From the IMG/VR virus record IMGVR_UViG_3300045303_000172, positions 1 to 64,000 of that record: DNA of 64,000 nt. One strand, 5' to 3'. The notes under the pieces were generated by a model. The model was given only the letters and a program-made list of their open reading frames with translations. It ran no database searches and was not told the origin of the DNA. Source of the DNA: a virus. A program made the position numbers and the translations under genes. Position 1 is the first letter of the stretch; the number at the start of each line of letters is the position of its first letter. Of this stretch, positions 1 through 64,000 are shown piece by piece.

Positions 1-612
1 GCGTCCCTCGCGGCCATCGCGGCCATCGTGTCCCTCGCGTCCCTCGCGTCCATCGCGGCCATCGCGTCCCTCGCGGCCCTCGCGGCCATCGCGGCCCTCG
101 CGGCCCTCGCGGCCCTCGCGGCCCTCGTGTCCCTCGCGGCCATCGCGGCCCTCGCGTCCCTCGCGTCCCTCGCGTCCATCGCGGCCATCGTGTCCCTCGC
201 GGCCATCGTGTCCCTCGCGGCCCTCGCGGCCATCGCGGCCATCGCGGCTCTCGCGGCCATCGCGGCTCTCGCGGCCATCGCGGCCATCGCGGCTCTCGCG
301 TCCATCGCGGCCCTCGCGGCCATCGCGGCCCTCGCGGCCAGCGCGTCCATCGCGTCCATCGCGTCCCTCGCGTCCCTCGCGTCCATCGCGGCCCTCGCGT
401 CCCTCGCGGCCATCGCGGCCCTCGCGTCCATCGCGGCCATCGCGTCCTTCGCGGCCATCGCGTCCTTCGCGGCCCTCGCGGCCCTCGCGGCCATCGCGGC
501 CCTCGCGGCCCTCGCGGCCCTCGCGTCCCTCGCGTCCCTCGCGGCCCTCGCGTCCTTCGCGTCCCTCGCGTCCATCGCGGCCCTCGCGTCCTTCGCGGCC
601 CTCGCGTCCATC
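1..612. repeat. 9-bp tandem repeat, about 68 units
   Basis: Uninterrupted 9-bp units of the form GCG-(G/T)CC-(A/C/T)TC fill the first 612 bases. Only a few positions vary: GCG or GTG, GCC or TCC, and CTC, ATC or TTC. A few units have GCT or AGC variants. There are no spacers, so this is a microsatellite-like coding repeat and not a CRISPR array. Almost every frame on both strands is open through it. The array continues past the left edge. Confidence 0.97.
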
Positions 613-815
613 GCGGGATTAATCGCTTTTAGGACTTCTTCGAGCGCTCGCGCTATGGGCTGTTCCGTGCGTAGCGACCAGCCATACGGCAACCTCACAA
701 TGTTGCGTTTGACATTGAGCTCGCGTAGATAGGCACTGAGCGCCCGCAAAATATCAGCCTCATCCAGACGGCCAGGAAAATTGCAGGCTTCCGTGTAGGC
801 TTTTAGACTCTGCAT
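1..815 (-). CDS. Ala/Arg/Asp tandem-repeat protein (partial, runs off the left edge)
   Basis: Read on the minus strand, an ATG at 815-813 opens a frame with no stop down to the window edge, at least 271 codons. The first 68 residues are ordinary sequence (begins [20 protein letters not shown]). From residue 69 the protein is a run of three-residue units Ala-(Arg/Met/Lys)-(Asp/Ala), each from one 9-bp DNA unit. It starts 3 bp after the stop of the gene at 819-1148, so the two look co-transcribed. From memory, similar Asp-Ala-Arg repeat proteins pair with similar small partners in Planctomycetes-like genomes (DUF6745-type); I cannot verify this. Function unknown; charged helical or scaffold roles are possible. 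The frame is chosen because the non-repeat N-terminus reads straight into the repeat. Confidence 0.7.
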
Positions 816-818
816 AAG

Positions 819-1148
819 TCAATCCTGGACGCGGCGAATAGCTTCCGGGGAGTACTCGCGCTGACGCACGATTCGATACGTCCCAGGCGGGATTGTGATA
901 GTCGCGTGTTCCTGGTGCTCCAATAAGGCGTTGCCTTCTTTCACCAGCAAAAACAGATCATCCTGCGACGGTAGTTGCAGCAGATCGACCGCATTGGAGT
1001 CAGCAATGCTGTGGTGGTGGCCTGTTGCCTCACCTTCGGCGAGCACCAGTCTTCGATGTTTAGCCTTAGCCCGTTTGGCTGCCTTCGGAATTTCAGAGAT
1101 CGGGACGATTAGAATATCGCCCTGACGATAGATTTGATTGTTTTGCAT
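819..1148 (-). CDS. small conserved protein preceding the repeat protein
   Basis: 109 residues from an ATG at 1148-1146 (begins MQNNQIYRQGDILIVPI). A His-rich stretch, EATGHHHSIAD, sits near residues 40-50, and a basic tail ends PEAIRRVQD. The open frame extends further upstream, but that part crosses the divergent promoter region and does not look coding. The RQGDILIVP...GEATGHHH pattern is, from memory, a conserved small family found beside Ala/Arg/Asp-repeat proteins. No catalytic role is known to me. The repeat gene begins 3 bp downstream. Confidence 0.65.
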   Translation of the reverse strand: MQNNQIYRQGDILIVPISEIPKAAKRAKAKHRRLVLAEGEATGHHHSIADSNAVDLLQLPSQDDLFLLVKEGNALLEHQEHATITIPPGTYRIVRQREYSPEAIRRVQD

Positions 1149-1177
1149 GGGAGGACTCTGCGCTTGGTGGTATCGGC

Positions 1178-1200
1178 TGTCAAGTCGATTGTCGTTGACA
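1178..1200. promoter_or_regulatory. divergent promoter/operator candidate
   Basis: Between the minus-strand pair and the plus-strand early block lie a TGTCAA at 1178-1183 and a TTGACA at 1195-1200. Together they form a 6-bp inverted repeat and give perfect -35 hexamers in both directions. The matching -10 hexamers are poor, so this may be an operator (the next gene is RHH-like) or phage-specific promoters. Confidence 0.3.
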
Positions 1201-1229
1201 TTGGTCTGAAAAGATGGATTGTAGCAGCT

Positions 1230-1379
1230 ATGAGCCGCCCGAAAACCTCCAAACGCACCAATAAAGGCATTAACTTCCCTCCTGAACTTTACGGGCGAAT
1301 TGTGAAGCATAGCGAGAAAACAGGCGTGCCTATTGCTCGCATCGCCCGACGCGCAATCGAGGCCGCTCTCGCTAAGTAA
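1230..1379 (+). CDS. small ribbon-helix-helix-like DNA-binding protein
   Basis: 49 residues from ATG 1230 (begins MSRPKTSKRTNKG). The core reads INFPPELYGRIVKHSEKTGV followed by a helix ARIARRAIEAAL. This matches the strand-helix-helix layout of CopG/Arc-type regulators, where a short beta strand contacts DNA. It is the first gene of the plus-strand block and lies just after an inverted repeat, so autoregulation of the divergent region is plausible. The assignment rests on pattern only. Confidence 0.55.
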   Translation: MSRPKTSKRTNKGINFPPELYGRIVKHSEKTGVPIARIARRAIEAALAK

Positions 1380-1401
1380 TCCACCACACCAAATACACCC
1401 T

Positions 1402-2799
1402 ATGTTCAAGTTCACCCGTCTCCGTATTAAAAACCTTGGCCCCATTGTCGATACCGATCTGGCTCTCGACATGCCTCTGGTGATTCTCTTTGGCGAAATC
1501 GCGCAGGGCAAAACGAAGCACCTCGACGCTGTTCGCTACGTCTGCGGTGGCGCGTTCCCGCAGGACATTATCAGGCACGGCCAGAAAGAAGCCGTAGTCG
1601 AATTGGACTTCACCGACGGCTCCATCAAGCGCGAGTGGTATTGGTCCAGGGCGACAGAGGGGAAGCCCAGCGAAATCAAGGCTCGACCTGTGCAACTCAT
1701 TCGCAAAGGGCGCCTCGTTGAAAACCCAGTGGCTGAATTGAAGCGGCTTTTGAACCCGTTCATGCTGAACCAGGACTACTTTCGCAGCATGACCGAGGAT
1801 GCGCGGAAGCAATACCTCGTGGACCTCGTAGGCGTTGATACGTCGGCGCTGGACACCGAAGCAACCGCCGCGGCCAGCAAAGCCAAAGACCTGCGGGCCA
1901 AGTTGACCGGCTACGGGGACATTGACCTGACAGAAGTTAAAGAAGTGGACACGGCTGCACTGCGTCAGGAGCTTGCGACGATCCGCACCATGCACGAATC
2001 GAAGGTTGAGGCTTGGAAGAGGGAACGCACAGCGCAGGCCAACGCTCACGCGGCCGCCATCAAGGCTGTTGAGGATGAAAACGACATCATTCGCCAGGGC
2101 AACTCCACGTTCGACCGCGCCTTGCAGACACAGGACGCCTCCAAACTGGAGCTTGCCCGGTTGCAAAAGGCAGTCACCGACCTCCAGGACAGGATGCAGG
2201 CGAATACGCGCTGGATGGCAGATCACCCAAAACAACCTGAGAAACCACTGCCAAGCCAACCGGTAGCGCCAGAGCTCCCCACGGCACCAGACACTTCGGA
2301 GATCGAAGCCAAGCTCCAGAACGCGGCCGCGCAGAACGTTCGCGCTGAGAGTTACAAGCAGAACCTTGAACGCGAGAAGAAACGGCTGGCCGATGAAACC
2401 GCGTTGAAGGCGCTCGAAGACCGCCAACGGCAGATCAAGGCCGAAAAGATCGCAGCGCTCTCCAAGGTCAGTGAGAACAGCGGTGTCAAGGGCTTGACCT
2501 TCGACGAAGACGGGACACCGAAGTTTGAGGGCGTCACCGTCGGAATGCTCTCGGGATCGCAGATGATGCGGCTTTCGAGCGCGTTGGAGGCGTTGTATCC
2601 AGAGGGCCTCGGAATTCTTTTATTGGATAGAGGGGAGTCACTTGGCCGCTCGATCATGGATTACGTCCAGCACGCGGAGAAGACACATACGACGGTCCTT
2701 GCGACAGTCGTTGGTAATCCGCCGGCGGATGTCCCTGAAAAGGTGGGCGTCTTCATTTGCCGCGACGGTTTGATCTTCGATAAGGAGGCATCCAAGTGA
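1402..2799 (+). CDS. SbcC/RecF-like AAA ATPase
   Basis: 465 residues from ATG 1402 (begins MFKFTRLRIKNLGPI). The N-terminus has the RecF/SbcC fold signature ending in a P-loop written GEIAQGKTKHLDA, where most relatives have GxNGxGKS/T. A long charged, coiled-coil-like middle spans roughly residues 150-370. A C-terminal Walker B-like segment reads GILLLDRGESL. Its stop overlaps the GTG start of the ERF gene (GTGA), and YqaJ follows, so it likely acts with them on DNA ends or recombination intermediates. The odd P-loop leaves ATPase activity uncertain. Confidence 0.75.
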   Translation: MFKFTRLRIKNLGPIVDTDLALDMPLVILFGEIAQGKTKHLDAVRYVCGGAFPQDIIRHGQKEAVVELDFTDGSIKREWYWSRATEGKPSEIKARPVQLIRKGRLVENPVAELKRLLNPFMLNQDYFRSMTEDARKQYLVDLVGVDTSALDTEATAAASKAKDLRAKLTGYGDIDLTEVKEVDTAALRQELATIRTMHESKVEAWKRERTAQANAHAAAIKAVEDENDIIRQGNSTFDRALQTQDASKLELARLQKAVTDLQDRMQANTRWMADHPKQPEKPLPSQPVAPELPTAPDTSEIEAKLQNAAAQNVRAESYKQNLEREKKRLADETALKALEDRQRQIKAEKIAALSKVSENSGVKGLTFDEDGTPKFEGVTVGMLSGSQMMRLSSALEALYPEGLGILLLDRGESLGRSIMDYVQHAEKTHTTVLATVVGNPPADVPEKVGVFICRDGLIFDKEASK

Positions 2800-3551
2800 A
2801 CGCCAAAGAAGCTGCCGAAGCGTTAGCGGTTCGTGTCGAATCTCAGACCGCCGTTGCCAAGCCGCTGCCGACGCCAGCGGATATGCTCCAAGCCGTTATC
2901 CAGGGCGGCGTAACCCAGGAGAACGTGGCCGCGGTCAAAGAGATCGTCGGCCTTTACGAGCGTATGGAAGACCGGCGAGCAGCCAAGACCGCCAGCCAGG
3001 CCCTTCGTGAGCTTCAAACCGAGGCTAAGAGCATCGCGGGAACAAAGGGCGTCCCGGATAAGCAGGGCAACATCAAATACAAATATGCCCCCTACGAGGA
3101 AATCATGGCGAAGGCTCAACCACTGCTGACGAAATACGGGTTCAGCGTCCGGTTCTCACAGAAGATGGAGTCTGACCGAACTACCGTGACTTGCATCCTC
3201 ACCCACGACGACGGACACGCCTTCACTAACGAATTCACCGTACGGGTTGGCAGCGGGCCACCGAACGCAACCGCTCCCCAGGCTGACGCAGGAGCCGGGA
3301 CCACAGCCCAACGTGAGGCGTTCTGTGACGCTCTCAACATCGTTCGCTGCCGCGACGATGACGCGCACCTGGTTGGAGCGCCCATTACCAAGGACCAAGC
3401 CGACGAGCTAGAACGGCGCGTGCATGAAACAAACTCGGATAAGGCAGCGTTTCTCAAGCTGGCCGGGGCAGCGACGTTTGCCGAGATTGGCAGCGTGAAA
3501 TACGAGATGTTGGACCAGCTTTTACAGCGTAAAGAGAAGAGGGGTAAGTAG
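2796..3551 (+). CDS. erf: ERF-family single-strand annealing protein
   Basis: 251 residues starting at GTG 2796, preceded by an AAGGAGG ribosome site at 2782-2788 and overlapping the upstream stop. The ERF core is visible: YKYAPYEEIMAKAQPLLTKY near residues 90-110, then a beta-rich part with THDDGH, then a conserved TTAQREAFCDALNIV helix near 168-182. ERF proteins anneal complementary single strands during phage recombination and genome circularisation. The partner exonuclease is the next gene, giving a classic annealase-exonuclease pair. Confidence 0.85.
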   Translation: MNAKEAAEALAVRVESQTAVAKPLPTPADMLQAVIQGGVTQENVAAVKEIVGLYERMEDRRAAKTASQALRELQTEAKSIAGTKGVPDKQGNIKYKYAPYEEIMAKAQPLLTKYGFSVRFSQKMESDRTTVTCILTHDDGHAFTNEFTVRVGSGPPNATAPQADAGAGTTAQREAFCDALNIVRCRDDDAHLVGAPITKDQADELERRVHETNSDKAAFLKLAGAATFAEIGSVKYEMLDQLLQRKEKRGK

Positions 3552-3553
3552 GC

Positions 3554-4237
3554 ATGAAGATTCACACTGAGTTCCAGCAAAATTCCCTCGAATGGCTTTT
3601 GGCGAGAGCCGGGGTTGTCACCGCCAGCGAGTTCGATTCAATCATGACGCCCGAGTTCAAGCCGCGGACTGGCGAAACCGTGAAGTCCTACCTCGCCTTA
3701 AAGCTGGCCGAGTGGTGGACGGGTGGCCCCATGCCGGGGTTCAATACGATCGACATGGAGTTTGGGAAAATCCGGGAGGACGAAGCCATCCCGACTTACA
3801 CCCTCGAAACCGGCATTGCGATTCAGCGCGTAGCCTTCATCACGACCGACGACGGAAAGATTGGGTGCTCGCCGGACGGACTGATCGGCGACGACTCAGG
3901 CATTGAGGTAAAATGCCCGCTTCCGCAGACACATGTAAAATATCTACTGAGCGGCATTGTTCCGAAGGACTACGCCGCTCAGGTCCACGGCGCCATGTAC
4001 GTGACTGGCCGTTCGCATTGGGTTTTCATGTCCTACTCGCCGAGGTTCCCGTTGCTCATTATCGACGTAGAGCGTGACGAAGAGATCCAGGAGAAGATTG
4101 GTTCTGCCTTGGGTGACTTCCTTGAGATGCTGGCCGAGGCGCAGGAACGGCTGATCGCGCTCAACGGTGGACCGCCGCGCAGACTTGAGCCGTCAGTCCC
4201 AATCGTTAAGAAGGTAGTGGAGGACATCTACGCATGA
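3554..4237 (+). CDS. YqaJ/lambda-exonuclease family nuclease
   Basis: 227 residues from ATG 3554. The PD-(D/E)XK nuclease core is visible: an N-terminal EWLLARAGVVTASEF, the GCSPDGLIGDD motif supplying the catalytic Asp, and IEVKCPLP supplying the Glu-x-Lys pair. The family degrades one strand of linear duplex to make 3' single strands for an annealing protein. Placement right after ERF fits. Its last codons overlap the start of the next gene. Confidence 0.85.
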   Translation: MKIHTEFQQNSLEWLLARAGVVTASEFDSIMTPEFKPRTGETVKSYLALKLAEWWTGGPMPGFNTIDMEFGKIREDEAIPTYTLETGIAIQRVAFITTDDGKIGCSPDGLIGDDSGIEVKCPLPQTHVKYLLSGIVPKDYAAQVHGAMYVTGRSHWVFMSYSPRFPLLIIDVERDEEIQEKIGSALGDFLEMLAEAQERLIALNGGPPRRLEPSVPIVKKVVEDIYA

Positions 4238-4605
4238 GCAGCAAAATTCAAATCGAATCACTCGCCTGCGGAGCTGGCGACATCAAGCTCTCGTTCAACT
4301 CCAACGACCCGATGGAAGTCGAACGAGCCAAGCGTGTAGTCGTTGACATGCTCCGCAGAGGTTACAGCCTCTTCATTCAAGGCACCGATGGCACCATGAC
4401 CCGAGTCGCAGCCTTCGACGAAAAGGCCGGGTGCTATCTCATTGCCTGCGGACCTGAGATTGCGCCGACGCCATTGACCGAGGAAGAGAAAGTCGTTGAA
4501 CCACCGCCAGCAGTAGAGCCGAAGCGCGGACGTGGCCGACCGCGTAAAGCCGTTAAAATGTCCCACGCCAAAGTCGTTGCTGTTGGCCGTTCTGCTGGAG
4601 GGTGA
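4234..4605 (+). CDS. small protein with C-terminal AT-hook-like motif
   Basis: 123 residues from ATG 4234, overlapping the nuclease stop. The N-terminal half (residues 1-75) looks like a compact alpha/beta domain of unknown family. A Pro-rich linker leads to KRGRGRPRK near residue 100, a textbook AT-hook that would bind the minor groove of AT-rich DNA. It could be an accessory DNA-binding factor of the recombination operon; this is inference from the motif and position. Confidence 0.65.
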   Translation: MSSKIQIESLACGAGDIKLSFNSNDPMEVERAKRVVVDMLRRGYSLFIQGTDGTMTRVAAFDEKAGCYLIACGPEIAPTPLTEEEKVVEPPPAVEPKRGRGRPRKAVKMSHAKVVAVGRSAGG

Positions 4606-4607
4606 TT

Positions 4608-5318
4608 ATGCCGCCGACACTTCCAACCTACCGACAACTTGCCTCTCGCTCTGTCGCCGCCGCGAAAGAGAAGCATGAGTGGGCAGGCTTTCCTATGCCC
4701 ATCGAAGGCCAACGGCTTGTCATTGCCGATGGCTACCCCTATAAGGACGGCTTGGAACGCTTCCAGTTCGGAACCACGCTACACGTCGATACCACCGAGA
4801 CAGTCAACGAGTGCCCTGACTGCGAGATAAACCGCTTCTACTCCTGTTACAAAGGGACGGACGTCGTTGTAATCAGACAGGCGAACGGGCGTACGACTTA
4901 CGGGCTCAATACTCACAACCGGGCTAAGATGCTGCTGGATACCATTGGCGCATCGTTCGCTTGGCCGATGGAGGCCGAGCTGAAAGCAACCGAGAAACTA
5001 GAGGAACTGATCGGGCGCGACCGATTGACGGTCTATCTACTCACCGGCTGCTTCCTGGAAACGAGCAAGCGTAGCGGCGTCATTTATATGTTCCGCAAGT
5101 CCCGCCCAACGATTGCCATTTCACAGAGCGATGGCGAATTGAAGATCCTCTGCGCCCTCTGCCTGCACCCGGTTGGCTATTATCAGGGGACGTGGGCGGG
5201 GACGATGACGCCGACCGACGACGTTGTGGCGCATCTCATTTTGATGCGTGGCGATGAACACAAGTATTGGGCGCATTCCAGCCAGCATCCGGCGTATAGA
5301 CACGAGGCCGGGCTATGA
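4608..5318 (+). CDS. hypothetical protein, early operon
   Basis: 236 residues if started at ATG 4608, which has a GGAGG 6 bp upstream (4597-4601). A GTG at 4602 would overlap that site and is less likely. Scattered cysteines (NECPDCEINRFYSC near residues 64-77 and ILCALCLHPVG near 193) suggest metal binding. No family recognised. The 3' end overlaps the next gene by 4 bp. Confidence 0.6.
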   Translation: MPPTLPTYRQLASRSVAAAKEKHEWAGFPMPIEGQRLVIADGYPYKDGLERFQFGTTLHVDTTETVNECPDCEINRFYSCYKGTDVVVIRQANGRTTYGLNTHNRAKMLLDTIGASFAWPMEAELKATEKLEELIGRDRLTVYLLTGCFLETSKRSGVIYMFRKSRPTIAISQSDGELKILCALCLHPVGYYQGTWAGTMTPTDDVVAHLILMRGDEHKYWAHSSQHPAYRHEAGL

Positions 5319-5500
5319 GCGACGACACCAAACGCGGAGAAGACCGAGAGTTGCGCTGTGACTTCTGCGACAAGGTTTCGTCCATTATGCAAGTCGAGAT
5401 CGAATACGAGACTGAGCCAAACACGCTTACGAACCTACGAAGCGTAGGATACGTTAAATGGAAGTGCCCATTCTGCGGCTGCTTCAACCCTGAAACATGA
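5315..5500 (+). CDS. small zinc-ribbon protein
   Basis: 61 residues with two CxxC pairs (LRCDFCDK near 13-20 and WKCPFCGC near 49-56), the usual layout of a zinc ribbon. It overlaps both neighbours by 4 bp, so it is translationally coupled. Function unknown. Confidence 0.6.
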   Translation: MSDDTKRGEDRELRCDFCDKVSSIMQVEIEYETEPNTLTNLRSVGYVKWKCPFCGCFNPET

Positions 5501-5898
5501 GCACCAAAAAGAAAGTTGTTTTCAGCTTCGACGAAGAAGTGAGCCCCGGACGATTTGAGACTCGGAGCCTGATTGGGCGCATCGGTAAGCACAAGAGCGG
5601 GCCGCGAGACATGCCGGACTGGGTATCGCGTGACTACGCTCTGGTTGTGCCGTGCAAATTCATCCGTTGTCCGCTGAACCGCTCTGAACATTGCTCGATG
5701 CCGAGCGGGATAAAGATCGGAGCCGACGCTTCTTGCACGACCGGGCGCGATCTTGTGGACAAGCCCCCTGTCCAACCAAAGCGAACGGTTTGCAAGTGGT
5801 GTGGCGGAGAAATCGTTCCCGAGTATTCAGAGTTCGGGCGTCCGATTGTTTGGCAGCACCTCAACGAGAAACTCAGCCACCAAGCTGAACCACGATGA
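5497..5898 (+). CDS. Cys-containing hypothetical protein
   Basis: 133 residues from ATG 5497. Cysteines cluster at CKFIRCPLNRSEHC (around 53-66) and CKWCGGEI (around 98-105), suggesting one or two zinc sites. The basic, Lys-rich start and metal knuckles are typical of small phage nucleic-acid-associated proteins. No family recognised. Confidence 0.6.
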   Translation: MSTKKKVVFSFDEEVSPGRFETRSLIGRIGKHKSGPRDMPDWVSRDYALVVPCKFIRCPLNRSEHCSMPSGIKIGADASCTTGRDLVDKPPVQPKRTVCKWCGGEIVPEYSEFGRPIVWQHLNEKLSHQAEPR

Positions 5899-6071
5899 AG
5901 GAAAAGAAAAAGCACCGTCGCCTGATCCGCGTGCAGATGAACCTGGACGAGCTTAATTCGTTGCCGCCACTTCTCCGCAGCCGGATCATCAGCCGCGCCT
6001 ATCGTGAGTCGGTAAAGGAGCGCAAACTGCAAAGGTTCCAGGACGCGCTCGATTACGAGGAAGATCTGTGA
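5895..6071 (+). CDS. small basic hypothetical protein
   Basis: 58 residues from ATG 5895 (begins MKEKKKHRRLIRVQMNLDEL), overlapping the previous stop by 4 bp and itself overlapped by the GTG of the next gene. It is mostly helical and basic. The tight overlaps on both sides support it as a real gene although it is short. Confidence 0.6.
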   Translation: MKEKKKHRRLIRVQMNLDELNSLPPLLRSRIISRAYRESVKERKLQRFQDALDYEEDL

Positions 6072-6325
6072 CCGCCAGCCAGCTCCAGAACATCTGTCGC
6101 ATCCTCAGTAACAACGGCTGGTGCCGCTACTGGCTCAATTTCTACAACACCGAGAAACACGTCGACATGGCTATCCACTGCATCGACTATAAAGGGACGC
6201 CGCAGTCGGTCTATGGACTGGAAGCGAAAGGCTTTCGACATGCGGACGCGATGGGGTTGACTGGCGTTTACATCATCAAGCGCACGAACGACGATGGCAG
6301 CGATTTTGAGAGCAAGGTTTTCTAG
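6068..6325 (+). CDS. hypothetical protein
   Basis: 85 residues from a GTG at 6068 that overlaps the upstream TGA. It has an alpha/beta look (NNGWCRYWLNFYNTEKHVDM, then YIIKRTNDDGSDFESKVF). No family recognised. A 35-bp gap follows before the VWA gene. Confidence 0.55.
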   Translation: MTASQLQNICRILSNNGWCRYWLNFYNTEKHVDMAIHCIDYKGTPQSVYGLEAKGFRHADAMGLTGVYIIKRTNDDGSDFESKVF

Positions 6326-6360
6326 ACGGTAAACAAAACACACCTAACGAAAGTTAAACT

Positions 6361-7257
6361 ATGGGATACGGAACATTCGACGCGGGAGCCTACCGCTCGT
6401 TCAGTGCGAGCACGGCCAGCAAATCCACGGACGAGATTTATTCGTCCCGCAACCTCCACAAAGACCTAGACCCAAAAGGCGTCAAGCTCCGCGAATCCCG
6501 CGACAGCGCCGACAACCCCAGCTCGACGCCAATCATCGTCGCCATCGACGTGACCGGCAGCATGGGTATGATCGCTGACGTGCTCGCGCGCCAGGGGCTC
6601 GGCACGCTGTTCAAGGAACTACTCGAAGGCAAAGCGGCAGCCAACCCGCACCTGATGTTCATGGCCATTGGGGACGCTTACTGCGACCAAGCGCCGTTGC
6701 AGGTATCGCAGTTCGAGGCCGACAACCGCATCGTTGAGCAACTTACGAAAATCTGGATCGAGCACGGTGGCGGCGGAAACGATTCCGAGAGTTACAATCT
6801 GCCGTGGTATTTTGCGGCCAACCACACCGAACACGACAGCATGGTGAAAAGGGGAAAGCGTGGCTATTTGTTTACGGTCGGTGATGAGTGCGCCCCGCAA
6901 TCTCTCACTTGCGACCAGATCGAGAGATTCATCGGTGACAAGATGGAGCGCGCCCAGTTCAGCGACGAGATGCTCCGCGACGCACAGCGCAAGTACGAGT
7001 GCTACCACGTCGTCATTGCTGAAGGCGATCATGCCCGTAGCCACGCCGATCAAGTGCGCCAAACTTGGGCCGACATGGTTGGTCAGCGCATGATCTGGCT
7101 CAAAGATCACACGAAGCTGGCTGAAACGGTGGTAAGCGCCATCGCTATTGCTGAGGGCCAAGCAGCCGAAGCGGCCAAGAAGTTTGGTGTCCACGTCTTT
7201 GACGCTGTGAAGAACCTGCCAGCCAGCAAAACTCCACGTCTTGCGCTTACGGCATGA
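6361..7257 (+). CDS. von Willebrand factor A domain protein
   Basis: 298 residues from ATG 6361. The VWA fold begins near residue 57 with IIVAIDVTGSMGM; DVTGS is the metal-ion-dependent adhesion motif DxSxS with Thr in the second position. Further conserved parts are HGGGGND (near 139) and FTVGDECAP (near 172). VWA domains mediate protein binding through the bound metal. In phages such soluble VWA proteins are of unknown role. The stop overlaps the ATG of the synthetase gene. Confidence 0.8.
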   Translation: MGYGTFDAGAYRSFSASTASKSTDEIYSSRNLHKDLDPKGVKLRESRDSADNPSSTPIIVAIDVTGSMGMIADVLARQGLGTLFKELLEGKAAANPHLMFMAIGDAYCDQAPLQVSQFEADNRIVEQLTKIWIEHGGGGNDSESYNLPWYFAANHTEHDSMVKRGKRGYLFTVGDECAPQSLTCDQIERFIGDKMERAQFSDEMLRDAQRKYECYHVVIAEGDHARSHADQVRQTWADMVGQRMIWLKDHTKLAETVVSAIAIAEGQAAEAAKKFGVHVFDAVKNLPASKTPRLALTA

Positions 7258-8288
7258 GGGCAAGAATTGTTATCGGTGCCTCCTTCGGTGATGAATCGAA
7301 GGGGGCCTGCGTCGATTGGCTTTGTTCCAAAGGCGCGGGCGTTGTTGTCCGGTTTAACGGCGGCGGGCAGGCAGGGCATACTGTTGTAACTCCAGACGGC
7401 GACCGTCACGTCTTCCGACACTGCGGAAGTGGCACACTACTTGGGGTGCCGACATTCTTGTCGCAGTACTTCGTTTGCAATCCTATCCTGTTCTTTGCTG
7501 AGCGGCAGCAGCTCATTGAACTCGGATACCATCCCGTCGTGTTCGCGCACCCGGAGTGCCTTGTGACCACATTCGCAGACATGCTCATCAACCAGATCAA
7601 GGAAACCAAACGCGGGAGCGCCCGCCATGGTTCCTGCGGGGTTGGCTTCCATGAAACAATCGTTCGTTCCCAGGTGAAGGAGCTCAAGATCACCATGGGC
7701 GACCTTTGGAATGGAGTGAACATCGAACCGCAGCTTGCCGAGATTTGCGACAAATACGCCCGCTATCGTGTCGGCCATAAATTCGACGAACCTGAAGCCT
7801 GCAAGGCTTTCATCGAAGCCTGCCGAGACTTCGCTCAGTGCATTCACCCGGCAGGCATTGGTCAGTGCAAAGATCCGGTGTTTGAGGGGGCCCAGGGCTT
7901 GTTGCTGGATCAGAACAACAAGGAATTTTTCCCACACCTGACGCACTCAAATACCGGGATGCGGAACATCGAAGTGCTCTGCGCTCAGGCGGGAATCACG
8001 GACAAGGAGATTTACTACGTGAGCCGGACTTACCTGACGCGCCATGGAGCTGGCCCGCTGCCAGGCGAAGACCCGACGATGTCCTTCGAGGACAACACAA
8101 ATCACCAGACGCGCTTTCAAGGCTCGCTCAGATTCGCTCCGCTTGACGAACGCTCGCTGATTTCACGGTGCAAAGAGGACGCTGGATCAAATGGCTTTAA
8201 GCTGGTCCTGACTCACTGCGACCAACTGCCAGCGAAGATCGAAGCCGATCATTATGCTTGGGGTCCGACCAGGAAGGACATGAAATAA
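7254..8288 (+). CDS. adenylosuccinate synthetase-like enzyme, PurZ candidate
   Basis: 344 residues, shorter than cellular PurA (about 430) and close to phage PurZ. The GTP loop reads GASFGDESKGACVD at residues 8-21, so Asp13 and Lys16 of the PurA numbering are kept but Gly15 is Ser. Then come VVRFNGGGQAGHTVV and RTYLTRHGAGPLPGED (near 265). PurA joins IMP and aspartate. PurZ joins dGMP and aspartate on the way to 2-aminoadenine DNA. The short length and the RHGAGPLP segment favour PurZ, but characterised PurZ enzymes are reported to differ at the catalytic Asp, which is retained here. No DatZ, MazZ or matching polymerase is visible in this window. Confidence 0.8.
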   Translation: MRARIVIGASFGDESKGACVDWLCSKGAGVVVRFNGGGQAGHTVVTPDGDRHVFRHCGSGTLLGVPTFLSQYFVCNPILFFAERQQLIELGYHPVVFAHPECLVTTFADMLINQIKETKRGSARHGSCGVGFHETIVRSQVKELKITMGDLWNGVNIEPQLAEICDKYARYRVGHKFDEPEACKAFIEACRDFAQCIHPAGIGQCKDPVFEGAQGLLLDQNNKEFFPHLTHSNTGMRNIEVLCAQAGITDKEIYYVSRTYLTRHGAGPLPGEDPTMSFEDNTNHQTRFQGSLRFAPLDERSLISRCKEDAGSNGFKLVLTHCDQLPAKIEADHYAWGPTRKDMK

Positions 8289-8290
8289 AT

Positions 8291-8725
8291 ATGAAAGCAA
8301 TCAGCCTTTGGGAGCCGTGGGCATCGGCAATGGCTCTCGGAGTGAAACACAACGAAACCCGTAGTTGGCCGACCTGTCACCGTGGTGACTTAGTGATCTG
8401 CGCGGCCAAGCGACCAATTGACGATTTTAGCTGGAAGCTTGTGGAGCTATTCGGCGTGGACGTTGAGACATTCCAACTTGGTTACGGGAACGCCTTATGT
8501 GTCGTTGACCTTTGTGAGTGCGCGAATACAGAAGATTTCCAGGGCGCGACACCTCTGCATCTGACCGCAGTTGAGGCGATGCTTGGCAACTACGAACCGA
8601 GGCGCTTTGCTTGGTTAACTCGGAACTGCCGAAAGCTCAGGCGACCAGTCCAGGTCCGTGGCCAGCAAGGACTCTGGACGCTCAATGATGCGACAAACTC
8701 TGCCATTCTCGCGCAAATCCAATGA
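8291..8725 (+). CDS. ASCH-domain protein
   Basis: 144 residues from ATG 8291. The ASCH signature is at the N-terminus: LWEPWASAMALGVKHNETRS (G-x-K-x-x-E-x-R), then GDLVICAAK and ALCVVDLCEC strands, ending PVQVRGQQGLWTL. ASCH domains are RNA- or nucleotide-binding beta barrels, and some members are amidohydrolases acting on modified nucleosides. It directly follows the PurZ-like gene, so a role in nucleotide modification is possible but unproven. Confidence 0.8.
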   Translation: MKAISLWEPWASAMALGVKHNETRSWPTCHRGDLVICAAKRPIDDFSWKLVELFGVDVETFQLGYGNALCVVDLCECANTEDFQGATPLHLTAVEAMLGNYEPRRFAWLTRNCRKLRRPVQVRGQQGLWTLNDATNSAILAQIQ

Positions 8726-9067
8726 GCGCGCCCAAGCCCCGCCGTCTAATGACGCCCGACGAGATGCAGGCCGTCGAACGGATGCACTGTGTCCGTTACC
8801 TGCCAGCATCTTGGGAAAAACGTTTCATGCGCGATCTGTCGTCCGGCGAGACGATCACCGAGGCGCAAGCCCCGCAGTTGTGGCGGCTGTTCGTGCGTTA
8901 CAGGAAGCAGCTTCCAGACTTTCCTGACAAAGCGCGGCTGCTCAAAGTGGCCGAGAGCTTAGCCGCGCCCGATCTTCGGCAAACTCGAAGCCGCTCGACG
9001 TGAGCAGGCGCGTATCGACAAGATGAAGGCTGACTATGCGGCAGCGATGAACACCTCAAACAAATGA
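8722..9067 (+). CDS. hypothetical phage protein, apparent +1 frameshift
   Basis: The ATG at 8722 overlaps the upstream stop. Read straight, the frame ends at 9003 (93 residues). After the in-frame CCC at 8968-8970, moving +1 gives a second coding-like stretch (IFGKLEAARREQARIDKMKA) that ends in a TGA at 9065-9067 overlapping the next ATG, exactly as neighbouring genes do. The restored protein would have 114 residues. The core (VRYLPASWEKRFMRDLSSGE near 22-41) resembles a common small phage family of unknown function. The disruption may be an extra base, decay, or +1 recoding. Confidence 0.6.
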
Positions 9068-9384
9068 AAAACGAAAAGACCGCCGAAGAACTCTTTGACT
9101 ACAACATCGTCCGCCGCTGGAAGGAGCGCGAGCAGGCGAAGAAGCTGAGCCAGTTGCATTCAAAGCTGAGCGAATTCCTGAACGACTTCAAAACGGCCAG
9201 TTCAACGATCCTTGCACGGACACAGCCGGAATACGAGGAACCCATGGCCAAATACTTCGTGTCACAGTTGGGCGCAATAGAACTCTGCCTCATGCTCGTT
9301 CGGACATCGAGCGAAGGCATAATTTTTAGTCCCAAGGGCTGGCAAAAGGAAACTCCGCGACCGGCTGACCCGTCGGCAAACTGA
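9064..9384 (+). CDS. hypothetical helical protein
   Basis: 106 residues from ATG 9064, whose ATGA overlaps the frameshift-restored end of the previous gene. Strongly helical and charged at the N-terminus (ELFDYNIVRRWKEREQAKKL). No family recognised. Confidence 0.55.
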   Translation: MKNEKTAEELFDYNIVRRWKEREQAKKLSQLHSKLSEFLNDFKTASSTILARTQPEYEEPMAKYFVSQLGAIELCLMLVRTSSEGIIFSPKGWQKETPRPADPSAN

Positions 9385-9385
9385 T

Positions 9386-9817
9386 ATGCGACGCCGTCTC
9401 TCCTTTTTCAAAGTCTACGGCCCCGTCGACCCAGCAGCGGAGGAACGGAGGATACTCGCCCGGATGTTTACGACGCCTTGGCAGCAATTCCAGCCACACG
9501 AACCAGATCGACAGTTCGTAAACGACTTCTTTTCCGGGCGATCCATTGACGCTTCACTTTACAACTGCGTCATGGTCGAACCTCCGCGGCGAACGCTTCG
9601 CACTCGCGTCCACACCGTCGCTTTCGACGACGCCGAGTTCAATCGAGCAGTCGAAGCGATAAAACTCGGCGGTTTCAGCGGAAACAAGATGCACAAATTC
9701 TGGCCTGCCGCACTCCCGCCAGTCGCCGCCGTGGACTGGAGCCCTCCCGAGATTCGCCCTGACTGCGAGTTTCAGCGGGAGCCCGCAGCTAATCCGATTC
9801 GGAACTCGTTCGTTTAG
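9386..9817 (+). CDS. hypothetical protein
   Basis: 143 residues from ATG 9386, one base after the previous stop. Arg-rich start (MRRRLSFFKVYGP). No recognisable motif. The placement in a continuous run of co-directional small genes supports coding. Confidence 0.5.
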   Translation: MRRRLSFFKVYGPVDPAAEERRILARMFTTPWQQFQPHEPDRQFVNDFFSGRSIDASLYNCVMVEPPRRTLRTRVHTVAFDDAEFNRAVEAIKLGGFSGNKMHKFWPAALPPVAAVDWSPPEIRPDCEFQREPAANPIRNSFV

Positions 9818-9839
9818 AAACACCCAACAAAGGAACACC

Positions 9840-10115
9840 ATGAGTATCGCCTATCATCCTGCCCCAGAGATAAACTCTTGCATTGAACGAGAAGCCGCCG
9901 AGGCTGAGCGCATTGATATGGCCGCTGGATACCCGCCTCGCTGGTGGCAATGCCCAGACTGCGGAGCATCTCACAATCGAGGTCACTTCGGAGTGATTGG
10001 AAATCACCGTTGCCTCCGGTGTGGCTACACTGGGGATGGAGGTGTCATGGCGGAAACCAGAGATGGCTTGGCTCAGGGCAGTGCGACTGATTCCGGTAGG
10101 GTTCCACCCTATTGA
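9840..10115 (+). CDS. small zinc-ribbon protein
   Basis: 91 residues from ATG 9840 with a clean zinc ribbon: CPDCGASH near residue 38 and CLRCGYTG near 58. The C-terminal third is low-complexity and probably disordered. A ribosome site (AAAGGA) lies just upstream at 9829-9834. Function unknown; it likely binds nucleic acid or protein. Confidence 0.55.
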   Translation: MSIAYHPAPEINSCIEREAAEAERIDMAAGYPPRWWQCPDCGASHNRGHFGVIGNHRCLRCGYTGDGGVMAETRDGLAQGSATDSGRVPPY

Positions 10116-10145
10116 CCGCCGCTTTGCCCAGTGCCACGCTTAACC

Positions 10146-10553
10146 ATGCCTATTTCCATTCCTGACCGTGCTGACGTCTTGGCTGACCATCTCAACGGTG
10201 TGAACAACACTATCCAATCCCTTCACGCGAAGGCCATGAGCCTTAACGAATCGGACCTCATCGTTGTTCGGCGTGCGGACCTGCAATCGCTGGTGACGGA
10301 ACTGACTGCGTTGCAGAAGCTCGCCTTGGTGGACCCAACAGTCACCGCAAAGCCCGCTCCTGCCGCCGCTCCTGCGCCCATTCTTCCGTCCCCCCCTGTG
10401 GACGTGCCGCCGCCCACCCGTGGAGCCGCCTACGATGCCCTGGAACGCTCCGGTATGCCCTACGAGCAATGGGTCGTGCAGACGCCAGAGGGTCGCGCCT
10501 GGGTTGCGGAGCACACTGCCAAGCCGCACGCTTCGCATAAGAAAGTTGCTTGA
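10146..10553 (+). CDS. hypothetical protein with Ala/Pro-rich linker
   Basis: 135 residues from ATG 10146; a GTG 15 bp upstream is an alternative start. Helical N-terminal half, then a Pro/Ala-rich linker (near 70-95), then a short C-terminal domain with GAAYDALERSGMPYEQW. No family recognised. Confidence 0.5.
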   Translation: MPISIPDRADVLADHLNGVNNTIQSLHAKAMSLNESDLIVVRRADLQSLVTELTALQKLALVDPTVTAKPAPAAAPAPILPSPPVDVPPPTRGAAYDALERSGMPYEQWVVQTPEGRAWVAEHTAKPHASHKKVA

Positions 10554-10704
10554 CGGCTGCTTTGCAATCGGCGAGAGTCGCGACGTGCTGACTAGTCTAC
10601 AGCGTCACATGATCGCCTCCAATTTCGGATACGTTCAAGCGTTCGGGTTCCGCGCAAGCGGGCCGGAAGAGATCGCCGGTAGGCTAGATCCGAACCATTA
10701 CTGA
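10546..10704 (+). CDS. possible small protein with TTG start
   Basis: 52 residues if started at TTG 10546, overlapping the previous gene by 8 bp. The core FGYVQAFGFRASGPEEIAGR looks protein-like. The start codon is uncertain and no family is recognised. A strong stem-loop follows the stop at once. Confidence 0.35.
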   Translation: MLDGCFAIGESRDVLTSLQRHMIASNFGYVQAFGFRASGPEEIAGRLDPNHY

Positions 10705-10894
10705 ACTGCCCGCCCTGAGATCCGGGGCGGGCGATTCTTTTTACGTTCAATACCTCATTCGCGCTGAACGCGAGGGCTTCGGCACTTGGTTTAATGAAAC
10801 ATCAGCTATCAAGATCGCCGATCAGCAGTCCTTCCCGTGGGTTAAATGCCTGCGGGACGAGCGTAAAGGCTTCTCCAGTTGTGCCAGCCAGTAA
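10697..10894 (+). CDS. open frame without a standard start codon
   Basis: An open frame from 10688 to a TAA at 10892-10894 encodes coding-like sequence (FYVQYLIRAEREGFGTWFNE, then IADQQSFPWVKCLRDERKGF) but has no ATG, GTG or TTG. ATT 10697 is the best candidate. It overlaps the stem-loop at 10708-10742. It could be a remnant of a larger gene or a rare-start gene. Confidence 0.25.
   Translation: MTELPALRSGAGDSFYVQYLIRAEREGFGTWFNETSAIKIADQQSFPWVKCLRDERKGFSSCASQ
10708..10742 (+). terminator. rho-independent terminator candidate
   Basis: A perfect 8-bp GC stem, GCCCGCCC at 10708-10715 with GGGCGGGC at 10725-10732, is followed within 3 bases by TTCTTTTT. It ends the run of small genes that began near 8291. 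An open frame reads across it, which slightly weakens the call. Confidence 0.6.
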
Positions 10895-10913
10895 TGGCGG
10901 GTGGCGGCAGAAA

Positions 10914-11175
10914 GCAGGGGTTACTTCACCCTGCCCCGAATTAGCACACAAGGACCGGGTAATCTGTCATAACGCGAAAACTGTCCAGGACCCCAGGACT
11001 TTAGTGGGGCGAACACAGCAATCACGTTGGTCACGCGTAACGGGTGGGCAATTCCCCCGCCCGGATCGAGCAAGCACTCGGCGTAACAGGTCTTGACGGT
11101 TAGGCTTAGGGCGCCCCTGATGAAGGGGTTCGTGCGTTTCCTCTAAGTCGTTGCAACTCAACGTTGCAAGTTTTT
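10914..11175 (+). ncRNA. gene-free region with a series of stem-loops, possible structured RNA
   Basis: Between 10895 and 11241 I see no convincing gene. It holds five hairpins in a row: 10914-10934, 10991-11009 (CCCCA/TGGGG), 11041-11063 (CGGGTGGG/CCCGCCCG with one G-U pair), 11114-11128 (CCCCT/AGGGG) and 11151-11169 (TTGCAAC/GTTGCAA) followed by TTTTT at 11171-11175. The last could be a terminator. A 5' leader or small RNA ahead of the reductase-like gene would fit; there is no family match. Confidence 0.25.
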
Positions 11176-11241
11176 CTCATTGGGTTGGCCGCGTACTTTG
11201 ATGAACACAGCATTCGAATTCAGATTAAGAGCCAGTCGCTT

Positions 11242-12036
11242 ATGACAGAATCCTTGGTCCCTCAAATCTGGTCCTGCGGAGGCGGCACCCAATCCTGCGC
11301 CATCGCCGCCCTGATCGTTCAAGGCCGACTCCCGAAGCCGCACCTGTCCGTCATAGCGGACACCGGGCGCGAGATGCCGACGACATGACAGTACCTGGAC
11401 GCCGTTCTTCGCCCCGCGCTCGCCAAAGTTGGAGTTGAGATAGTTCGCGTGAAAAAGGACGAATGGGCGACCCCAAGGGGTCGCCTCCTGTTTGCAACCA
11501 GCGGCCAGTTGATGATTCCGGCTTACACGAATCAGAGCGGGGAAGCATCGAAGCTGTCCGCCTTCTGTTCGGCCGCTTGGAAACAAGAAGTCGTGGACCG
11601 CTGGCTGTCGATCACGCACGACCTGACGCGCAGTAAATACGTCAAGTGGATCGGGTTCTCCCGCGATGAGAAAACCCGCATCCTTCGAATGCAGAACGGC
11701 GAAGAATGGAAGTCCGGCCTGATCCGGTTCCCGCTGCACGATGACTTTCCGATGCGGCGGCACGAGGCTATCAAGCTCGTTCAGGACATGGGTTGGCCAA
11801 AGCCGCCACGCAGCCGGTGCTTCGATTGTCCCAACCAGTCGGACATGGAATGGTATGAGGTTAAGACAGATTACCCAGAACTGTTCGCCAGCGCCGTTGA
11901 ACGTGACGAGACTATGCGTCAGCGTGATCCGCACGCTTTCCTGCACAGCTCGGTAAAGCCCCTCCGGGACGCAAACCTTGATCCGAAGGAAGACTTGTTC
12001 AGTGCCGGGTGCGCGAGTGGAGAGTGCTTCCTTTGA
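11242..12036 (+). pseudogene. PAPS-reductase-like (PP-loop) protein interrupted by an in-frame UGA
   Basis: The ATG at 11242 opens a PP-loop family protein: WSCGGGTQSCAI near residues 10-21, then ADTGREMPTT. The frame then meets TGA at 11386-11388. The same frame continues for over 200 codons with clear homologous character: QYLDAVL, later PRSRCFDCPNQSDMEWYE and a C-terminal GCASGECFL. Relatives usually have Trp at the TGA position (TTWQYLD-like), so a single TGG-to-TGA change explains it. Phage members of this family are of unknown substrate, and some relatives act in DNA phosphorothioation. Nonsense mutation, sequencing error and readthrough are all open. Confidence 0.7.
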
Positions 12037-12056
12037 ACCTAACCCCAAATTCTCCC

Positions 12057-12398
12057 ATGAATGCCGAACTTGCTCCGTCGCTATGGACTCAATCTCCATC
12101 CGTTATATCGGAATGCATCTCGATTCTCCAAACCCTGCTCGAACTCCACCGGAAGATGCGTTTCTTTGGTGACGAGTTCCTTCCGTTGGACGCGCCCTGC
12201 GATACTTGCCGACCTGGCCAGCCAAGAGCCGATAGTCCAGCCGTAGCGTTACTTTGTTCACTCGGAATCGCACGCTACTGCGCGACCTGTTCGGATGACA
12301 GTGTGCCTGATTGCTCAATACGGCTTTTGATTTGCAGGAAGGCGGACGCCGAAGAAATTGTGCGGCGCTACACCAATAAACTAGCCTCCATCCTATGA
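12057..12398 (+). CDS. hypothetical Cys-containing protein
   Basis: 113 residues from ATG 12057; the frame is open a little further upstream but that part overlaps the previous gene. Contains CDTCRPG near 46 and YCATCSDDSVPDC near 73-85, suggesting zinc binding. No family recognised. Confidence 0.5.
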   Translation: MNAELAPSLWTQSPSVISECISILQTLLELHRKMRFFGDEFLPLDAPCDTCRPGQPRADSPAVALLCSLGIARYCATCSDDSVPDCSIRLLICRKADAEEIVRRYTNKLASIL

Positions 12399-12745
12399 AT
12401 GCCGAAAATCAACCACTGACCGAAAGCGAGAACGCGCTTATTGCCGCCGTTCGCGCCTCTGAAACACACAACTGCGTTGACTGCGGACGGCCGCTGATAC
12501 GCAAGGATCACGTTTTCTTGCCACCCGAGGAAAGATTTTCTGGACGGTGCTATGAGTGCCGCGAAAAGCAACGACCCGCGCCGTGCGAACCGATCACCAC
12601 CGGAAACGAACCGATTGTTGGCGGTGATTGGACATTCAAAGAGGCAGCGGAGCAGTCCATCTTGGCTGATTTTGGGAAAGACCGAACTTGCCCACAATGC
12701 GAGCAGCGCGTTGAAAAGTGCAACTGCTGGATGGGGCGTTCTTAA
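12395..12745 (+). CDS. zinc-finger-like hypothetical protein
   Basis: 116 residues, overlapping the previous stop by 4 bp. Two Cys knuckles flank a helical middle: NCVDCGRPL (near 26) with RCYECREK (near 51), and TCPQCEQRVEKCNCW near the end. Possibly two zinc sites. Function unknown. Confidence 0.55.
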   Translation: MNAENQPLTESENALIAAVRASETHNCVDCGRPLIRKDHVFLPPEERFSGRCYECREKQRPAPCEPITTGNEPIVGGDWTFKEAAEQSILADFGKDRTCPQCEQRVEKCNCWMGRS

Positions 12746-12764
12746 TTTGGAGATTGGATCAGAA

Positions 12765-12899
12765 ATGATGAGCGACGGTAATACAGGCAGCGGCCAGAGA
12801 GCCCTCGAAAGAGGAAAGCTTCAACGCGTCGGACGATGCCGCAGGGATGCGGATGAATGCTATGCCCAATCTCCTTTCCTTAGGAATCCAAAGACATGA
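12765..12899 (+). CDS. possible 44-residue basic protein
   Basis: Starts at one of two adjacent ATGs (12765 or 12768) and overlaps the next ATG by 4 bp, matching the local style. Composition is basic and Cys-containing (GRCRRDADECYAQS). The ribosome site is weak and there is no family, so this is tentative. Confidence 0.35.
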   Translation: MMSDGNTGSGQRALERGKLQRVGRCRRDADECYAQSPFLRNPKT

Positions 12900-13114
12900 A
12901 ACTATCCGAACTATTACGAAACGCACAAACGACGTTCGACCGGCACGGCGATATGGAAGTCTGGATCGAGGCACTCCCCGGAGAGCAAATCGACGCCTCG
13001 GACACCGAAATTGATACCACCAGGATCGGTGGTCGCGCCTTCACGATCATGTCCGAAGACGCGGACAAATGGCGCAACGCACGCGAAGACGCGGTAATGG
13101 GGCATCGCTTATGA
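12896..13114 (+). CDS. small hypothetical protein
   Basis: 72 residues from ATG 12896 (begins MKLSELLRNAQTTFDRHGDM). The pattern LxELLxxAQxxxxxxGDxEVW is common in small phage proteins of unknown role. It overlaps the neighbours on both sides. Confidence 0.55.
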   Translation: MKLSELLRNAQTTFDRHGDMEVWIEALPGEQIDASDTEIDTTRIGGRAFTIMSEDADKWRNAREDAVMGHRL

Positions 13115-13332
13115 GTTTGCCAGTCTGCCCTCGATGTAGAAGGCGCATGCATTACGAAGATACGCGAGACGAAGAAGGGCGCGTTGAACAAGCTTGGTAC
13201 GAGTATCCGTCTTGCGACATCAAGCTTCCAATCAGCTACCGCATCTTTCGCAACTGTAACGTCTGTGGGCGCACGCTCCTGCGCGAGGACGAGTTTGCCG
13301 CCGGAGTGTGTGCCATCTGCGCCAACGAATAA
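13111..13332 (+). CDS. zinc-ribbon protein
   Basis: 73 residues from ATG 13111, overlapping the previous stop. CPRCRRRM near residue 6 and CNVCGRTL near 50 plus CAICANE at the C-terminus suggest a double zinc ribbon. Function unknown. Confidence 0.55.
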   Translation: MSLPVCPRCRRRMHYEDTRDEEGRVEQAWYEYPSCDIKLPISYRIFRNCNVCGRTLLREDEFAAGVCAICANE

Positions 13333-13339
13333 AATCCAA

Positions 13340-13585
13340 ATGACGACCTTTCTTGACGGCCCAGCCAAGGGTCAATGCCTGTCGCTTAGGCGATCTCCAG
13401 AGTTGTTACGAGTCGTCGAACTCAACGGCAAATGGGATGCCCTAGACCAGCCAGAGGACGAGCCGAAACCAGGAGAAAAGGTCCACATTTACCGCTTAGT
13501 TGAGCATCTTGGTTCAGCCATGCTATGCCGTCGAGGCGGTGGGGGCGGGCTTTGCCAGATTGCCAAATACAAACTTGACGTATGA
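13340..13585 (+). CDS. small phage protein (FLDGPAKG type)
   Basis: 81 residues from ATG 13340. The N-terminus FLDGPAKGQCLSLRRSPELL and the tail HIYRL recall a widespread small phage family of unknown function (from memory). A Gly-rich stretch follows near residue 62. Confidence 0.55.
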   Translation: MTTFLDGPAKGQCLSLRRSPELLRVVELNGKWDALDQPEDEPKPGEKVHIYRLVEHLGSAMLCRRGGGGGLCQIAKYKLDV

Positions 13586-13854
13586 AACCTCGATGGATGA
13601 GGCGGCGGGTAGCTTGCCCCGAATGCGGACAGTGCTACGGAATTGATGGCCCAGCTAACCCGAAAGGCGAGCTCGATCTACACAAAGCCATGCCGCCCAC
13701 CTACAAATTGGGGCCTGGTGGTGGCGCAACCTACCCGAAAGGCTTTACCTGCCTGACCTGCAAGGCGCATTTCGCGGTTGGAGACTTCTGGGATGAACAA
13801 CACGAGAAATGGGATCGAACCATGAAGGAGGAAGACGATGCCATCGACGCTTAA
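13582..13854 (+). CDS. zinc-ribbon protein
   Basis: 90 residues from ATG 13582. ACPECGQCYG near 11 and TCLTCKAHF near 56 form a likely zinc ribbon with a long insertion. It overlaps both neighbours (4 bp and 17 bp). Function unknown. Confidence 0.55.
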   Translation: MKPRWMRRRVACPECGQCYGIDGPANPKGELDLHKAMPPTYKLGPGGGATYPKGFTCLTCKAHFAVGDFWDEQHEKWDRTMKEEDDAIDA

Positions 13855-14098
13855 AATCCCATCCCACACCGAGCACCACTGCGAGCCGTGCGAATTCCAC
13901 AAGCGCACCGGAGCCTTGTTCGTGCGTTGCGGCGAAGGCTCTTGGATTCGTTATGCCTGCACTCATCCAGACGCATTTAGTCCACCGCTTCAATCACGGG
14001 GAATGTTCGCCCAAGAAGGCCGCGACATTGGCAAGACAGAGAAGCAACCGGATTGGTGCCCACTCAAACGAGAGAAGTCACGGGCGGACGGGGCTTAG
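13838..14098 (+). CDS. small Cys-rich phage protein
   Basis: 86 residues from ATG 13838. HHCEPCEFHKRTGALFVRCG near residues 13-32, a CTHPD and a terminal PDWCPLKR give a spaced Cys/His set typical of a small metal-binding phage family. Function unknown. Confidence 0.55.
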   Translation: MPSTLKIPSHTEHHCEPCEFHKRTGALFVRCGEGSWIRYACTHPDAFSPPLQSRGMFAQEGRDIGKTEKQPDWCPLKREKSRADGA

Positions 14099-14116
14099 GG
14101 CAACCAAGAGAAAAAT

Positions 14117-14308
14117 ATGCTGAACCTACCCATCACCCGCAGCCAAGGCGAGATGCTCGTCGATCTGCTGGAAGGCGAGCCAACGATTGAGTCTCAGGAC
14201 GAGCGCAACGAGCTGGCCGCTGAAATCCGGCGACTTTTCGGCATGAGCACGAAGGAAAGATCCGACGAAGTTAAGCAGAAGTTCGGACCGATCACCAAAT
14301 ACACCTAA
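14117..14308 (+). CDS. hypothetical helical protein
   Basis: 63 residues from ATG 14117 (begins MLNLPITRSQGEMLVDLLEG). Acidic and helical. No family recognised. Confidence 0.45.
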   Translation: MLNLPITRSQGEMLVDLLEGEPTIESQDERNELAAEIRRLFGMSTKERSDEVKQKFGPITKYT

Positions 14309-14342
14309 ACCTTCCGCATCCTGATCCCTCTGGAGCCGCCAA

Positions 14343-14594
14343 ATGAAATTCATCGAACACCTTCGAGCGCATCAGTTTTACCGCCTCATCTGCGCTGAGA
14401 TGGGTTGGAAATCCGAACTTCCAGCGATCCGCCCGCGCCCGAAGTGGTTCCACCTCCTCAAGCGCAAGCCCGACGGAAACTGGTCGCTCTCCATGATCCT
14501 GCTGGATAAATGGCTCGTTACACCGTGGGAGAAACTCTGGTTCCGATTCTGGGATGCTTGCGTTTGGGTAGCGCTTAAACTCGGCGTGCTCTGA
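14343..14594 (+). CDS. hypothetical protein, last gene of the early block
   Basis: 83 residues from ATG 14343. Trp-rich C-terminus (EKLWFRFWDACVWVALKLGV) that could be amphipathic or membrane-associated. Its 3' end overlaps the convergent mega-protein gene by 20 bp, so transcription from both sides meets here. I see no obvious terminator. Confidence 0.5.
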   Translation: MKFIEHLRAHQFYRLICAEMGWKSELPAIRPRPKWFHLLKRKPDGNWSLSMILLDKWLVTPWEKLWFRFWDACVWVALKLGVL

Positions 14595-17500
14595 TCCCTC
14601 TCGAGTTACGACCTCTCAACCCGAAGCTCTTTACTCGAGCCGAACGCACTCGCGAACCACGCAAGCCTCGAATACCGTGGCTTCGAAGCCCTCGGAGCCC
14701 TGATTTAGTGCGGCCGCCACCCCGGATACCAACCACTCTCGGCACTCCGCCACCGCCCGCAATTCCACCGCCCACGGCTCCGCTGGTGGACAATCCAGGC
14801 GCGGCGCTTTGTCCACCCATGATCGAGCCGCCCCCGCGCAATCCGACGCTCCCAGCGCCTATTCCAGCGCCACCTGCAGACGCCCGGAGGCCGATAGACC
14901 GACTGGGAGCAGACATGGGCGCAGGACCCAGCGGACTCGCTGGCGCACGACCACCACCTCCACCGCCTTCCTCGTGGATATAATCAGGTTCATTGAGCCC
15001 AAACTCACGGGCGTAGGCTTGTCGACCTTTGACGAAGGTGTCCAATTCAGCCAACTGATCGGCTGGCAGAGACTTCCGTAGCTCAGCCATCTCCTTGTCT
15101 GTAAGATTGCGCCCATACGTGGCCATGAACGGGTTACGTGCGATGATGGACTTGTCGAACGCAGCTTCCGCATCGTCTCGGTCCTTGCCCGCTTTCACCA
15201 GGGCGTCAACACCCGCCTTGCGTTCGGTTCGGACGGTTGCCATGTCTGGGCCGCCAGTGCGGGACAGGGCGTTCACCACATTGTCCACCATGGCGCGGGC
15301 GGGGCCGTATTGAATGGCGCCGGTCTGGTAGGTGTTCGGTTTGATCTCGACGCCGACGGGGGCGTTGGCCGTCAGGATGGAGCGGACGTTGCTTTCCGTG
15401 TTCAACCCTTCACGGGACGCCACCCGGTTTAATAGCATCGCGGAGTCGGGAACGAACTGGCGGTAGAGATCGAAGAAAGGCCGAACGATCTGTTTGGTCT
15501 GCCACGCCTTCGAGAACGTCTTCATCACCGACTCGGCCATGCTCAGCGGGAAAAGCTGGATGCCATAAGCTGACATTCGTGAGCCCGGAGCCGCCGCCCC
15601 GAACAGGTTGACGACGGCCCGGCCAAGGATTGGCATCTGCCCGGCCATGTTCTGCACGTCTGTCAGGACAGCTTCCCCTGGGGTGCGCGACTTCCAAATG
15701 GGCCGGATCTGCGTTTCTTGGTTGTAGAAGAACTTTCGAATCCATGCGGCCAGTGGTTGGTAAACGGCGCCGAACGCGGACAGCAGAACGATCAGCGTTG
15801 CCATGTCCTGGAATTTCTCCAAGTCCTTCCACACCGCATGACGCGGATCTCGAGACCATTCCGAGAACGAGCGCGCGAGCTGGGCGTTATCGTTGGCGCC
15901 GTAGCCGAACATGAGCCCCGCCCACCGGCCAGCCTGCGTCTTGTAAAATGGGCGATTCTTGAACCCGGACTTGTTGATGTAATCCGCCGCACCACGGACG
16001 AGTGACTCGTATTTTTCGGGTGTGAGGAACTCGCGGAGCGTGATCGGAGGCGCCCCCGTCTGCCGACGCTGCCAGAATCGGATGAGTTCTTGGTCAAGGT
16101 TGATCCCCTCGGCGTCGAAGAAAGCCTTCAGATTAACCAAGTCGGCCGGCCGCGCATCCTTGCGCCCGAAAACTTCCTGGGCCGTTAGAACGGTCTTGCG
16201 CGGATCCAGTCCAAGTGTTGCCCGCGAATCGAGCGCCCGCTGGCTGAACCGGAACACCTCGCCGAGAATCCGGTTGGCCACGGTATCGGCCAGCATGTTG
16301 TTGACGGTGTCCACCGCCCCGACGCCCATCGAACGCGGCATCGGCACGGAAAGACTTTGCAACCCCATCTCGTTGGCGAGCAGGATGCCGGTCTTGAATG
16401 TGCCCCAGGCTTTGGACGCTGTGGTCTGTTTGCCTTCCCGGAGCTGGCCACCGCTCTGCCAATGGGTTAGGAGCGCATCCCAGTTGTAGCGCAACGGATC
16501 ATCGTCCTTGACGCCGATCTTCTGGAGCATCTCGACGCGGCCCTGCTGGCGCATCATGTAATCGGCAATGCCTCCCGCGAACTTTGCCCAATAGGATTGG
16601 TTGTTGTGCAGGTAATCAGCCATCGCCTTCATCTTCGGCGTGACTTCCGGCTGGTTCAGGATCGCACCAAGGATGCCTCTGACGGTGTTCGCTCCGTGCT
16701 CAGCCAGATACTTCGCGCTGTAGTAGGTGCCACCGATCACCGGATTGCGTTGCATCCAATTGTGGCCGGAGCGCAAGAGCGTCATCTCAAGCCACGCCTT
16801 CTTGAACGGCGCACCCATCCAATTCTGGAGCATTGTCGGCTTTCGGGACAGAACGGTATTAGCAATCAGGCTGCGCGTGATCGAGAGCGGCTCCAGCAGC
16901 CAATGATCGTAAGCCTTCCCGCCGTCCACATACCCGGCGATGTCTTTCAGGATAAGCCCAACCAGCGCCTCGTTCTCTTTGGCTTCCTCGAAGTTCAGGA
17001 AGTTCTCGCCGTTGATCTGGCCTTGGCGAATCGACTCCGGACTGGCCAAGCCTTTCAGGATCGCATCCTTCCAATCGTTCACCTGCTTCTGGATTGCCCG
17101 GTGCAAGCTCTGGACCTCGTTGACGTACCGCTGGGCGAAGATTTCACCAATTGAACCACGAATTCTGGCCTGCGATTCCTCGGTGCCGACGTGGTAGGTG
17201 TAAAGCCCGCGGGGAAGGATCTGCTTGCCGCGAGGCCGGTTCATGAAGTTCTCAGCCGACGTTACGTCGATGCGCGTCTTGTCCGGGTCAAGGATGTGAT
17301 CCTCGCGCTTTTCGTCCGCCGTGAACCGCGTAATTGTGCCGTCGATCTCTTTAAGGATCTGCTCACGGATGTCAGCCTTGGCCATCTGCTGATCAGGCGG
17401 CAAGTTCCGTTGGCGTCCGAAAATCTCGTCCACCAGGTCGGCGACAGAGTTGATATGCGTCTTTCCGGTAAGATCGCGCTGGCTCTGCAGGTCCTGGTAA

Positions 17501-20500
17501 ATCTTCTTGAACGGACTGTTCACGTCTGCCGCGTAGCTAGGGTCCTCGTGCGTTTCGATGTGCGAACGCAGCACTTGGTCGAGGTAGCGCGTGCTCAGCA
17601 GTCGATCGTACTCAGCCAGCTTTTGTGTGTCCGTCAGCTCGCTCGAGTCGTGGATCTTCATCCAGTCGCCCGTGAAGCCGATAGTATTTCGGGCTAGCCC
17701 GCGCGGCACCGTCATCCCGCTCGTGTCTTGAGCTTCACGTTCGAAGCGCAAATCTCCGATCTGATCCCGAGTCTTGATTGTCTCACCTTTGCCGGTGGCG
17801 AACCCGAGGGTTTCCTTGGCTCCTTTGCGCTGGGCATCGACGTACGCCTTCTGCGCCCGGACAGCGGCCATGTCCTCGGAGGTGATTACGTGTCCGTCGA
17901 TCTTATCTCCAACGCCGCGCTCCGGGGCACCGAGGGCGTTGTAGCCAGAGAGGATGCGGTTGGCGATTTTCTCCAACCAATCGTCCAGTTCCATCTTGGC
18001 TTTGGTGAACGCTTTCTTGGTTGGCTTCGTGGCCGCGATGCCCATCCGATTGTCGATCTGCTGGGACCGGCGCAGGAACTCCGAATAGTTCGCCAGTGCC
18101 CACATGCCCTTGGACGCGAGCGGCCCCCCTGACATCGCCGTAAAGAAAGCTGGAATGTTCTTCATGCCGGGGACATGGCGAGCGATGAAGTCGAATGCGT
18201 TGAATCCGCCAGCAATGGACTTGCCACTCTCTGGGTCCCAAAGCTGGTTCATCCATTTATTGGTGATGGCGGCAAGGTGTTCCTCGGCGAAGAACCGTTT
18301 CAGCGGGTCCGCGTTGGGATTCTTTGTCGGATCAAGATAGTCGGAATACCATCGCTCAGCCGTCTCTAGCGCTTTCGTATCAGCCAAGTAACCTTCACGG
18401 GTGAAGTTTTGGCGAAGCTCGACGCTTTGAGTTGGGTCGGCAGGATTGATAAAGACGGGGTGCCCCTCCTTGCTCTCTTTGTCCATGAGCGCGGCGGCGC
18501 CGGTCAGCTCCGTCGCCTGCTTGTAGTTCTCCTGGAACGCTGGATCTCGAATCGTGCGGTCGAGAAAGTCCTTCGCGGCGGCGACGTTTTGCGCTTTGGC
18601 CTGTAGCGCCTTCACGCGGTCGCTCATCTCTGGGTCTTTGATGCCAAGCAGCCGCTCCGCTAGGTTCGGCATGGACGCAACGGCCTTTTCCACCTGGGCA
18701 ACGACTTCCGGGGATGCTCCAATCTTCTGCGGGTTGGCCGCTTTCCAGGCCGCGAGCACGTCGGCGGCTGTCGATGCTGGATTGCGGAGCACGGCGTCTG
18801 GCGTGTCCTTCACCATTGAACCGAGCACATTGCTGCCGGACGATTCGATGTCAGTCCAGTTGGCCAGCTCGGCATCAGCAGCGTCTCTGGCCACGTCGTC
18901 GCCAGCCTTCACGGCTTCGGCGCGTTCCCTGAGAACCTGATCACGGCGCACGTCGATCACGGAACCGGACAGTCGCAGGGCGCGTTCTTTAGGAAGGGCC
19001 TCGCGTTCTGCCCTGAGCGCGCTGGACGCTTCCGCTGCTGTCTCCTTGGCCTTCTTGGCCATGTTCTTCTGATCCTGGAGCAAATTGAATATGGACGACT
19101 CCGCGCCCATGACGACAAGGGCTTGATCGTGGATCTCGGGCGAGACTGCCTCTGCAACCTTCCGAAGATCGCCAGCGGGAGCTTGGTAGGGCGCCTTCTG
19201 CATTTGGCCGGCCGCAGCCTGAGCCATGTTCATTGCCTCGATGCGACCGCCAATCTCAGGAAGCTCGGTTTGAACTTCTGGAGGGAGCGCGGCGAAGTCC
19301 TGGGCGACGTGGCCGACGGTGACTTGGTTCTGAGCGTGAAAGGCTTTGGCGAGCTTCAGTGCCTGCGGCTGCTTCATCCTGTCGAAGCTCGCCGTCATCT
19401 TGCGATACTCTTCCTCTGTGTTGATGGGGTTGAGGGAGAATTTGATTTCGTCGGGACCTGAGAGAGGATGATCCACAGACTGGCGAGACGAAGCAAAGTC
19501 AGCCACAGCTTTGGCTAGGATGTCACGGGCCTTTGTGACATCAGAGAAGAACTGGCTGGCCTTGTAAGGTGTCTCCCGAATGGCTGAAATGATTCGGTTG
19601 AACCAATTCAGAATGGCGTTGGCGACTTTGGAGAATAGACTTGGGTCCTTGGCCTTGAAGGCGTCCCAGAACTTCGGTTCAAGGAACTGCTCCCCCTGGA
19701 AATGGGCGATCAATTCCTCTTCCAGATTATCTGGTGATTCGTCGTAGCCTCGCTTATTTACGGCTTCACGCTCCCATTCGCCCAAATTCTGGGCCAGTGG
19801 GCGTAAGGCATCCCTGAGTCCATTGTAGAGGTCGGGGCTGAGTACCCGCATCTGGTGCAAGAGTTCGTGTCCCACCATGCTGAGAAGCGGTTTCGGATCG
19901 TTGGCGTCCACAAAAACCACTCCTCGCAGACCGGACACAGACACACCAGCACGGCTCCCTGGTGCCACATCGTCATGATATGTGACAACTCGGATTCCGA
20001 ACAAACGTTCAAGGAGAGCAGCTCCTCCCGCTTCGGATTGACTGAGACGTGCCCGCCCTGTTTCCTGATTTCTCTCGCCAAGTCCAATGTACCTAGCCAT
20101 CCCGCTATCACGCGCAAGAACCTCACCGAGTTTGTTTCGGAGCGTCCTGTCTTGTTCTGCTCTTGTGTTTCCATACTGTTTGAATCGGTCAAGTTGGTCT
20201 TGGCCTGTTGGGATTTCATGTTGTCGCTCTGCTGCGAGCGGCTCTTCTCCAAATCCTGTCGAATCCCATCCTGGCGGGTAAGGGTTGAGTGAGTATTTGG
20301 CTTCGGGGGGTTGGGGAATCTGCGCTTCCTCAGCCGCTTGCCTTCCCTGTTCCTTCGTCGGCAGGGATTCACTGAATCCTTTTGGCTGCTTGGTCGAAGT
20401 CTCAATCGCCTTCACCTTGGCCAGCATCCGCTCCAGTGCGAAGCGAGTCTTCGGAATCGTGAACGTCCCGTCGCCCGGAATGTCGAGCGTCACCGTTCCT

Positions 20501-23500
20501 GGATCTGGCCTAAATCCGGTTCCCTCAATTTCACTTTTCTTCGAGCTGAATTTCTTTCCTGACTCGTCGCTTATCGGCTTGTCAGAATGCCATTTATTGC
20601 CGGATAGAACCTGCTCCGAAGCCAAGGCTTTTGCATCCTCAAGTGGAAGACCTTCGGAAATTACCTGCCTGATTTTTCTCGCAGTCTTACCAGATAGAAG
20701 AGTGTCGCTAATTTCAACGCGCCAGCTTCCATCTTTATTTTTGATCAGCGTCAGGGCGGTGTTCAGTGGACCTTTATCCGTGAACACGTCGATCTTCTGA
20801 ATGCCGTTGTAGGTCTTCGGCTTTCCGAAAACTGCCTCGCCTTCGAGCTTAGGCAGCTTGGCAATCTCGGCTTCGACAAGTCCGGCGATCTCAGCCTTGA
20901 TGTCCTTCGCTGGCCGCTGGCCTTCGGTCTTGGCGACTGCCTTGACTTCGGTTTCGACTTTGGCCGCAGCTTGCGCTGGAGTCACGACGGGCTTGGCCTT
21001 CTGCTTTTCAAGCGCGTCAATCTGATCTTGGATCTTCGCCATGCGAGTGGCGATCTTGCGGGACAACTCGGCGGTGATGGGCGGTGGAACTCTTCCACCA
21101 AGCTTGGCGGTTTGCTTGTTGAGCGCCTTCTGCTCTTTGGCGAGTTCCTGTTTAAGCCCGGCAATTTGAACATCAACCCCCGCCGATTCCGCCGGAGTTG
21201 CCGGAGCGAGTTCAGGAATCGGCGCCTCGGGCACTGGAGTTGGAACAGCTCTCTTCGTCCGCATCCCAACCTTAGTCCCAAGATCTCCCTGCGGAAGTTC
21301 AATTCCTTGCCGCTGGAGGAACGAATTAACCTTCCCGCCGAGCGACTTAAAAAACTCCGTTTTATCGGCCTGATTCGTTGACTCCCGCGTGGTGTAGTTG
21401 TCGAGGTATCTGGCAATGTCTGATTTTGTTCCTCCGAGTTCCTTGAGCCTTCGAGCGGCAATAACTGCGCTCAGGAATCGGTCGTTGTTCTCACCCTCTT
21501 CGATTCCTCGATTGACGGCCTGAGTTAGCGTCATGGCGAGTTGCTCTCGATCTGTTTCGAGCGCAACCTGCGACGGATCGAAACGCTTATCCACTTCCCA
21601 AGATTTCCACGGTCCGCTGCGCTGATTGAATGGTCCATCGAAGAAAGCGGTAAATTTAGCCTGCTGTTCCGGCGTGAGCTTCTTCTCGAACTTTGCCGTG
21701 TCACGCTCTTCGGTCATGAAGCGTTGAAGAGTTTCCGCCTGCTCGTCATCCAACCCGATCTGCTCTTTGTAAAGCTCACGTTCCTCACGGAGTCTGACCT
21801 CTCGGAATTTGAGTAAAGCGTCCACTGAATCGAAAGACGCTGGTTCGGGTGCCTGTTTGATCGCCGTTGTTGGAGGCGTCTCTTCTGCCGGTTTGGCAAC
21901 TGGGGGTTCGGCGACTGGCTTCTTTGTGTTGCCACTGTTCAGCCATTCCTTAAATTGGTCCTTCGTCATCTTAGTGACGCCACCAACGCGATACATGCCC
22001 ATGGCGTCAGAAAAAGCTCGGGTGTAAGCGCCGACTGCTTCCTCCTGAGTTTGGAATCCGAGTAACGCTTTGTGCTCGTCGAACTTTCCAGTTTCGAGAT
22101 TCTTCTGGTCTACGACGTAAACAGTTGGCGCTTCGGGGTGGTCACCGACGTAAACATCAACATGGTCCTTGTCTCGGCCTACCGTGCCTTTGACGTAGCC
22201 ATAGTGCGCTGGCATCACAACTTCCCACGGCTTACCGTTTTTGTCGGTGCCGCTTCGGATCGAGCCTTTTGCGTTCTCGATGCTGATGTCAATGCCGTCA
22301 ATCGAGACGTGGCCTTTTTGAAAGTTCCCAGCTTCTTTCTGTGCCTCGGTGGGGTTCGGCTTAACTTGCGCAGCGGCTTGCTCAACAGCGCGTCGCTTCC
22401 TCAACCCTACCGGCTTCGCAGGCCGGGTTTCTTCTTGCGGCGGTAGGGTGGAAGCCCCTTGGCTTTCCGTTGGACTGAGAGGGCGATTGCCAGTGCTTGG
22501 CGGTGTGGTTTCCCCGCCGCTTCCTCCCGCTTGATGTTCTCCCCCACCGCCTTGCGGCTGGCTGACATTAGTAGTGGCATTTGGTCCTTTCTCTGCTGGC
22601 GTAACCACGGGCGCGCTCGGCGTAACCGGCGTTACGTTTTCCGGTGGTTTGGTTACGGGTGTGGACGTCGGTGGCTTGGCGAACGTGTCGGCTGGAAGTT
22701 CAGGCAACGCTGCTCTCGGCCCAACCCGCACGTTGAGTCCTGGCTGCAAGCCCACAGCTGAATACGGCAGCACAGTCACCTTGTTCTGGCCGTGATAGTG
22801 GACAAACAGTCCTGACTCATCACCGCCGACAATCACCCCGATGGGCACGCCTCGGGAATCAATCGTGTTCCCGATGTAATCCGAGACATGCGGCAATCCG
22901 ACGCCAATGATGGGTGCTGGCGGCGCCTTGCCTGCGTCGATGGCTTCCGCCTCCTTGTCGATGCGGAACTTCGTCTCTGCTTCCGCTAAGCCCGCGTCGT
23001 CGATCTGGCCAGCCCGGTGAGCTTTGAGCGCAGTGTCGTAGGCGACTTCTGGCGGAACAATGCGAGCGGGCGCTGCAACAGTGCTGTCCGGCGCGGCTGG
23101 CGCTCGGAGTTCGCTGATCCCATGCTTCACGCCGCCATAGGCGAATCCGGCCCCGATCAATCCACCGACAAGCTCGCGGGCGGCTCCCTCGGTGTCACCA
23201 TTGCTGAGAGCCTTGAAACCGGCAATGAGTTGGCCAGGGGACGAAAGTGCCATTTGCGCCGTGTAGGCGTGGGCGATGCCTCTGGCCGCGGCAGGCGAGA
23301 TTTCACCCATGCCCAGCGTCGTCAGGCCCCAAGGTGTCAGGAAGAAATCAGCTACGCCTGAAATCGCTTGCTGGAGTCCAGCTATCGGCTTTGCGGCACC
23401 TTCAGGCACACCGAGCGTCGTCAGGTCCTCGGGTGACAGTTTTGGAGTCTGCGGGAATTCTTCCGGCTGCGCGACGCCGGTCAGCATCGCCTTCTGTGCC

Positions 23501-23829
23501 GCTTCGGTCGGAGGCTCCGAAAGAAACCTTGGTATATCCCTCTCAAATTGCTGGCGTCGCTGTTCAAAACCTGACTGGACATCGGCTAACTGCTGCTCTC
23601 GGGCTGGAAAGGCTTGCGGAACTGGTGCCAGTTGAGGTTCAGCCATCAGAGGCGAACGAGACCCGGGTGGCTGCACATCCGGCCATTCGCGGCCGGTAAT
23701 TGGCGTGATCGGAGAGGGTTCCTCTATCGGCGCGAAATCCCGATTGATCGCTTGGAGAATTTGACCGTCATCCCAATCGTCAGGAAATGAGACTAGCCCG
23801 TGATTCGGAACATCTACGATCTTTCCCAT
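14575..23829 (-). CDS. 3084-residue polyvalent virion mega-protein
   Basis: ATG at 23829. Layout: residues 1-32 carry a short motif (GLVSFPDDWDDGQILQAINR) common at the start of phage internal proteins. About 140-230 is hydrophobic. About 505-640 is a pyrophosphatase-like domain with WEVVMPAHYGYVKG and DHVDVYVGD at 555-563. About 1270-1420 is a zincin with MVGHELLHQM (HELLH at 1321-1325) and a downstream EEELIAHFQG. Residues about 2290-2450 resemble large polyvalent-protein-associated domains. Near 2690 is a hydrophobic stretch (IVLLSAFGAVYQPLAAWI). The last 130 residues are Gly/Arg/Ser-rich with GLRG repeats. Such proteins are packaged and injected with the DNA and carry counter-defence or maturation enzymes (established theme); its role here is inferred. 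Confidence 0.85.
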   Translation of the reverse strand: MGKIVDVPNHGLVSFPDDWDDGQILQAINRDFAPIEEPSPITPITGREWPDVQPPGSRSPLMAEPQLAPVPQAFPAREQQLADVQSGFEQRRQQFERDIPRFLSEPPTEAAQKAMLTGVAQPEEFPQTPKLSPEDLTTLGVPEGAAKPIAGLQQAISGVADFFLTPWGLTTLGMGEISPAAARGIAHAYTAQMALSSPGQLIAGFKALSNGDTEGAARELVGGLIGAGFAYGGVKHGISELRAPAAPDSTVAAPARIVPPEVAYDTALKAHRAGQIDDAGLAEAETKFRIDKEAEAIDAGKAPPAPIIGVGLPHVSDYIGNTIDSRGVPIGVIVGGDESGLFVHYHGQNKVTVLPYSAVGLQPGLNVRVGPRAALPELPADTFAKPPTSTPVTKPPENVTPVTPSAPVVTPAEKGPNATTNVSQPQGGGGEHQAGGSGGETTPPSTGNRPLSPTESQGASTLPPQEETRPAKPVGLRKRRAVEQAAAQVKPNPTEAQKEAGNFQKGHVSIDGIDISIENAKGSIRSGTDKNGKPWEVVMPAHYGYVKGTVGRDKDHVDVYVGDHPEAPTVYVVDQKNLETGKFDEHKALLGFQTQEEAVGAYTRAFSDAMGMYRVGGVTKMTKDQFKEWLNSGNTKKPVAEPPVAKPAEETPPTTAIKQAPEPASFDSVDALLKFREVRLREERELYKEQIGLDDEQAETLQRFMTEERDTAKFEKKLTPEQQAKFTAFFDGPFNQRSGPWKSWEVDKRFDPSQVALETDREQLAMTLTQAVNRGIEEGENNDRFLSAVIAARRLKELGGTKSDIARYLDNYTTRESTNQADKTEFFKSLGGKVNSFLQRQGIELPQGDLGTKVGMRTKRAVPTPVPEAPIPELAPATPAESAGVDVQIAGLKQELAKEQKALNKQTAKLGGRVPPPITAELSRKIATRMAKIQDQIDALEKQKAKPVVTPAQAAAKVETEVKAVAKTEGQRPAKDIKAEIAGLVEAEIAKLPKLEGEAVFGKPKTYNGIQKIDVFTDKGPLNTALTLIKNKDGSWRVEISDTLLSGKTARKIRQVISEGLPLEDAKALASEQVLSGNKWHSDKPISDESGKKFSSKKSEIEGTGFRPDPGTVTLDIPGDGTFTIPKTRFALERMLAKVKAIETSTKQPKGFSESLPTKEQGRQAAEEAQIPQPPEAKYSLNPYPPGWDSTGFGEEPLAAERQHEIPTGQDQLDRFKQYGNTRAEQDRTLRNKLGEVLARDSGMARYIGLGERNQETGRARLSQSEAGGAALLERLFGIRVVTYHDDVAPGSRAGVSVSGLRGVVFVDANDPKPLLSMVGHELLHQMRVLSPDLYNGLRDALRPLAQNLGEWEREAVNKRGYDESPDNLEEELIAHFQGEQFLEPKFWDAFKAKDPSLFSKVANAILNWFNRIISAIRETPYKASQFFSDVTKARDILAKAVADFASSRQSVDHPLSGPDEIKFSLNPINTEEEYRKMTASFDRMKQPQALKLAKAFHAQNQVTVGHVAQDFAALPPEVQTELPEIGGRIEAMNMAQAAAGQMQKAPYQAPAGDLRKVAEAVSPEIHDQALVVMGAESSIFNLLQDQKNMAKKAKETAAEASSALRAEREALPKERALRLSGSVIDVRRDQVLRERAEAVKAGDDVARDAADAELANWTDIESSGSNVLGSMVKDTPDAVLRNPASTAADVLAAWKAANPQKIGASPEVVAQVEKAVASMPNLAERLLGIKDPEMSDRVKALQAKAQNVAAAKDFLDRTIRDPAFQENYKQATELTGAAALMDKESKEGHPVFINPADPTQSVELRQNFTREGYLADTKALETAERWYSDYLDPTKNPNADPLKRFFAEEHLAAITNKWMNQLWDPESGKSIAGGFNAFDFIARHVPGMKNIPAFFTAMSGGPLASKGMWALANYSEFLRRSQQIDNRMGIAATKPTKKAFTKAKMELDDWLEKIANRILSGYNALGAPERGVGDKIDGHVITSEDMAAVRAQKAYVDAQRKGAKETLGFATGKGETIKTRDQIGDLRFEREAQDTSGMTVPRGLARNTIGFTGDWMKIHDSSELTDTQKLAEYDRLLSTRYLDQVLRSHIETHEDPSYAADVNSPFKKIYQDLQSQRDLTGKTHINSVADLVDEIFGRQRNLPPDQQMAKADIREQILKEIDGTITRFTADEKREDHILDPDKTRIDVTSAENFMNRPRGKQILPRGLYTYHVGTEESQARIRGSIGEIFAQRYVNEVQSLHRAIQKQVNDWKDAILKGLASPESIRQGQINGENFLNFEEAKENEALVGLILKDIAGYVDGGKAYDHWLLEPLSITRSLIANTVLSRKPTMLQNWMGAPFKKAWLEMTLLRSGHNWMQRNPVIGGTYYSAKYLAEHGANTVRGILGAILNQPEVTPKMKAMADYLHNNQSYWAKFAGGIADYMMRQQGRVEMLQKIGVKDDDPLRYNWDALLTHWQSGGQLREGKQTTASKAWGTFKTGILLANEMGLQSLSVPMPRSMGVGAVDTVNNMLADTVANRILGEVFRFSQRALDSRATLGLDPRKTVLTAQEVFGRKDARPADLVNLKAFFDAEGINLDQELIRFWQRRQTGAPPITLREFLTPEKYESLVRGAADYINKSGFKNRPFYKTQAGRWAGLMFGYGANDNAQLARSFSEWSRDPRHAVWKDLEKFQDMATLIVLLSAFGAVYQPLAAWIRKFFYNQETQIRPIWKSRTPGEAVLTDVQNMAGQMPILGRAVVNLFGAAAPGSRMSAYGIQLFPLSMAESVMKTFSKAWQTKQIVRPFFDLYRQFVPDSAMLLNRVASREGLNTESNVRSILTANAPVGVEIKPNTYQTGAIQYGPARAMVDNVVNALSRTGGPDMATVRTERKAGVDALVKAGKDRDDAEAAFDKSIIARNPFMATYGRNLTDKEMAELRKSLPADQLAELDTFVKGRQAYAREFGLNEPDYIHEEGGGGGGRAPASPLGPAPMSAPSRSIGLRASAGGAGIGAGSVGLRGGGSIMGGQSAAPGLSTSGAVGGGIAGGGGVPRVVGIRGGGRTKSGLRGLRSHGIRGLRGSRVRSARVKSFGLRGRNSRGIRARRV

Positions 23830-23838
23830 TTGACATGA

Positions 23839-24663
23839 TTATTCAAGAGTTCCGGTTCTGGGATTCACTTTCCAGATTTTTGGAGAATTCTGAGGTGCTG
23901 TAGGAATCGGAAACGGTGTTCCTGTTCTTCGGAAAATTATTGCGCCTTGGCCTGGAACGAAACCGGAACTCGTAATGATCCGCATGTGTTGGTCAAATTC
24001 GCGCTGAGCCTCTTGCTCCTTGCGTTTCGCCTCGTTGAAAGCCTCCATCTTCGACCTGAGTTCGGTGTTCAACCTGTCAGCCGTCGCCTGCTTGGTCTTA
24101 TCCGGGTCGTCACCTTTGACCCTGAGCACAGTCTTATCTCTTTTGTCGCGCTCAATTAGTCCTTGGCTCTCCTTAGCCGCTAACTCGGTGTCGGTCTTGG
24201 CATATTCCTGGGCAGCTTGATCAAGTTGGGTTTTCGCATCCTGATTTTTCTTTATCAACTCCCCAAACGCACTGGCAAGCGAAGGTCCGAGGCTGTCGGC
24301 TTGCTGGGCGTATTCCTCGTGGACAGCTTGGATTCTTTTGGCTGCCGCACGCTCTGTGGCGGCGATCTTCTCTTCCCCGAGGTCCAACCCTGCAAGTCCG
24401 AGCTTCTCCCGAAGCGCCCTATCCTCTTCGGCCTGCTGTGCGCTCGTGTTGAATTCGTAAGCGTGCTGCGCCTGGTTAGCCTGCTGGGCGTAGAGATTCT
24501 GACTTAGAGCGGCATTTTGATTGGCCTGCTCCATTGCCATGCGTTGGGCCGCCTGTTGAGCGGCGAGCAACGAAGCCGTGAAGCTGCGGTCGCTGTTCAC
24601 GTCGGCTTGCTGGGCACCTTGAACCCCACCGTAGCTGTCGCCAAAGACAAATGGAAAGGCCAT
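23839..24663 (-). CDS. coiled-coil internal virion protein candidate
   Basis: 274 residues, ending 9 bp before the mega-protein start. The N-terminal two thirds is Ala/Gln-rich helix (SLLAAQQAAQRMAMEQANQN and following), suited to a long coiled coil. The C-terminal 50 residues are beta and Pro-rich. Its composition and place just upstream of the mega-protein resemble the internal or ejection protein sets of podoviruses. No sequence family recognised. Confidence 0.55.
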   Translation of the reverse strand: MAFPFVFGDSYGGVQGAQQADVNSDRSFTASLLAAQQAAQRMAMEQANQNAALSQNLYAQQANQAQHAYEFNTSAQQAEEDRALREKLGLAGLDLGEEKIAATERAAAKRIQAVHEEYAQQADSLGPSLASAFGELIKKNQDAKTQLDQAAQEYAKTDTELAAKESQGLIERDKRDKTVLRVKGDDPDKTKQATADRLNTELRSKMEAFNEAKRKEQEAQREFDQHMRIITSSGFVPGQGAIIFRRTGTPFPIPTAPQNSPKIWKVNPRTGTLE

Positions 24664-24668
24664 AGGCG

Positions 24669-26030
24669 TTAGACGAGAACTGGATAATCTGGATTGTACC
24701 AGCCGGGAGGACTGCTTTCAGGCTGACCCCAATTAGGACCAGCGTTGATCGGCACTCCAAAATCATCAATCGGAGCCGGATTGTAGCCGGGCGAGTTGAT
24801 CGGGTTTCCGTACTCGTCGAAGTTCCACGGATTAAACGGCGGAATAGTCGGTGGCCCGCCTGGAGCGGGTGCGCCCGGTCGGCGTCGAAGGTTTCCGTAT
24901 GGGTTGAGCGTCGGCTGATAGGGATTTCCTTGAGGCCTGATCGGCATTGAATTCGGAACCGGCCCACCGGGAGCACCTGAACCGCCCATACCTGGGAACG
25001 TCACGCCGGGGCTTTGTCCGGCCTGCCCGAGCCCGTAGAAATTGTTGGCAAGCTGCATTTGGGCGATAGGTCCAAGCCCTGCGAGCATCTGATTGAACCA
25101 ATTGGCACCGACCTGCGACGGCAAAAGCTGGCGTTGAATGTCGCCCGTAGTCAATCCTGCCCGCGTCCCGAGATTCGCTTGCTGCCCACCGAGAAGCGTC
25201 ATCAGATCGTTCCGTGCCTGCGTGGCAGCGTCCAATCCTTGCGCCACTTGCAGGCCAGCCGCAGTATCCAACCCTTGTTTCTGGAGGTAACTGGAACTGC
25301 CGACCGTCCCTGCTCCGCCCATGTTCATCTGTTGAATGGCCTGCTGGCGCGAGAGAGCGTCCATTGCCCGGTTCGTCGCGGTTTGGTAGGCCGCTGCCCG
25401 TCGTGCTGCCAAGGATTCCAGTTGGGTCTGGATATCGCTTTTGCCGCCTGCGGTCGTCGGGAACCATTGGCCGACTGCGCCTGTCTCCTGCGCGAGATAC
25501 TGTTTGTAGGCTGGATCCGCCGTTTTCATGGCCGCTTGCACGGCGGACGTCGGATTCAAGCCCTGGAGATCGTTATACTGCGCGAGAATTTGGTTGATCT
25601 GCGCGGCGATCTGCGGGTCTTTCTGGTTCTGGACGGTGAAGAAAGGGTTGAACCCAGCACCGGGAGCCGCCGTAGGATTGTAGCCGCCCAAGAGTTGCCG
25701 ACCACCGACACCAGGGAGTGCCAATGGATTCGTGCCTACGCCCGTCGGTGGACTACCAGGTCCATTGGGCCCCATCGCACCCGTCAGTAGATTCGCATAC
25801 GGATTAACGCCAGCGGCATTTGGCGCGGTAGGCAGTGAGAACGAGCCCTTGATCCGTCCATCTGGTGTGTAGCCTGGAATACGCGGGTCGTTGGATACCA
25901 CACGCCGATTTACTGGGTCCCAAGTCATCCCGTAGATGCTCGGGTTTTGGTCGCCGGTTACGTAGCCGGAACTTCCAGGAAACGCGACCGGTGAATAGGG
26001 GCTCCAAAAGTTATTGGCTGGTACAGGCAT
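24669..26030 (-). CDS. Gly/Pro-rich virion protein
   Basis: 453 residues. Residues 1-130 and 330-453 are low-complexity Gly/Pro/Asn/Tyr. The middle (about 140-320) is helical and Gln/Ala-rich (AQINQILAQYNDLQGLNPTS, then LSRQQAIQQMNMGG). It lies between tail proteins and the coiled-coil protein in one transcription unit, so a structural or ejection role is likely. Confidence 0.5.
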   Translation of the reverse strand: MPVPANNFWSPYSPVAFPGSSGYVTGDQNPSIYGMTWDPVNRRVVSNDPRIPGYTPDGRIKGSFSLPTAPNAAGVNPYANLLTGAMGPNGPGSPPTGVGTNPLALPGVGGRQLLGGYNPTAAPGAGFNPFFTVQNQKDPQIAAQINQILAQYNDLQGLNPTSAVQAAMKTADPAYKQYLAQETGAVGQWFPTTAGGKSDIQTQLESLAARRAAAYQTATNRAMDALSRQQAIQQMNMGGAGTVGSSSYLQKQGLDTAAGLQVAQGLDAATQARNDLMTLLGGQQANLGTRAGLTTGDIQRQLLPSQVGANWFNQMLAGLGPIAQMQLANNFYGLGQAGQSPGVTFPGMGGSGAPGGPVPNSMPIRPQGNPYQPTLNPYGNLRRRPGAPAPGGPPTIPPFNPWNFDEYGNPINSPGYNPAPIDDFGVPINAGPNWGQPESSPPGWYNPDYPVLV

Positions 26031-26096
26031 AAAACCCGTTACTTTATCGTTGCCGTAGTCCTACGCCAATGCCCGTTTTGAAGCAAGTAGCGAATT

Positions 26097-26471
26097 CTAA
26101 GCCAGATACAGAAGTGTGCGCCAGGGGTTAAGTCCGTCCCCTGCTTTCACGAGGCGCGTGTCTGTCTCCAATCCTAATTCGCCTTCTGCCAGCACCGGGT
26201 TAGCCTCCGTCCATTGAGCCGCTGTCCCGCGCCGAAGCTGGATCTTCGTCTTGCCGAGACTAGCAACGCCACAGTCGATGGGTTGCTGAACTTGCAGGTT
26301 GAGTTCGAGCGCGGTCTGAAAACGCTGCCACCAGTCGGCTAGCGCGGTGTCGATGCGTGTCACGTCATCGCGGGTGACGACGGGGTGCTGGAGCGCGGCG
26401 GAGAACTTCGGAGGCGCTGGAAGTGGAATCGCGCTCCTAAAGTTTGGCTTTATTCTGTTTGGAACTGCCAC
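26097..26471 (-). CDS. tail-fibre-type protein with LRRGTAAQW domain
   Basis: 124 residues from a GTG at 26471, preceded by AAGGA with good spacing; a longer ATG version exists but lacks such a site. The C-terminus reads KIQLRRGTAAQWTEANPVLA then GELGLETDTRLVKAGDG. This short domain is shared by many phage tail fibre and receptor-binding N-terminal parts. It is probably a structural tail component. Confidence 0.65.
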   Translation of the reverse strand: MAVPNRIKPNFRSAIPLPAPPKFSAALQHPVVTRDDVTRIDTALADWWQRFQTALELNLQVQQPIDCGVASLGKTKIQLRRGTAAQWTEANPVLAEGELGLETDTRLVKAGDGLNPWRTLLYLA

Positions 26472-26597
26472 GCTTTTTCCTTTTTCGGTTTGCAGACAAG
26501 TCCCGGATGCTGCCCAATCTCCAAATGCCAGCACCACCGGGAGGAAATCCACCGATTGATTCGTGTGAACACTTTATCGGTTTTGGGATTATGAATT

Positions 26598-28745
26598 TCA
26601 TGACGTGCTGCTTCTGAGCATTTGCCTAACCTCAGCCGTCAGGCGCGAGAAACAAACCGCGCCGTTTAAGCCTTCGATTCGCATTTCAAAATAAAAATAT
26701 CTACCAGTGTAGAGGAACGTCCAGTTCATCGTCTTGTTCGGCCTCGTGCCCTCCTGCACCTGATCGTATCCCGAGCGATCATTGAGGCATTGCAGCGTCT
26801 TCGGCTTGAGCGGTCTCCACACCAGGGCGCAGCGCCCCGAAGCATCGTTGTTCGAGTCCACCGCGACGGACGAGTAACCAAGGCTCATTTGGAGTGCGGA
26901 GGGAATGACCTGGATAATGTCCGGCACTTCGTATTCAAGTTCGAGCGCACGCTGGTTCTTGTCCTCGCGCGGGAGCCCGTAGTCCTGTGCCCCGGTGCGT
27001 AGGATCGTCTCGTAACCATCCCGTCGCCACTGACCACAAGGCGTGGTCACGAGAGCTACCTCGTGGTAATAGGCACCGCCGACGGCAGAATACTCCTTCA
27101 GGCACCAATCGAGCGACGACGCCATGACGAGCAACCCGGCTTGCGCGCATTCCTGACACAGATCCTCGATCGTCAGATCGCCCAGCAAGGAACAGAGCGA
27201 AACTGCATCAGGCCTCGGCTGCGTGTAATCCTCGATCAATCGCCCGTCCAGGTCCAAGGAGTTGTTCGTCCAGATCGGGATATTGCGATTGGGCAGCACC
27301 GGAGGGTTCACCGGGGCCTCGGCAGGATCACAGAAACCGCCCTGTTTCACGTTGAGCGTTATCAGGTCCGCATTGGCGGCGAGCTCGGCTGGAGTGCAAA
27401 GCCCGCGGGAGAGCAGGAAGTCCAGAAGCGTCCCACGGTCGTCCGGCGCGTGATTTGTGTAAGCAGAGAACCCAGCATCGATGAAATCGCTGGTTTCGTA
27501 GAGCGTGTTCAGGACGAGCGTGCGCGAAGGAAGTGACTCGCCAACCTGCACCCAGCTCAACCAGTATTCCTTGGTCGCCGGGTAGAACGTGGCTACGTGC
27601 CGGTCGCACGCGAGTTCGTCGATGGTGCCGAAAACCTGTGATGTCGCCCGGTGCATCCATTCAACGCGGTCGGGGCGCGGCAGGAAGAGGTTATAAGTGT
27701 AGATGCCGTCCCGCCCAAGGTAGAGATGGTCTTTGCCGGTGGATACGAGCGTATTACGGTAAGCAATACAGCCCTCCCCATTCTCAGGCTCCGAGTAACG
27801 CTGGGTGAAGTTGAACACCTGATCGCCACCAACAGATTCACACATCCAAATGCCAGTGGTTGTGTAAATCAGGAGCACGTCCTGGATGGGGGCCATGCCG
27901 AGAATGCGGCCACCGTAAGGAAGATTCTCAAAGCCAGCCGTCCCGTTCCCGCCTTCAAGTCCAGGCGTGAAGTTGAGTGGCAGCTTGAACCGGGACCAGA
28001 CCACGCGGTATTCGATGCGTTCCCCGTCCATCTCCACGTCGGCTAGGAAGATCGTGCCTTTCCAAGACACAACCACCGCTGCCTTGGTGAGTCCGATGCC
28101 GTTCAGGGATTCGATGGGTAGAACGGCTTGCATGGCGCACCCTTGGATGGCTGAGTCCAGGGTGTAGGCGAGCACCGGGTCGTAGTTGTTCGTGAGAACC
28201 ACCACGTCGTTGACCTGATCCGCCTTCCAGCGTCGATGGAGCCCGTCACCCGGTTCACCACCGTAGGCGTCGGAAATGATCTGCCAGTTGCCCGCGCCTT
28301 CATCGAGCGCGTAAATGCGGTTTTGTGTGCCCGCCAGAAGGTGCCGGACACCCGTCGTGCTGATTGCCTCGAAAAGAAAAGTGACTGGTTGGCGTCCAAT
28401 CGTGCGGATTTGTTGCGAGCCTGAGCAGAACGGACGGCCAGAAGCATCATTGCCAGGAGGGTAAATCGTGATGTCGGATTGCGGAGCATAAGGCACCTGC
28501 TGATTGGCATAGAACGTCTGGAGGCTGAGGAGCTGGTCGTGGAGGTCTTCGTTGTTGTAGATCGGTCGTAGATGCCGGTAACGAGCCCAGCCGGGCCGAC
28601 GGCAGGCTTTGCCTTGGTCAACCACCATGACGTTCTGACGAAAGCGCCAGGCGCCAGCAGGAACAGCGTCAGGGGTCGAGCGCGTGTCCATCGGGCCGCT
28701 GAGCGGCTGGATGTTGACGGCTTGGTATTGGGCTGGCTGCGGCAT
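26598..28745 (-). CDS. large tail protein, nozzle or stabilisation-like
   Basis: 715 residues from ATG 28745. Beta-rich throughout with repeated short strands, e.g. RHLLAGTQNRIYALDEG, DVLLIYTTTGIWMCESVGG and DHLYLGRDGIYTYN, which suggests a beta-propeller. The opening PLSGPMDTRSTPDAVPAGA is of the type seen in podoviral tail nozzle or stabilisation proteins. It may sit at the tail tip between adaptor and fibres. Family assignment is by pattern only. Confidence 0.55.
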   Translation of the reverse strand: MPQPAQYQAVNIQPLSGPMDTRSTPDAVPAGAWRFRQNVMVVDQGKACRRPGWARYRHLRPIYNNEDLHDQLLSLQTFYANQQVPYAPQSDITIYPPGNDASGRPFCSGSQQIRTIGRQPVTFLFEAISTTGVRHLLAGTQNRIYALDEGAGNWQIISDAYGGEPGDGLHRRWKADQVNDVVVLTNNYDPVLAYTLDSAIQGCAMQAVLPIESLNGIGLTKAAVVVSWKGTIFLADVEMDGERIEYRVVWSRFKLPLNFTPGLEGGNGTAGFENLPYGGRILGMAPIQDVLLIYTTTGIWMCESVGGDQVFNFTQRYSEPENGEGCIAYRNTLVSTGKDHLYLGRDGIYTYNLFLPRPDRVEWMHRATSQVFGTIDELACDRHVATFYPATKEYWLSWVQVGESLPSRTLVLNTLYETSDFIDAGFSAYTNHAPDDRGTLLDFLLSRGLCTPAELAANADLITLNVKQGGFCDPAEAPVNPPVLPNRNIPIWTNNSLDLDGRLIEDYTQPRPDAVSLCSLLGDLTIEDLCQECAQAGLLVMASSLDWCLKEYSAVGGAYYHEVALVTTPCGQWRRDGYETILRTGAQDYGLPREDKNQRALELEYEVPDIIQVIPSALQMSLGYSSVAVDSNNDASGRCALVWRPLKPKTLQCLNDRSGYDQVQEGTRPNKTMNWTFLYTGRYFYFEMRIEGLNGAVCFSRLTAEVRQMLRSSTS

Positions 28746-28746
28746 T

Positions 28747-29091
28747 TTAAATCCCGTCGTTGTCTCCCCAGATCAAGAACCCGACATGCCTCTGGAGCCA
28801 CTCCATGAGCGGAGTTGCCTTTGGATCAAATCCATTAACGAGGGCGATTGTCGATGCCGCGCAAATTTGCGGCTTCCAAACGAAGAGGTGACTTTTCCAT
28901 TCATTGATTCCTGGTCCGTCCTCGTAATGGTCATCCCCACCTGAACGCTCAAGCCTGCGCATCTCGCGTTCGACTGTTTGAGCTGTCTCACCCGGTGTCT
29001 CGAAGAGATCGTTAGCACGGTAATTGGCCCATGATTCAACTTCCATGCCGGAAAGCTCCTTCGTGGCGTAAAGATGGAGATGCTGGCCCAT
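28747..29091 (-). CDS. hypothetical protein in tail region
   Basis: 114 residues from ATG 29091, one base after the previous stop. Acidic, Trp-containing (MEVESWANYRANDL, ending VGFLIWGDNDGI). No family recognised. It resembles the next upstream gene only in size and acidity. Confidence 0.5.
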   Translation of the reverse strand: MGQHLHLYATKELSGMEVESWANYRANDLFETPGETAQTVEREMRRLERSGGDDHYEDGPGINEWKSHLFVWKPQICAASTIALVNGFDPKATPLMEWLQRHVGFLIWGDNDGI

Positions 29092-29457
29092 TTATCTCCA
29101 AGGGCTTTCGTCACCCAGTTGCGGGAGTAACTCGATGGCGGATTTATAGAGCCATTCCATCAACCTGCAATGTCTCTGCCATGATTCCGCCCCGCACAGA
29201 TGGAGGTATCCTTCTTCGCCGAAATTAACATGCGAGCAACCGTCCCATTTGATCGTTGCGCTCAGGTAAATCTCGCCAGGACCACTGTCGGGATGGTCAA
29301 ACAGTGGCTTGGCCTTGTCGCCCTCTTCATAGCCGACGATTTCACGGACGGAGAACTCTACCCAATGGCTCGCCAGTTCCTCGACGGTAGCTCGAAACTG
29401 CGGGAACCCATCCGGGTCGCACAGATCAAGAGTCTTCTTTTCGGTTGCAGCTTCCAT
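29092..29457 (-). CDS. hypothetical protein in tail region
   Basis: 121 residues from ATG 29457, which overlaps the stop of the fibre gene (TAATG). Acidic alpha/beta composition with a few Cys and His (HVNFGEEGYLHLCGAESW). No family recognised. Confidence 0.5.
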   Translation of the reverse strand: MEAATEKKTLDLCDPDGFPQFRATVEELASHWVEFSVREIVGYEEGDKAKPLFDHPDSGPGEIYLSATIKWDGCSHVNFGEEGYLHLCGAESWQRHCRLMEWLYKSAIELLPQLGDESPWR

Positions 29458-30602
29458 TACGCGACAGGAGTGATCTTCAACGTGCCACCCGCACCCGCTG
29501 TGCCGGTGCCGTTCCAAGCGCCGTTACCGCCTTGATTCCCGCCGCCTGTGTTCTGAGCGCCACCCGTGCCGCCCGTTCCAGGAGGACTGACGACGTTGCC
29601 CTGGGTCCCACCTGTTCCAGCGGTCCCCGGCGTCTGCGTGTCCAATGTGCCGCCTGTTTGGAAGCCGCCAGTGCCCCCTGCTCCACCAGCGCCGTTTTTG
29701 GCCCCGGTCGATCCGGCAGTCCCGCCTCCGCCGCCGTTGGCAATCGTCAGGATCGTGGAAATGCGCTTCACAAGGCTCGGTCCACCATCCACGCCGTTCT
29801 GCGCTTTGCCGCCGCTCAGGTTTCCGGCTGCACCGCCACCGTCCACGAAGACCGAAAGCGTCTCGCCGGGTGTCACAGGGATGAGAGTGGCCTTGAGGTA
29901 TTCACCAGAGCCTCCACCACCACCACCGTAAAAGTCCGCGCCAGCAGGACAGAATGAGCAAGCACTTGAACCGCCACCAGCGCCAGCGCCCCACGCTTCG
30001 ACCGTGATCGTCGCGGCCCCGGCTGGAACGATGTAGCTGCCATTGCCGTGGAAGGTGATTTCGACGAGTCCGCCGCCACCGCCAGTATCGCGGTAACCGC
30101 TGTCTCCAGTAGAGAATCCGCTGGAATCGGTCGCAGTCTTGGCTTTGAGGAAATACCAGTAAACCTGCCCGTCCACCGCCGTCGCGTCGTCGTAGGTCGT
30201 GACCGGTGCCGTGGTTGTGCCGAGCAACGTCGCTGAGGAAGAGTCGTTCGTTGCCCCGCGATAGACTTCGTAGAATGTCGCTCCGCCCACCGGATTCCAA
30301 ACAATGTGAACGTGATCCGTAAACGTTCCGTCGCTGGCTGAAACGCCGCCAGGTGGAGTAAGCTGGCCGACGGTCACGCCGATCGCCGTTTTGAAGTCGT
30401 CCGACACAGTGCCGTCCGCGTTGAACGCCCAGCTATACCACTTGTAGAAAAGAACCGGGAACTCAACAAGAGCCGACAGTAACTTTTGGCAAATGTTGCT
30501 GTTGCTCGCCGGGATTACTGCTTTGAATTGGTCCGGGGTTACGGGGTTGCTAGGCATACTCGCGTTTTGCGCGACACTAAGCCCGAGGCTGTTGAGAGGC
30601 AA
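29457..30602 (-). CDS. tail fibre with fibronectin III and glycine-rich domain
   Basis: 381 residues. Residues about 82-167 form a fibronectin type III-like domain (ASDGTFTDHVHIVWNPVGGA, then YEVYRGATND). From about 180 to the end the protein is very Gly-rich with GGGG and GTGGT motifs, like polyglycine II sandwich adhesins at the tips of some phage long tail fibres. This suggests receptor binding. Gly-rich tips are often the variable host-range determinant. Confidence 0.65.
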   Translation of the reverse strand: MPLNSLGLSVAQNASMPSNPVTPDQFKAVIPASNSNICQKLLSALVEFPVLFYKWYSWAFNADGTVSDDFKTAIGVTVGQLTPPGGVSASDGTFTDHVHIVWNPVGGATFYEVYRGATNDSSSATLLGTTTAPVTTYDDATAVDGQVYWYFLKAKTATDSSGFSTGDSGYRDTGGGGGLVEITFHGNGSYIVPAGAATITVEAWGAGAGGGSSACSFCPAGADFYGGGGGGSGEYLKATLIPVTPGETLSVFVDGGGAAGNLSGGKAQNGVDGGPSLVKRISTILTIANGGGGGTAGSTGAKNGAGGAGGTGGFQTGGTLDTQTPGTAGTGGTQGNVVSPPGTGGTGGAQNTGGGNQGGNGAWNGTGTAGAGGTLKITPVA

Positions 30603-30616
30603 TCACCAAAGCGGCG

Positions 30617-31120
30617 TCACTTCCTCTGCGGGCCGAATCGTAGAAACATCGCCGCTTTCTCCAATCCCTTGTGATCTTCCATCTGCACCAGCGTTTTGTT
30701 TTGGATGCTCGCCAGCGTGCCGAACTGGATGCCCTCTCCAAATGCTTGCATCAGCGCTTGGCGGATGTAGGGCAGCGCCATGACGGCGTTGGTGTCCGTT
30801 GGTTTCAACATCTCAGGAGGCAGCTTCACCCAGCCATTTGATAAAGCTCCACTGGCCTTGAACCATTTATTTGTCCCCTCCTCCACAATCGCGCCAGGAT
30901 CGGCAGATATTACGCCTTCTGGACTTTTGGCAACGCTCAGGAGTTTGATTGGTCCACGCGTCGATGAACCCGGCATGAGCGACGGGCTCTCGGCGTCCAG
31001 TGCGGCTGGCAGGGATGCGATAGCGACTTTGTTCGTGTCGCCCCTTCCGAGTTGGGCAGCGATGGGCGCGAGGATAATTCCGAGGCAGGCAGCGAGAGCT
31101 AGGGTGTGTGCGGTTTTCAT
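30617..31120 (-). CDS. secreted or membrane-anchored hypothetical protein
   Basis: 167 residues with a signal-peptide-like start (MKTAHTLALAACLGIILAPI), then a polar body. The segment VMALPYIRQALMQAFGEGIQ may be amphipathic. It lies between the fibre and the glycan gene cluster. Function unknown; it may be exported in the host. Confidence 0.5.
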   Translation of the reverse strand: MKTAHTLALAACLGIILAPIAAQLGRGDTNKVAIASLPAALDAESPSLMPGSSTRGPIKLLSVAKSPEGVISADPGAIVEEGTNKWFKASGALSNGWVKLPPEMLKPTDTNAVMALPYIRQALMQAFGEGIQFGTLASIQNKTLVQMEDHKGLEKAAMFLRFGPQRK

Positions 31121-31136
31121 GGGTGATCTTTGAGTT

Positions 31137-31796
31137 TTAACTTTGATAATGTGTAGCGAGTAATTCCTTAATCGCCTCTGATTTCGACTTTTCCTTATGA
31201 AAGTTCGTCATCGCGTCCAGTGAACCATTGGAGTAATGCGCCAGCGGCACCGTGCCGAAGTTGGGAAACCCGTAGGTGATGCACAGGACGGCAATGCGGT
31301 AGAGGGTCGGCTGGCGCTTCCGAAGAACGCGCATGTCGCAGAGGTGTGGTTGCCCCTGCCACTCGTCATCAGGCTCGGGCACGTAGGCAAGAATCGTATC
31401 AACGATCTTGGAGAAGTCCTCGCGTCGGCCGGCGATGAAGCCGGGGCCACCCGCGCCGTCACCGGACACCGGGAGGGCGCCGAAGTCCCTCGGCGGAAAA
31501 CGACGAATCGGGAACACGTCGAAATCGGCCACAACTGCCGGTTCTTCCACCTGCGAGAAAGCGAGCCACCGCTCGAAGTTGACTGCTTCAAACCCACGTG
31601 AGCCGTGAACACACGGAAAGGACTCAATTTTCTGCTTCATCGCTTCCCAGCGCGGGTCTTTCATGGCGTCGGCTTGGCCGAGGATAGCAGGCTCCCAGCC
31701 TTCCAGCCGCCAGCGTTCTTTCCATAGCTCAGCTACAGCAGCTTGTGCCGTCCAGCCGATGTCCACGAAATAGGAGTAGATGCGGTTGACGATCAT
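31137..31796 (-). CDS. GT-A-like glycosyltransferase candidate
   Basis: 219 residues. A VVADFDVFPIRR segment near residue 87 supplies a DxD metal/sugar-nucleotide site, and the sequence around it (FERWLAFSQVEE) fits a GT-A fold. Part of the 31137-36566 glycan cluster; its ATG overlaps the next upstream stop. The donor and acceptor are unknown. Confidence 0.55.
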   Translation of the reverse strand: MIVNRIYSYFVDIGWTAQAAVAELWKERWRLEGWEPAILGQADAMKDPRWEAMKQKIESFPCVHGSRGFEAVNFERWLAFSQVEEPAVVADFDVFPIRRFPPRDFGALPVSGDGAGGPGFIAGRREDFSKIVDTILAYVPEPDDEWQGQPHLCDMRVLRKRQPTLYRIAVLCITYGFPNFGTVPLAHYSNGSLDAMTNFHKEKSKSEAIKELLATHYQS

Positions 31797-32443
31797 CGCG
31801 TGATCAGGTCCAGCGTTTGTTTGTCCTTCACCCCATGAAAAGCTGTCGTGCCGCGTTTGATGGCGGCTTCCAACTCCGGGTAATCGGCTTCCGTTATGGT
31901 GCCGCGGCTAAAGCCAGGTGGCTGATAAGGGATTATGGGCACCCGCGCAAGTTTGGCGATAGCAGCCAGCCAGCGGTCGGCGTGGCCTTCCTCGGTCACT
32001 TCCCGGTAAGCGGAAGCTGTATCGTTCATTCGCACCAGAGAAGCATGGTCGATCAGCCATGGCGGATTGGGATAAACCTCAGCCGAGAACCGTTTCGGCT
32101 CTTTGTTTTCAAACAGGATGCCCGCGAGCCCGTTACCTGAGACTGTTGGCCCTGAGGTCAGAAAGGAGTCATACTCAAAGATCAGGTGATACCTGACCTG
32201 TTTGGCGAGCGAAAGGTGTTTCAGTAGCCAGCGCAGCCGCTTGAGTGATTCCAGGCCCGAATGACTGGCCTTTCCAATGCGGGCATCCGTCCAGATGGGA
32301 TACCTCAATAGAAGCGGGTCGTCCTCGGGCGACAGTGTGATCCAATGCCCCTTGGATACTACAAGCGATTCCCAGAGCGCAATATGCCGGTTGAACGTTT
32401 CCCGGACCGCGCCGTGACCAATAATGGTGAGCGTCATTCTCAT
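31793..32443 (-). CDS. glycosyltransferase-like protein
   Basis: 216 residues from ATG 32443. FEYDSFL near residue 89 is a DxD-like site, and a C-terminal FHGVKD is a frequent ending of small GT-A enzymes that handle polysaccharide sugars. Tight overlaps with both neighbours place it in the glycan operon. Substrate unknown. Confidence 0.55.
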   Translation of the reverse strand: MRMTLTIIGHGAVRETFNRHIALWESLVVSKGHWITLSPEDDPLLLRYPIWTDARIGKASHSGLESLKRLRWLLKHLSLAKQVRYHLIFEYDSFLTSGPTVSGNGLAGILFENKEPKRFSAEVYPNPPWLIDHASLVRMNDTASAYREVTEEGHADRWLAAIAKLARVPIIPYQPPGFSRGTITEADYPELEAAIKRGTTAFHGVKDKQTLDLITR

Positions 32444-33048
32444 GGCAGCGCGTATCCAACGTTCTCCGCGTCACCCCAAACCAGCCCGTAACCTCGAGAT
32501 TGCAGGCATCGTTCGATTCTGTCGGAGCCATCTTCCTTGTTCACTTCGGCCACGATCAGCGTCGGGCACATGTTGGTTGGCATCGACTCCACGATGAGCG
32601 AGTCAAGCCCTTCGGTGTCGATCTTGAGCAGGTCGAAGCGGTCAGGCAGGCCGAGTGACCCAATGCGGACCCCGTTCACGGTCTTCGCGGTGAAATTGCT
32701 GAATCCGTGCCTTTTGACCCAGCGCAAATCCATCGAACTCCAGGTTGGCGCGGGTTTGATTTCGTAGAACGTGACAGGACCATCCTTTTCGCACACAGCC
32801 GACTCCACCAGCCTCAGTCTGGGCGGGTTTATGCCGTAGTTCTCGACCAACTCAGCGAACGCCCGCGAGTCCGCTTCCACCATGAAGCCGGACCAACCGC
32901 TCAGCCACAGTGCCCGCGTGTTGCTGGCGTCGAAACCGTTCAATGCGCCGATGTCCACGAAGAAGCCGTCGGTCTTGCCCTTGAAGAACGCGAGGATTTG
33001 AGCCTCACAATCGGCCGGCCACTGAGATTTTGAAGCGGCGGTTAGCAT
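32440..33048 (-). CDS. FkbM-family methyltransferase
   Basis: 202 residues from ATG 33048, which overlaps the preceding gene's stop. An open frame continues upstream but only inside that gene. SAM-binding signature GFFVDIGALNGFDASNTRAL near residues 28-47 and the FkbM motif LLKIDTEGLDSLIVES near 145. FkbM enzymes O-methylate sugars or small molecules, which fits capping or decorating a glycan in this cluster. Confidence 0.75.
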   Translation of the reverse strand: MLTAASKSQWPADCEAQILAFFKGKTDGFFVDIGALNGFDASNTRALWLSGWSGFMVEADSRAFAELVENYGINPPRLRLVESAVCEKDGPVTFYEIKPAPTWSSMDLRWVKRHGFSNFTAKTVNGVRIGSLGLPDRFDLLKIDTEGLDSLIVESMPTNMCPTLIVAEVNKEDGSDRIERCLQSRGYGLVWGDAENVGYALP

Positions 33049-34004
33049 TTGATGAGCGGCACGACTCCAACCTTTGAAGCTTTGTCCACCATGGCTTCGT
33101 CCCTCACCCAATCGAAAAAGTTCCTCAGTCTGGTCGGGAAGAACTTGTTTTCCTGGAGTCCTTTCCAGCCCTCGACGGCGTTCTTGTATCCATAGTAGTC
33201 CCTTTTGAACGCAGCCTGCTTCTCCGTCGCGTAAGCAAAATGCTGGAACCGGCCAATGAGGTCCGTCTCCGCGTGCGTGAAAGGCCGCATCTTGGCGAGG
33301 TCCATGCCATTGCGAGCGAGAACAGGGGGCTCGTGGCTCACCCAATGGTCGCCGGGTTGGTAATTCCACACCCGTAGCCACTCGTAGCCGAGATTGTTCC
33401 CATAGGTGTTCAGCGAAGTGGTGACGATGTCAGGCCCGACGAAATACCAGCATTTGAAGTAAGCAGCCGTCCGAGTTGGGTAAGCGAGGAACATCTGTCG
33501 GACGGCAGTGATCTGCTCAGGAGTCCAGCACTCATCATTATCAACCTCGAATAAAAGGCACGGCTCGTTGATCCATTTCAACGGTTCGCGGACCATCTCT
33601 ATCTTTCCGTCCCACTTCTTCCCGCAGCACTTTGAGGAAACGCGCACACGCCCATTCTCGCCATGCAGTCCTTGAATGCCAGCGATGTAGCGCATTGTGC
33701 CGTCGTCAGCGCCAGGGATGGGTGCTCTGCCGCCAGCAGGAACGCTCCAGGCTGTATCGTGCTTGAGGTCGGCTATGCCTTCAATTATGTGCCACGTCCA
33801 GCGGAACGGTAATCGCTTAAAAACTTCCAAATGATGCGTGATGAAAGGCATCCCATTCCGCACGATCGTAAAAAAGACAACCGGCAGTTTCTCCATGGCG
33901 TAAAAAGTCTCGGGTGGAAGTTTCGCAAAAGCATCTCGATATTCCTTGGACGTGATGCGCTTTGACCCGTTTTCTAGGATTTCAGTCTCAATGCCGGTGT
34001 TCAC
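33042..34004 (-). CDS. family 2-like glycosyltransferase
   Basis: 320 residues from a GTG at 34004 that overlaps the upstream TGA. VVFFTIVRNGMPFITHHLEV near residue 42 resembles the N-terminal strand of GT2-type enzymes, followed later by CLLFEVDNDECW with a DND metal site near residue 154. C-terminal half is Trp/Tyr-rich. Member of the glycan cluster; sugar specificity cannot be read. Confidence 0.6.
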   Translation of the reverse strand: MNTGIETEILENGSKRITSKEYRDAFAKLPPETFYAMEKLPVVFFTIVRNGMPFITHHLEVFKRLPFRWTWHIIEGIADLKHDTAWSVPAGGRAPIPGADDGTMRYIAGIQGLHGENGRVRVSSKCCGKKWDGKIEMVREPLKWINEPCLLFEVDNDECWTPEQITAVRQMFLAYPTRTAAYFKCWYFVGPDIVTTSLNTYGNNLGYEWLRVWNYQPGDHWVSHEPPVLARNGMDLAKMRPFTHAETDLIGRFQHFAYATEKQAAFKRDYYGYKNAVEGWKGLQENKFFPTRLRNFFDWVRDEAMVDKASKVGVVPLIKC

Positions 34005-35506
34005 AGGAGCTTAAAACCGTTCATTGCCGCTGTCCCTTGGCCATGCCAGCCGAAATTCGAGCAAAAATAGCGGCCTTCACAGGAAAAGGCTGCGGCCACG
34101 CCCTCAGGCGCGAACCGTATGCCCATGGCTTCGAGTTTCGGCCTCAGCACCCGGCACATATAAATGTCCGACATCGCGGCCATGTCATCGTTGGGGTCCG
34201 TGAGCGACGAAACCGCCTGTGCGAATCGCTTGCTGAGCAACGCGAACCCGAGGTTGCCAACGCAGTTGTCCTTTGTGCAGGGCGGCAGGGCTTTGATGTG
34301 CGGAGCCCACGGAATCGAGCACTGATCGAACGGCCATGGCCACGGCGCGCCGATGTAATCGTATTGCAGCCATTCTGGGTTCCACGCCGCTGGGTTCGCT
34401 ATCCGAGCATCCCACTCGACATGGAGGCAATGACTCGTCTCAAAATGCTTGTGCAATTCGCACGTCAGGAACTTCTCGCGGTCAGCCCGGTTGCCGCCCT
34501 GGATGATCGGTTTGATGCGGACCCCGCGATGATCGCCGCCAGGCAGTTGATTGCCCGGTTTGCAGATCAACACGACTTCCGGCACCTGCACCATGCGTTG
34601 CGAGAACCAAAGAGCTTGCAGCGTCCGCGCCGGGGTGAAGTTATCTACGCCAATGATCGTCACCGGCAATTCCAGGCGTCCAGTTATCACCTTCTGATGA
34701 TGTGAGATCGCTCTTTGGACGGCAGCATTGATCTCGTTGCGGCGGTGCTGGTATTCACCGTAACGCATCGAAAGGACGATGTTGCCACCCCGAAGCTTCG
34801 GGCCGCACCAAAGGTCCGTTGTGCGCCCGGTTGGGCTATCGGCGTAATCCCGCAGCAGGGCAATGGTGGGTGTCTTGCTGGCAGCGGCGAGGTGCAAGGT
34901 GCTTGTGTCCACCGTCACAAGGCAAATCGCGTTGTCGATCAGTCCGAGCAAATCGAAAATCTTCGCCGCTTTGAACCGGCGCATGTCCACGACAACCGCC
35001 TCGTTCACCCAGCGCGTTTGCAGTTCGGTCAAAAGCTGGTCCTCGGCATGGAACTTCCCGGAGATACCACGGGTGTTGACCAGAATGTAAGGTCGCCCCC
35101 GCAGCCGCAGGGATTCCATGAGCTTGTGCTCGCGCTCATGGGAACGCCGGTCGATGACGAGCTTCAACTCCGGGTCGCTCCAGCGGTCGAGGAAACCACA
35201 GTTGTGCCACTGGTCCATGTTGAAAGCCTCACAGACACGCTGACGAGCGCGGGAACTGTCGGCAACCTGGGCGACGATGACGCGCTCGAACTTCCCGTTG
35301 AGCGTCACGGCAGCAGTGTGCGGCTGCATCATGTCACCTTCCCAGCGGACGGCTTCGACGTAGGAGACACCTTCCATCAAGTCCATGAACTCGCGGTGAA
35401 CGAGCATGGCGACTTTCCCGCCTTCCTCCTTGGCGATGGCGTGTGCCACCGGGAGAAGGTTCAGGATGTCGCCGTAGCGGCCGAGCTGGACAAGGCAGGT
35501 CTTCAC
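34001..35506 (-). CDS. two-domain glycosyltransferase: GT9-like plus DUF5672-like
   Basis: 501 residues from a GTG at 35506 overlapping the upstream TGA. The N-terminal half opens CLVQLGRYGDILNLLPVAHA, the hallmark of GT9 heptosyltransferase-type enzymes, with VDTSTLHLAAASKTPTIALL near 225. The C-terminal half has HVEWDARIANPAAWNPEWLQ, YDYIGAPWPW and VGNLGFALLSKRF, the DUF5672 pattern. A fusion could add two sugars in sequence. It probably acts on lipopolysaccharide-like or virion glycans. Confidence 0.75.
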   Translation of the reverse strand: MKTCLVQLGRYGDILNLLPVAHAIAKEEGGKVAMLVHREFMDLMEGVSYVEAVRWEGDMMQPHTAAVTLNGKFERVIVAQVADSSRARQRVCEAFNMDQWHNCGFLDRWSDPELKLVIDRRSHEREHKLMESLRLRGRPYILVNTRGISGKFHAEDQLLTELQTRWVNEAVVVDMRRFKAAKIFDLLGLIDNAICLVTVDTSTLHLAAASKTPTIALLRDYADSPTGRTTDLWCGPKLRGGNIVLSMRYGEYQHRRNEINAAVQRAISHHQKVITGRLELPVTIIGVDNFTPARTLQALWFSQRMVQVPEVVLICKPGNQLPGGDHRGVRIKPIIQGGNRADREKFLTCELHKHFETSHCLHVEWDARIANPAAWNPEWLQYDYIGAPWPWPFDQCSIPWAPHIKALPPCTKDNCVGNLGFALLSKRFAQAVSSLTDPNDDMAAMSDIYMCRVLRPKLEAMGIRFAPEGVAAAFSCEGRYFCSNFGWHGQGTAAMNGFKLL

Positions 35507-35880
35507 TTCTGATTCGTGCCTTCGACGCCGCGCGCCATTCGATCTCGCGTCCGCTTCTGGAGCCATTGCAGCCCGGTTTCGATGTGGGTCAACGCGATGG
35601 TGTTCTCGCGGGATTTGAACGGGCCTTCACCGAACATCCGAAGCCGGTCAATTACGACGGCGAGGAGTGCTTCCTGCGAGATGCCGTTGAACCCCGCCTC
35701 TTTGACGGGGCCGTTTTGAAATGAGATGCGCCAGCAGTTTACTACTCCTGGCTTGCTCGCTTCCGGTGCGAGCATGATTTCGTACTCGTGGCAAGCTCCG
35801 CCCTGCCCCGGCTCGTCCAGGACATTGATTTCGATAGCTTCATTTAAGCCGCTGACCTTGTGGTCTGTGAGATTTCGCAT
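35503..35880 (-). CDS. Tad1/Acb2-like anti-defence protein candidate
   Basis: 125 residues from ATG 35880, overlapping both neighbours (37 bp upstream, 4 bp downstream). Residues 52-67 read ISFQNGPVKEAGFNGI, and 88-112 form a helical hairpin FKSRENTIALTHIETGLQWL. The tail ends RMARGVEGTNQK. These are features I associate with the Acb2/Tad1 hairpin domain, whose members bind and sequester cyclic nucleotide or gcADPR signals made by CBASS and Thoeris. The ligand cannot be predicted. The position inside a glycan cluster is unusual. Confidence 0.6.
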   Translation of the reverse strand: MRNLTDHKVSGLNEAIEINVLDEPGQGGACHEYEIMLAPEASKPGVVNCWRISFQNGPVKEAGFNGISQEALLAVVIDRLRMFGEGPFKSRENTIALTHIETGLQWLQKRTRDRMARGVEGTNQK

Positions 35881-36566
35881 AGGTCGATGAGGTTTATTGT
35901 TCCGTCGGTCACGCTTTGAAATCCATCTCGCTCAAATCTGCAATTTGCGAGGCTCAGTGAGGTTTCCTGCACGATGGGCTTCTTCAACCCCTCCGCAATA
36001 GCGCACGGGCAGCTCTGGTTTCCAACGAACAAATCCGCGCCCGCAATCACTTCTGCCACTTCGAGCAGGTTCGCCGTTTTGAGCCGTCGCACGTAGCCGA
36101 ACTGGGCGGTAAAGTTCCAATACTCTTCGAGCGTGCCGACAAACGCCGTTTGGTCACGGTATTTGTCCACGACCGCTTGCCACGGAAACAGCGGGTTACG
36201 ATACCTCGCTGTCCGGTTGAAGATCACGCGGGCGACTCGCCGGGGATTTGGAACCGTGAGCCACGGAAGGTTGATCACGTCGTCAGGCAATCCGAACGCT
36301 CGGCAATGGCGCGAGGCGATGTTGTCCTCTTGGGTGCCGACACCGCGAAAGGCGTCGAGGTTGTGGGAGATGTATTCGCCGTCGTGGAGTCCAACGAAGT
36401 TCAGGTAAGGCTGAGTGTTGAGCAGATCGAAAATGTTCCAGAGATTTGGCGGCTGACGCGTCCACGGTGCCGTAGTGAGGTAAAGATCACCGCCACCCAT
36501 GAGGCGAATGCAGGGTAAGGACCAAATTAAATCACCAGCATCCCCGGAATGTGAGAAGGACCGCAT
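35844..36566 (-). CDS. GT-B/GT9-like glycosyltransferase
   Basis: 240 residues from ATG 36566, overlapping the upstream stop (TAATG). SHSGDAGDLIWSLPCIRLMG near the start and ADLFVGNQSCPCAIAEGLKK near 175-195 follow the GT9 layout. First glycan gene of the cluster in transcription order. Substrate unknown. Confidence 0.6.
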   Translation of the reverse strand: MRSFSHSGDAGDLIWSLPCIRLMGGGDLYLTTAPWTRQPPNLWNIFDLLNTQPYLNFVGLHDGEYISHNLDAFRGVGTQEDNIASRHCRAFGLPDDVINLPWLTVPNPRRVARVIFNRTARYRNPLFPWQAVVDKYRDQTAFVGTLEEYWNFTAQFGYVRRLKTANLLEVAEVIAGADLFVGNQSCPCAIAEGLKKPIVQETSLSLANCRFERDGFQSVTDGTINLIDLCEISQTTRSAA

Positions 36567-36955
36567 TACTTCCCCTTCGCCGAACTTGGTTTGATTATTT
36601 CCTCGATCTTGTCGGCAAGTTCCTTGGCAAGATCAGGCGCAGAATTCCCATACTGGTAACTTCGGAAAGCACTGACTATCCCAGCTGCCATGTCTCGAAG
36701 TTGGGCGTTTCCGGCAGCTTCGATGGTGCGAAAGTCTTCGTTAAAAACCGCCCTTTCAAGATCAAATCCGAGCGCTTTGGCAACAGTTTCGCCGCCTTGT
36801 GCGGCATGGATTTTATCATTAGGTTCAGCACCGTAGGTCGTCGTATGGAGTCTTCCGTGCTCCCGATTCCACGCACAGATAATCACAATCTGTTTATCGA
36901 ACGCCCGTGCGATCTTTCGCGCTTCCTCGACAGGGATTGAAAGGTAAGGATTCAC
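36566..36955 (-). CDS. conserved small phage protein (HxTTYG type)
   Basis: 129 residues from a GTG overlapping the upstream TGA. The core VIICAWNREHGRLHTTTYGA followed by IHAAQGGETVAKALGF recalls a common phage family with an HVTTYG motif. Function unknown. It sits with the small wHTH gene just ahead of the glycan cluster. Confidence 0.5.
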   Translation of the reverse strand: MNPYLSIPVEEARKIARAFDKQIVIICAWNREHGRLHTTTYGAEPNDKIHAAQGGETVAKALGFDLERAVFNEDFRTIEAAGNAQLRDMAAGIVSAFRSYQYGNSAPDLAKELADKIEEIIKPSSAKGK

Positions 36956-37215
36956 TTTGATTTGCCCTTCGCCGGAGTCGGCCAGTAGCGCCAGCGGTTT
37001 CCAATTCCGGGCTCGCGCCTCACAAGCCCCAAAGCCCTCAGCCGCTCCAGTCGATTATTGACCGCAGAAACGCCCGCACGCGAATGAACCATCGCGTCGT
37101 ATTCAGGGGCGGTGCGGCCTGGATAGCGCGTGACCAGCGAGAGTTCCCCAAATAGAGCAGGCGTCAAAACCAAATGAGGTTCTGCACCGTTACGTTTGCA
37201 GGTTGGGCAGGTCAC
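36952..37215 (-). CDS. small winged-helix-like protein
   Basis: 87 residues from GTG 37215. An N-terminal CPTCKRNG knuckle, then a predicted helix-turn-helix with wing: NRLERLRALGLVRREPGIGN ending RWRYWPTP. It resembles small MarR/ArsR-like DNA-binding modules. It could regulate the downstream glycan genes or be structural; unproven. Confidence 0.5.
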   Translation of the reverse strand: MTCPTCKRNGAEPHLVLTPALFGELSLVTRYPGRTAPEYDAMVHSRAGVSAVNNRLERLRALGLVRREPGIGNRWRYWPTPAKGKSK

Positions 37216-37259
37216 GCGGCGAACTCTTCACCAAAAGGCGTGAGACTGCAAGAAGTATT

Positions 37260-38948
37260 TTAAGCGGGCAACGGATTCTCTTGGTCGAAGTCGTCGAAGA
37301 ACAGCACGATGCTCGTGTCCAAGTTCTCCAACTTCACGTCGTCAATGAGGGGGCCGACTGTTCGCACCCAAGCGCTAATCGGTTCTGGCTGTAGCGCCTT
37401 GATGATAATCGGTGCCGATGTCGAACCCGGTGACGAGAAATCGAAGATGTATTCCGTGAGCGGCTGCTGCCAGTTCGCAACCATAACAGTTTGCACGAGC
37501 AGAGTGCCGATGGTGATCTTGATGCCCATCGGCGGTCCGGCGTAAATCAGGTTGCCGCTGACTTTAAGCGAGAATCGGTAGCGCCCAGGGCCAAGTGTGA
37601 ACGTGCGCTTGGTTTCAATTGTGCCCAGCGTGTTCTTCTCAGCGGGTCGCGGGTGCAACAGATCGGTGCCTACCATGTCCACATACATCCCGTGCCCAGG
37701 CTGGAGCGGCCACAAGTCGATGCCGATCAAGTCCACGAACCCGCGTGTGACATTCCAGTTGATGAACCCGTTGTAGTCCAATTGATCGCGGTAACGCACA
37801 GGGGCAGGCGGGCCTACCACAGGCGCGACGTAGTAGACGCACCCGGCATTCTGAATCGCGCACAAGCTGCTCAGGCAGGCGGAAAAGGCATTGGCCAAAT
37901 CGTTCAGGTCTTCGACCCCGAAGAACAAGTTGCAGGTGACGAGCGCACGGACGTAATCCCAAGTCGTGCCGCCACTCGGGAGAATGGAGCACGGATGGTA
38001 AAAGAACGGCGGACCCGTTACGATCCCGGCAATCTCGATGTTGGCGGCGACAAGTTCAGCAGCGACGACGGGCGGGTCTGGCTGGCAGAACACTTCGTAA
38101 CCGAGCCCGATGTAAACGACCAGCTTGCGGGTGTTCGCTCGCCCGTGATCAATCAACTCCTGGTGCGCTCGCGCCAAGCCGGCGCCGATGCCGGTAGCGC
38201 ACTCGGTATTGTGCTGACCTGGTGCGGTGTCGTAGTAGCAGTTGCCTGTGTGCACATTGTCGGTCGCGGCGAGGATCGCGCTCGGAACATGGCTCAAGCG
38301 CATGTGCAGCGTCGAATCCGGCGTGTAAGGCGTCACTTGGCCTTCCCGGTAGATGCCAGCGCAGGACACAACGGCAATCTGATCTTTGCCGTCCGTGAGG
38401 TAGGCGCTTGATACCAAAGCCGTGGCTGCTCGCTTGGCCAGTTCGAGGATCGTCAATCCGCCCGGTGTCGGGTTGCCATCGGTCGTCATCTTGTCGGCCA
38501 TCCCTGCCGAACGGTCAAACACAAGGACGATATCGAGCCCAGCCTGAACGCAGTGAGCGATCACGTCGAGTTGCGCGATGTCCACCAAACCCTTGTAACG
38601 CGCCTGGACATTGGTGCTGCCGACAGCCAACCCTGCGGCAAGCCCAGTCGGGTCCACGGTCGCAATGCTCGTGTCGGTCGTCGTCCAGGTCGAACCGTCC
38701 GTCACGTCTTTGGTCAGCCCGTTGGAAAAGACCAACTGCGCGGCAAATGGAACGGCACCCCCGACGTCCACTTCGCCAATGTCAGGAACGACGTGCAAGG
38801 AAACGATGCTGGCCGCGCCGGGACACGTCTCGGGATGATTAGCCGCCCATTCCAGGTCGAGACAGCGCGGGTCGATGCCGGCACACTTCCCGGCCACCGT
38901 TGACGGCGGAACGACGCAGGGCGCATTGCTGAGATCGTTGAAATTCAT
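37260..38948 (-). CDS. BIG2 plus VWA surface protein
   Basis: 562 residues from ATG 38948, overlapping the upstream stop. Residues about 45-130 are a BIG2 immunoglobulin-like domain (LVFSNGLTKDVTDGSTWTTT). About 135-370 is a VWA domain with LDIVLVFDRSAGMADKM near 138, where the DxSxS motif reads DRSAG, losing the last Ser. The C-terminal 200 residues are beta-rich and may be a carbohydrate-binding jelly roll. The combination suggests a virion surface adhesin with altered metal binding. Confidence 0.65.
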   Translation of the reverse strand: MNFNDLSNAPCVVPPSTVAGKCAGIDPRCLDLEWAANHPETCPGAASIVSLHVVPDIGEVDVGGAVPFAAQLVFSNGLTKDVTDGSTWTTTDTSIATVDPTGLAAGLAVGSTNVQARYKGLVDIAQLDVIAHCVQAGLDIVLVFDRSAGMADKMTTDGNPTPGGLTILELAKRAATALVSSAYLTDGKDQIAVVSCAGIYREGQVTPYTPDSTLHMRLSHVPSAILAATDNVHTGNCYYDTAPGQHNTECATGIGAGLARAHQELIDHGRANTRKLVVYIGLGYEVFCQPDPPVVAAELVAANIEIAGIVTGPPFFYHPCSILPSGGTTWDYVRALVTCNLFFGVEDLNDLANAFSACLSSLCAIQNAGCVYYVAPVVGPPAPVRYRDQLDYNGFINWNVTRGFVDLIGIDLWPLQPGHGMYVDMVGTDLLHPRPAEKNTLGTIETKRTFTLGPGRYRFSLKVSGNLIYAGPPMGIKITIGTLLVQTVMVANWQQPLTEYIFDFSSPGSTSAPIIIKALQPEPISAWVRTVGPLIDDVKLENLDTSIVLFFDDFDQENPLPA

Positions 38949-40558
38949 TTAGTCAGCGCCAAGGTGTCGATGATTGACCCGGCGACATTGAAGAACTCCA
39001 GCGTCAGCGTCGTGCAGGTCGCCGTGAGCTTGATCGCCCCGAAAGAGGCGTCATACCGGACTAGGCTGCCTGGCGCGATGGTGGGACCGTAGGGCACGAG
39101 AGCCGCCCCGCCTGCCCCGCAGATGGCGTAGTTCTGGTCATCCACCGAAAGCCGCTCGTAATGGTGCTCGTGCCCGTTCATCACAATATCAACGCCCTTG
39201 ACCCAATCCAGAACAGGTAATGGCTCATGGGCGTACGGGCTCGCCTTGGCCGGGTGATGGACGACAGCGGCTTTCCACGGTGACAAGGACGTGGCCACGC
39301 GGTTCCTGAACCAAGAGGCCTGTGTGCTCAGGGCATCGTTGCCAGCCGGTTCAGTCGTCGGGTCCATGGCGGTGTTGATGCCGTCATTGAGGATAAAGAA
39401 ATGAATCGGCCCGATTACGATGTCATAGAAACGGTCGTTGCTCGGCGTGAGCCCACTGAAATAGGCGAGATACTCGGCCAGCCGGTCGATGTCGTGGTTG
39501 CCGAGCGCAGGCCAGAACATATTGGCCGTCGCGTCCGTTTCGCCTGCCCAGAGCGGTTCGGAGCCCGGATACGGGTACATGAACTTCCGGTAGAACGCGC
39601 CGACAGCCTGGTCGTAGGTGAGTCCGCCGTTGTCAGGGTAATTATTGTCTCCGAGCGTCACGACACCAGCCGGGTTCCAACTCTTGACGAGGGTCGCCAC
39701 TGCCCGCTCGTTGTCGTCGCCGCTGCCGTAATCGCCAAAAGCAGCAACCACAACCGGCACTTCCGCTGTCTCTGGGTTGTTGTCCTCCAGGCGATGAAAC
39801 CAAAGGTATTCGCGCTCGGCGGGGCACGATTCCGCCTTGGGCAAACGGTTCTCCTGGTCGCAGTCGTAGATCAGATCGGCGCGGGCATCGGCGAAAGCCT
39901 GTTGGAACTCCTTTTTGCCGGCAAAATCGCGTTCGAAGTCTCGAGAGAACTCCGCCTGCACGTAGAGTTTGATCGTGCGCTTCAAGTCCTGCTCGTCCGG
40001 GAACAGGTCAGTGTCCGCGAACTTCCGCTTGAGCCCGTCCCATTCGACGACGACAGATTCGAGGCTCTGGATCCAGGGTGCCACGTACATCCGCTCCCGG
40101 TCCCATGAGTATTGCCCAACGATGGCGCGGCCAAAGGGCGAGTCTGTAGTCGCGTCGGCGAAGCGGAAGCCCATCGGTAGCTCGGGCATCCCGATGTTGG
40201 CCGGCGGAGTCACGCGTTCCAGGAACTTCCGGGACCAACAATAAATCTGCTCGATGGTGGCGGGCGTCAGCGTCACCGGGTCGCAGAAATCGCCTTGGAA
40301 CGTGCGGACCCTGCGGATCTTGCCGCGGGGCTTATCGAACACCGTCAGCCCACATTGGAAGTAAGTGGCGCATTGGGCGAAGACATCGACGTGCCACGAT
40401 TGCAGGCAGGTGACGTACCGCTGGATGTCGATAAAGGCGTCCTCGAAGCTTTTGTCGATGGGTGAAACGAGGTTTTCCGGGACACCGTTCGGCCAGATCA
40501 GAGCTTTCAGCTCAGTCTTGAGTGCTCCGAAGGAGATTTTAGGGCCGAGGTCGTACAC
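38945..40558 (-). CDS. virion protein with metallophosphoesterase domain
   Basis: 537 residues from GTG 40558. The first 260 residues are non-catalytic and tail-adaptor-like, with Trp/Tyr-rich repeats. The C-terminal part is a calcineurin-like phosphoesterase with all core motifs: AAFGDYGSGDD, VTLGDNNYPDNGG, ALGNHDID, VVHHPAKA and VMNGHEHHYER. The active site appears intact for two metals. An enzyme in the tail or head could act on host surface phosphates; this is inferred from its neighbours. Confidence 0.75.
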   Translation of the reverse strand: MYDLGPKISFGALKTELKALIWPNGVPENLVSPIDKSFEDAFIDIQRYVTCLQSWHVDVFAQCATYFQCGLTVFDKPRGKIRRVRTFQGDFCDPVTLTPATIEQIYCWSRKFLERVTPPANIGMPELPMGFRFADATTDSPFGRAIVGQYSWDRERMYVAPWIQSLESVVVEWDGLKRKFADTDLFPDEQDLKRTIKLYVQAEFSRDFERDFAGKKEFQQAFADARADLIYDCDQENRLPKAESCPAEREYLWFHRLEDNNPETAEVPVVVAAFGDYGSGDDNERAVATLVKSWNPAGVVTLGDNNYPDNGGLTYDQAVGAFYRKFMYPYPGSEPLWAGETDATANMFWPALGNHDIDRLAEYLAYFSGLTPSNDRFYDIVIGPIHFFILNDGINTAMDPTTEPAGNDALSTQASWFRNRVATSLSPWKAAVVHHPAKASPYAHEPLPVLDWVKGVDIVMNGHEHHYERLSVDDQNYAICGAGGAALVPYGPTIAPGSLVRYDASFGAIKLTATCTTLTLEFFNVAGSIIDTLALTK

Positions 40559-40561
40559 AAA

Positions 40562-40900
40562 TCAGGCTGGCTCGTAAGTCGCTGCAAAGATGCCTGGCTT
40601 GCATGGGTAACGCTCGCCTTTTACTCCGGTAATTACCCAATCGCCCGGGCAGACAATATGTCCACCTTCTAGGGTGTCGATCCAGCCGTGATGTCTCATT
40701 CCTTTAGTGCAGTAGTCGCATGTGAGCTTACCACTCCCATCCGGACGGCGAAAATAACGGACTACGGCTCCTTCTCGCGGCTCAGTTGGATTGTGCCCGG
40801 TATCTTCAAATGGTCGCCAAACATTGTCTTCCGGGTGGTCGCCATTTTTGAACCATTGCGTTGCCTCGACCACTACTGGCTTCTTTCGGAATTTTGCCAT
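40562..40900 (-). CDS. conserved small phage protein (PGDWVITGVKGE type)
   Basis: 112 residues from ATG 40900 (begins MAKFRKKPVVVEATQWF). The ending GDWVITGVKGERYPCKPGIF and CDYCTKGMRHHGWIDTLEGG make a very common phage and prophage family. Function unknown; often near structural genes. Confidence 0.65.
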   Translation of the reverse strand: MAKFRKKPVVVEATQWFKNGDHPEDNVWRPFEDTGHNPTEPREGAVVRYFRRPDGSGKLTCDYCTKGMRHHGWIDTLEGGHIVCPGDWVITGVKGERYPCKPGIFAATYEPA

Positions 40901-40911
40901 GACGTTTTAGG

Positions 40912-41325
40912 CTACGGACGTCGCCCGACGTTCGGGGGCTTGACGGGAGGTTTGGCCGCTGCCGTGGTTGGTGCCGGTGGTGGAGTTGGTTTAGGCACCG
41001 CCGCAGCCGCCGCAGCCGCCCCCGGTTCGCCTGGGTTGTGCCGCTTGAGCATGGTGTCCTGTGCTATGCCCCCGCCAATTTCCTGTCGCCAACCGGGATT
41101 TGATGGCATCGACATTAATTTTTTTTTATCACCTTGATACTCAGTTTCCGTGACGGAGAAAACGCCGCCCCGGTGTTCCTTCTCCAGCTTCGTCAGGGCG
41201 TCGATTTCAGCCTGGTTCTCGGTCTGATAGAAGCCAATCCGACCGTCGCGAGGCTCGAATTGGATATGGGAACCGTCGGGGAGGTAGATGGGTGTTTTGG
41301 GGACTTCTTTTTTCCAAAAGGTCAT
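40912..41325 (-). CDS. hypothetical protein with Ala/Pro-rich tail
   Basis: 137 residues. N-terminal 60 residues are beta-like (TPIYLPDGSHIQFEPRDGRI). The C-terminal 40 are Ala/Pro low-complexity with AAAAAAAVPKPTPPP. Possibly a head decoration or connector component by location; no family recognised. Confidence 0.45.
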   Translation of the reverse strand: MTFWKKEVPKTPIYLPDGSHIQFEPRDGRIGFYQTENQAEIDALTKLEKEHRGGVFSVTETEYQGDKKKLMSMPSNPGWRQEIGGGIAQDTMLKRHNPGEPGAAAAAAAVPKPTPPPAPTTAAAKPPVKPPNVGRRP

Positions 41326-41435
41326 AAAGGTTTCAAACTTATGCGCCTACGGCTGGCTGTTCGCAAGACTAAACGAAAACGGCTGGCCGAAGCCAGCCGC
41401 CCACCTCACACGCTCACACCCAATGAGCGGAAGCT

Positions 41436-41816
41436 TTATGGAACTGGCGGAGCGTTCGTATTGAGCGCGAACCATCTACCTACCAGTGTCCCGGAACTGT
41501 TTGTAATCCCCGGAACCGCAAACACCGTGTTGGCGTTTGTCGTGGTCAGTGCTGTGCCGCTCCAGAGCAGGAAACCACCGCTGCCGTCGTAATTCGTGGA
41601 GCCACCACGGATGAGAGCGGCACCGAATTGAATCGGCGTTGGCCCATCGGCAAGCAACGCGGCAAGGCTCGGGTAAACCGGGAAGGCGTACTGCACCTCC
41701 CGCGGCTGATGCGTGGACGCTGGCTGGGCATCGTTCTTCCGATCCAGTAAACCAGCCATGAGGAAGGCGCAGACTGCGGCCAGCAAGATACCGGCGATCA
41801 ATTTTGGAGTCTTCAT
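41436..41816 (-). CDS. membrane-anchored or secreted hypothetical protein
   Basis: 126 residues with a signal or anchor sequence (LIAGILLAAVCAFLMAGLLD near residues 6-25), then a beta-rich domain with GGFLLWSGTALTTT. It follows the capsid gene. Function unknown. Confidence 0.5.
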   Translation of the reverse strand: MKTPKLIAGILLAAVCAFLMAGLLDRKNDAQPASTHQPREVQYAFPVYPSLAALLADGPTPIQFGAALIRGGSTNYDGSGGFLLWSGTALTTTNANTVFAVPGITNSSGTLVGRWFALNTNAPPVP

Positions 41817-41854
41817 AGATTCTACTTAGATGCTAGTTAGGGGCTAATTGAGTT

Positions 41855-43585
41855 TTAGGCCGTGTAAGTGATGCTGGAGAAGTTCTCCGTCCAATCGCTG
41901 TTGAGCGGGCACTCTACGATCATCGTCTGAATCTCGCTCGTCGCGGTCGTCCGAATCGTCGGGTTCTCCATGACGCAGGCGAAACTGGCGTCCAATTTGG
42001 CCAACTGTTCGATTTGTCCAGTCTCATACACCTTGCGGTTGGACCCGAGCACGGCGGGATAAATCGAGCCGCCCTTGCCGATGTCCAAGGCGAGCAGGAA
42101 GCGCCCGCGCGAGGATTGCTGGCCGGTCGATAGGTTGGTGAACGTGTTCAGCAGGTCGTCGAAGAACTCGTGCGTGATGATGTTCACAGTGACGCCCAGC
42201 GGGCGATAGAGACGGAAGCTTCTCCATTGGAAACCCCATTCGTTCTGTCCTTCACTCATCGTGTACGGCATCGCGTGTTGGCCGGAATCGCCAGCGACAT
42301 TGATGCGGACGATATCGCCCAGCTTGCCCTTCGAGTAAGCGATGAACGCCACCATGAACTGATCGCTCGTGATGGAATCGCAGTAAACGTCGATGCTGCG
42401 CGACGGGCGCCCTTGCGAGGTGCGCGCGCGGTAAACGTCGTAAATCCGTTCCTCGGCCCATGTCCGAATGTTGAGCGCCTGGCCCTGCAAATCGTTCACC
42501 CGGTTGCACGCCTGCATCTGCGGGTAAATGCCGATCATGTTCGCCCGGTAAGCCTGGAGCAGTCCGCCCGTTCCCGGGTCGATGGAAGCACCGCTCAAAC
42601 TGAGAATCTGCGGCAAGCTGGTCCAGAACGGCGAACCTTCCAACCGTTGCGCGAGCGCGTAGGGACGCCCGAAGAACCACGTGTTGACCATCTGTTTCTG
42701 GTCGTTCAATTCGTCCTGGCGATTGCGTTCGGCGAGTGGGATATCCTGGAACTGCGCGAACCACTCGTTGTCTTCCATGAGTTTCTGAAAAACTTCCATG
42801 TAACTCGAATCGACCCGGCGCATCCGCCGGCGGGGTTGGTACCAATAGGGGACGAACTTGGTCGGGTTAACGTTGACTGGGTTGTAGCAGTACTTCTCGA
42901 CGTCGTTGATGTTGTTCACGCCGACGAGGACAACGCCAGTTACCGGCGTCTCGTCTACCGTGGTCGTGTCGGAGCTGTTCAAGTCGTAGAGCCCGATGTC
43001 CACGTAATCGCCGCCACTGGAAACGACAGCTTCGACGACGCCCCACTGGCCCATGAGCGAGCTGCCTCCGCCCGACAGGTTCAAAATGTAAATCTGATGC
43101 TTCGGCAGGAAATACTTGGCATCGAGCGGCACGCCGTAGCCTGCGACCACGCGGATAACGCGGTCCACACCGCTGACAGTGCTCAAGGGCCCGGTGGTGC
43201 CTGGCGTGTAAGAGCCAGCGGCAAAGCCTGTAACGATCACCCAGTAGTCCTGGTTCACGACCGACATCTGCCGGCCCATGATGAACGGCTGGATGAGGGA
43301 AGAACCTTTGTCGCGTTTGACGGTTTGGAGCAGTTTGCCCATGCCGGGCCGGTTGCTCGACATGATCCAGTCGTAAAGACCGAACCGGCGCACGCCGCAT
43401 GCGGCCATTTCAAACTGGGTCCGCAGCATGGCCGTCATTTCGTGCCACTGCGTACCGTCGGTGAAGAGGGCTTTGACCTGAGTCGGCGTCAGCCCTTTGA
43501 TCGTGGATTTCGTGAGGGACCCCGTGGTGTCATAGTTGTTGGTGATGGCTATGTCACACGCGGCCGCAAAAGGAGTAGCTGGCAT
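41855..43585 (-). CDS. probable major capsid protein
   Basis: 576 residues from ATG 43585. Not recognised by clear sequence motifs; the call rests on position (portal, small protein, Ala/Lys-rich scaffold-like protein, then this) and on size and beta content. Local features are RRRMRRVDSSYMEVFQKLME near residue 258 and a C-terminal FACVMENPTIRTTATSEIQT. It is larger than the usual 300-450 residues, so it could carry an inserted surface domain. Confidence 0.65.
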   Translation of the reverse strand: MPATPFAAACDIAITNNYDTTGSLTKSTIKGLTPTQVKALFTDGTQWHEMTAMLRTQFEMAACGVRRFGLYDWIMSSNRPGMGKLLQTVKRDKGSSLIQPFIMGRQMSVVNQDYWVIVTGFAAGSYTPGTTGPLSTVSGVDRVIRVVAGYGVPLDAKYFLPKHQIYILNLSGGGSSLMGQWGVVEAVVSSGGDYVDIGLYDLNSSDTTTVDETPVTGVVLVGVNNINDVEKYCYNPVNVNPTKFVPYWYQPRRRMRRVDSSYMEVFQKLMEDNEWFAQFQDIPLAERNRQDELNDQKQMVNTWFFGRPYALAQRLEGSPFWTSLPQILSLSGASIDPGTGGLLQAYRANMIGIYPQMQACNRVNDLQGQALNIRTWAEERIYDVYRARTSQGRPSRSIDVYCDSITSDQFMVAFIAYSKGKLGDIVRINVAGDSGQHAMPYTMSEGQNEWGFQWRSFRLYRPLGVTVNIITHEFFDDLLNTFTNLSTGQQSSRGRFLLALDIGKGGSIYPAVLGSNRKVYETGQIEQLAKLDASFACVMENPTIRTTATSEIQTMIVECPLNSDWTENFSSITYTA

Positions 43586-43656
43586 ATTGCTCGACTGGCC
43601 TCAGCTACCGCCCCAACGATAGGGACGCTCAAGCAGCATTGGCCTTTCGAGCAATT

Positions 43657-45015
43657 CTAAGTGGCGAACAAGGACTCAGTTATCTTTTTCGCATCCGAAG
43701 GGTTGATGATGGCATCCGCTCCGCCACGGGTGCCGTCACTTGCGCCACCCGAAGTGTTCGGAAACTCCTTTTTACCCTTGTCCTTCGGCGGTTCCTTGGT
43801 CTTTTCCTCTTTCGGCTTTGGCGTCCCATTTCCTGCCGGATCGGCTGCGGGTTTGCCTGCTTTTGAGCGATACAAGGTCAAATCTTCCCTGGCTTTAGCA
43901 GAAAAATCGCGCACGAGCAGCGCCCGGACGGCGTTTGGCTCCATCCAGATCGTCCAGTGCTTGGACTTCTGTTCGGGCGTCATTTTGTTGAACTCTTCGA
44001 TGGGCGCGAGCACGCGGCCATTGGACAGGCGATCCTTTTCCGGGAGCGCCAACAACTCATTCTCGTACCCGTAGATCGTTTGCATCAGGGTAACGTGCAG
44101 CGGGTTATTGTCGCTGAATTGGTAGTTCAAGCCTGGCGTGAATGCTTTAGTCAGTTCCGCCGTCATTGCCGCCAGCGCCGGGACATACGGCCGGATGGCC
44201 GCATCAGCCAGCGGGTCTTCCTCGCGCAGTTTCTTAGGCTCGATCTTCGCCAGTTCGCCGTCCGTCTCTTTCAAAAGCTCCTTGGTCACATCGTCCTGGT
44301 GATTGGCCAGCTTGGCTGTGACGGCTTTAACGGCTTCGGCGTGCATCCGTTTGGCCTCGCCGTGCGACAGAACCTTCTCGGCTTCCTGCCGTGCTTCCAG
44401 CCGGTTCTGGGCGCGGTCGAAAGCGGCTTGGTCGGCCTCGGTCTGAATCGGGTCGTTGGCCTTGTAAAAGTCGGCGTGCGCTTCGTTGGTCGGGTCGTAG
44501 GATTCACCGGGGTTGGCCTTCTCCCAACGCTCGCGGTAATTCTTCTCGGCGGGAATGAAAGCGTCGAACCGTTTCAGCAGCCGGCCGAACTCCGGTTGTT
44601 CCTGCGCCATGAACGCGAGCACGTCCCGGTTGCGCTGGTCATCAGCAGAAAGCTCTGGCTCCTTGGTCGCCTCCGCCTTGGCTGGTTTCATCCGGTCAGC
44701 CACGCGATCGGCAATCTCGTCAGCCGTCGGGGTCTTGGCTGGCTTCGCGGGTGCGGCGGCAGCAGCTTCCGCGGCTTTCTTGTCCGCTTCCACTTTGTCC
44801 GCAGCGGCTTTGTCGTCGGCAGCTTTCTTATCGGCAGCCGCCTTGGTTTCCTCGGCGGCTTTGGCAGCGGCTTCGGCATCAGCCTTTTCTTTGGCCTTTT
44901 CCTCGTCGGTCTTGGTGGGTGCGCCGAAAAGAACTTCGCTCGCTTTGGAGGCGAGCTCGTTAATTTCCTTCTCTGTCAGTTGGTCTTCTTTGGGTTCTGC
45001 GGTGGCTGTGGCCAT
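43657..45015 (-). CDS. scaffold-like protein
   Basis: 452 residues from ATG 45015. Residues 1-100 are extremely rich in Ala, Lys and Asp/Glu (KADAEAAAKAAEETKAAADK), a charged helical region typical of scaffolding proteins. The middle has EQPEFGRLLKRFDAFIPAEK, and the C-terminus is Lys/Pro-rich. It lies between portal and capsid, the usual place for a scaffold. Confidence 0.7.
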   Translation of the reverse strand: MATATAEPKEDQLTEKEINELASKASEVLFGAPTKTDEEKAKEKADAEAAAKAAEETKAAADKKAADDKAAADKVEADKKAAEAAAAAPAKPAKTPTADEIADRVADRMKPAKAEATKEPELSADDQRNRDVLAFMAQEQPEFGRLLKRFDAFIPAEKNYRERWEKANPGESYDPTNEAHADFYKANDPIQTEADQAAFDRAQNRLEARQEAEKVLSHGEAKRMHAEAVKAVTAKLANHQDDVTKELLKETDGELAKIEPKKLREEDPLADAAIRPYVPALAAMTAELTKAFTPGLNYQFSDNNPLHVTLMQTIYGYENELLALPEKDRLSNGRVLAPIEEFNKMTPEQKSKHWTIWMEPNAVRALLVRDFSAKAREDLTLYRSKAGKPAADPAGNGTPKPKEEKTKEPPKDKGKKEFPNTSGGASDGTRGGADAIINPSDAKKITESLFAT

Positions 45016-45021
45016 AGGGTG

Positions 45022-45342
45022 CTACGTGATTTCTGCAATTTTGGGTGGTGGTTCCAGTGAAATGGTAGCGTCGATCAAATTCCCGGCTCCTGCGTGGAAT
45101 TGGTCGAAGACGGCGAGCGCGTGAACGTAGACCAACGCTTCCCCGGCTTGTTCGATGGCGTCCTGGTCCTGGCGGTTCTTCTCCCCCTTCGATTCGATGA
45201 AGTTCTGCCCAACCTTGGCCTGCAGGTCCGCAAGGTTGCTGACCAAGACACGGCGGTAAAGTTCGGCAGCTTCGCCGGTGAGCCAGTTCTGGATCTTGAG
45301 AACCTGCTCTCTGGTGAGTGGGGTAAGAGTGACGTGGATCAA
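45022..45342 (-). CDS. small head-region protein
   Basis: 106 residues starting at TTG 45342, which overlaps the portal TGA (TTGA). Helical middle (LTREQVLKIQNWLTGEAAEL). No family recognised. Position between portal and scaffold suggests a head-assembly accessory. Confidence 0.5.
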   Translation of the reverse strand: MIHVTLTPLTREQVLKIQNWLTGEAAELYRRVLVSNLADLQAKVGQNFIESKGEKNRQDQDAIEQAGEALVYVHALAVFDQFHAGAGNLIDATISLEPPPKIAEIT

Positions 45343-47720
45343 GGTGCGGCTGGCCCTCCGATAGTGAGCGTCGGCTGGCCGGGTGTGGTGGTCGTGGTGG
45401 GTGTCGGCAAAAGGGCTTTCGGCTGCTGCGCCATCAGTTCGAGGATCTTGGCAACCTGCTTATCGTTCTTCTCGCCCAGTTTCATCGCCTGCTTGACGGC
45501 GTCGGCCAGCGGTTTGATTTCCGCGCCGACTTCCTTCATCAATTCCTGCTGATTCTGTTTCACGAACTGCTGAACCTGCTGGCTCAACTGTTTGAACTGC
45601 TCAGCCATCATCTGTTGCTGTTGTTCAGGCGGGACCTGGGGCGGCATCGGGCGCAGTTTGAAATCCTTCGGCAATCCCATTTGCTCGAGCACTTCATTGA
45701 CGAGCATGATGGATTGCTCGGGTCCGATGGTCTGGGCGATCATTGGATTTTGGAGCGCCGTAGTAAGCATCTGGAGCATGGCCGTGGCAACTGTCGTGTC
45801 GTTGGTGCGCTGTTCGCCGTCGCGCGTGGACGAGAAGTATTCGATTTGCAGGGCGCTCAGGTTGCCTTTAACCAAGTGCTTATCGCCGTGCCGCGTGGCT
45901 TTGTGTTCGACGGTGAACCCGAGCATGGAGAGCAATTCCGGTGTGTAAACCGGATCCTGGCTGAGTTGGGCGTAGGTTTCCTCGGCGCCAAAGGCCATCA
46001 GGTAGGTGTAAAGTTGGTGTTTCCACCCGTCCCACGCACGATCGACCATGCCTGCCGTGTACTCAAGCCTGCTGGAACTGGACGCCTGCACGCCAATGAT
46101 CTCTTGCTTGCTCTGTTCGTGCGTGGCTTGCCCCGCGATCTCCTGGGCGGACATGACGAGCGCACGCTCCAGAATCCCGAGCACGGCGTTGATGGCGTTG
46201 AATAGGGCGGGCACGTCGAGTTGCGGGAATCGGACGGAACCGAAGGCGTAGCGCACGTCCTGTTGCGCTGCCCGTGTCTTGCGTCCGCTGAACCGGAAGA
46301 AATTGAGCTTGCGAAACCAGCCTTCCCCGGTGTTCTCCAGTTTCTTGATGGATTCCTCGTCCAGAATGTCCGAGTCCACGAACGTCAGATTGGCGAGGTT
46401 CTGTTTCACGCTCAGGAGCGCCTGGGTCAGCAGGTTGCTCACCTGGTCTTGGAACGGGAGCACTTCGAGCGCGAGCGATGAATTGAGGTAACGGGCTTCG
46501 TCCGGGTCGTAGCCCCAGTAGGTCGCCGGGGTGCCTGGCAGTGGTGAGCAATAGAGAATCGTGCCATCGCCGCCCGTGACGAATCGGAACCAGACATTGT
46601 GATCGTAGTCACCGAGCCCGTCGCGTTTCGGGTTCAGTAGTTCAAAGTGTTCGGTGAGGACAACGGCGGAGTCATCGAAGTCGCTCGTGTAAAAGCGATT
46701 CCTTAGATTGTCTTCGCGGTCGAGGCTTTGCCATGCGGCCGTGCAAGATTGCGGGAATTGCAGCGTGCAAGAGCCGTAGACGGTGTTGAAGAACACGGCT
46801 TGGTCACGGCGCAGGTCCACGTTGTTGAACACGATCTTGTCCGTGTTCCAAAGGTGCATGTTCAGGCGGACGTCGCGGAAACGGTGAACGCGCCAGTAAC
46901 CGCAAAATTCCATGCCGGTGTTCGTGTTCAAGCTGGAAAGCGGGTGCGCCTGGTCCCAATAAGTGCGCGATGGGTGCGGCAAATGGTAACGGAGCCCTTC
47001 CCGGCTGAGGACGGTTTCGAATTCTTCTTCGCTGCCGCCCTTGAACTGCTCCTGTTCGTCCTTCCACCATTCTTCTTGGATGAACATCAGTTGCGCTCCG
47101 TAGAGCAGCATTCGCAGGATGGCCTGGCGCCCGATGTCTGGGTAGCCCATCTGCGTTGACATGACCTGAATCCGGTCGGTGATGATCTCGCATCTAGCCC
47201 GGTTGATGGCCGTCGAGCGGACGGGTTCATATTTGAAATACGGGACCAACGCACGGTCGCCGGTCAGCTTGGCAGCACGGATGAGGACGTAGGCGCGGAC
47301 CAGCGGGATGAAGACGTTGAAGAAGGTCGGCACCGAGAATTTCTTTTTGCCGGTCGGTTTGCCGGTTTTCTCGTCGATGTCGTCCTGGATCAGATGCGTG
47401 TAACCCCATTCGGTCGCTGCGTTGAGCACGCTCTCGTCAAACTTGTGCTCAGCCAACGACTGCATGAGCGTCGGGGACACCTGCTTGAATGGCACGTCCC
47501 AGGCTTGGTCGATGGCATGGAAAATTTTGTAAGTTCTGAAATTATTGAGAATGCCATCTTGGACGCGCGTGCGTACGCGGTACGCCAGTCTTGTGATATC
47601 GTCGGACGCGATGCCGACGAGTGCTCCCGAGAAGGGGTATTGAACGCCTTCAAACTTTTTCCGCAACGACTCGTCAGTGATACCTTTCGCCGCGAGAACT
47701 TTGAGGGAGACGAGCCCCAT
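45339..47720 (-). CDS. portal protein
   Basis: 793 residues from ATG 47720. Long podoviral-type portal: an N-terminal stem (RTRVQDGILNNFRTYKIFHA), a large mixed domain and a C-terminal Gln-rich helical barrel (PPEQQQQMMAEQFKQLSQQV, residues about 690-740). First large gene of the virion block and directly upstream of scaffold and capsid. It forms the 12-fold DNA entry ring. No exact family match is claimed. Confidence 0.75.
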   Translation of the reverse strand: MGLVSLKVLAAKGITDESLRKKFEGVQYPFSGALVGIASDDITRLAYRVRTRVQDGILNNFRTYKIFHAIDQAWDVPFKQVSPTLMQSLAEHKFDESVLNAATEWGYTHLIQDDIDEKTGKPTGKKKFSVPTFFNVFIPLVRAYVLIRAAKLTGDRALVPYFKYEPVRSTAINRARCEIITDRIQVMSTQMGYPDIGRQAILRMLLYGAQLMFIQEEWWKDEQEQFKGGSEEEFETVLSREGLRYHLPHPSRTYWDQAHPLSSLNTNTGMEFCGYWRVHRFRDVRLNMHLWNTDKIVFNNVDLRRDQAVFFNTVYGSCTLQFPQSCTAAWQSLDREDNLRNRFYTSDFDDSAVVLTEHFELLNPKRDGLGDYDHNVWFRFVTGGDGTILYCSPLPGTPATYWGYDPDEARYLNSSLALEVLPFQDQVSNLLTQALLSVKQNLANLTFVDSDILDEESIKKLENTGEGWFRKLNFFRFSGRKTRAAQQDVRYAFGSVRFPQLDVPALFNAINAVLGILERALVMSAQEIAGQATHEQSKQEIIGVQASSSSRLEYTAGMVDRAWDGWKHQLYTYLMAFGAEETYAQLSQDPVYTPELLSMLGFTVEHKATRHGDKHLVKGNLSALQIEYFSSTRDGEQRTNDTTVATAMLQMLTTALQNPMIAQTIGPEQSIMLVNEVLEQMGLPKDFKLRPMPPQVPPEQQQQMMAEQFKQLSQQVQQFVKQNQQELMKEVGAEIKPLADAVKQAMKLGEKNDKQVAKILELMAQQPKALLPTPTTTTTPGQPTLTIGGPAAP

Positions 47721-47721
47721 A

Positions 47722-47988
47722 TCAACGGCGCTTGAGCAGCATTTTCACTGGGCCTGGGAGTGCAGGTTGTTCTTCGGGACCGACCGGCTCGCCGGATTGA
47801 CCTTCGACCACGCCGCCGCCTTCGCTCTCACCAGGGCCTTCGGCATACTTGTCGGAGGTCGCGGTGTCGATATCAACCTGAACGGTCGAACCGTCGTTGC
47901 TGAGAACAGTCGCCGAGAGAGTGACCTTTTCGTCGGGCTTACAGTCCTTTAGTTGCTCCGAAAGATCCGAATCCAGATCAAGTTGCAT
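47722..47988 (-). CDS. small acidic protein at start of virion operon
   Basis: 88 residues from ATG 47988, one base before the portal ATG. Begins MQLDLDSDLSEQLKDCKPDE, then a Gly/Glu-rich linker and a basic terminal KMLLKRR. Acidic small proteins often open head operons; the role is unknown. Confidence 0.5.
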   Translation of the reverse strand: MQLDLDSDLSEQLKDCKPDEKVTLSATVLSNDGSTVQVDIDTATSDKYAEGPGESEGGGVVEGQSGEPVGPEEQPALPGPVKMLLKRR

Positions 47989-48030
47989 AAATGCCAGTAG
48001 TTAACGATATCGTTGGCCGTTGATGGCACC

Positions 48031-48228
48031 TTACTCCCTAAGAAACTGCTGGCAAACCAATTCGGCGATGGTAGAGTGTGGACGCATTGCTAGCTCTGAA
48101 CACAACTTTTTAACATCTTCCGCCCGCCCGGCGTCGGACTTCATTCGGAGGTTTGGCAATGCAACCGGGCGCGGCGGGGGTTTTTGAAAGCGCGGAATGA
48201 ATGAGCGCACTTGCCTCGATATCTTCAC
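48031..48228 (-). CDS. possible small helical protein
   Basis: 65 residues; the coding-like part is the last 37 (DAGRAEDVKKLCSELAMRPH, then STIAELVCQQFLRE), which can also start at ATG 48144. The longer version overlaps the start of the divergent cytosine methyltransferase. The helix pattern is reminiscent of small RHH-like proteins. No good ribosome site seen. Confidence 0.35.
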   Translation of the reverse strand: MKISRQVRSFIPRFQKPPPRPVALPNLRMKSDAGRAEDVKKLCSELAMRPHSTIAELVCQQFLRE

Positions 48229-49351
48229 CGGCCTTGGCTGTTTCTCAATCGCAGCTCACGCTTGCGGAGTCCGAACAATCGCTATGTGCGAATCAGATCC
48301 CGCCCGCCGAAACTTCCTCAAAGCAAACTGGCCCTGCCCGGTCGAGGAAGACGCGAACACGTTCGACGCAACCCGCTACCGAGGTGTCTGGGGAGTTTTC
48401 GGAGGTCCACCGTGCCAGCCAAGCAGTCTTGCCGGGAAGCGACTTGGCCCGAAAGATGACCGCTGGCTCTGGCCTCAAGCTCTGCGAATTGTTGACGAAG
48501 CAGAGCCCGCTTTCGTCCTGTTTGAAAATCCTCTTGGGTTCAACGGAGTGGGCCTCGACGGAGTGCTTGCTGAGCTGGAAAGCAAAGGCTACGAGTGCCG
48601 GACGCTCAATATTCCAGCTTGCGCCGTCGATTCCCCGCAACGACGGGAGCGGCTCTGGATTATGGGGCACTCCCCGGACCGTGCGCGGCGGGTATTGTTC
48701 GGGCAAGGCCGGCGAGAAGATTCTCACAATGGAAGGCCAGTTGAAGGTGGGGCTGTGGGCGACTGCCAGAGCGGAAGACTCGCAGCAAACGGGAGGCCAC
48801 CGGGGAGTGGCGGACACGCTCACGAGCCAAGCCAGGATCGGGGTGTGGCCGACCCCAACCAAGAGCGATTCGAATGGAGCCTGCAACCGGACCGACAAAC
48901 CGAACAAGGACGGCCTGAGGCTCACCAGTGTTGCCAAGGCGGCAATGTGGCCAACACCGCAAGTCTGCCAAGCTCCGAACATGAGCAAGAATCGCGGGAA
49001 GGATTGGGGCGGCGAGCGGGAGAGGATCACACCGCAGTCGATCAAGGGATTGTGGCCGACAGCCACGAGCCGGGATTGGCGCAGCGGCAAAGCGAGCGAC
49101 GAGACAATGGCCAAGAATGCGCGGCCATTATCGGAAGTCCTGGAGCGGGCCTTTGGTCCGACTGCGCCTGGATCGAATGTGGAGACGGTAAATTCCGGCG
49201 CTCCAAACCCGGAGTTTGTGGCTTGGTTGATGGGCCTTCCGTGGGACTACTTGAAGCTCCGGGAAACGCAATCGTCTGGCCAATTGCCGCTACTCTGATA
49301 CGGGCGATGATCCAAGCAGAGAAAAACGACGTGACGGCGGGAGGGGGATGA
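48197..49351 (+). CDS. DNA (cytosine-5) methyltransferase
   Basis: 384 residues from ATG 48197. Motif I LDIFTGLGCFSIAAHA (from residue 7), motif IV GVFGGPPCQPSSLAG with catalytic Cys73, motif VI reading FENP at 109-112 instead of the usual ENV, motif VIII PQRRERLW (147-154) and a C-terminal GNAIVWPIAATLI motif X. The region about 160-340 is low-complexity and variable, where the target recognition domain would be. It probably methylates phage DNA against host restriction. A second long frame overlaps almost all of it. Confidence 0.85.
   Translation: MNERTCLDIFTGLGCFSIAAHACGVRTIAMCESDPARRNFLKANWPCPVEEDANTFDATRYRGVWGVFGGPPCQPSSLAGKRLGPKDDRWLWPQALRIVDEAEPAFVLFENPLGFNGVGLDGVLAELESKGYECRTLNIPACAVDSPQRRERLWIMGHSPDRARRVLFGQGRREDSHNGRPVEGGAVGDCQSGRLAANGRPPGSGGHAHEPSQDRGVADPNQERFEWSLQPDRQTEQGRPEAHQCCQGGNVANTASLPSSEHEQESREGLGRRAGEDHTAVDQGIVADSHEPGLAQRQSERRDNGQECAAIIGSPGAGLWSDCAWIECGDGKFRRSKPGVCGLVDGPSVGLLEAPGNAIVWPIAATLIRAMIQAEKNDVTAGGG
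48201..49298 (+). CDS. overlapping frame with WPTP-repeat character
   Basis: 365 open codons from ATG 48201 in another frame of the same strand as the cytosine methyltransferase. It is not random-looking: it has GLWGTPR, VWPTPTKSD, MWPTPQV, LWPTATSRDWRSGKASD and a terminal NPEFVAWLMGLPWDY. From memory these match a widespread family in phages annotated beside or inside cytosine methyltransferases, where WPTP lies over VADT of the other frame. It is either a genuine overlapping gene or an echo of constrained methyltransferase codons. Confidence 0.35.
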   Translation: MSALASISSPALAVSQSQLTLAESEQSLCANQIPPAETSSKQTGPARSRKTRTRSTQPATEVSGEFSEVHRASQAVLPGSDLARKMTAGSGLKLCELLTKQSPLSSCLKILLGSTEWASTECLLSWKAKATSAGRSIFQLAPSIPRNDGSGSGLWGTPRTVRGGYCSGKAGEKILTMEGQLKVGLWATARAEDSQQTGGHRGVADTLTSQARIGVWPTPTKSDSNGACNRTDKPNKDGLRLTSVAKAAMWPTPQVCQAPNMSKNRGKDWGGERERITPQSIKGLWPTATSRDWRSGKASDETMAKNARPLSEVLERAFGPTAPGSNVETVNSGAPNPEFVAWLMGLPWDYLKLRETQSSGQLPLL

Positions 49352-49521
49352 AAAGAAAACCGAAACTGTTTCTTGGCTTGGAAGAATCAAACCTGCATCT
49401 TTTTGTGAGCCGCTGCTGTGGCGCTGGCCTTTCGGTTGAACCCCTCTGCCGAATCGCCTGCGGACGGTGCGGTAAAACCGTGAGACGCGCTCGATACGTC
49501 GGCCCTGCCTATGCCAGTTAA
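49348..49521 (+). CDS. small Cys-containing protein before terminase
   Basis: 57 residues from ATG 49348, overlapping the methyltransferase stop by 4 bp (ATGA), with a GAGGGGG ribosome site just upstream. It ends CRIACGRCGKTVRRARYVGP and has an earlier SRCCGAG, suggesting a small zinc knuckle. It overlaps the terminase start by 11 bp. Confidence 0.55.
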   Translation: MKRKPKLFLGLEESNLHLFVSRCCGAGLSVEPLCRIACGRCGKTVRRARYVGPAYAS

Positions 49522-51058
49522 TCCAGCAACCGGACTGTGGTCCCCTCGACTCGGACCAACTCAGCAGAAAGTTTTTGATTGCTCGAAGAGGTTTATCCTG
49601 TCGAGCGGTCCACGGCTATCCACGAAAACTTTTTCGAGTTTGGAAAAGATACTCAAGCACCTTTGGGAAGTTGACCCAGCTAGAGTTGCGATCTTCGTAA
49701 AAACAAGGGGAACTGCCCTTTCTGGTGTTTGGCCAAAGCTAGTTGGTGATCGGATCGGTGTCATAAACGAATGGCTGGAGGCAGATTTGCAATCTGATTA
49801 CGGGCGGTTCAAATACTCGGTTAGACCCCGGGAACGTGGCTCGATTCGGATGGACTATTTCAAAATTGAGAACCGCTGGGGTGGCCAAAGTGAGTGCCAA
49901 TTACATTCGCTGAAATTTGACGGAGACGTGGAAGATAAGCTTCTTTCAACGGAATACACTTGCATCTATTTTGTCGAGCTTCAAAACTTCGACGACCCAA
50001 ATGTTTTCTACATAAGTGAGGAACAGTTGCGTATGGACGGTGTGCCCTACGACCAGTTTCTTTGGATAAGTGACACCAACCCGCCGCGCAACGCACTTAG
50101 CCACTTTGCTTTCAAAATCTGGTACGAGCAAAGAACGGCTCGTCCGCCCGAGGGAGTAACAGCTATCGAAATTGAAGAATTCTACGCCTTCCAGCAGCAG
50201 CTTGCTCTCTTTGAATTTACACTTGATGACGCGGAAGGCTTCGTCGATCCGCGCATGATTGCGAAGATAAAAAGCAAATATCGCAATGACCCCGAAGCCT
50301 GGGACCGTTTCGTCCTCGGCAAATGGACGAAAACTCGCGGGCACGGTGACAAACACTTCTCCTCCCTGTTCCGTCCCAACATCCACGTCGTCGGCAACAT
50401 CAACTTCATGGACAAGAGCGACTGGGAATACATCGTGCCCGACCCTTCGATCAACCGGCTTTACGGCGGCTGGGACTTGGGCAAGGTGAACCACGCTTGC
50501 GTGTTCGCTCAAAAGAAACTCACAGAGGACGGCAAAACCCGATGGGAAGTGCTCGACGAACTAGTTGTGCTCGCGGACAAAGTGAAAGTCGCGGAGTTCA
50601 CCAAGGAAGCGATGGAGAAACGCGCGGCCCTGGAGAAGATCATCGGCCACGATGTTCAATGGACCGACTGGACCGACACTTCGGCCTTCGAAGAGTATCG
50701 CGGCGGCACCGACGAGATCGACGCCGACATCGTGGAGTTCGTCTCCGCTGGCTCGATCAACTTCCAAGCAGCCACTCAGGCCAAGCGCCCCGGGTCCGTC
50801 CGCAAGCGGGTCGAGAAGATCAAAGACCTGCTCACGGAGAACCGCATTTACGTCTCCGCCAACTGCACTTCGCTGATTGAGATGTTCAAGGAGTTGCGGA
50901 AGGGCGCGAACGAAGTGACCTACGTCGCGCGCGGGCAGGCCGAGAAACACATCTTCGACGCCTTCAGCTACATGATCTACATGGAGACGCTCGAAGACCT
51001 TGAAGAAGCGATCGTCACGGCCCCTCAGGTCGGTAGGAGGTTCGTGAGTGTTGGTTAA
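49511..51058 (+). CDS. terL: terminase large subunit
   Basis: 515 residues from ATG 49511. Walker A is degenerate, SSGPRLSTKT at 31-40 (Lys39 kept). Walker B is CIYFVEL near 151-157 with Glu156. The coupling segment LWISDTNPP is near 184. The C-terminal RNase H-like nuclease opens GGWDLGKVNHACVF at 319-332, with later acids. It powers DNA packaging and cuts concatemers. Its 3' end overlaps the opposite-strand homing endonuclease by 4 bp. Confidence 0.85.
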   Translation: MPVNPATGLWSPRLGPTQQKVFDCSKRFILSSGPRLSTKTFSSLEKILKHLWEVDPARVAIFVKTRGTALSGVWPKLVGDRIGVINEWLEADLQSDYGRFKYSVRPRERGSIRMDYFKIENRWGGQSECQLHSLKFDGDVEDKLLSTEYTCIYFVELQNFDDPNVFYISEEQLRMDGVPYDQFLWISDTNPPRNALSHFAFKIWYEQRTARPPEGVTAIEIEEFYAFQQQLALFEFTLDDAEGFVDPRMIAKIKSKYRNDPEAWDRFVLGKWTKTRGHGDKHFSSLFRPNIHVVGNINFMDKSDWEYIVPDPSINRLYGGWDLGKVNHACVFAQKKLTEDGKTRWEVLDELVVLADKVKVAEFTKEAMEKRAALEKIIGHDVQWTDWTDTSAFEEYRGGTDEIDADIVEFVSAGSINFQAATQAKRPGSVRKRVEKIKDLLTENRIYVSANCTSLIEMFKELRKGANEVTYVARGQAEKHIFDAFSYMIYMETLEDLEEAIVTAPQVGRRFVSVG

Positions 51059-51525
51059 AGAGCCAACTTCCCGCCTTTCTTCATCTGGATGGATCTGAAT
51101 TCCTTGAATATTTTATCTGCCTGCGGTGCGAATTCTGGAGGCATTCCTTTCCTGCAACATGCTGGCGAGAGGCTTCTTCTGAGCGCATCCATCTTCAGGC
51201 AAAGCTCAATATGGCGTCGCTTTCCTTGAACAAATGGGAGCACTAACCTCAGAAATCTAAGGCATTCCTGCTGGCACAGGCGAAGCCTGAAATATGGCAT
51301 TCTTCTCCCTGACGATTGGCATGAAACTCGTTTAGCCTCTGGAAGCAGGCTGTTAACGAAGTCGATGGTTTTTCTGTCGGTCATGGCAAGCTCGAACCTT
51401 ATTACGTAACTTGGGCTCACTCTTCTTGCTTCCATTGTCCGCTGAATACCTACATGGCACTCCGCATCGACCATTGCGGCAAGATACCCAACTTGCCATT
51501 GTTTTAATGTTGGGGTATAGCGCAT
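51055..51525 (-). CDS. LAGLIDADG homing endonuclease
   Basis: 156 residues from ATG 51525. The single motif reads GYLAAMVDAECHVGI at about 13-27, with the acidic residue kept as Asp20 and Glu22. A later RFELAMTDRKTIDFVNSLLP matches the beta-helix part after the motif. One motif means it acts as a homodimer. It lies on the opposite strand between terL and a methyltransferase, only 5 bp from the latter's start. Free-standing homing genes near terL are common selfish elements. Confidence 0.8.
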   Translation of the reverse strand: MRYTPTLKQWQVGYLAAMVDAECHVGIQRTMEARRVSPSYVIRFELAMTDRKTIDFVNSLLPEAKRVSCQSSGRRMPYFRLRLCQQECLRFLRLVLPFVQGKRRHIELCLKMDALRRSLSPACCRKGMPPEFAPQADKIFKEFRSIQMKKGGKLAL

Positions 51526-51530
51526 ACACA

Positions 51531-52571
51531 ATGAATATACCAACTGTGGCGATTTTACAAGGTGGCGCTTTGGATATTTTGAAAACGCTCCCATCAGAAT
51601 CAGTGAACATGTGCGTCACGTCGCCGCCCTATTGGGGACTACGAGACTACGGGGTCGAGGGCCAGATCGGGCTTGAGGCAACCCCGGAGCTTTACGTAGC
51701 CAAACTCGTCGAAGTTTTCCGGGAAGTGCATCGGGTGCTGCGCGACGATGGAACACTCTGGCTTAACCTCGGAGACTCGTACGCCACTAAGCCATACGGC
51801 GACGGACACACGTTCGATCCAAAATACGGCGGACGCAATCGCGCCAACGGCTATCCGAATCGGCAATCCCAACCAGGACTGAAGCATAAAGACATGGTGG
51901 GAGTCCCGTGGATGGTGGCTTTTGCGCTGCGTTCAGATGGTTGGTGTCTCCGCTCGGAGATTACTTGGTGTAAGAAAGCGCCAATGCCGGAGTCGGTCAC
52001 GGACCGGCCAACATCGGCAACGGAGAAGATTTTCCTGCTCACCAAGGGCGAGAGCTATTTTTACGATGCTGATGCTGTTCGGAATCCGCCAAGCGAAGCC
52101 ATGCTCAAGCAGGTTTCCGAAGGATATGACGGGCACGCGACAAAGCTCTTTGAGACGAACGGAGTTCAGAATGCGAGCGACGTAAAATCCCGCATCATCG
52201 AGAACGCTCGCAAACGCATCGACAAGCAGCGTGGACATTCCAGACGGCACAACGGTTTTAACGACCGATGGGATCATTTGAGCAAGCAGGAGCAGATGGC
52301 TTGCGGTTCAAACATGCGGAACTATTGGGTAATCGGACCTGATCCATGCAAGGACGCGCACTTTGCAACTTTCCCGAGTGAAATTCCACGCCGCTGCATT
52401 CTGGCCGGATGCCCGGTTGGGGGTTTCGTGTTGGACCCGTTCGGCGGAAGCGGCACAACGGGCATGGTTGCGAAGGAGCTTGGCCGTAACTCGGTTCTTA
52501 TCGAATTAAACCCAGAATATGTGAAGCTGGCCAACAGCCGTTGCGATGTGACGGCTGGTTTAGGTCTTTGA
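51531..52571 (+). CDS. DNA methyltransferase, N4-cytosine/N6-adenine type
   Basis: 346 residues from ATG 51531. TSPPYWGLRDYG (motif IV, SPPY) near residue 30 precedes the SAM motif VLDPFGGSGTTGMV near 300, so it is of the beta class, with the recognition region between them (about 150-270). SPPY is compatible with either N4-C or N6-A methylation. With the C5 enzyme it gives the phage two modification activities. The start abuts the divergent homing gene. Confidence 0.85.
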   Translation: MNIPTVAILQGGALDILKTLPSESVNMCVTSPPYWGLRDYGVEGQIGLEATPELYVAKLVEVFREVHRVLRDDGTLWLNLGDSYATKPYGDGHTFDPKYGGRNRANGYPNRQSQPGLKHKDMVGVPWMVAFALRSDGWCLRSEITWCKKAPMPESVTDRPTSATEKIFLLTKGESYFYDADAVRNPPSEAMLKQVSEGYDGHATKLFETNGVQNASDVKSRIIENARKRIDKQRGHSRRHNGFNDRWDHLSKQEQMACGSNMRNYWVIGPDPCKDAHFATFPSEIPRRCILAGCPVGGFVLDPFGGSGTTGMVAKELGRNSVLIELNPEYVKLANSRCDVTAGLGL

Positions 52572-52892
52572 TTTCTGACTGACGATCTTCAACAGCCTCG
52601 CCACCACCAACTCATGTCCTCTCCACGCGGCCCGTTTCCGGCGTCTGAACCAGTCGATGTGCTTTTTCGGGTGAAGTGGGTCCACACCACAAGCCCCGGC
52701 AAAAGCGTCGATCAATTCTGGCTCCATACCTCGCCAGGACGTGCGCTCGGAGTATGAGTCGATCGTTCGGAGCCCTAACCCGCTTCGGTTTGCAATCTCG
52801 CGCCGGGTCATTGCGGCCCGCCCGCGGTGTTTCCGTGCGATAAGCCGGCAGAACACAGGCGGGCAACGGTCCAGGCGCTCCAGGAGGGTCAT
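52560..52892 (-). CDS. helix-turn-helix-like small protein
   Basis: 110 residues from ATG 52892, overlapping the stop of the upstream small gene (ATGA). MTRREIANRSGLGLRTIDSY near residue 27 is a good helix-turn-helix, and a basic RRRKRAAWRGHEL follows near 85. Probable DNA-binding regulator. Its 3' end overlaps the methyltransferase by 12 bp. Confidence 0.6.
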   Translation of the reverse strand: MTLLERLDRCPPVFCRLIARKHRGRAAMTRREIANRSGLGLRTIDSYSERTSWRGMEPELIDAFAGACGVDPLHPKKHIDWFRRRKRAAWRGHELVVARLLKIVSQKSKT

Positions 52893-53065
52893 TTTCGGAG
52901 CTTTGAAAGCGTCATGGCAAGCCTCGCACGGGCTCCGAGCTTGCCGCCCTTGGATGCGGCTGATTCCAGCGTTTTTTCGGGTATCGTGTGTCCCTTCCTG
53001 ATGCCAAGGCTCTTCCTGAGGCTGCCCGCGTGTTTTATGGCCCCCTGGATCCAATGCTTTTTCAT
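52889..53065 (-). CDS. small conserved phage protein (WIQGAIKHAGSL type)
   Basis: 58 residues from ATG 53065 (begins MKKHWIQGAIKHAGSLRKSL), ending LAMTLSKLRK with its TGA inside the next ATG. The pattern W-I-x-G-A-I-K-H-x-G-x-L and the basic ARLAxTLxKL end are typical of a widespread short phage and Mu-like family, often near capsid or terminase genes. Function unknown. It is in a frame not covered by the larger upstream open frame. Confidence 0.65.
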   Translation of the reverse strand: MKKHWIQGAIKHAGSLRKSLGIRKGHTIPEKTLESAASKGGKLGARARLAMTLSKLRK

Positions 53066-53066
53066 G

Positions 53067-53636
53067 CTATTCCTCGCTTTTTCGTCCGCTGAACGTCCCA
53101 GCGAGCCCTCCGCGCGGTGGTGAACCGTTTGGAGCCGTCATCGGCATGGTTCTCGGTTTTGGCTTGTCCTCTCCGGTCTTCTCTGCGCGTTTTTTCCTTT
53201 CGGTCAGAAGATCCTGGTAATGTGAGATCGTCTCGAGAACCGAAAGCTTCTGTTTGACGAGCGAGGAAACAGTTTCGACGCGCCCCATCTTCCGAATATC
53301 GCTGGTTTCCTTCTTCATCAGGGTTCGGGCCGTGTCCAGGGCGTCATTTATGTCCCGGAGAGCGAGTAAGAGCTCCAGGCGAACGGTTTCGTCCGGGTCG
53401 GCCTCTTTGTAGGAGGAAAGAAGCATGTAATCACGGAGGCTCTTCTCGTACTTCTCAATTTCATCTTTGCGCCGCTTCGCCCAATACTTCTGCTTCCCTT
53501 TTTTTGAGAGTGCGTCCCACCGTTCACTCTCTTCAATGTCCTTCAGTAGCGATGGTGGCGGAGCAGAAAGAGGTGGAAGTTTTACTTTTTCCTCCGGCGC
53601 CGTAGATTCTGGAGCTACTTCGGACTCATCAGGCAT
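53067..53636 (-). CDS. helical hypothetical protein, possible packaging accessory
   Basis: 189 residues, acidic Pro-rich start (MPDESEVAPESTAPEEKVKL), then long charged helices (KKGKQKYWAKRRKDEIEKYE), ending in a Lys/Pro tail. Size and helical content would suit a small terminase subunit, and it lies near terL, but there is no HTH I can defend. Left as unknown. Confidence 0.5.
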   Translation of the reverse strand: MPDESEVAPESTAPEEKVKLPPLSAPPPSLLKDIEESERWDALSKKGKQKYWAKRRKDEIEKYEKSLRDYMLLSSYKEADPDETVRLELLLALRDINDALDTARTLMKKETSDIRKMGRVETVSSLVKQKLSVLETISHYQDLLTERKKRAEKTGEDKPKPRTMPMTAPNGSPPRGGLAGTFSGRKSEE

Positions 53637-54069
53637 TTTGGGCCTCTTTCAATGTTCTCCGTGGAGCAATTTGCGCTCGTGGCCACGCTACGTCGAGCAT
53701 TTTAGCCCAATCCACGCCCATCTCGCCGTCAGTTCTCTCCCAGAGCCAGCACTCGGCCGACGGGCTGGATGCCTTGAGCGGTAGAAAACACCCGCAACCG
53801 AGAGGTTCTTCGACATTACCCCGCTCGTACGTCTCCCCGAGCTTCCCACAAGCCCTTCTGCGCCGGTCGTAGAGCTCGCATCGCTGGCAGCCGCGCATCC
53901 GTTTCCACCAGGTGCTCCCCGGACCGCGTTCAACCTTGCACTGAGGCAAGAGCGCAGCCAGTATCTTCGGCGCGGTCCTCCACTTAACTCTGCCGGTCAA
54001 TCTCCACTCATTCCAAAACGAGGAGGTGAGGGTTGACGCGAAGAGAAGGAATCGTCGGACGCGCTTCAT
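53629..54069 (-). CDS. Cys-rich hypothetical protein
   Basis: 146 residues from ATG 54069. Mid-region RGCQRCELYDRRRRACGKLG and LGCGCFLPLKASSPSAECW hold six cysteines, a likely metal site; the pattern recalls a small phage family. First gene of the minus-strand group that diverges from the replication block. Confidence 0.5.
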   Translation of the reverse strand: MKRVRRFLLFASTLTSSFWNEWRLTGRVKWRTAPKILAALLPQCKVERGPGSTWWKRMRGCQRCELYDRRRRACGKLGETYERGNVEEPLGCGCFLPLKASSPSAECWLWERTDGEMGVDWAKMLDVAWPRAQIAPRRTLKEAQNA

Positions 54070-54131
54070 GAGGGAGCTTGACACTGATCGCTGCCTATGG
54101 GAAGGTCGCAGTGCGCCGATAACGACTGTGA

Positions 54132-54238
54132 TCACAATCCGATATTCCGATCCTCCCCTGCGGGTTCTTTCTCGTTTCTCCCGATTCGAGACTCGTTTTC
54201 CCGGCGCCAGGGGAGAATCGGACTATTGGATTGTGTGA
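54132..54238. promoter_or_regulatory. long imperfect inverted repeat between divergent gene groups
   Basis: Arms 54132-54160 and 54208-54238 are inverted copies of about 30 bp with five mismatches and a 2-base gap. The outer parts read CACAATCC and GGATTGTG, the inner parts CTCCCCTG and CAGGGGAG. The 47-bp centre holds two near-identical direct repeats, CTCGTTTCTCCCG at 54171-54183 and CTCGTTTTCCCG at 54192-54203. It separates the minus group ending here from the replication genes; operator, origin or parS-like site are candidates. Confidence 0.5.
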
Positions 54239-54642
54239 GCCTTTACGTTCGTCTTTACGTCACGTTCTTCTCTCACCGCAAGACGCGCCAACTCCGATCC
54301 GTTATCGGTGACGCCGCTTTCTCCAAGTATTCGGATGACGACATTGCCGAATTCATCGGCTATCGCGGGGACGCTCCCGCTATGGTTAAGGCACTCGTTG
54401 ACGTTGGCTTCCTGGACGTTGACGGCAAGATCCATGATTGGGTTGAACACGCCGGATACCACGAGTTCTACGCCGCCCGGGCAAGGAGGGCAGCGAACGC
54501 AAAATGGAAGAAGGCGAAGGCCTACGCTAAAGCCGAATCAAATGGCACTCCCGTAAGCTCAGATAGCAGAGCTGAGTTGATCCCTGGAGCTGATCTGAAA
54601 AGAGCCAAGCAGTGCCTAAAGCAGTCATCAAGTAATGCTTGA
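54235..54642 (+). CDS. replisome-organiser-like protein
   Basis: 135 residues if started at GTG 54235; TTG 54226 is an alternative. The start VSLYVRLYVTFFSHRKTRQL and the segment GYRGDAPAMVKALVDVGFLD match a phage family of winged-helix replication initiation or primosome-loading proteins. The C-terminus is a basic tail. First gene after the inverted repeat, consistent with a replication initiator. Confidence 0.6.
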   Translation: MSLYVRLYVTFFSHRKTRQLRSVIGDAAFSKYSDDDIAEFIGYRGDAPAMVKALVDVGFLDVDGKIHDWVEHAGYHEFYAARARRAANAKWKKAKAYAKAESNGTPVSSDSRAELIPGADLKRAKQCLKQSSSNA

Positions 54643-54658
54643 AGCATCCGTTAAGCAT
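54635..54658. promoter_or_regulatory. AAGCAT palindrome cluster before the ParB-like gene
   Basis: ATGCTTGAAGCAT at 54635-54647 is a perfect palindrome around one G, and a third AAGCAT lies at 54653-54658. It sits about 25 bp before the ParB-like start, so it may be an operator. No direct evidence. Confidence 0.3.
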
Positions 54659-54681
54659 AACCACAACATAGTAAACCACAT

Positions 54682-55572
54682 ATGAGAGTAAAAATACACC
54701 ACCTCGCAGAACTGTTCCCGATAATGGGAGCCGACGAAGTAAAAAAGCTCGCGGAGTCCATCGCTGAACACGGATTACACCACCCAATCACCACCTTCGA
54801 AGGCAAGATTCTGGACGGTCGCCAACGGCATGAGGCGTGCGATCTCGCCGGGGTTAAGCCTCGGTTTGTTGAGTACAGGGGCACCAACCCTCTGGAGTTT
54901 GTGATCTCGGCAAACCTTCATCGTAGGCACCTCGACGCGTCGCAACGAGCCCTTATTGCCGCTAAGATCGCTGACTTAAAACAGGGTGAGGCTGGTCGCC
55001 AAACCGCAAATTTGCGGTTTAGTGAAAACGGGGCAATTCCTGCAAAAACGCACGAAGAAGCAGCTGAAATGATGGGAGTCTCACGGCGCTCGGTTGATAC
55101 GGCCAGCAAGGTTCTTGACGCCGCCCCTCCGAAAGTAATCGCCAAAGTGGAAGCCGGGCAAATCAGCATCACTGCCGCTGCGAGCGGAGTTAAGGCGAAA
55201 GAAAAAGCAAAAGACCCAATCGTTGACGTGTTCGGCAAGGCGATACCGGAGCCGCTACAAGCTGTCTGGGCTCGCCGCGGAGAAATCCTTGAACTGATGA
55301 AGGGTGCTGCGAAGCTGATGAGCCAGATCAATCAGGCGCGCGCGGAGAATGACGAGTTATTCGCTGGGACGGAATTCTCGGATGCCGTTGTCGATCTGGG
55401 CCAAGCCCATACACACCTGCGCTCCGCGCAACTCTGGTGCCTCTGTCCTTACTGCCAAGGCCGGTCACGCGAGAAGTGCACGTTCTGCAAGAAGCGCGGT
55501 TTCGTCAGCAAGGACAAATACGAACTCGTGCCAGAGGAACTGAGGCTGATCAATGAAAGGGTCAAGAAGTGA
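54682..55572 (+). CDS. ParB/Srx-type nuclease-like protein with C-terminal zinc region
   Basis: 296 residues from ATG 54682. ParB N-domain: ADEVKKLAESIAEHGLHHPI, then ILDGRQRHEACDLAG (residue about 43) and ISANLHRRHLDASQRALIAA (about 75). HTH: HEEAAEMMGVSRRSVDTASK (about 128-147). The C-terminus carries CPYCQGRSREKCTFC, a zinc knuckle not found in plasmid ParB. Could bind the upstream repeats and act in replication or partition. Its stop is overlapped by the helicase GTG. Confidence 0.7.
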   Translation: MRVKIHHLAELFPIMGADEVKKLAESIAEHGLHHPITTFEGKILDGRQRHEACDLAGVKPRFVEYRGTNPLEFVISANLHRRHLDASQRALIAAKIADLKQGEAGRQTANLRFSENGAIPAKTHEEAAEMMGVSRRSVDTASKVLDAAPPKVIAKVEAGQISITAAASGVKAKEKAKDPIVDVFGKAIPEPLQAVWARRGEILELMKGAAKLMSQINQARAENDELFAGTEFSDAVVDLGQAHTHLRSAQLWCLCPYCQGRSREKCTFCKKRGFVSKDKYELVPEELRLINERVKK

Positions 55573-57290
55573 ACTTGCGCCCGTACCAGCACGAAGCGGT
55601 AAACTGCTGCTTCGAGCGATGGAAAGAGGACACCAGCACGCTGGTTGTTGTGCCGACCGGAGGGGGAAAGACTCAAATCTTCTCCGAGGTTATCCGGAGA
55701 TTCCTGCCTCAACGCGCCCTGGTGCTCGCCCACCGGGAGGAATTGATCTTTCAAGCCAAGGACCGGATCGAGCGCATTGCCGCTGTTGAATGCCAGGTTG
55801 AGATGGCCGATCTGACAGCTTCGAACGACCTTTTCCAGAGAAGCCCTTGCGTTGTCTCGACGGTTCAGACTCTTCACAAGCGGCTGGCGAGATTCGATCC
55901 AATGTCTTTCGGGCTCGTCATCGTTGACGAGGCCCACCATGGCACGGCCAGCTCTTACGTGAAGATTCTGGAGCATTTCAAGCAGAACACCGACCTGCGG
56001 ATTCTCGGCGTGACGGCCACCCCTGACCGGGCCGACGAAGAGGCTCTTGGTCAAATCTTCGATTCCGTCGCTTTCGATTATGAAATCCTGGACGCGATCA
56101 ACGACGGGTGGCTCGTGCCGGTCGATCAGCAGTTCGTGCGCGTCGAGGATCTGGACTTCTCGAACATCAGGACGACGGACAGGGACCTGAACGGAGTCGA
56201 TCTGGCGCGCCTCATGGAAGCTGAGGAAAACCTGCAAGGCGTGTGCGGCAGTTCCATCAACATCATCGGCAATCGCCAGTCCATCCTCTTTGCCGCATCG
56301 GTGAAGCACGCGGAAATGGCCTGTGAGATTTTCAATCGCCATCGGCCAGGAATGGCCACATTCGTTTGCGGGGCTACAGACAAGGAGACGCGCCGGGAAC
56401 GCATTGCCGCATTCAAGGCCAGAGAAGTGCAGGTTCTATGCAACGTCGGAATTGCCACCGAGGGAAGCGACTTCCCGGACGTTGCCGTAATCCTGATGGG
56501 GCGCCCCACCAAGAGCCGAAGTCTTTACGCCCAGATGGCCGGCAGGGCACTGAGGCCACTCACGGGACTCGTGGATTGCTTTGATGAAGCCGAAGCGCGT
56601 AAGTCGGCCATCGCTGGATCAACCAAGCCTTCCGCCCTCCTGGTGGACTTCGTTGGGAACAGCGGCAAGCACAAGCTGATGACGAGCATCGACATTCTCG
56701 GAGGTAAGGTAAGCGACGAAGCAGCCGAGCGTGCGTTGGCGAAGGCTCAGAAGGAGAAGGGCCAAGTCCGAATGGTTGATGTGCTCGAAGAGGCCGAGGA
56801 GGAACTGCGGCGAGAAAAGGAAGCTCGACGATTGGCTGAAGAAGCGCGTCGTGCGCGAGTGGTCGCCAAAGTCCAATACTCAACACGCAAGGTTAATCCG
56901 TTCGACGTGCTGGACATCACGCCAGTTAAAGAGCGCGGGTGGGACTCGAATAAAAAACTCAGCGAGAAGCAACTCGCTGTTCTTTTGAAGAATGGAATCG
57001 ACGGCACCCAGATGCCGTACAGCCAAGGGAAACAACTGGTAGACCAAATCTTTGGACGTTGGGGAGGAAAGCTTGCCACGTTCAAGCAGTGCTCACTACT
57101 CAAGAAGCACTACCCGGAGATAAACGTCAAAAACCTCAGCATGAAGGAGGCAGGTGGAATGATCGACGCGCTCGCAAAGAACGGATGGCGACGTGTAACC
57201 CCGCCGCCTCAAAAGCCCACTCCAGCACCACCTCCGCCGTCGGAGGATTCGCCACCGCCGTCGCATTACGACTCAGATCCACCGTTCTGA
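55569..57290 (+). CDS. superfamily 2 DEAD/DEAH helicase
   Basis: 573 residues from GTG 55569 (GTGA overlap). Motif I PTGGGKT at 29-35, motif II VDEAHHG with DEAH at 120-123, motif III LGVTATPDRAD near 156, and motif VI YAQMAGRALRPLTG near 325. The C-terminal 170 residues are a charged helix and a Pro-rich tail. SSL2-like helicases of this form are common in phage replication blocks and unwind or translocate on DNA. Confidence 0.85.
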   Translation: MNLRPYQHEAVNCCFERWKEDTSTLVVVPTGGGKTQIFSEVIRRFLPQRALVLAHREELIFQAKDRIERIAAVECQVEMADLTASNDLFQRSPCVVSTVQTLHKRLARFDPMSFGLVIVDEAHHGTASSYVKILEHFKQNTDLRILGVTATPDRADEEALGQIFDSVAFDYEILDAINDGWLVPVDQQFVRVEDLDFSNIRTTDRDLNGVDLARLMEAEENLQGVCGSSINIIGNRQSILFAASVKHAEMACEIFNRHRPGMATFVCGATDKETRRERIAAFKAREVQVLCNVGIATEGSDFPDVAVILMGRPTKSRSLYAQMAGRALRPLTGLVDCFDEAEARKSAIAGSTKPSALLVDFVGNSGKHKLMTSIDILGGKVSDEAAERALAKAQKEKGQVRMVDVLEEAEEELRREKEARRLAEEARRARVVAKVQYSTRKVNPFDVLDITPVKERGWDSNKKLSEKQLAVLLKNGIDGTQMPYSQGKQLVDQIFGRWGGKLATFKQCSLLKKHYPEINVKNLSMKEAGGMIDALAKNGWRRVTPPPQKPTPAPPPPSEDSPPPSHYDSDPPF

Positions 57291-57291
57291 T

Positions 57292-58080
57292 ATGAGCACA
57301 GGATGGATACGGGTGACCCGCAAGCAACCGTGCGCGCAATGCGGCAAGCCAGACTGGTGTACTTGGCACCCGGAAATCGGATCGTGCTGTATGCGAATCG
57401 CCAACAACCACCCAATGCACAACGGTGGTTGGCTCTACAAAGAGGGTGCAAAGCCCGGTGTCGTTGTCCCAGTGCCAGTGAAGGAAGTTCACCATATCAA
57501 CGCCACGGCCATCATGCGCCAGTGGAGTGAGAAGACAGACCCGGATCGAGTTTTTGAATTCTCCAATAGCCTTGGGGTTTCGGTGTGGTCGCTGCTCGAT
57601 TTAGGTATCGCGTGGTCCCCCCAATATAACGCTTGGGCATTCCCGATGAAGGACGCCCATGGAAGCACCATCGGGATTAGGCTCCGCAGCGATACCCACA
57701 AGTGGGCCGTTACCGGCAGTCGAGCTGGGCTTTTCTTTGGAAAAGAGAAAGCGGCAAAGATGACCTGCGTCTGCGAAGGCCCGACCGACGCGAGCGCGGC
57801 AATCACGATGGGGCTCGAATGTGTCGGACGGTCGTCGTGCCAAGGCCAGGAACAGATGCTCTGTGAACGGTTGAGGAAATCGCATCGCGTGCTGATCATT
57901 TCAGACAACGATGACGCGGGACAGCGCGGGGCTGAGCGATTGCAGGCTATGCTCAAATGTCCTAGCCTGATATGGTTTCCCCCGTGCAAAGACCTTCGCG
58001 AGTTTGTTGGAATGGGCGGCACATTGCCGCTGCTGGAATCTCTGATTAAACCCATGGTATGGACTGTTCCAAAAGTGTGA
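57292..58080 (+). CDS. TOPRIM-domain primase-like protein
   Basis: 262 residues, one base after the helicase stop. A Cys-rich start (PCAQCGKPDWCTWHPEIGSC near 13-32) resembles a primase zinc finger. TOPRIM core: CVCEGPTDASAAITMGLECV near 159 with the catalytic Glu, and RVLIISDNDDAGQRGAERLQ near 198 with DxD. It is shorter than full DnaG, so probably a phage primase or half of a primase-helicase pair with the preceding gene. Confidence 0.75.
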   Translation: MSTGWIRVTRKQPCAQCGKPDWCTWHPEIGSCCMRIANNHPMHNGGWLYKEGAKPGVVVPVPVKEVHHINATAIMRQWSEKTDPDRVFEFSNSLGVSVWSLLDLGIAWSPQYNAWAFPMKDAHGSTIGIRLRSDTHKWAVTGSRAGLFFGKEKAAKMTCVCEGPTDASAAITMGLECVGRSSCQGQEQMLCERLRKSHRVLIISDNDDAGQRGAERLQAMLKCPSLIWFPPCKDLREFVGMGGTLPLLESLIKPMVWTVPKV

Positions 58081-58081
58081 T

Positions 58082-58876
58082 ATGAGCAAAGAAACAAACA
58101 TCTCCTGGACGGATCACACTTTTAACATCATCTGGGGTTGTTCGCGCTACAGTCCAGGCTGCGCGAAATGCTATGCAGAAGCTCTTGCCGCGCGTTGGGC
58201 ATTTGAAATCTGGGGAGTGGGTGCCGCACGGCGAACTTTCGGCGAAAAATATTGGCACGCTCCGATTGTGTGGAACGAGCAGGCATTGAGAGAAGGAAGG
58301 CGCCACCGAGTTTTCTCTTCTTCGATGGGTGACATCTTCGAAGATCATCCAACCGTCGCGCAGGAACGCGCAAAGCTCTGGCCGCTCATTCGAGATACGC
58401 CATGGCTGGATTGGCAACTCCTAACCAAACGAGCCGAACGCATTCAGGAATGTCTTCCGGCTGACTGGGGTCCGCACGGCTACCCAAATGTTTGGATGGG
58501 CGTCAGTGTCGAGAACCAGGAGTGGGCGGAAAAGCGGATTCCGTTTCTCCTCCGAGTGAATGTGCCGGTTCGATTCCTCAGCGCCGAGCCTCTGCTTGGG
58601 TCGATCCAGTTTACAACGATTTGCGGGCTCTCGTTTAATCGCAATCCAGATCACTCGATGGCGAGGAAGGATGGTGCCGGAATAGGGTGGGTAATCTTCG
58701 GCGGCGAGAGTGGATCTGGACACCGCCCTTGTGACCCGGCATGGATCGAAAGCGGCGTGAGGCAATGCCGCGCGGCTGGCGTGCCTGCCTTCGTGAAGCA
58801 GGATGGCGGCCAAAAACCAGGGCAGCAAGGATGGCTCAGCGACGAGCTTTTCAACACGAAGGAGTTTCCGCTATGA
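58082..58876 (+). CDS. DUF5131 (phage Gp37/Gp68-type) protein
   Basis: 264 residues from ATG 58082. The signature ISWTDHTFNIIWGCSRYSPG then CAKCYAEALAARW has Cys residues resembling a radical-SAM-like iron-sulfur motif. FGGESGSGHRPCDPAWI near 200 and FVKQDGGQKPG near the end are conserved in this family. Common in phages, including Mu-like prophages. Biochemical role not established. Confidence 0.75.
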   Translation: MSKETNISWTDHTFNIIWGCSRYSPGCAKCYAEALAARWAFEIWGVGAARRTFGEKYWHAPIVWNEQALREGRRHRVFSSSMGDIFEDHPTVAQERAKLWPLIRDTPWLDWQLLTKRAERIQECLPADWGPHGYPNVWMGVSVENQEWAEKRIPFLLRVNVPVRFLSAEPLLGSIQFTTICGLSFNRNPDHSMARKDGAGIGWVIFGGESGSGHRPCDPAWIESGVRQCRAAGVPAFVKQDGGQKPGQQGWLSDELFNTKEFPL

Positions 58877-59089
58877 AGGAGGATTACGGACACGGCTGTT
58901 ACGAGGATGAGCACGGCAAGCTCCACTTGAGCATTCCTGGCATTCTGGAAGCTCTTGGGCGGCCCGGACGGACCAGAAACCCGCGAGTTGCTTTTAGAAT
59001 TGATCGAGGAAGGCATGAATGAAAACGCTCCTGGAGCTACACTCATCGTCAAAGACTCTAACAAAAATGAGATCGTCTGCTGCCATTGA
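58873..59089 (+). CDS. small phage protein with apparent +1 frameshift
   Basis: The ATG 58873 overlaps the upstream stop. Read straight, 49 residues end at 59022. After the in-frame CCC at 58963-58965, skipping one G at 58966 gives 40 further coding-like residues (DGPETRELLLELIEEGMNEN, then NAPGATLIVKDSNKNEIVCC) ending at TGA 59087-59089, a 71-residue protein. The composite fits a known short phage family. An extra base, real decay or +1 recoding at CCC-G are possible. Confidence 0.55.
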
Positions 59090-59133
59090 AGATTTCGCTT
59101 TACAGCCGTCAACTGTCGATTACAGTAGATCGC

Positions 59134-59301
59134 ATGAATAAACCAACCAAGCAGAAACGCGGATTTGCCGTAATGAGTCTTGAACAGCGCACAGCCATCG
59201 CCCGCATGGGCGGCAAGAAAGTGTCCAGTGGGCCGAAAGGCCGCAAGTTCATGTCTCGGATCGGCAAAGTCGGCGGCGCTGCCATTCACAACGCGAAGTA
59301 A
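59134..59301 (+). CDS. small KGG/stress-type protein
   Basis: 55 residues from ATG 59134. RGFAVMSLEQRTAIARMGGK then GRKFMSRIGKVGGAA resemble the KGG repeats of general-stress-type small proteins (GsiB-like), often encoded by phages. Function unknown; RNA or DNA binding is possible. Confidence 0.6.
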   Translation: MNKPTKQKRGFAVMSLEQRTAIARMGGKKVSSGPKGRKFMSRIGKVGGAAIHNAK

Positions 59302-59325
59302 ACCGCAGTCGAAGAAAGGAACGTT

Positions 59326-59631
59326 CTGAACATCATCGAGTCCTTAAACCTGATCCGCAAGGGCAAGCTCGTTATCGACGCCCAGGAAAAGCTGCAAACG
59401 CTCGTCAAGGCGTGCAGCGAGACTGGCAAGAAAGGGAAGCTTGTCATCACCCTGTCTGTTGGCGCTGCCGAGGAAGAGACAGTTGCTATCAGCGGGCGTG
59501 TGCAGATCACTGCACCGGAGCCTTCGACCGCGAGCACGGTATTTTACACCGACAAGACCGGCGCACTTTTCCGCGACGATCCCAATCAACCCGAACTTCC
59601 TGAAATCGCCCGCATGACCCAGGCGCAGTAA
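59326..59631 (+). CDS. conserved phage protein with likely CTG start
   Basis: 101 residues to TAA 59629-59631. The coding signal is strong (NIIESLNLIRKGKLVIDAQE, then ACSETGKKGKLVITLSVGAA, later YTDKTGALFRDDPNQPELPE) and matches a family usually just before DUF2303, as here. No ATG, GTG or TTG lies at its start. CTG 59326 has AAGGA at 59316-59320 with 5-bp spacing, so a non-canonical CTG (or ATC 59332) start is likely. Confidence 0.65.
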   Translation: MNIIESLNLIRKGKLVIDAQEKLQTLVKACSETGKKGKLVITLSVGAAEEETVAISGRVQITAPEPSTASTVFYTDKTGALFRDDPNQPELPEIARMTQAQ

Positions 59632-59666
59632 ACCATCGCCACCCACACTTAACACTCGTCCAAATT

Positions 59667-60464
59667 ATGCCCAACAAAGAAGACATTGAAGCCTTAGAGG
59701 AAATCATCGCCAGAGGCCAAGATGTAGACACTGCTGCCGAAGGTGCCCAGCCATTTGTCATCATCCAAAAGGATAGCAAAGTCGGACTCCTTGAGGACAC
59801 CCTGATTCGGCCGAGCCGGAAGAAAGGCTCTCCGAATTTTATCAAGTCGGAATCGTTCTGCGCTTACGTGAACCAGCAGAAAACGCCTAATTCGCGTCTC
59901 TATGTGACATGCCCGACGAACATTGTCGCCGTGCTTAATCACCACGGACAAGGAGGCCCTGGATGGGCTGATCACCGGGCGCAATTCACGCTCACCCAAA
60001 CGCCCGAGTGGACGACATGGAAAAACAGCAATGGAAAGGCGATGGATCAGCGGACCTTTGCCCAGTTCATCGACGACAACAGCGAGGATATTGCCGGTCA
60101 GAGCGATGCTTCGCTTCTGGAACTAATCCGCACCATCAAGGCCAGCCAGCAGCTTGAGATCACCGGGGAAATCGATGAGAAGAACGACGTCGCCGGGTCT
60201 TCATTCAAACTCGCCGCACGAACCAAAGCGGGCGCGAAGGATGACGTTGAACTTCCTGGAGAATTCGCGCTGAGCATCGCGCCGTACGAAGGCGGCGAAA
60301 AGATTGCCGTTCGAGCACGTCTCAGGATTGAGATCCGAGCGCCAAAGTTTTTACTCAACTACGACCTCGTAAAGATCCAGAAGATCGAGCGCGAGGCATT
60401 GGAAGGCATCGTGAAAACGGTTGCCAATGCGGTGGAAATGGAACCTTGGTTTGGAACACCGTGA
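59667..60464 (+). CDS. DUF2303 family protein
   Basis: 265 residues from ATG 59667. Family features: an acidic N-terminus, RLYVTCPTNIVAVLNHHGQG, a PGWADHRAQFTLTQTPEWTT block near 98-117, and DQRTFAQFIDDNSEDIAG near 127. DUF2303 is common in phages close to replication genes; its biochemical role is unknown. The upstream 101-residue gene is its usual neighbour. Confidence 0.75.
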   Translation: MPNKEDIEALEEIIARGQDVDTAAEGAQPFVIIQKDSKVGLLEDTLIRPSRKKGSPNFIKSESFCAYVNQQKTPNSRLYVTCPTNIVAVLNHHGQGGPGWADHRAQFTLTQTPEWTTWKNSNGKAMDQRTFAQFIDDNSEDIAGQSDASLLELIRTIKASQQLEITGEIDEKNDVAGSSFKLAARTKAGAKDDVELPGEFALSIAPYEGGEKIAVRARLRIEIRAPKFLLNYDLVKIQKIEREALEGIVKTVANAVEMEPWFGTP

Positions 60465-60467
60465 GTT

Positions 60468-60743
60468 ATGCCAATCACCTACGAAAGATCGTATAAGGCC
60501 AGCGACGGGAATTGCTACGCCACGTTAGCTGAAGCGCAAGAAGTAGAAATTAAATTGCTGCTCGAAGAGGCGGAAGATTTCAAACTTGCTCCTGGAACTG
60601 CCGAGGTAATCGTCGCTAACAAGGACGCCATCGTGAACATTCTCACGCTCAACGATTCCTCGCGTCCGAAAGCTCGCGGGTCAAAGAAGCCGAGAAAGAA
60701 GATCGAGCCACCCGCTCAAGCTGAGCTTCCGAAGGTGGCATGA
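60468..60743 (+). CDS. hypothetical protein
   Basis: 91 residues from ATG 60468 (begins MPITYERSYKASDGNCYATL), with a basic Lys/Arg/Pro C-terminal region. The opening fits small phage proteins that bind a partner; no family recognised. It overlaps the next gene by 4 bp. Confidence 0.5.
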   Translation: MPITYERSYKASDGNCYATLAEAQEVEIKLLLEEAEDFKLAPGTAEVIVANKDAIVNILTLNDSSRPKARGSKKPRKKIEPPAQAELPKVA

Positions 60744-61114
60744 CCACCGAAGAACTTAAACGCCTGTTTCCGAATGCCAGCCGATCCACCATCGCCAGAA
60801 ATCGTTCTGCTGTGGGTGCCGTGGTGCCCGCCGAGCGAGAACTTGATACGCCGTCGCCATTGGTCCCAAAACGCCAAGTGCGACAACGAGGCAAAGGCCG
60901 CGCTCAGATCATCGTTACGCTCGTCGCCTGCCGACACCGCGAGATTGATGACGATAACAGCGCGGCTGGCTTCAAGCCGCTGCGCGACGAAATCGCCAAA
61001 GTCTTAGGCGTGGACGACGCGGACGGGCGAGTGCAATTCCGATACGGTCAGGTTGAGTGCGTTGGCCAGCAGGGCTCGATTGTCAAAATCGAGACGGTTA
61101 ATGCCCCGGCGTGA
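60740..61114 (+). CDS. RusA-like or HTH-fused small phage protein
   Basis: 124 residues from ATG 60740. N-terminal 20 residues (TTEELKRLFPNASRSTIARN) look like a small helix-turn-helix. The C-terminal half has TLVACRHREIDDDNSAAGFK and RDEIAKVLGVDDADGR, resembling the DDDN/DPDN region of RusA-type Holliday junction resolvases. Probably an intact small member. Its 3' end overlaps the convergent gene by 17 bp. Confidence 0.6.
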   Translation: MTTEELKRLFPNASRSTIARNRSAVGAVVPAERELDTPSPLVPKRQVRQRGKGRAQIIVTLVACRHREIDDDNSAAGFKPLRDEIAKVLGVDDADGRVQFRYGQVECVGQQGSIVKIETVNAPA

Positions 61115-62465
61115 CCTTGTAAGTCGCCTTTGCCGTCGAACCATCCGGCAGGGTGATCGACGCTGTAATCGTCTGTTCTACGGCTCTTAGCTCACCTTCG
61201 AGCACCGGACCTGATCCCAAGTCTCCCTGCACGTCCGATGACCATTTGACGGGCGTGCTGGGTGGCTGGACGAAGACAGCGAGGCGCACCCCGGTCGTCA
61301 CGAAGGACACGGAGGGTTTTACGGGCGGCGGGATAGGAGTAGGCGGCACGATGTCAAGCTGCACCAGTGCCACGGTTTTGTCAGCTTGGATGACGACGAA
61401 AGCCTTTGCGGCCGTCGAGTAGGCGTAGATCGAACTGCCTAGCGGAACTGATTGGCCGGCGCACTGCAGGAGGTTCTGAGTCGGGTAACCCGTCGCGTAG
61501 CAGAGAGTCACGGAACCCGCCTGCGTCACCGGGATACACGGATTCAGGATGCTCAACACCCAATCGGCGCTGACGGCCACCTGAACGACTACTGCCCCGG
61601 CAGCGATGCCTGCAACGACCGGATGAGCCTGCCTAGTGCCAGCCTCTGGGCCTTCGGTTGGGAATTGGACGTTCGTGTATCCAAGATTCACTCGCCGGTT
61701 AATCTGGTCGGTGGTAGCCACGAGCGCGGTGATCTCTCCGTTGCTCGCCAGCACACCCATGACATAGACGCCGTTGACTATGTTTCTATTGATGACCTGA
61801 GGGAAAGACGATTTAAGCGCCAGCCTTCCACCGGCAAGCGTGAACGTCGCCGCGTCACCCCCCATAGCACCGTCAAAGATGTCCGCCATAAACAGCGTCC
61901 CGTCCCAAGGCGCCACACAGGCAGAGAACTGAGTGCTGTTCCCAACCGCAGAAGATATCGAAACCCTCTGCGACGGCCCCCAAACGCCCGCCAGCGAACG
62001 GACAATGACATCCACGGCAGGAAGGGCCTGCTGGTGGGTGCAGGCGACAAGTTCTCCGGACGGCATCACGACAAGCTCTGTCTGCCTGGATTGGCCATCG
62101 CCGTAGGGCGGTGGTGCCTGCGACGGTGTAGGAGCAGCAGAGAACGGATCGCCCGGCAGGCGAAACTCTTGAACGACCACCTTGGAGCTGGTGCTCTGGT
62201 TCTTTGAGGCCACGACAAGAAATCCGGGCAACACGCTTCCAGGCACCGTTGGCAGCAGAGCGCAACAAGCGTCGTCTCCGTTGCTGGAAACGCCCGTTAG
62301 GGGCCACACAGCGGTTCGGCCCTGGGCGTCGAAGAGCAAGACACGCCACGGCTCTGTGAGGGATGCGCCAGGCGTCACACCCACGATGCAGGCGCGGAGG
62401 TTATTGCCGAGCGTGGCAATGCGCTGCTGCGGGACACGTTGGAGCGTTGGAATGAGTTTGGTCAT
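61098..62465 (-). CDS. repeat-rich hypothetical surface protein
   Basis: 455 residues from ATG 62465. Beta-rich, with repeated short strands across the protein (e.g. GVYVMGVLASNGEITALVAT and IVNGVYVMG), which suggests a beta-propeller or jelly roll. The C-terminus is Ser/Thr/Gly-rich. It could be a fibre or adhesin near the lysis-like genes. No family recognised. Confidence 0.5.
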   Translation of the reverse strand: MTKLIPTLQRVPQQRIATLGNNLRACIVGVTPGASLTEPWRVLLFDAQGRTAVWPLTGVSSNGDDACCALLPTVPGSVLPGFLVVASKNQSTSSKVVVQEFRLPGDPFSAAPTPSQAPPPYGDGQSRQTELVVMPSGELVACTHQQALPAVDVIVRSLAGVWGPSQRVSISSAVGNSTQFSACVAPWDGTLFMADIFDGAMGGDAATFTLAGGRLALKSSFPQVINRNIVNGVYVMGVLASNGEITALVATTDQINRRVNLGYTNVQFPTEGPEAGTRQAHPVVAGIAAGAVVVQVAVSADWVLSILNPCIPVTQAGSVTLCYATGYPTQNLLQCAGQSVPLGSSIYAYSTAAKAFVVIQADKTVALVQLDIVPPTPIPPPVKPSVSFVTTGVRLAVFVQPPSTPVKWSSDVQGDLGSGPVLEGELRAVEQTITASITLPDGSTAKATYKVTPGH

Positions 62466-62534
62466 TGAGAGCGGCGCGGTACGCTAATAACTCGACGGTT
62501 GCCCGCCCCAGAACACGATCCCGCGCCGAAAGCG

Positions 62535-62765
62535 TTAATCCTTGCGTGGAATAATCTCCATCCGGCCAACAACTGAGTCGACGCCCCACGAGACGTATTC
62601 GGGGTGCTGCGCCAGGATTTCCGCTAGTGACTTCGGGATTGGCGTGAAAAGGATTGAACTGTTCCACCTGGCGATAGCCTCTTGAGTCTCCGGCGAGACG
62701 GGTTGAGGGCCGACGTTCGGCAACGGTGGGGGATTGTCTTTGTTTTGTCCGGGTAGTGAGGCCAT
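62535..62765 (-). CDS. hypothetical protein
   Basis: 76 residues from ATG 62765, Pro-rich N-terminus (MASLPGQNKDNPPPLPNVGP), then a short domain ending VVGRMEIIPRKD. A 4-bp gap separates it from the lipoprotein gene. No family recognised. Confidence 0.45.
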   Translation of the reverse strand: MASLPGQNKDNPPPLPNVGPQPVSPETQEAIARWNSSILFTPIPKSLAEILAQHPEYVSWGVDSVVGRMEIIPRKD

Positions 62766-62769
62766 AGGC

Positions 62770-63120
62770 TTACTTTAAGGTCTGGGGGACGGTTCGGTTC
62801 ACGATGTTCGTCCCGCGGGGCGTCCTTGACAAACGTGGCGCACGCACTGTCTCTGCTTGTGGAGTAATGCGCGCAGTCAAGGGTTCCGTTACCACTGTCG
62901 TGGCATTGGTGCTCGGGAACGGATAGCCGTTTGTGCCGATCCAGGAAATCTCCTGAGCGTCGAAGGCCCCGCCTGTCATTGAAGCCGTGGCGTGAACGCC
63001 TTTCATAGTCACACTGGCTCCGTCAGGCCAAACGCGGCCAACGTCCCCCATGGGACCTTTGCAAGCCGCGAGGGTGAGTAACGCGCCCGCGAGAGCGCCC
63101 GTCAGGATCAGGTTTTTCAT
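62770..63120 (-). CDS. lipoprotein
   Basis: 116 residues from ATG 63120, which overlaps the TGA of the small membrane gene upstream (ATGA). A signal peptide (MKNLILTGALAGALLTLAAC) ends in a lipobox LAAC with Cys20 as the lipidated residue. The rest is polar. Small phage lipoproteins next to membrane proteins are often outer-membrane spanins or superinfection-exclusion factors; which applies is unknown. Confidence 0.65.
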   Translation of the reverse strand: MKNLILTGALAGALLTLAACKGPMGDVGRVWPDGASVTMKGVHATASMTGGAFDAQEISWIGTNGYPFPSTNATTVVTEPLTARITPQAETVRAPRLSRTPRGTNIVNRTVPQTLK

Positions 63121-63239
63121 TTCGTTTTGTTCCTTCGTTTGAACCAACCTTGGAACTCGGGTGGCCAGTAGAAGCAGCCGAGTGCCCAACCGACAAGAAT
63201 GCCAGCAAAAAATACTGAGCAAAGATTGACCATTGTCAT
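63117..63239 (-). CDS. small single-pass membrane protein
   Basis: 40 residues from ATG 63239 (begins MTMVNLCSVFFAGILVGWAL), one membrane segment followed by a basic tail FKRRNKTK. Its TGA overlaps the lipoprotein ATG, and its ATG overlaps the TGA of the next gene upstream. Such overlaps and the membrane helix suggest part of a lysis-like cassette. Confidence 0.55.
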   Translation of the reverse strand: MTMVNLCSVFFAGILVGWALGCFYWPPEFQGWFKRRNKTK

Positions 63240-63409
63240 TGGTTAAGATGATGCCTAAAAATTTCCATGCAACAGCGAGAGCACAGTGCAGCCGGTGACC
63301 ACGTATTTCGGGCGCATCGAACGCAAGAGTGGAGATCAAAGTGCCACCGCGAGGCCACTACGGCAGCAGCCACGCCGAAGACGATTGTGCCGATGAAGAA
63401 GGTTCTCAT
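63236..63409 (-). CDS. small membrane protein
   Basis: 57 residues from ATG 63409. A membrane-like segment at residues 4-20 (FFIGTIVFGVAAAVVAS) is followed by a Cys/Arg-rich tail. It is joined by ATGA overlaps to both neighbours. A holin-like or pinholin-like accessory is possible. Confidence 0.5.
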   Translation of the reverse strand: MRTFFIGTIVFGVAAAVVASRWHFDLHSCVRCARNTWSPAALCSRCCMEIFRHHLNQ

Positions 63410-63732
63410 ATGGTCGGATCGTGCATTCGTTCTTTAGCCACGGCGTCCCCAGCTTCACGGCTTCTCAGGACCGCATGGGCATCGGACGCTGCAACCCTAT
63501 CCTCTGCCTTTCCCGTCGCGTCAGCAAGCGCCGTCTTGGCAATGGCCGTCTCGCGGGTTTGGGCGATCAAATTGCCGTTGCTATTGGCCTTCACCTCCTG
63601 CAAAACGCCTGCGTTGTTTTTGCTTTGGCGATGCGTCAAAAACGACAGCACCGAGGTTACGATGGTCCCGACTGCCGTAGCAATCACACCAAGAGCCGTC
63701 CAATCTGGAGATGTCATTTTATGTATTGCCAT
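63406..63732 (-). CDS. membrane protein with coiled-coil tail, holin-like candidate
   Basis: 108 residues from ATG 63732. One membrane segment (WTALGVIATAVGTIVTSVLS, near 10-30) then a long Ala-rich helix (AKTALADATGKAEDRVAASD). Its TGA overlaps the next ATG. N-terminal single-helix with coiled coil is seen in some holins and other phage inner-membrane proteins; assignment is tentative. Confidence 0.5.
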   Translation of the reverse strand: MAIHKMTSPDWTALGVIATAVGTIVTSVLSFLTHRQSKNNAGVLQEVKANSNGNLIAQTRETAIAKTALADATGKAEDRVAASDAHAVLRSREAGDAVAKERMHDPTI

Positions 63733-63748
63733 AGGCGTGAGGCCCTTT

Positions 63749-64000
63749 TCATGGTTTGGTTCTATGGTCATCTACAACCTGCTGTGCCGCCTCCGCCTTC
63801 ATCACGTTATGCGCGGTCGGTAGTGCAGCGGCGAGCTTTTCAGATATTTCGAGGTTCCGTTGGAGCAGGTTAGAGTACTGCGAGTTGACAAGCTGGTGAA
63901 TGCTGCCAGCCCGAAGCATAGCCACGAAAGAAGCGATCGCGCCAAGGATTGCAGGAAGCCCGGTGACGAGCAGGACGGCGAGTTTGAATTCGTTGTCGCT
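63749..64000 (-). CDS. membrane protein (partial, runs off the right edge)
   Basis: 83 residues visible to the TGA at 63751-63749; the start lies beyond the window. A hydrophobic stretch (LAVLLVTGLPAILGAIASFV) precedes an amphipathic helix (NLLQRNLEISEKLAAALPTA). It is probably the first seen member of the membrane-protein group that continues leftward. Confidence 0.5.
   Translation of the reverse strand, partial: SDNEFKLAVLLVTGLPAILGAIASFVAMLRAGSIHQLVNSQYSNLLQRNLEISEKLAAALPTAHNVMKAEAAQQVVDDHRTKP

Follow-up and report, generated by a model that had tools for sequence, protein, structure and literature searches.

The gene at positions 35503-35880 (minus strand) of the window, i.e., the whole 64,000-nucleotide stretch analyzed here (positions 1 to 64,000 of IMG/VR virus record IMGVR_UViG_3300045303_000172), is best explained as coding for a Tad1-family sponge for host immune messengers, carried as a passenger in an 8.3-kb glycosyltransferase cassette within the late structural operon (probability about 0.88).

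Assignment of the gene to the Tad1 family

The open reading frame comprises 125 codons and starts with an ATG at position 35880, which is favored as the true start since the N-terminal motif M-R-x-[LI]-T-x-H is conserved across relatives in the family alignment. Its product contains an N-terminal β-strand region (approximately residues 1-56) and a C-terminal helical hairpin (residues 69-82 and 91-117). The initial annotation, made from the sequence before any database search, had recognized in it a helical-hairpin pattern, RENxxALTxxExxLxWL, and residues 91-107 (RENTIALTHIETGLQWL) fit it; the stretch ISFQNGPVKE, described there as the start of the protein, is also present, in the middle of the protein (residues 52-61). 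The overlap with glycosyltransferase genes was likewise found as described: the upstream glycosyltransferase-like gene (35844-36566) overlaps tad1 by 37 nt, and the downstream one by 64 nt if its longest reading frame is considered or by 4 nt (GTGA) with the likelier GTG start at 35506.

Sequence comparisons were carried out with the protein and with family profiles. Solved Tad1 chains were the top matches among PDB sequences (E = 4e-20, residues 20-125), and their E value reached about 1e-31 when a 76-sequence family profile was used. The best PHROG match was PHROG 2428 (residues 18-125, E = 4e-32). The sole Pfam match was to PF24729 (Acb2_Tad1_hairpin; E = 1e-4), at 22.8 bits and thus below the curated gathering cut-off of 27 bits. 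Since this model matches 59 of the 76 family members at E ≤ 1e-3, PF24729 is at its edge for the subfamily of the window protein; apart from its score, all comparisons with the family were strong. Homologs were identified in 124 phage records, including Rhizobium and Agrobacterium phages (47-48%, full length) and the annotated Tad1 of SBSphiJ7 (51% over 74 aa), and searches with the family alignment located relatives in 257 IMG/VR stretches and at 46 loci in bacterial and archaeal genome contigs. Scans of the viral and genome collections with the single protein gave no relatives of the window tad1, because the exact peptide patterns used were too specific. Among the matches listed, the closest relatives (approximately 64% identity) are at L014 and at L093, a locus in a Verrucomicrobiia MAG; assigning a host from the latter was judged too weak, since only one further window gene has a homolog there. 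Two relatives show other arrangements: Burkholderia phage FLC9 gp131 (L003:3374-4390, 338 aa) has a C-terminal Tad1 domain and an N-terminus that by eye resembles a cyclophilin-type peptidyl-prolyl isomerase, and in Aeromonas phage AerS_266 the homolog (L011:1845-2704) is annotated as anti-Thoeris and directly followed by a gene annotated as an anti-CBASS nuclease. Judged by these comparisons, in which the similarity greatly exceeds chance expectation, Tad1 is a real and widespread family to which the window gene belongs. This also indicates that PHROG 2428, where no function is annotated, corresponds to the Tad1 family.

Predicted fold, pocket residues, and position 84

An AF2 monomer model of the window protein (pLDDT 91, pTM 0.79) contains strands at residues 2-4, 16-20, 32-37, and 48-54, followed by the two long helices of the hairpin. 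Foldseek aligned this model with cbTad1 in complex with 1''-2' gcADPR (7uaw; TM 0.86, rmsd 2.0), which is 37% identical to the window protein, and all 20 matches with E ≤ 0.001 were Tad1 chains, the next match having E = 0.3. The protein is therefore full-length homologous (about 125 aa) to the characterized Tad1 proteins, namely cbTad1 (7uav/7uaw/8smd/8kbe/8kbf), cmTad1 (8kbb-8kbd), and SBSphiJ7 Tad1, with which it shares the predicted N-terminal strands, the two-helix hairpin, and conserved residues F83, N93, R110, and R114. These four residues, which represent cbTad1 pocket residues and conserved hairpin arginines, are identical to the aligned cbTad1 ones and almost invariant in 130 relatives; F54, Q55, and G66 are also conserved in the 130 relatives and in cbTad1. 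In cbTad1 numbering, which is lower by one because of a tag offset, F83 and N93 correspond to F82 and N92, which are reportedly ligand contacts (Leavitt et al. 2022).

The full-length homology, the predicted fold, and the conserved pocket-region residues support the initial proposal of a sponge candidate. That proposal had been made dependent on a family match in a profile search, and such a match was found. The candidate had been named Tad1/Acb2-like, and only the first half of this name was retained. The hairpin family PF24729 is common to Tad1 and Acb2 (anti-CBASS 2), but Acb2 is helical and lacks the N-terminal β domain (PMC12043709), which is predicted in the window protein. No Acb2 chain appeared among its PDB sequence matches up to E = 10, nor by fold at E ≤ 0.001. 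Based on these results, membership of Acb2 was rejected.

The main peculiarity of the window protein is residue 84. In the relatives this position is occupied by Gln (127 of 130) or Asn (3 of 130), and Gly occurs only in the window protein, replacing the Gln of cbTad1; it is encoded by GGT, so that at least two base changes separate it from a Gln or Asn codon. Since residue 84 leaves a column otherwise restricted to Gln and Asn, ligand binding could be altered or lost. The first possibility is that the Tad1 fold is maintained with the loop after helix 1 (M82-F83-G84) changed, so that the preferred messenger differs from that of cbTad1 and cmTad1. G84 lies immediately after F83, the equivalent of the presumed ligand contact F82, and M82 occupies a position where most relatives have Ser, Gly, or Cys; however, the remaining near-invariant positions are kept with the exception of A103, and a single residue cannot establish a new ligand. 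We consider such a shift in specificity unlikely. The initial annotation had suggested that the ligand may be new, and G84 provides a single hint in this direction; the fuller version of this idea, a sponge whose altered loop binds a messenger foreign to characterized Tad1 proteins from within a late glycosylation cassette, is quite improbable. The second possibility, a copy that has decayed or taken on another role and, although still folding, no longer binds messengers, could draw on the unique G84 together with A103G, the two departures (Q84G and A103G) from the 36 columns conserved at ≥90%. However, the reading frame is intact and the other 34 columns are kept, a number of departures inside the range of the relatives. 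Accordingly, the window Tad1 does not look degraded, and we regard loss of binding as very unlikely.

Genomic context: the variable accessory slot

The tad1 gene lies in an 8.3-kb accessory block (30603-38944, minus strand) inserted between two conserved genes of the structural operon. All the genes of the block described below are on the minus strand. The first one (37260-38948) codes for a 562-aa Ig-like (BIG2-type) protein with a weak match to phrog_1280 (Ig domain) and, by eye, a vWA-like region. It is followed by two small reading frames without PHROG matches, of 87 aa (36952-37215) and 129 aa (36566-36955), and by the gene immediately upstream of tad1 (240 aa), a weak GT9/GT-B-like frame with a homolog in L024, in which the PF01075 stretch (35970-36071) scores 16.5 bits, below the cut-off of 22. 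Downstream of tad1, the glycosyltransferase gene 34001-35506, with a homolog in L012/L013, codes for a GT9-like N-terminal half (PF01075, 23.1 bits, cut-off 22) and a DUF5672 domain (40 bits). Next are a 320-aa frame (33042-34004) without Pfam or PHROGs family matches and an FkbM-type methyltransferase gene (32440-33381, PF05050), whose true start is probably internal, since its longest reading frame overlaps the adjoining gene.

In related viral contigs, a conserved gene order includes homologs of the window genes 26598-28745, 38945-40558, 40912-41325, 41855-43585, 43657-45015, 45339-47720, and 49511-51058 (the last one with a weak terminase match). In contig L141 only 3 bp separate the homolog of 38945-40558, ending at 9284, from that of 29457-30602, beginning at 9288; in L147/L148 the slot measures 6 bp (9266 to 9273), and in L142, L145, and L146 it is occupied by other genes. 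In the window it extends over 8342 bp and contains the tad1, glycosyltransferase, and methyltransferase genes. These results indicated that this part of the late operon is an accessory slot whose content varies. No tad1 gene was found in eight related contigs that share the operon, although several of these contigs are fragmentary. The portal-like protein gave no relatives when scanned for, and a sigma-70 promoter scan gave one site, 5.1 being expected. In the product of the structural-operon gene 38945-40558 (minus strand; L141 counterpart, 7665-9284), residues 275-467 form a calcineurin-like metallophosphoesterase domain (PF00149); this domain looks variable, since the L142-L149 homologs align only over the N-terminal half.

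This location differs from that of tad1 in SBSphiJ7, BSP38, and OLIVR5, in or near replication genes. Since tad1 is one of the minus-strand genes of the structural operon and its reading frame overlaps those of its neighbors, its late co-expression with surface-function genes, also put forward in the initial annotation, is plausible, and the anatomy of the block supports its co-transcription with the glycan genes. A functional tie is a different question. Could the window protein assist in making or modifying glycans, for instance as a sugar-nucleotide binder, rather than act against host defense? Glycosyltransferase genes flank it on both sides with overlapping frames, and in its nearest relatives, L012/L013, a GT9-like frame of 811 aa lies 0.9 kb downstream of tad1, with HTH-like and HNH-like frames (by eye) in between. 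However, homologs of the two window glycosyltransferase genes occur at only 4 of 80 tad1 loci, and in most relatives the neighbors are unrelated, the usual ones being head, terminase, portal, ParB, primase, and methyltransferase genes. When the downstream glycosyltransferase (34001-35506) was itself used in a scan, no relatives of it turned up. A general linkage between tad1 and glycosyltransferases was therefore rejected, a functional tie is unsupported because so few relatives show the linkage, and a role in glycan metabolism is extremely unlikely. The tad1 and glycosyltransferase genes are best read as shared cargo of the accessory slot.

The position amid structural genes would also be consistent with a Tad1 that is packaged in the virion and injected to act immediately after DNA entry. 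This is the case of phiKZ gp184 (8y6v_I; L006:2572-3264), a protein annotated as structural and shown to be an injected virion protein, i.e., a packaged sponge (PMC10449902), whose C-terminal domain (residues 113-227 of 230 by the family profile) is homologous to the window protein. Nevertheless, gp184 carries some 100 additional N-terminal residues that have no counterpart in the window protein, and the gene of the latter belongs to an accessory insertion outside the conserved virion module, which makes packaging highly improbable.

Three other observations concern the rest of the window. Gene 7254-8288 (plus strand) codes for an adenylosuccinate-synthetase-like protein whose best match is PHROG 1211 ('2-aminooxy adenylosuccinate synthetase', E = 2e-54); since it retains the Asp of GDE-S-KG near the N-terminus, it looks PurA-like rather than clearly PurZ, and we do not claim a 2-aminoadenine genome for this phage. 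Gene 14575-23829 (minus strand) codes for a giant protein of 3084 aa with an InPase-type domain (PF18823), similar to DarB-like antirestriction and virion proteins, and probably polyvalent and possibly injected. Two DNA methyltransferase genes (48197-49351 and 51411-52571, plus strand), located on either side of the weak terminase match, may participate in restriction evasion.

Proposed function and implications

In the Tad1 hexamer, six pockets accept gcADPR and cyclic dinucleotides, and two additional sites accept cyclic trinucleotides; the ligands are sequestered and not cleaved (reviewed in PMC12043709). By analogy with the family, from which its ligands, effect on defense, and expression timing are likewise extrapolated, the window Tad1 would assemble as a hexamer (trimer of dimers) that tightly binds 1''-2' and 1''-3' gcADPR, the products of Thoeris TIR proteins, in uncleaved form, removing them by stoichiometric sequestration. 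Cyclic tri- and dinucleotides of CBASS would probably be bound too. Depletion of these messengers would keep ThsA- or Cap-type effectors off during phage replication.

The window gene is thus an additional member of the Tad1 family, with one unexplained residue and a location that is unusual but explicable. In this way, a phage gene that lacked annotation gains a probable function, which can be extended to PHROG 2428, and the family appears to be common among uncultivated phages. If G84 does shift specificity, a messenger outside the known set of gcADPR, cyclic dinucleotides, and cyclic trinucleotides would be implied. The variable slot offers a concrete place in which to seek more counter-defense genes in related phages.
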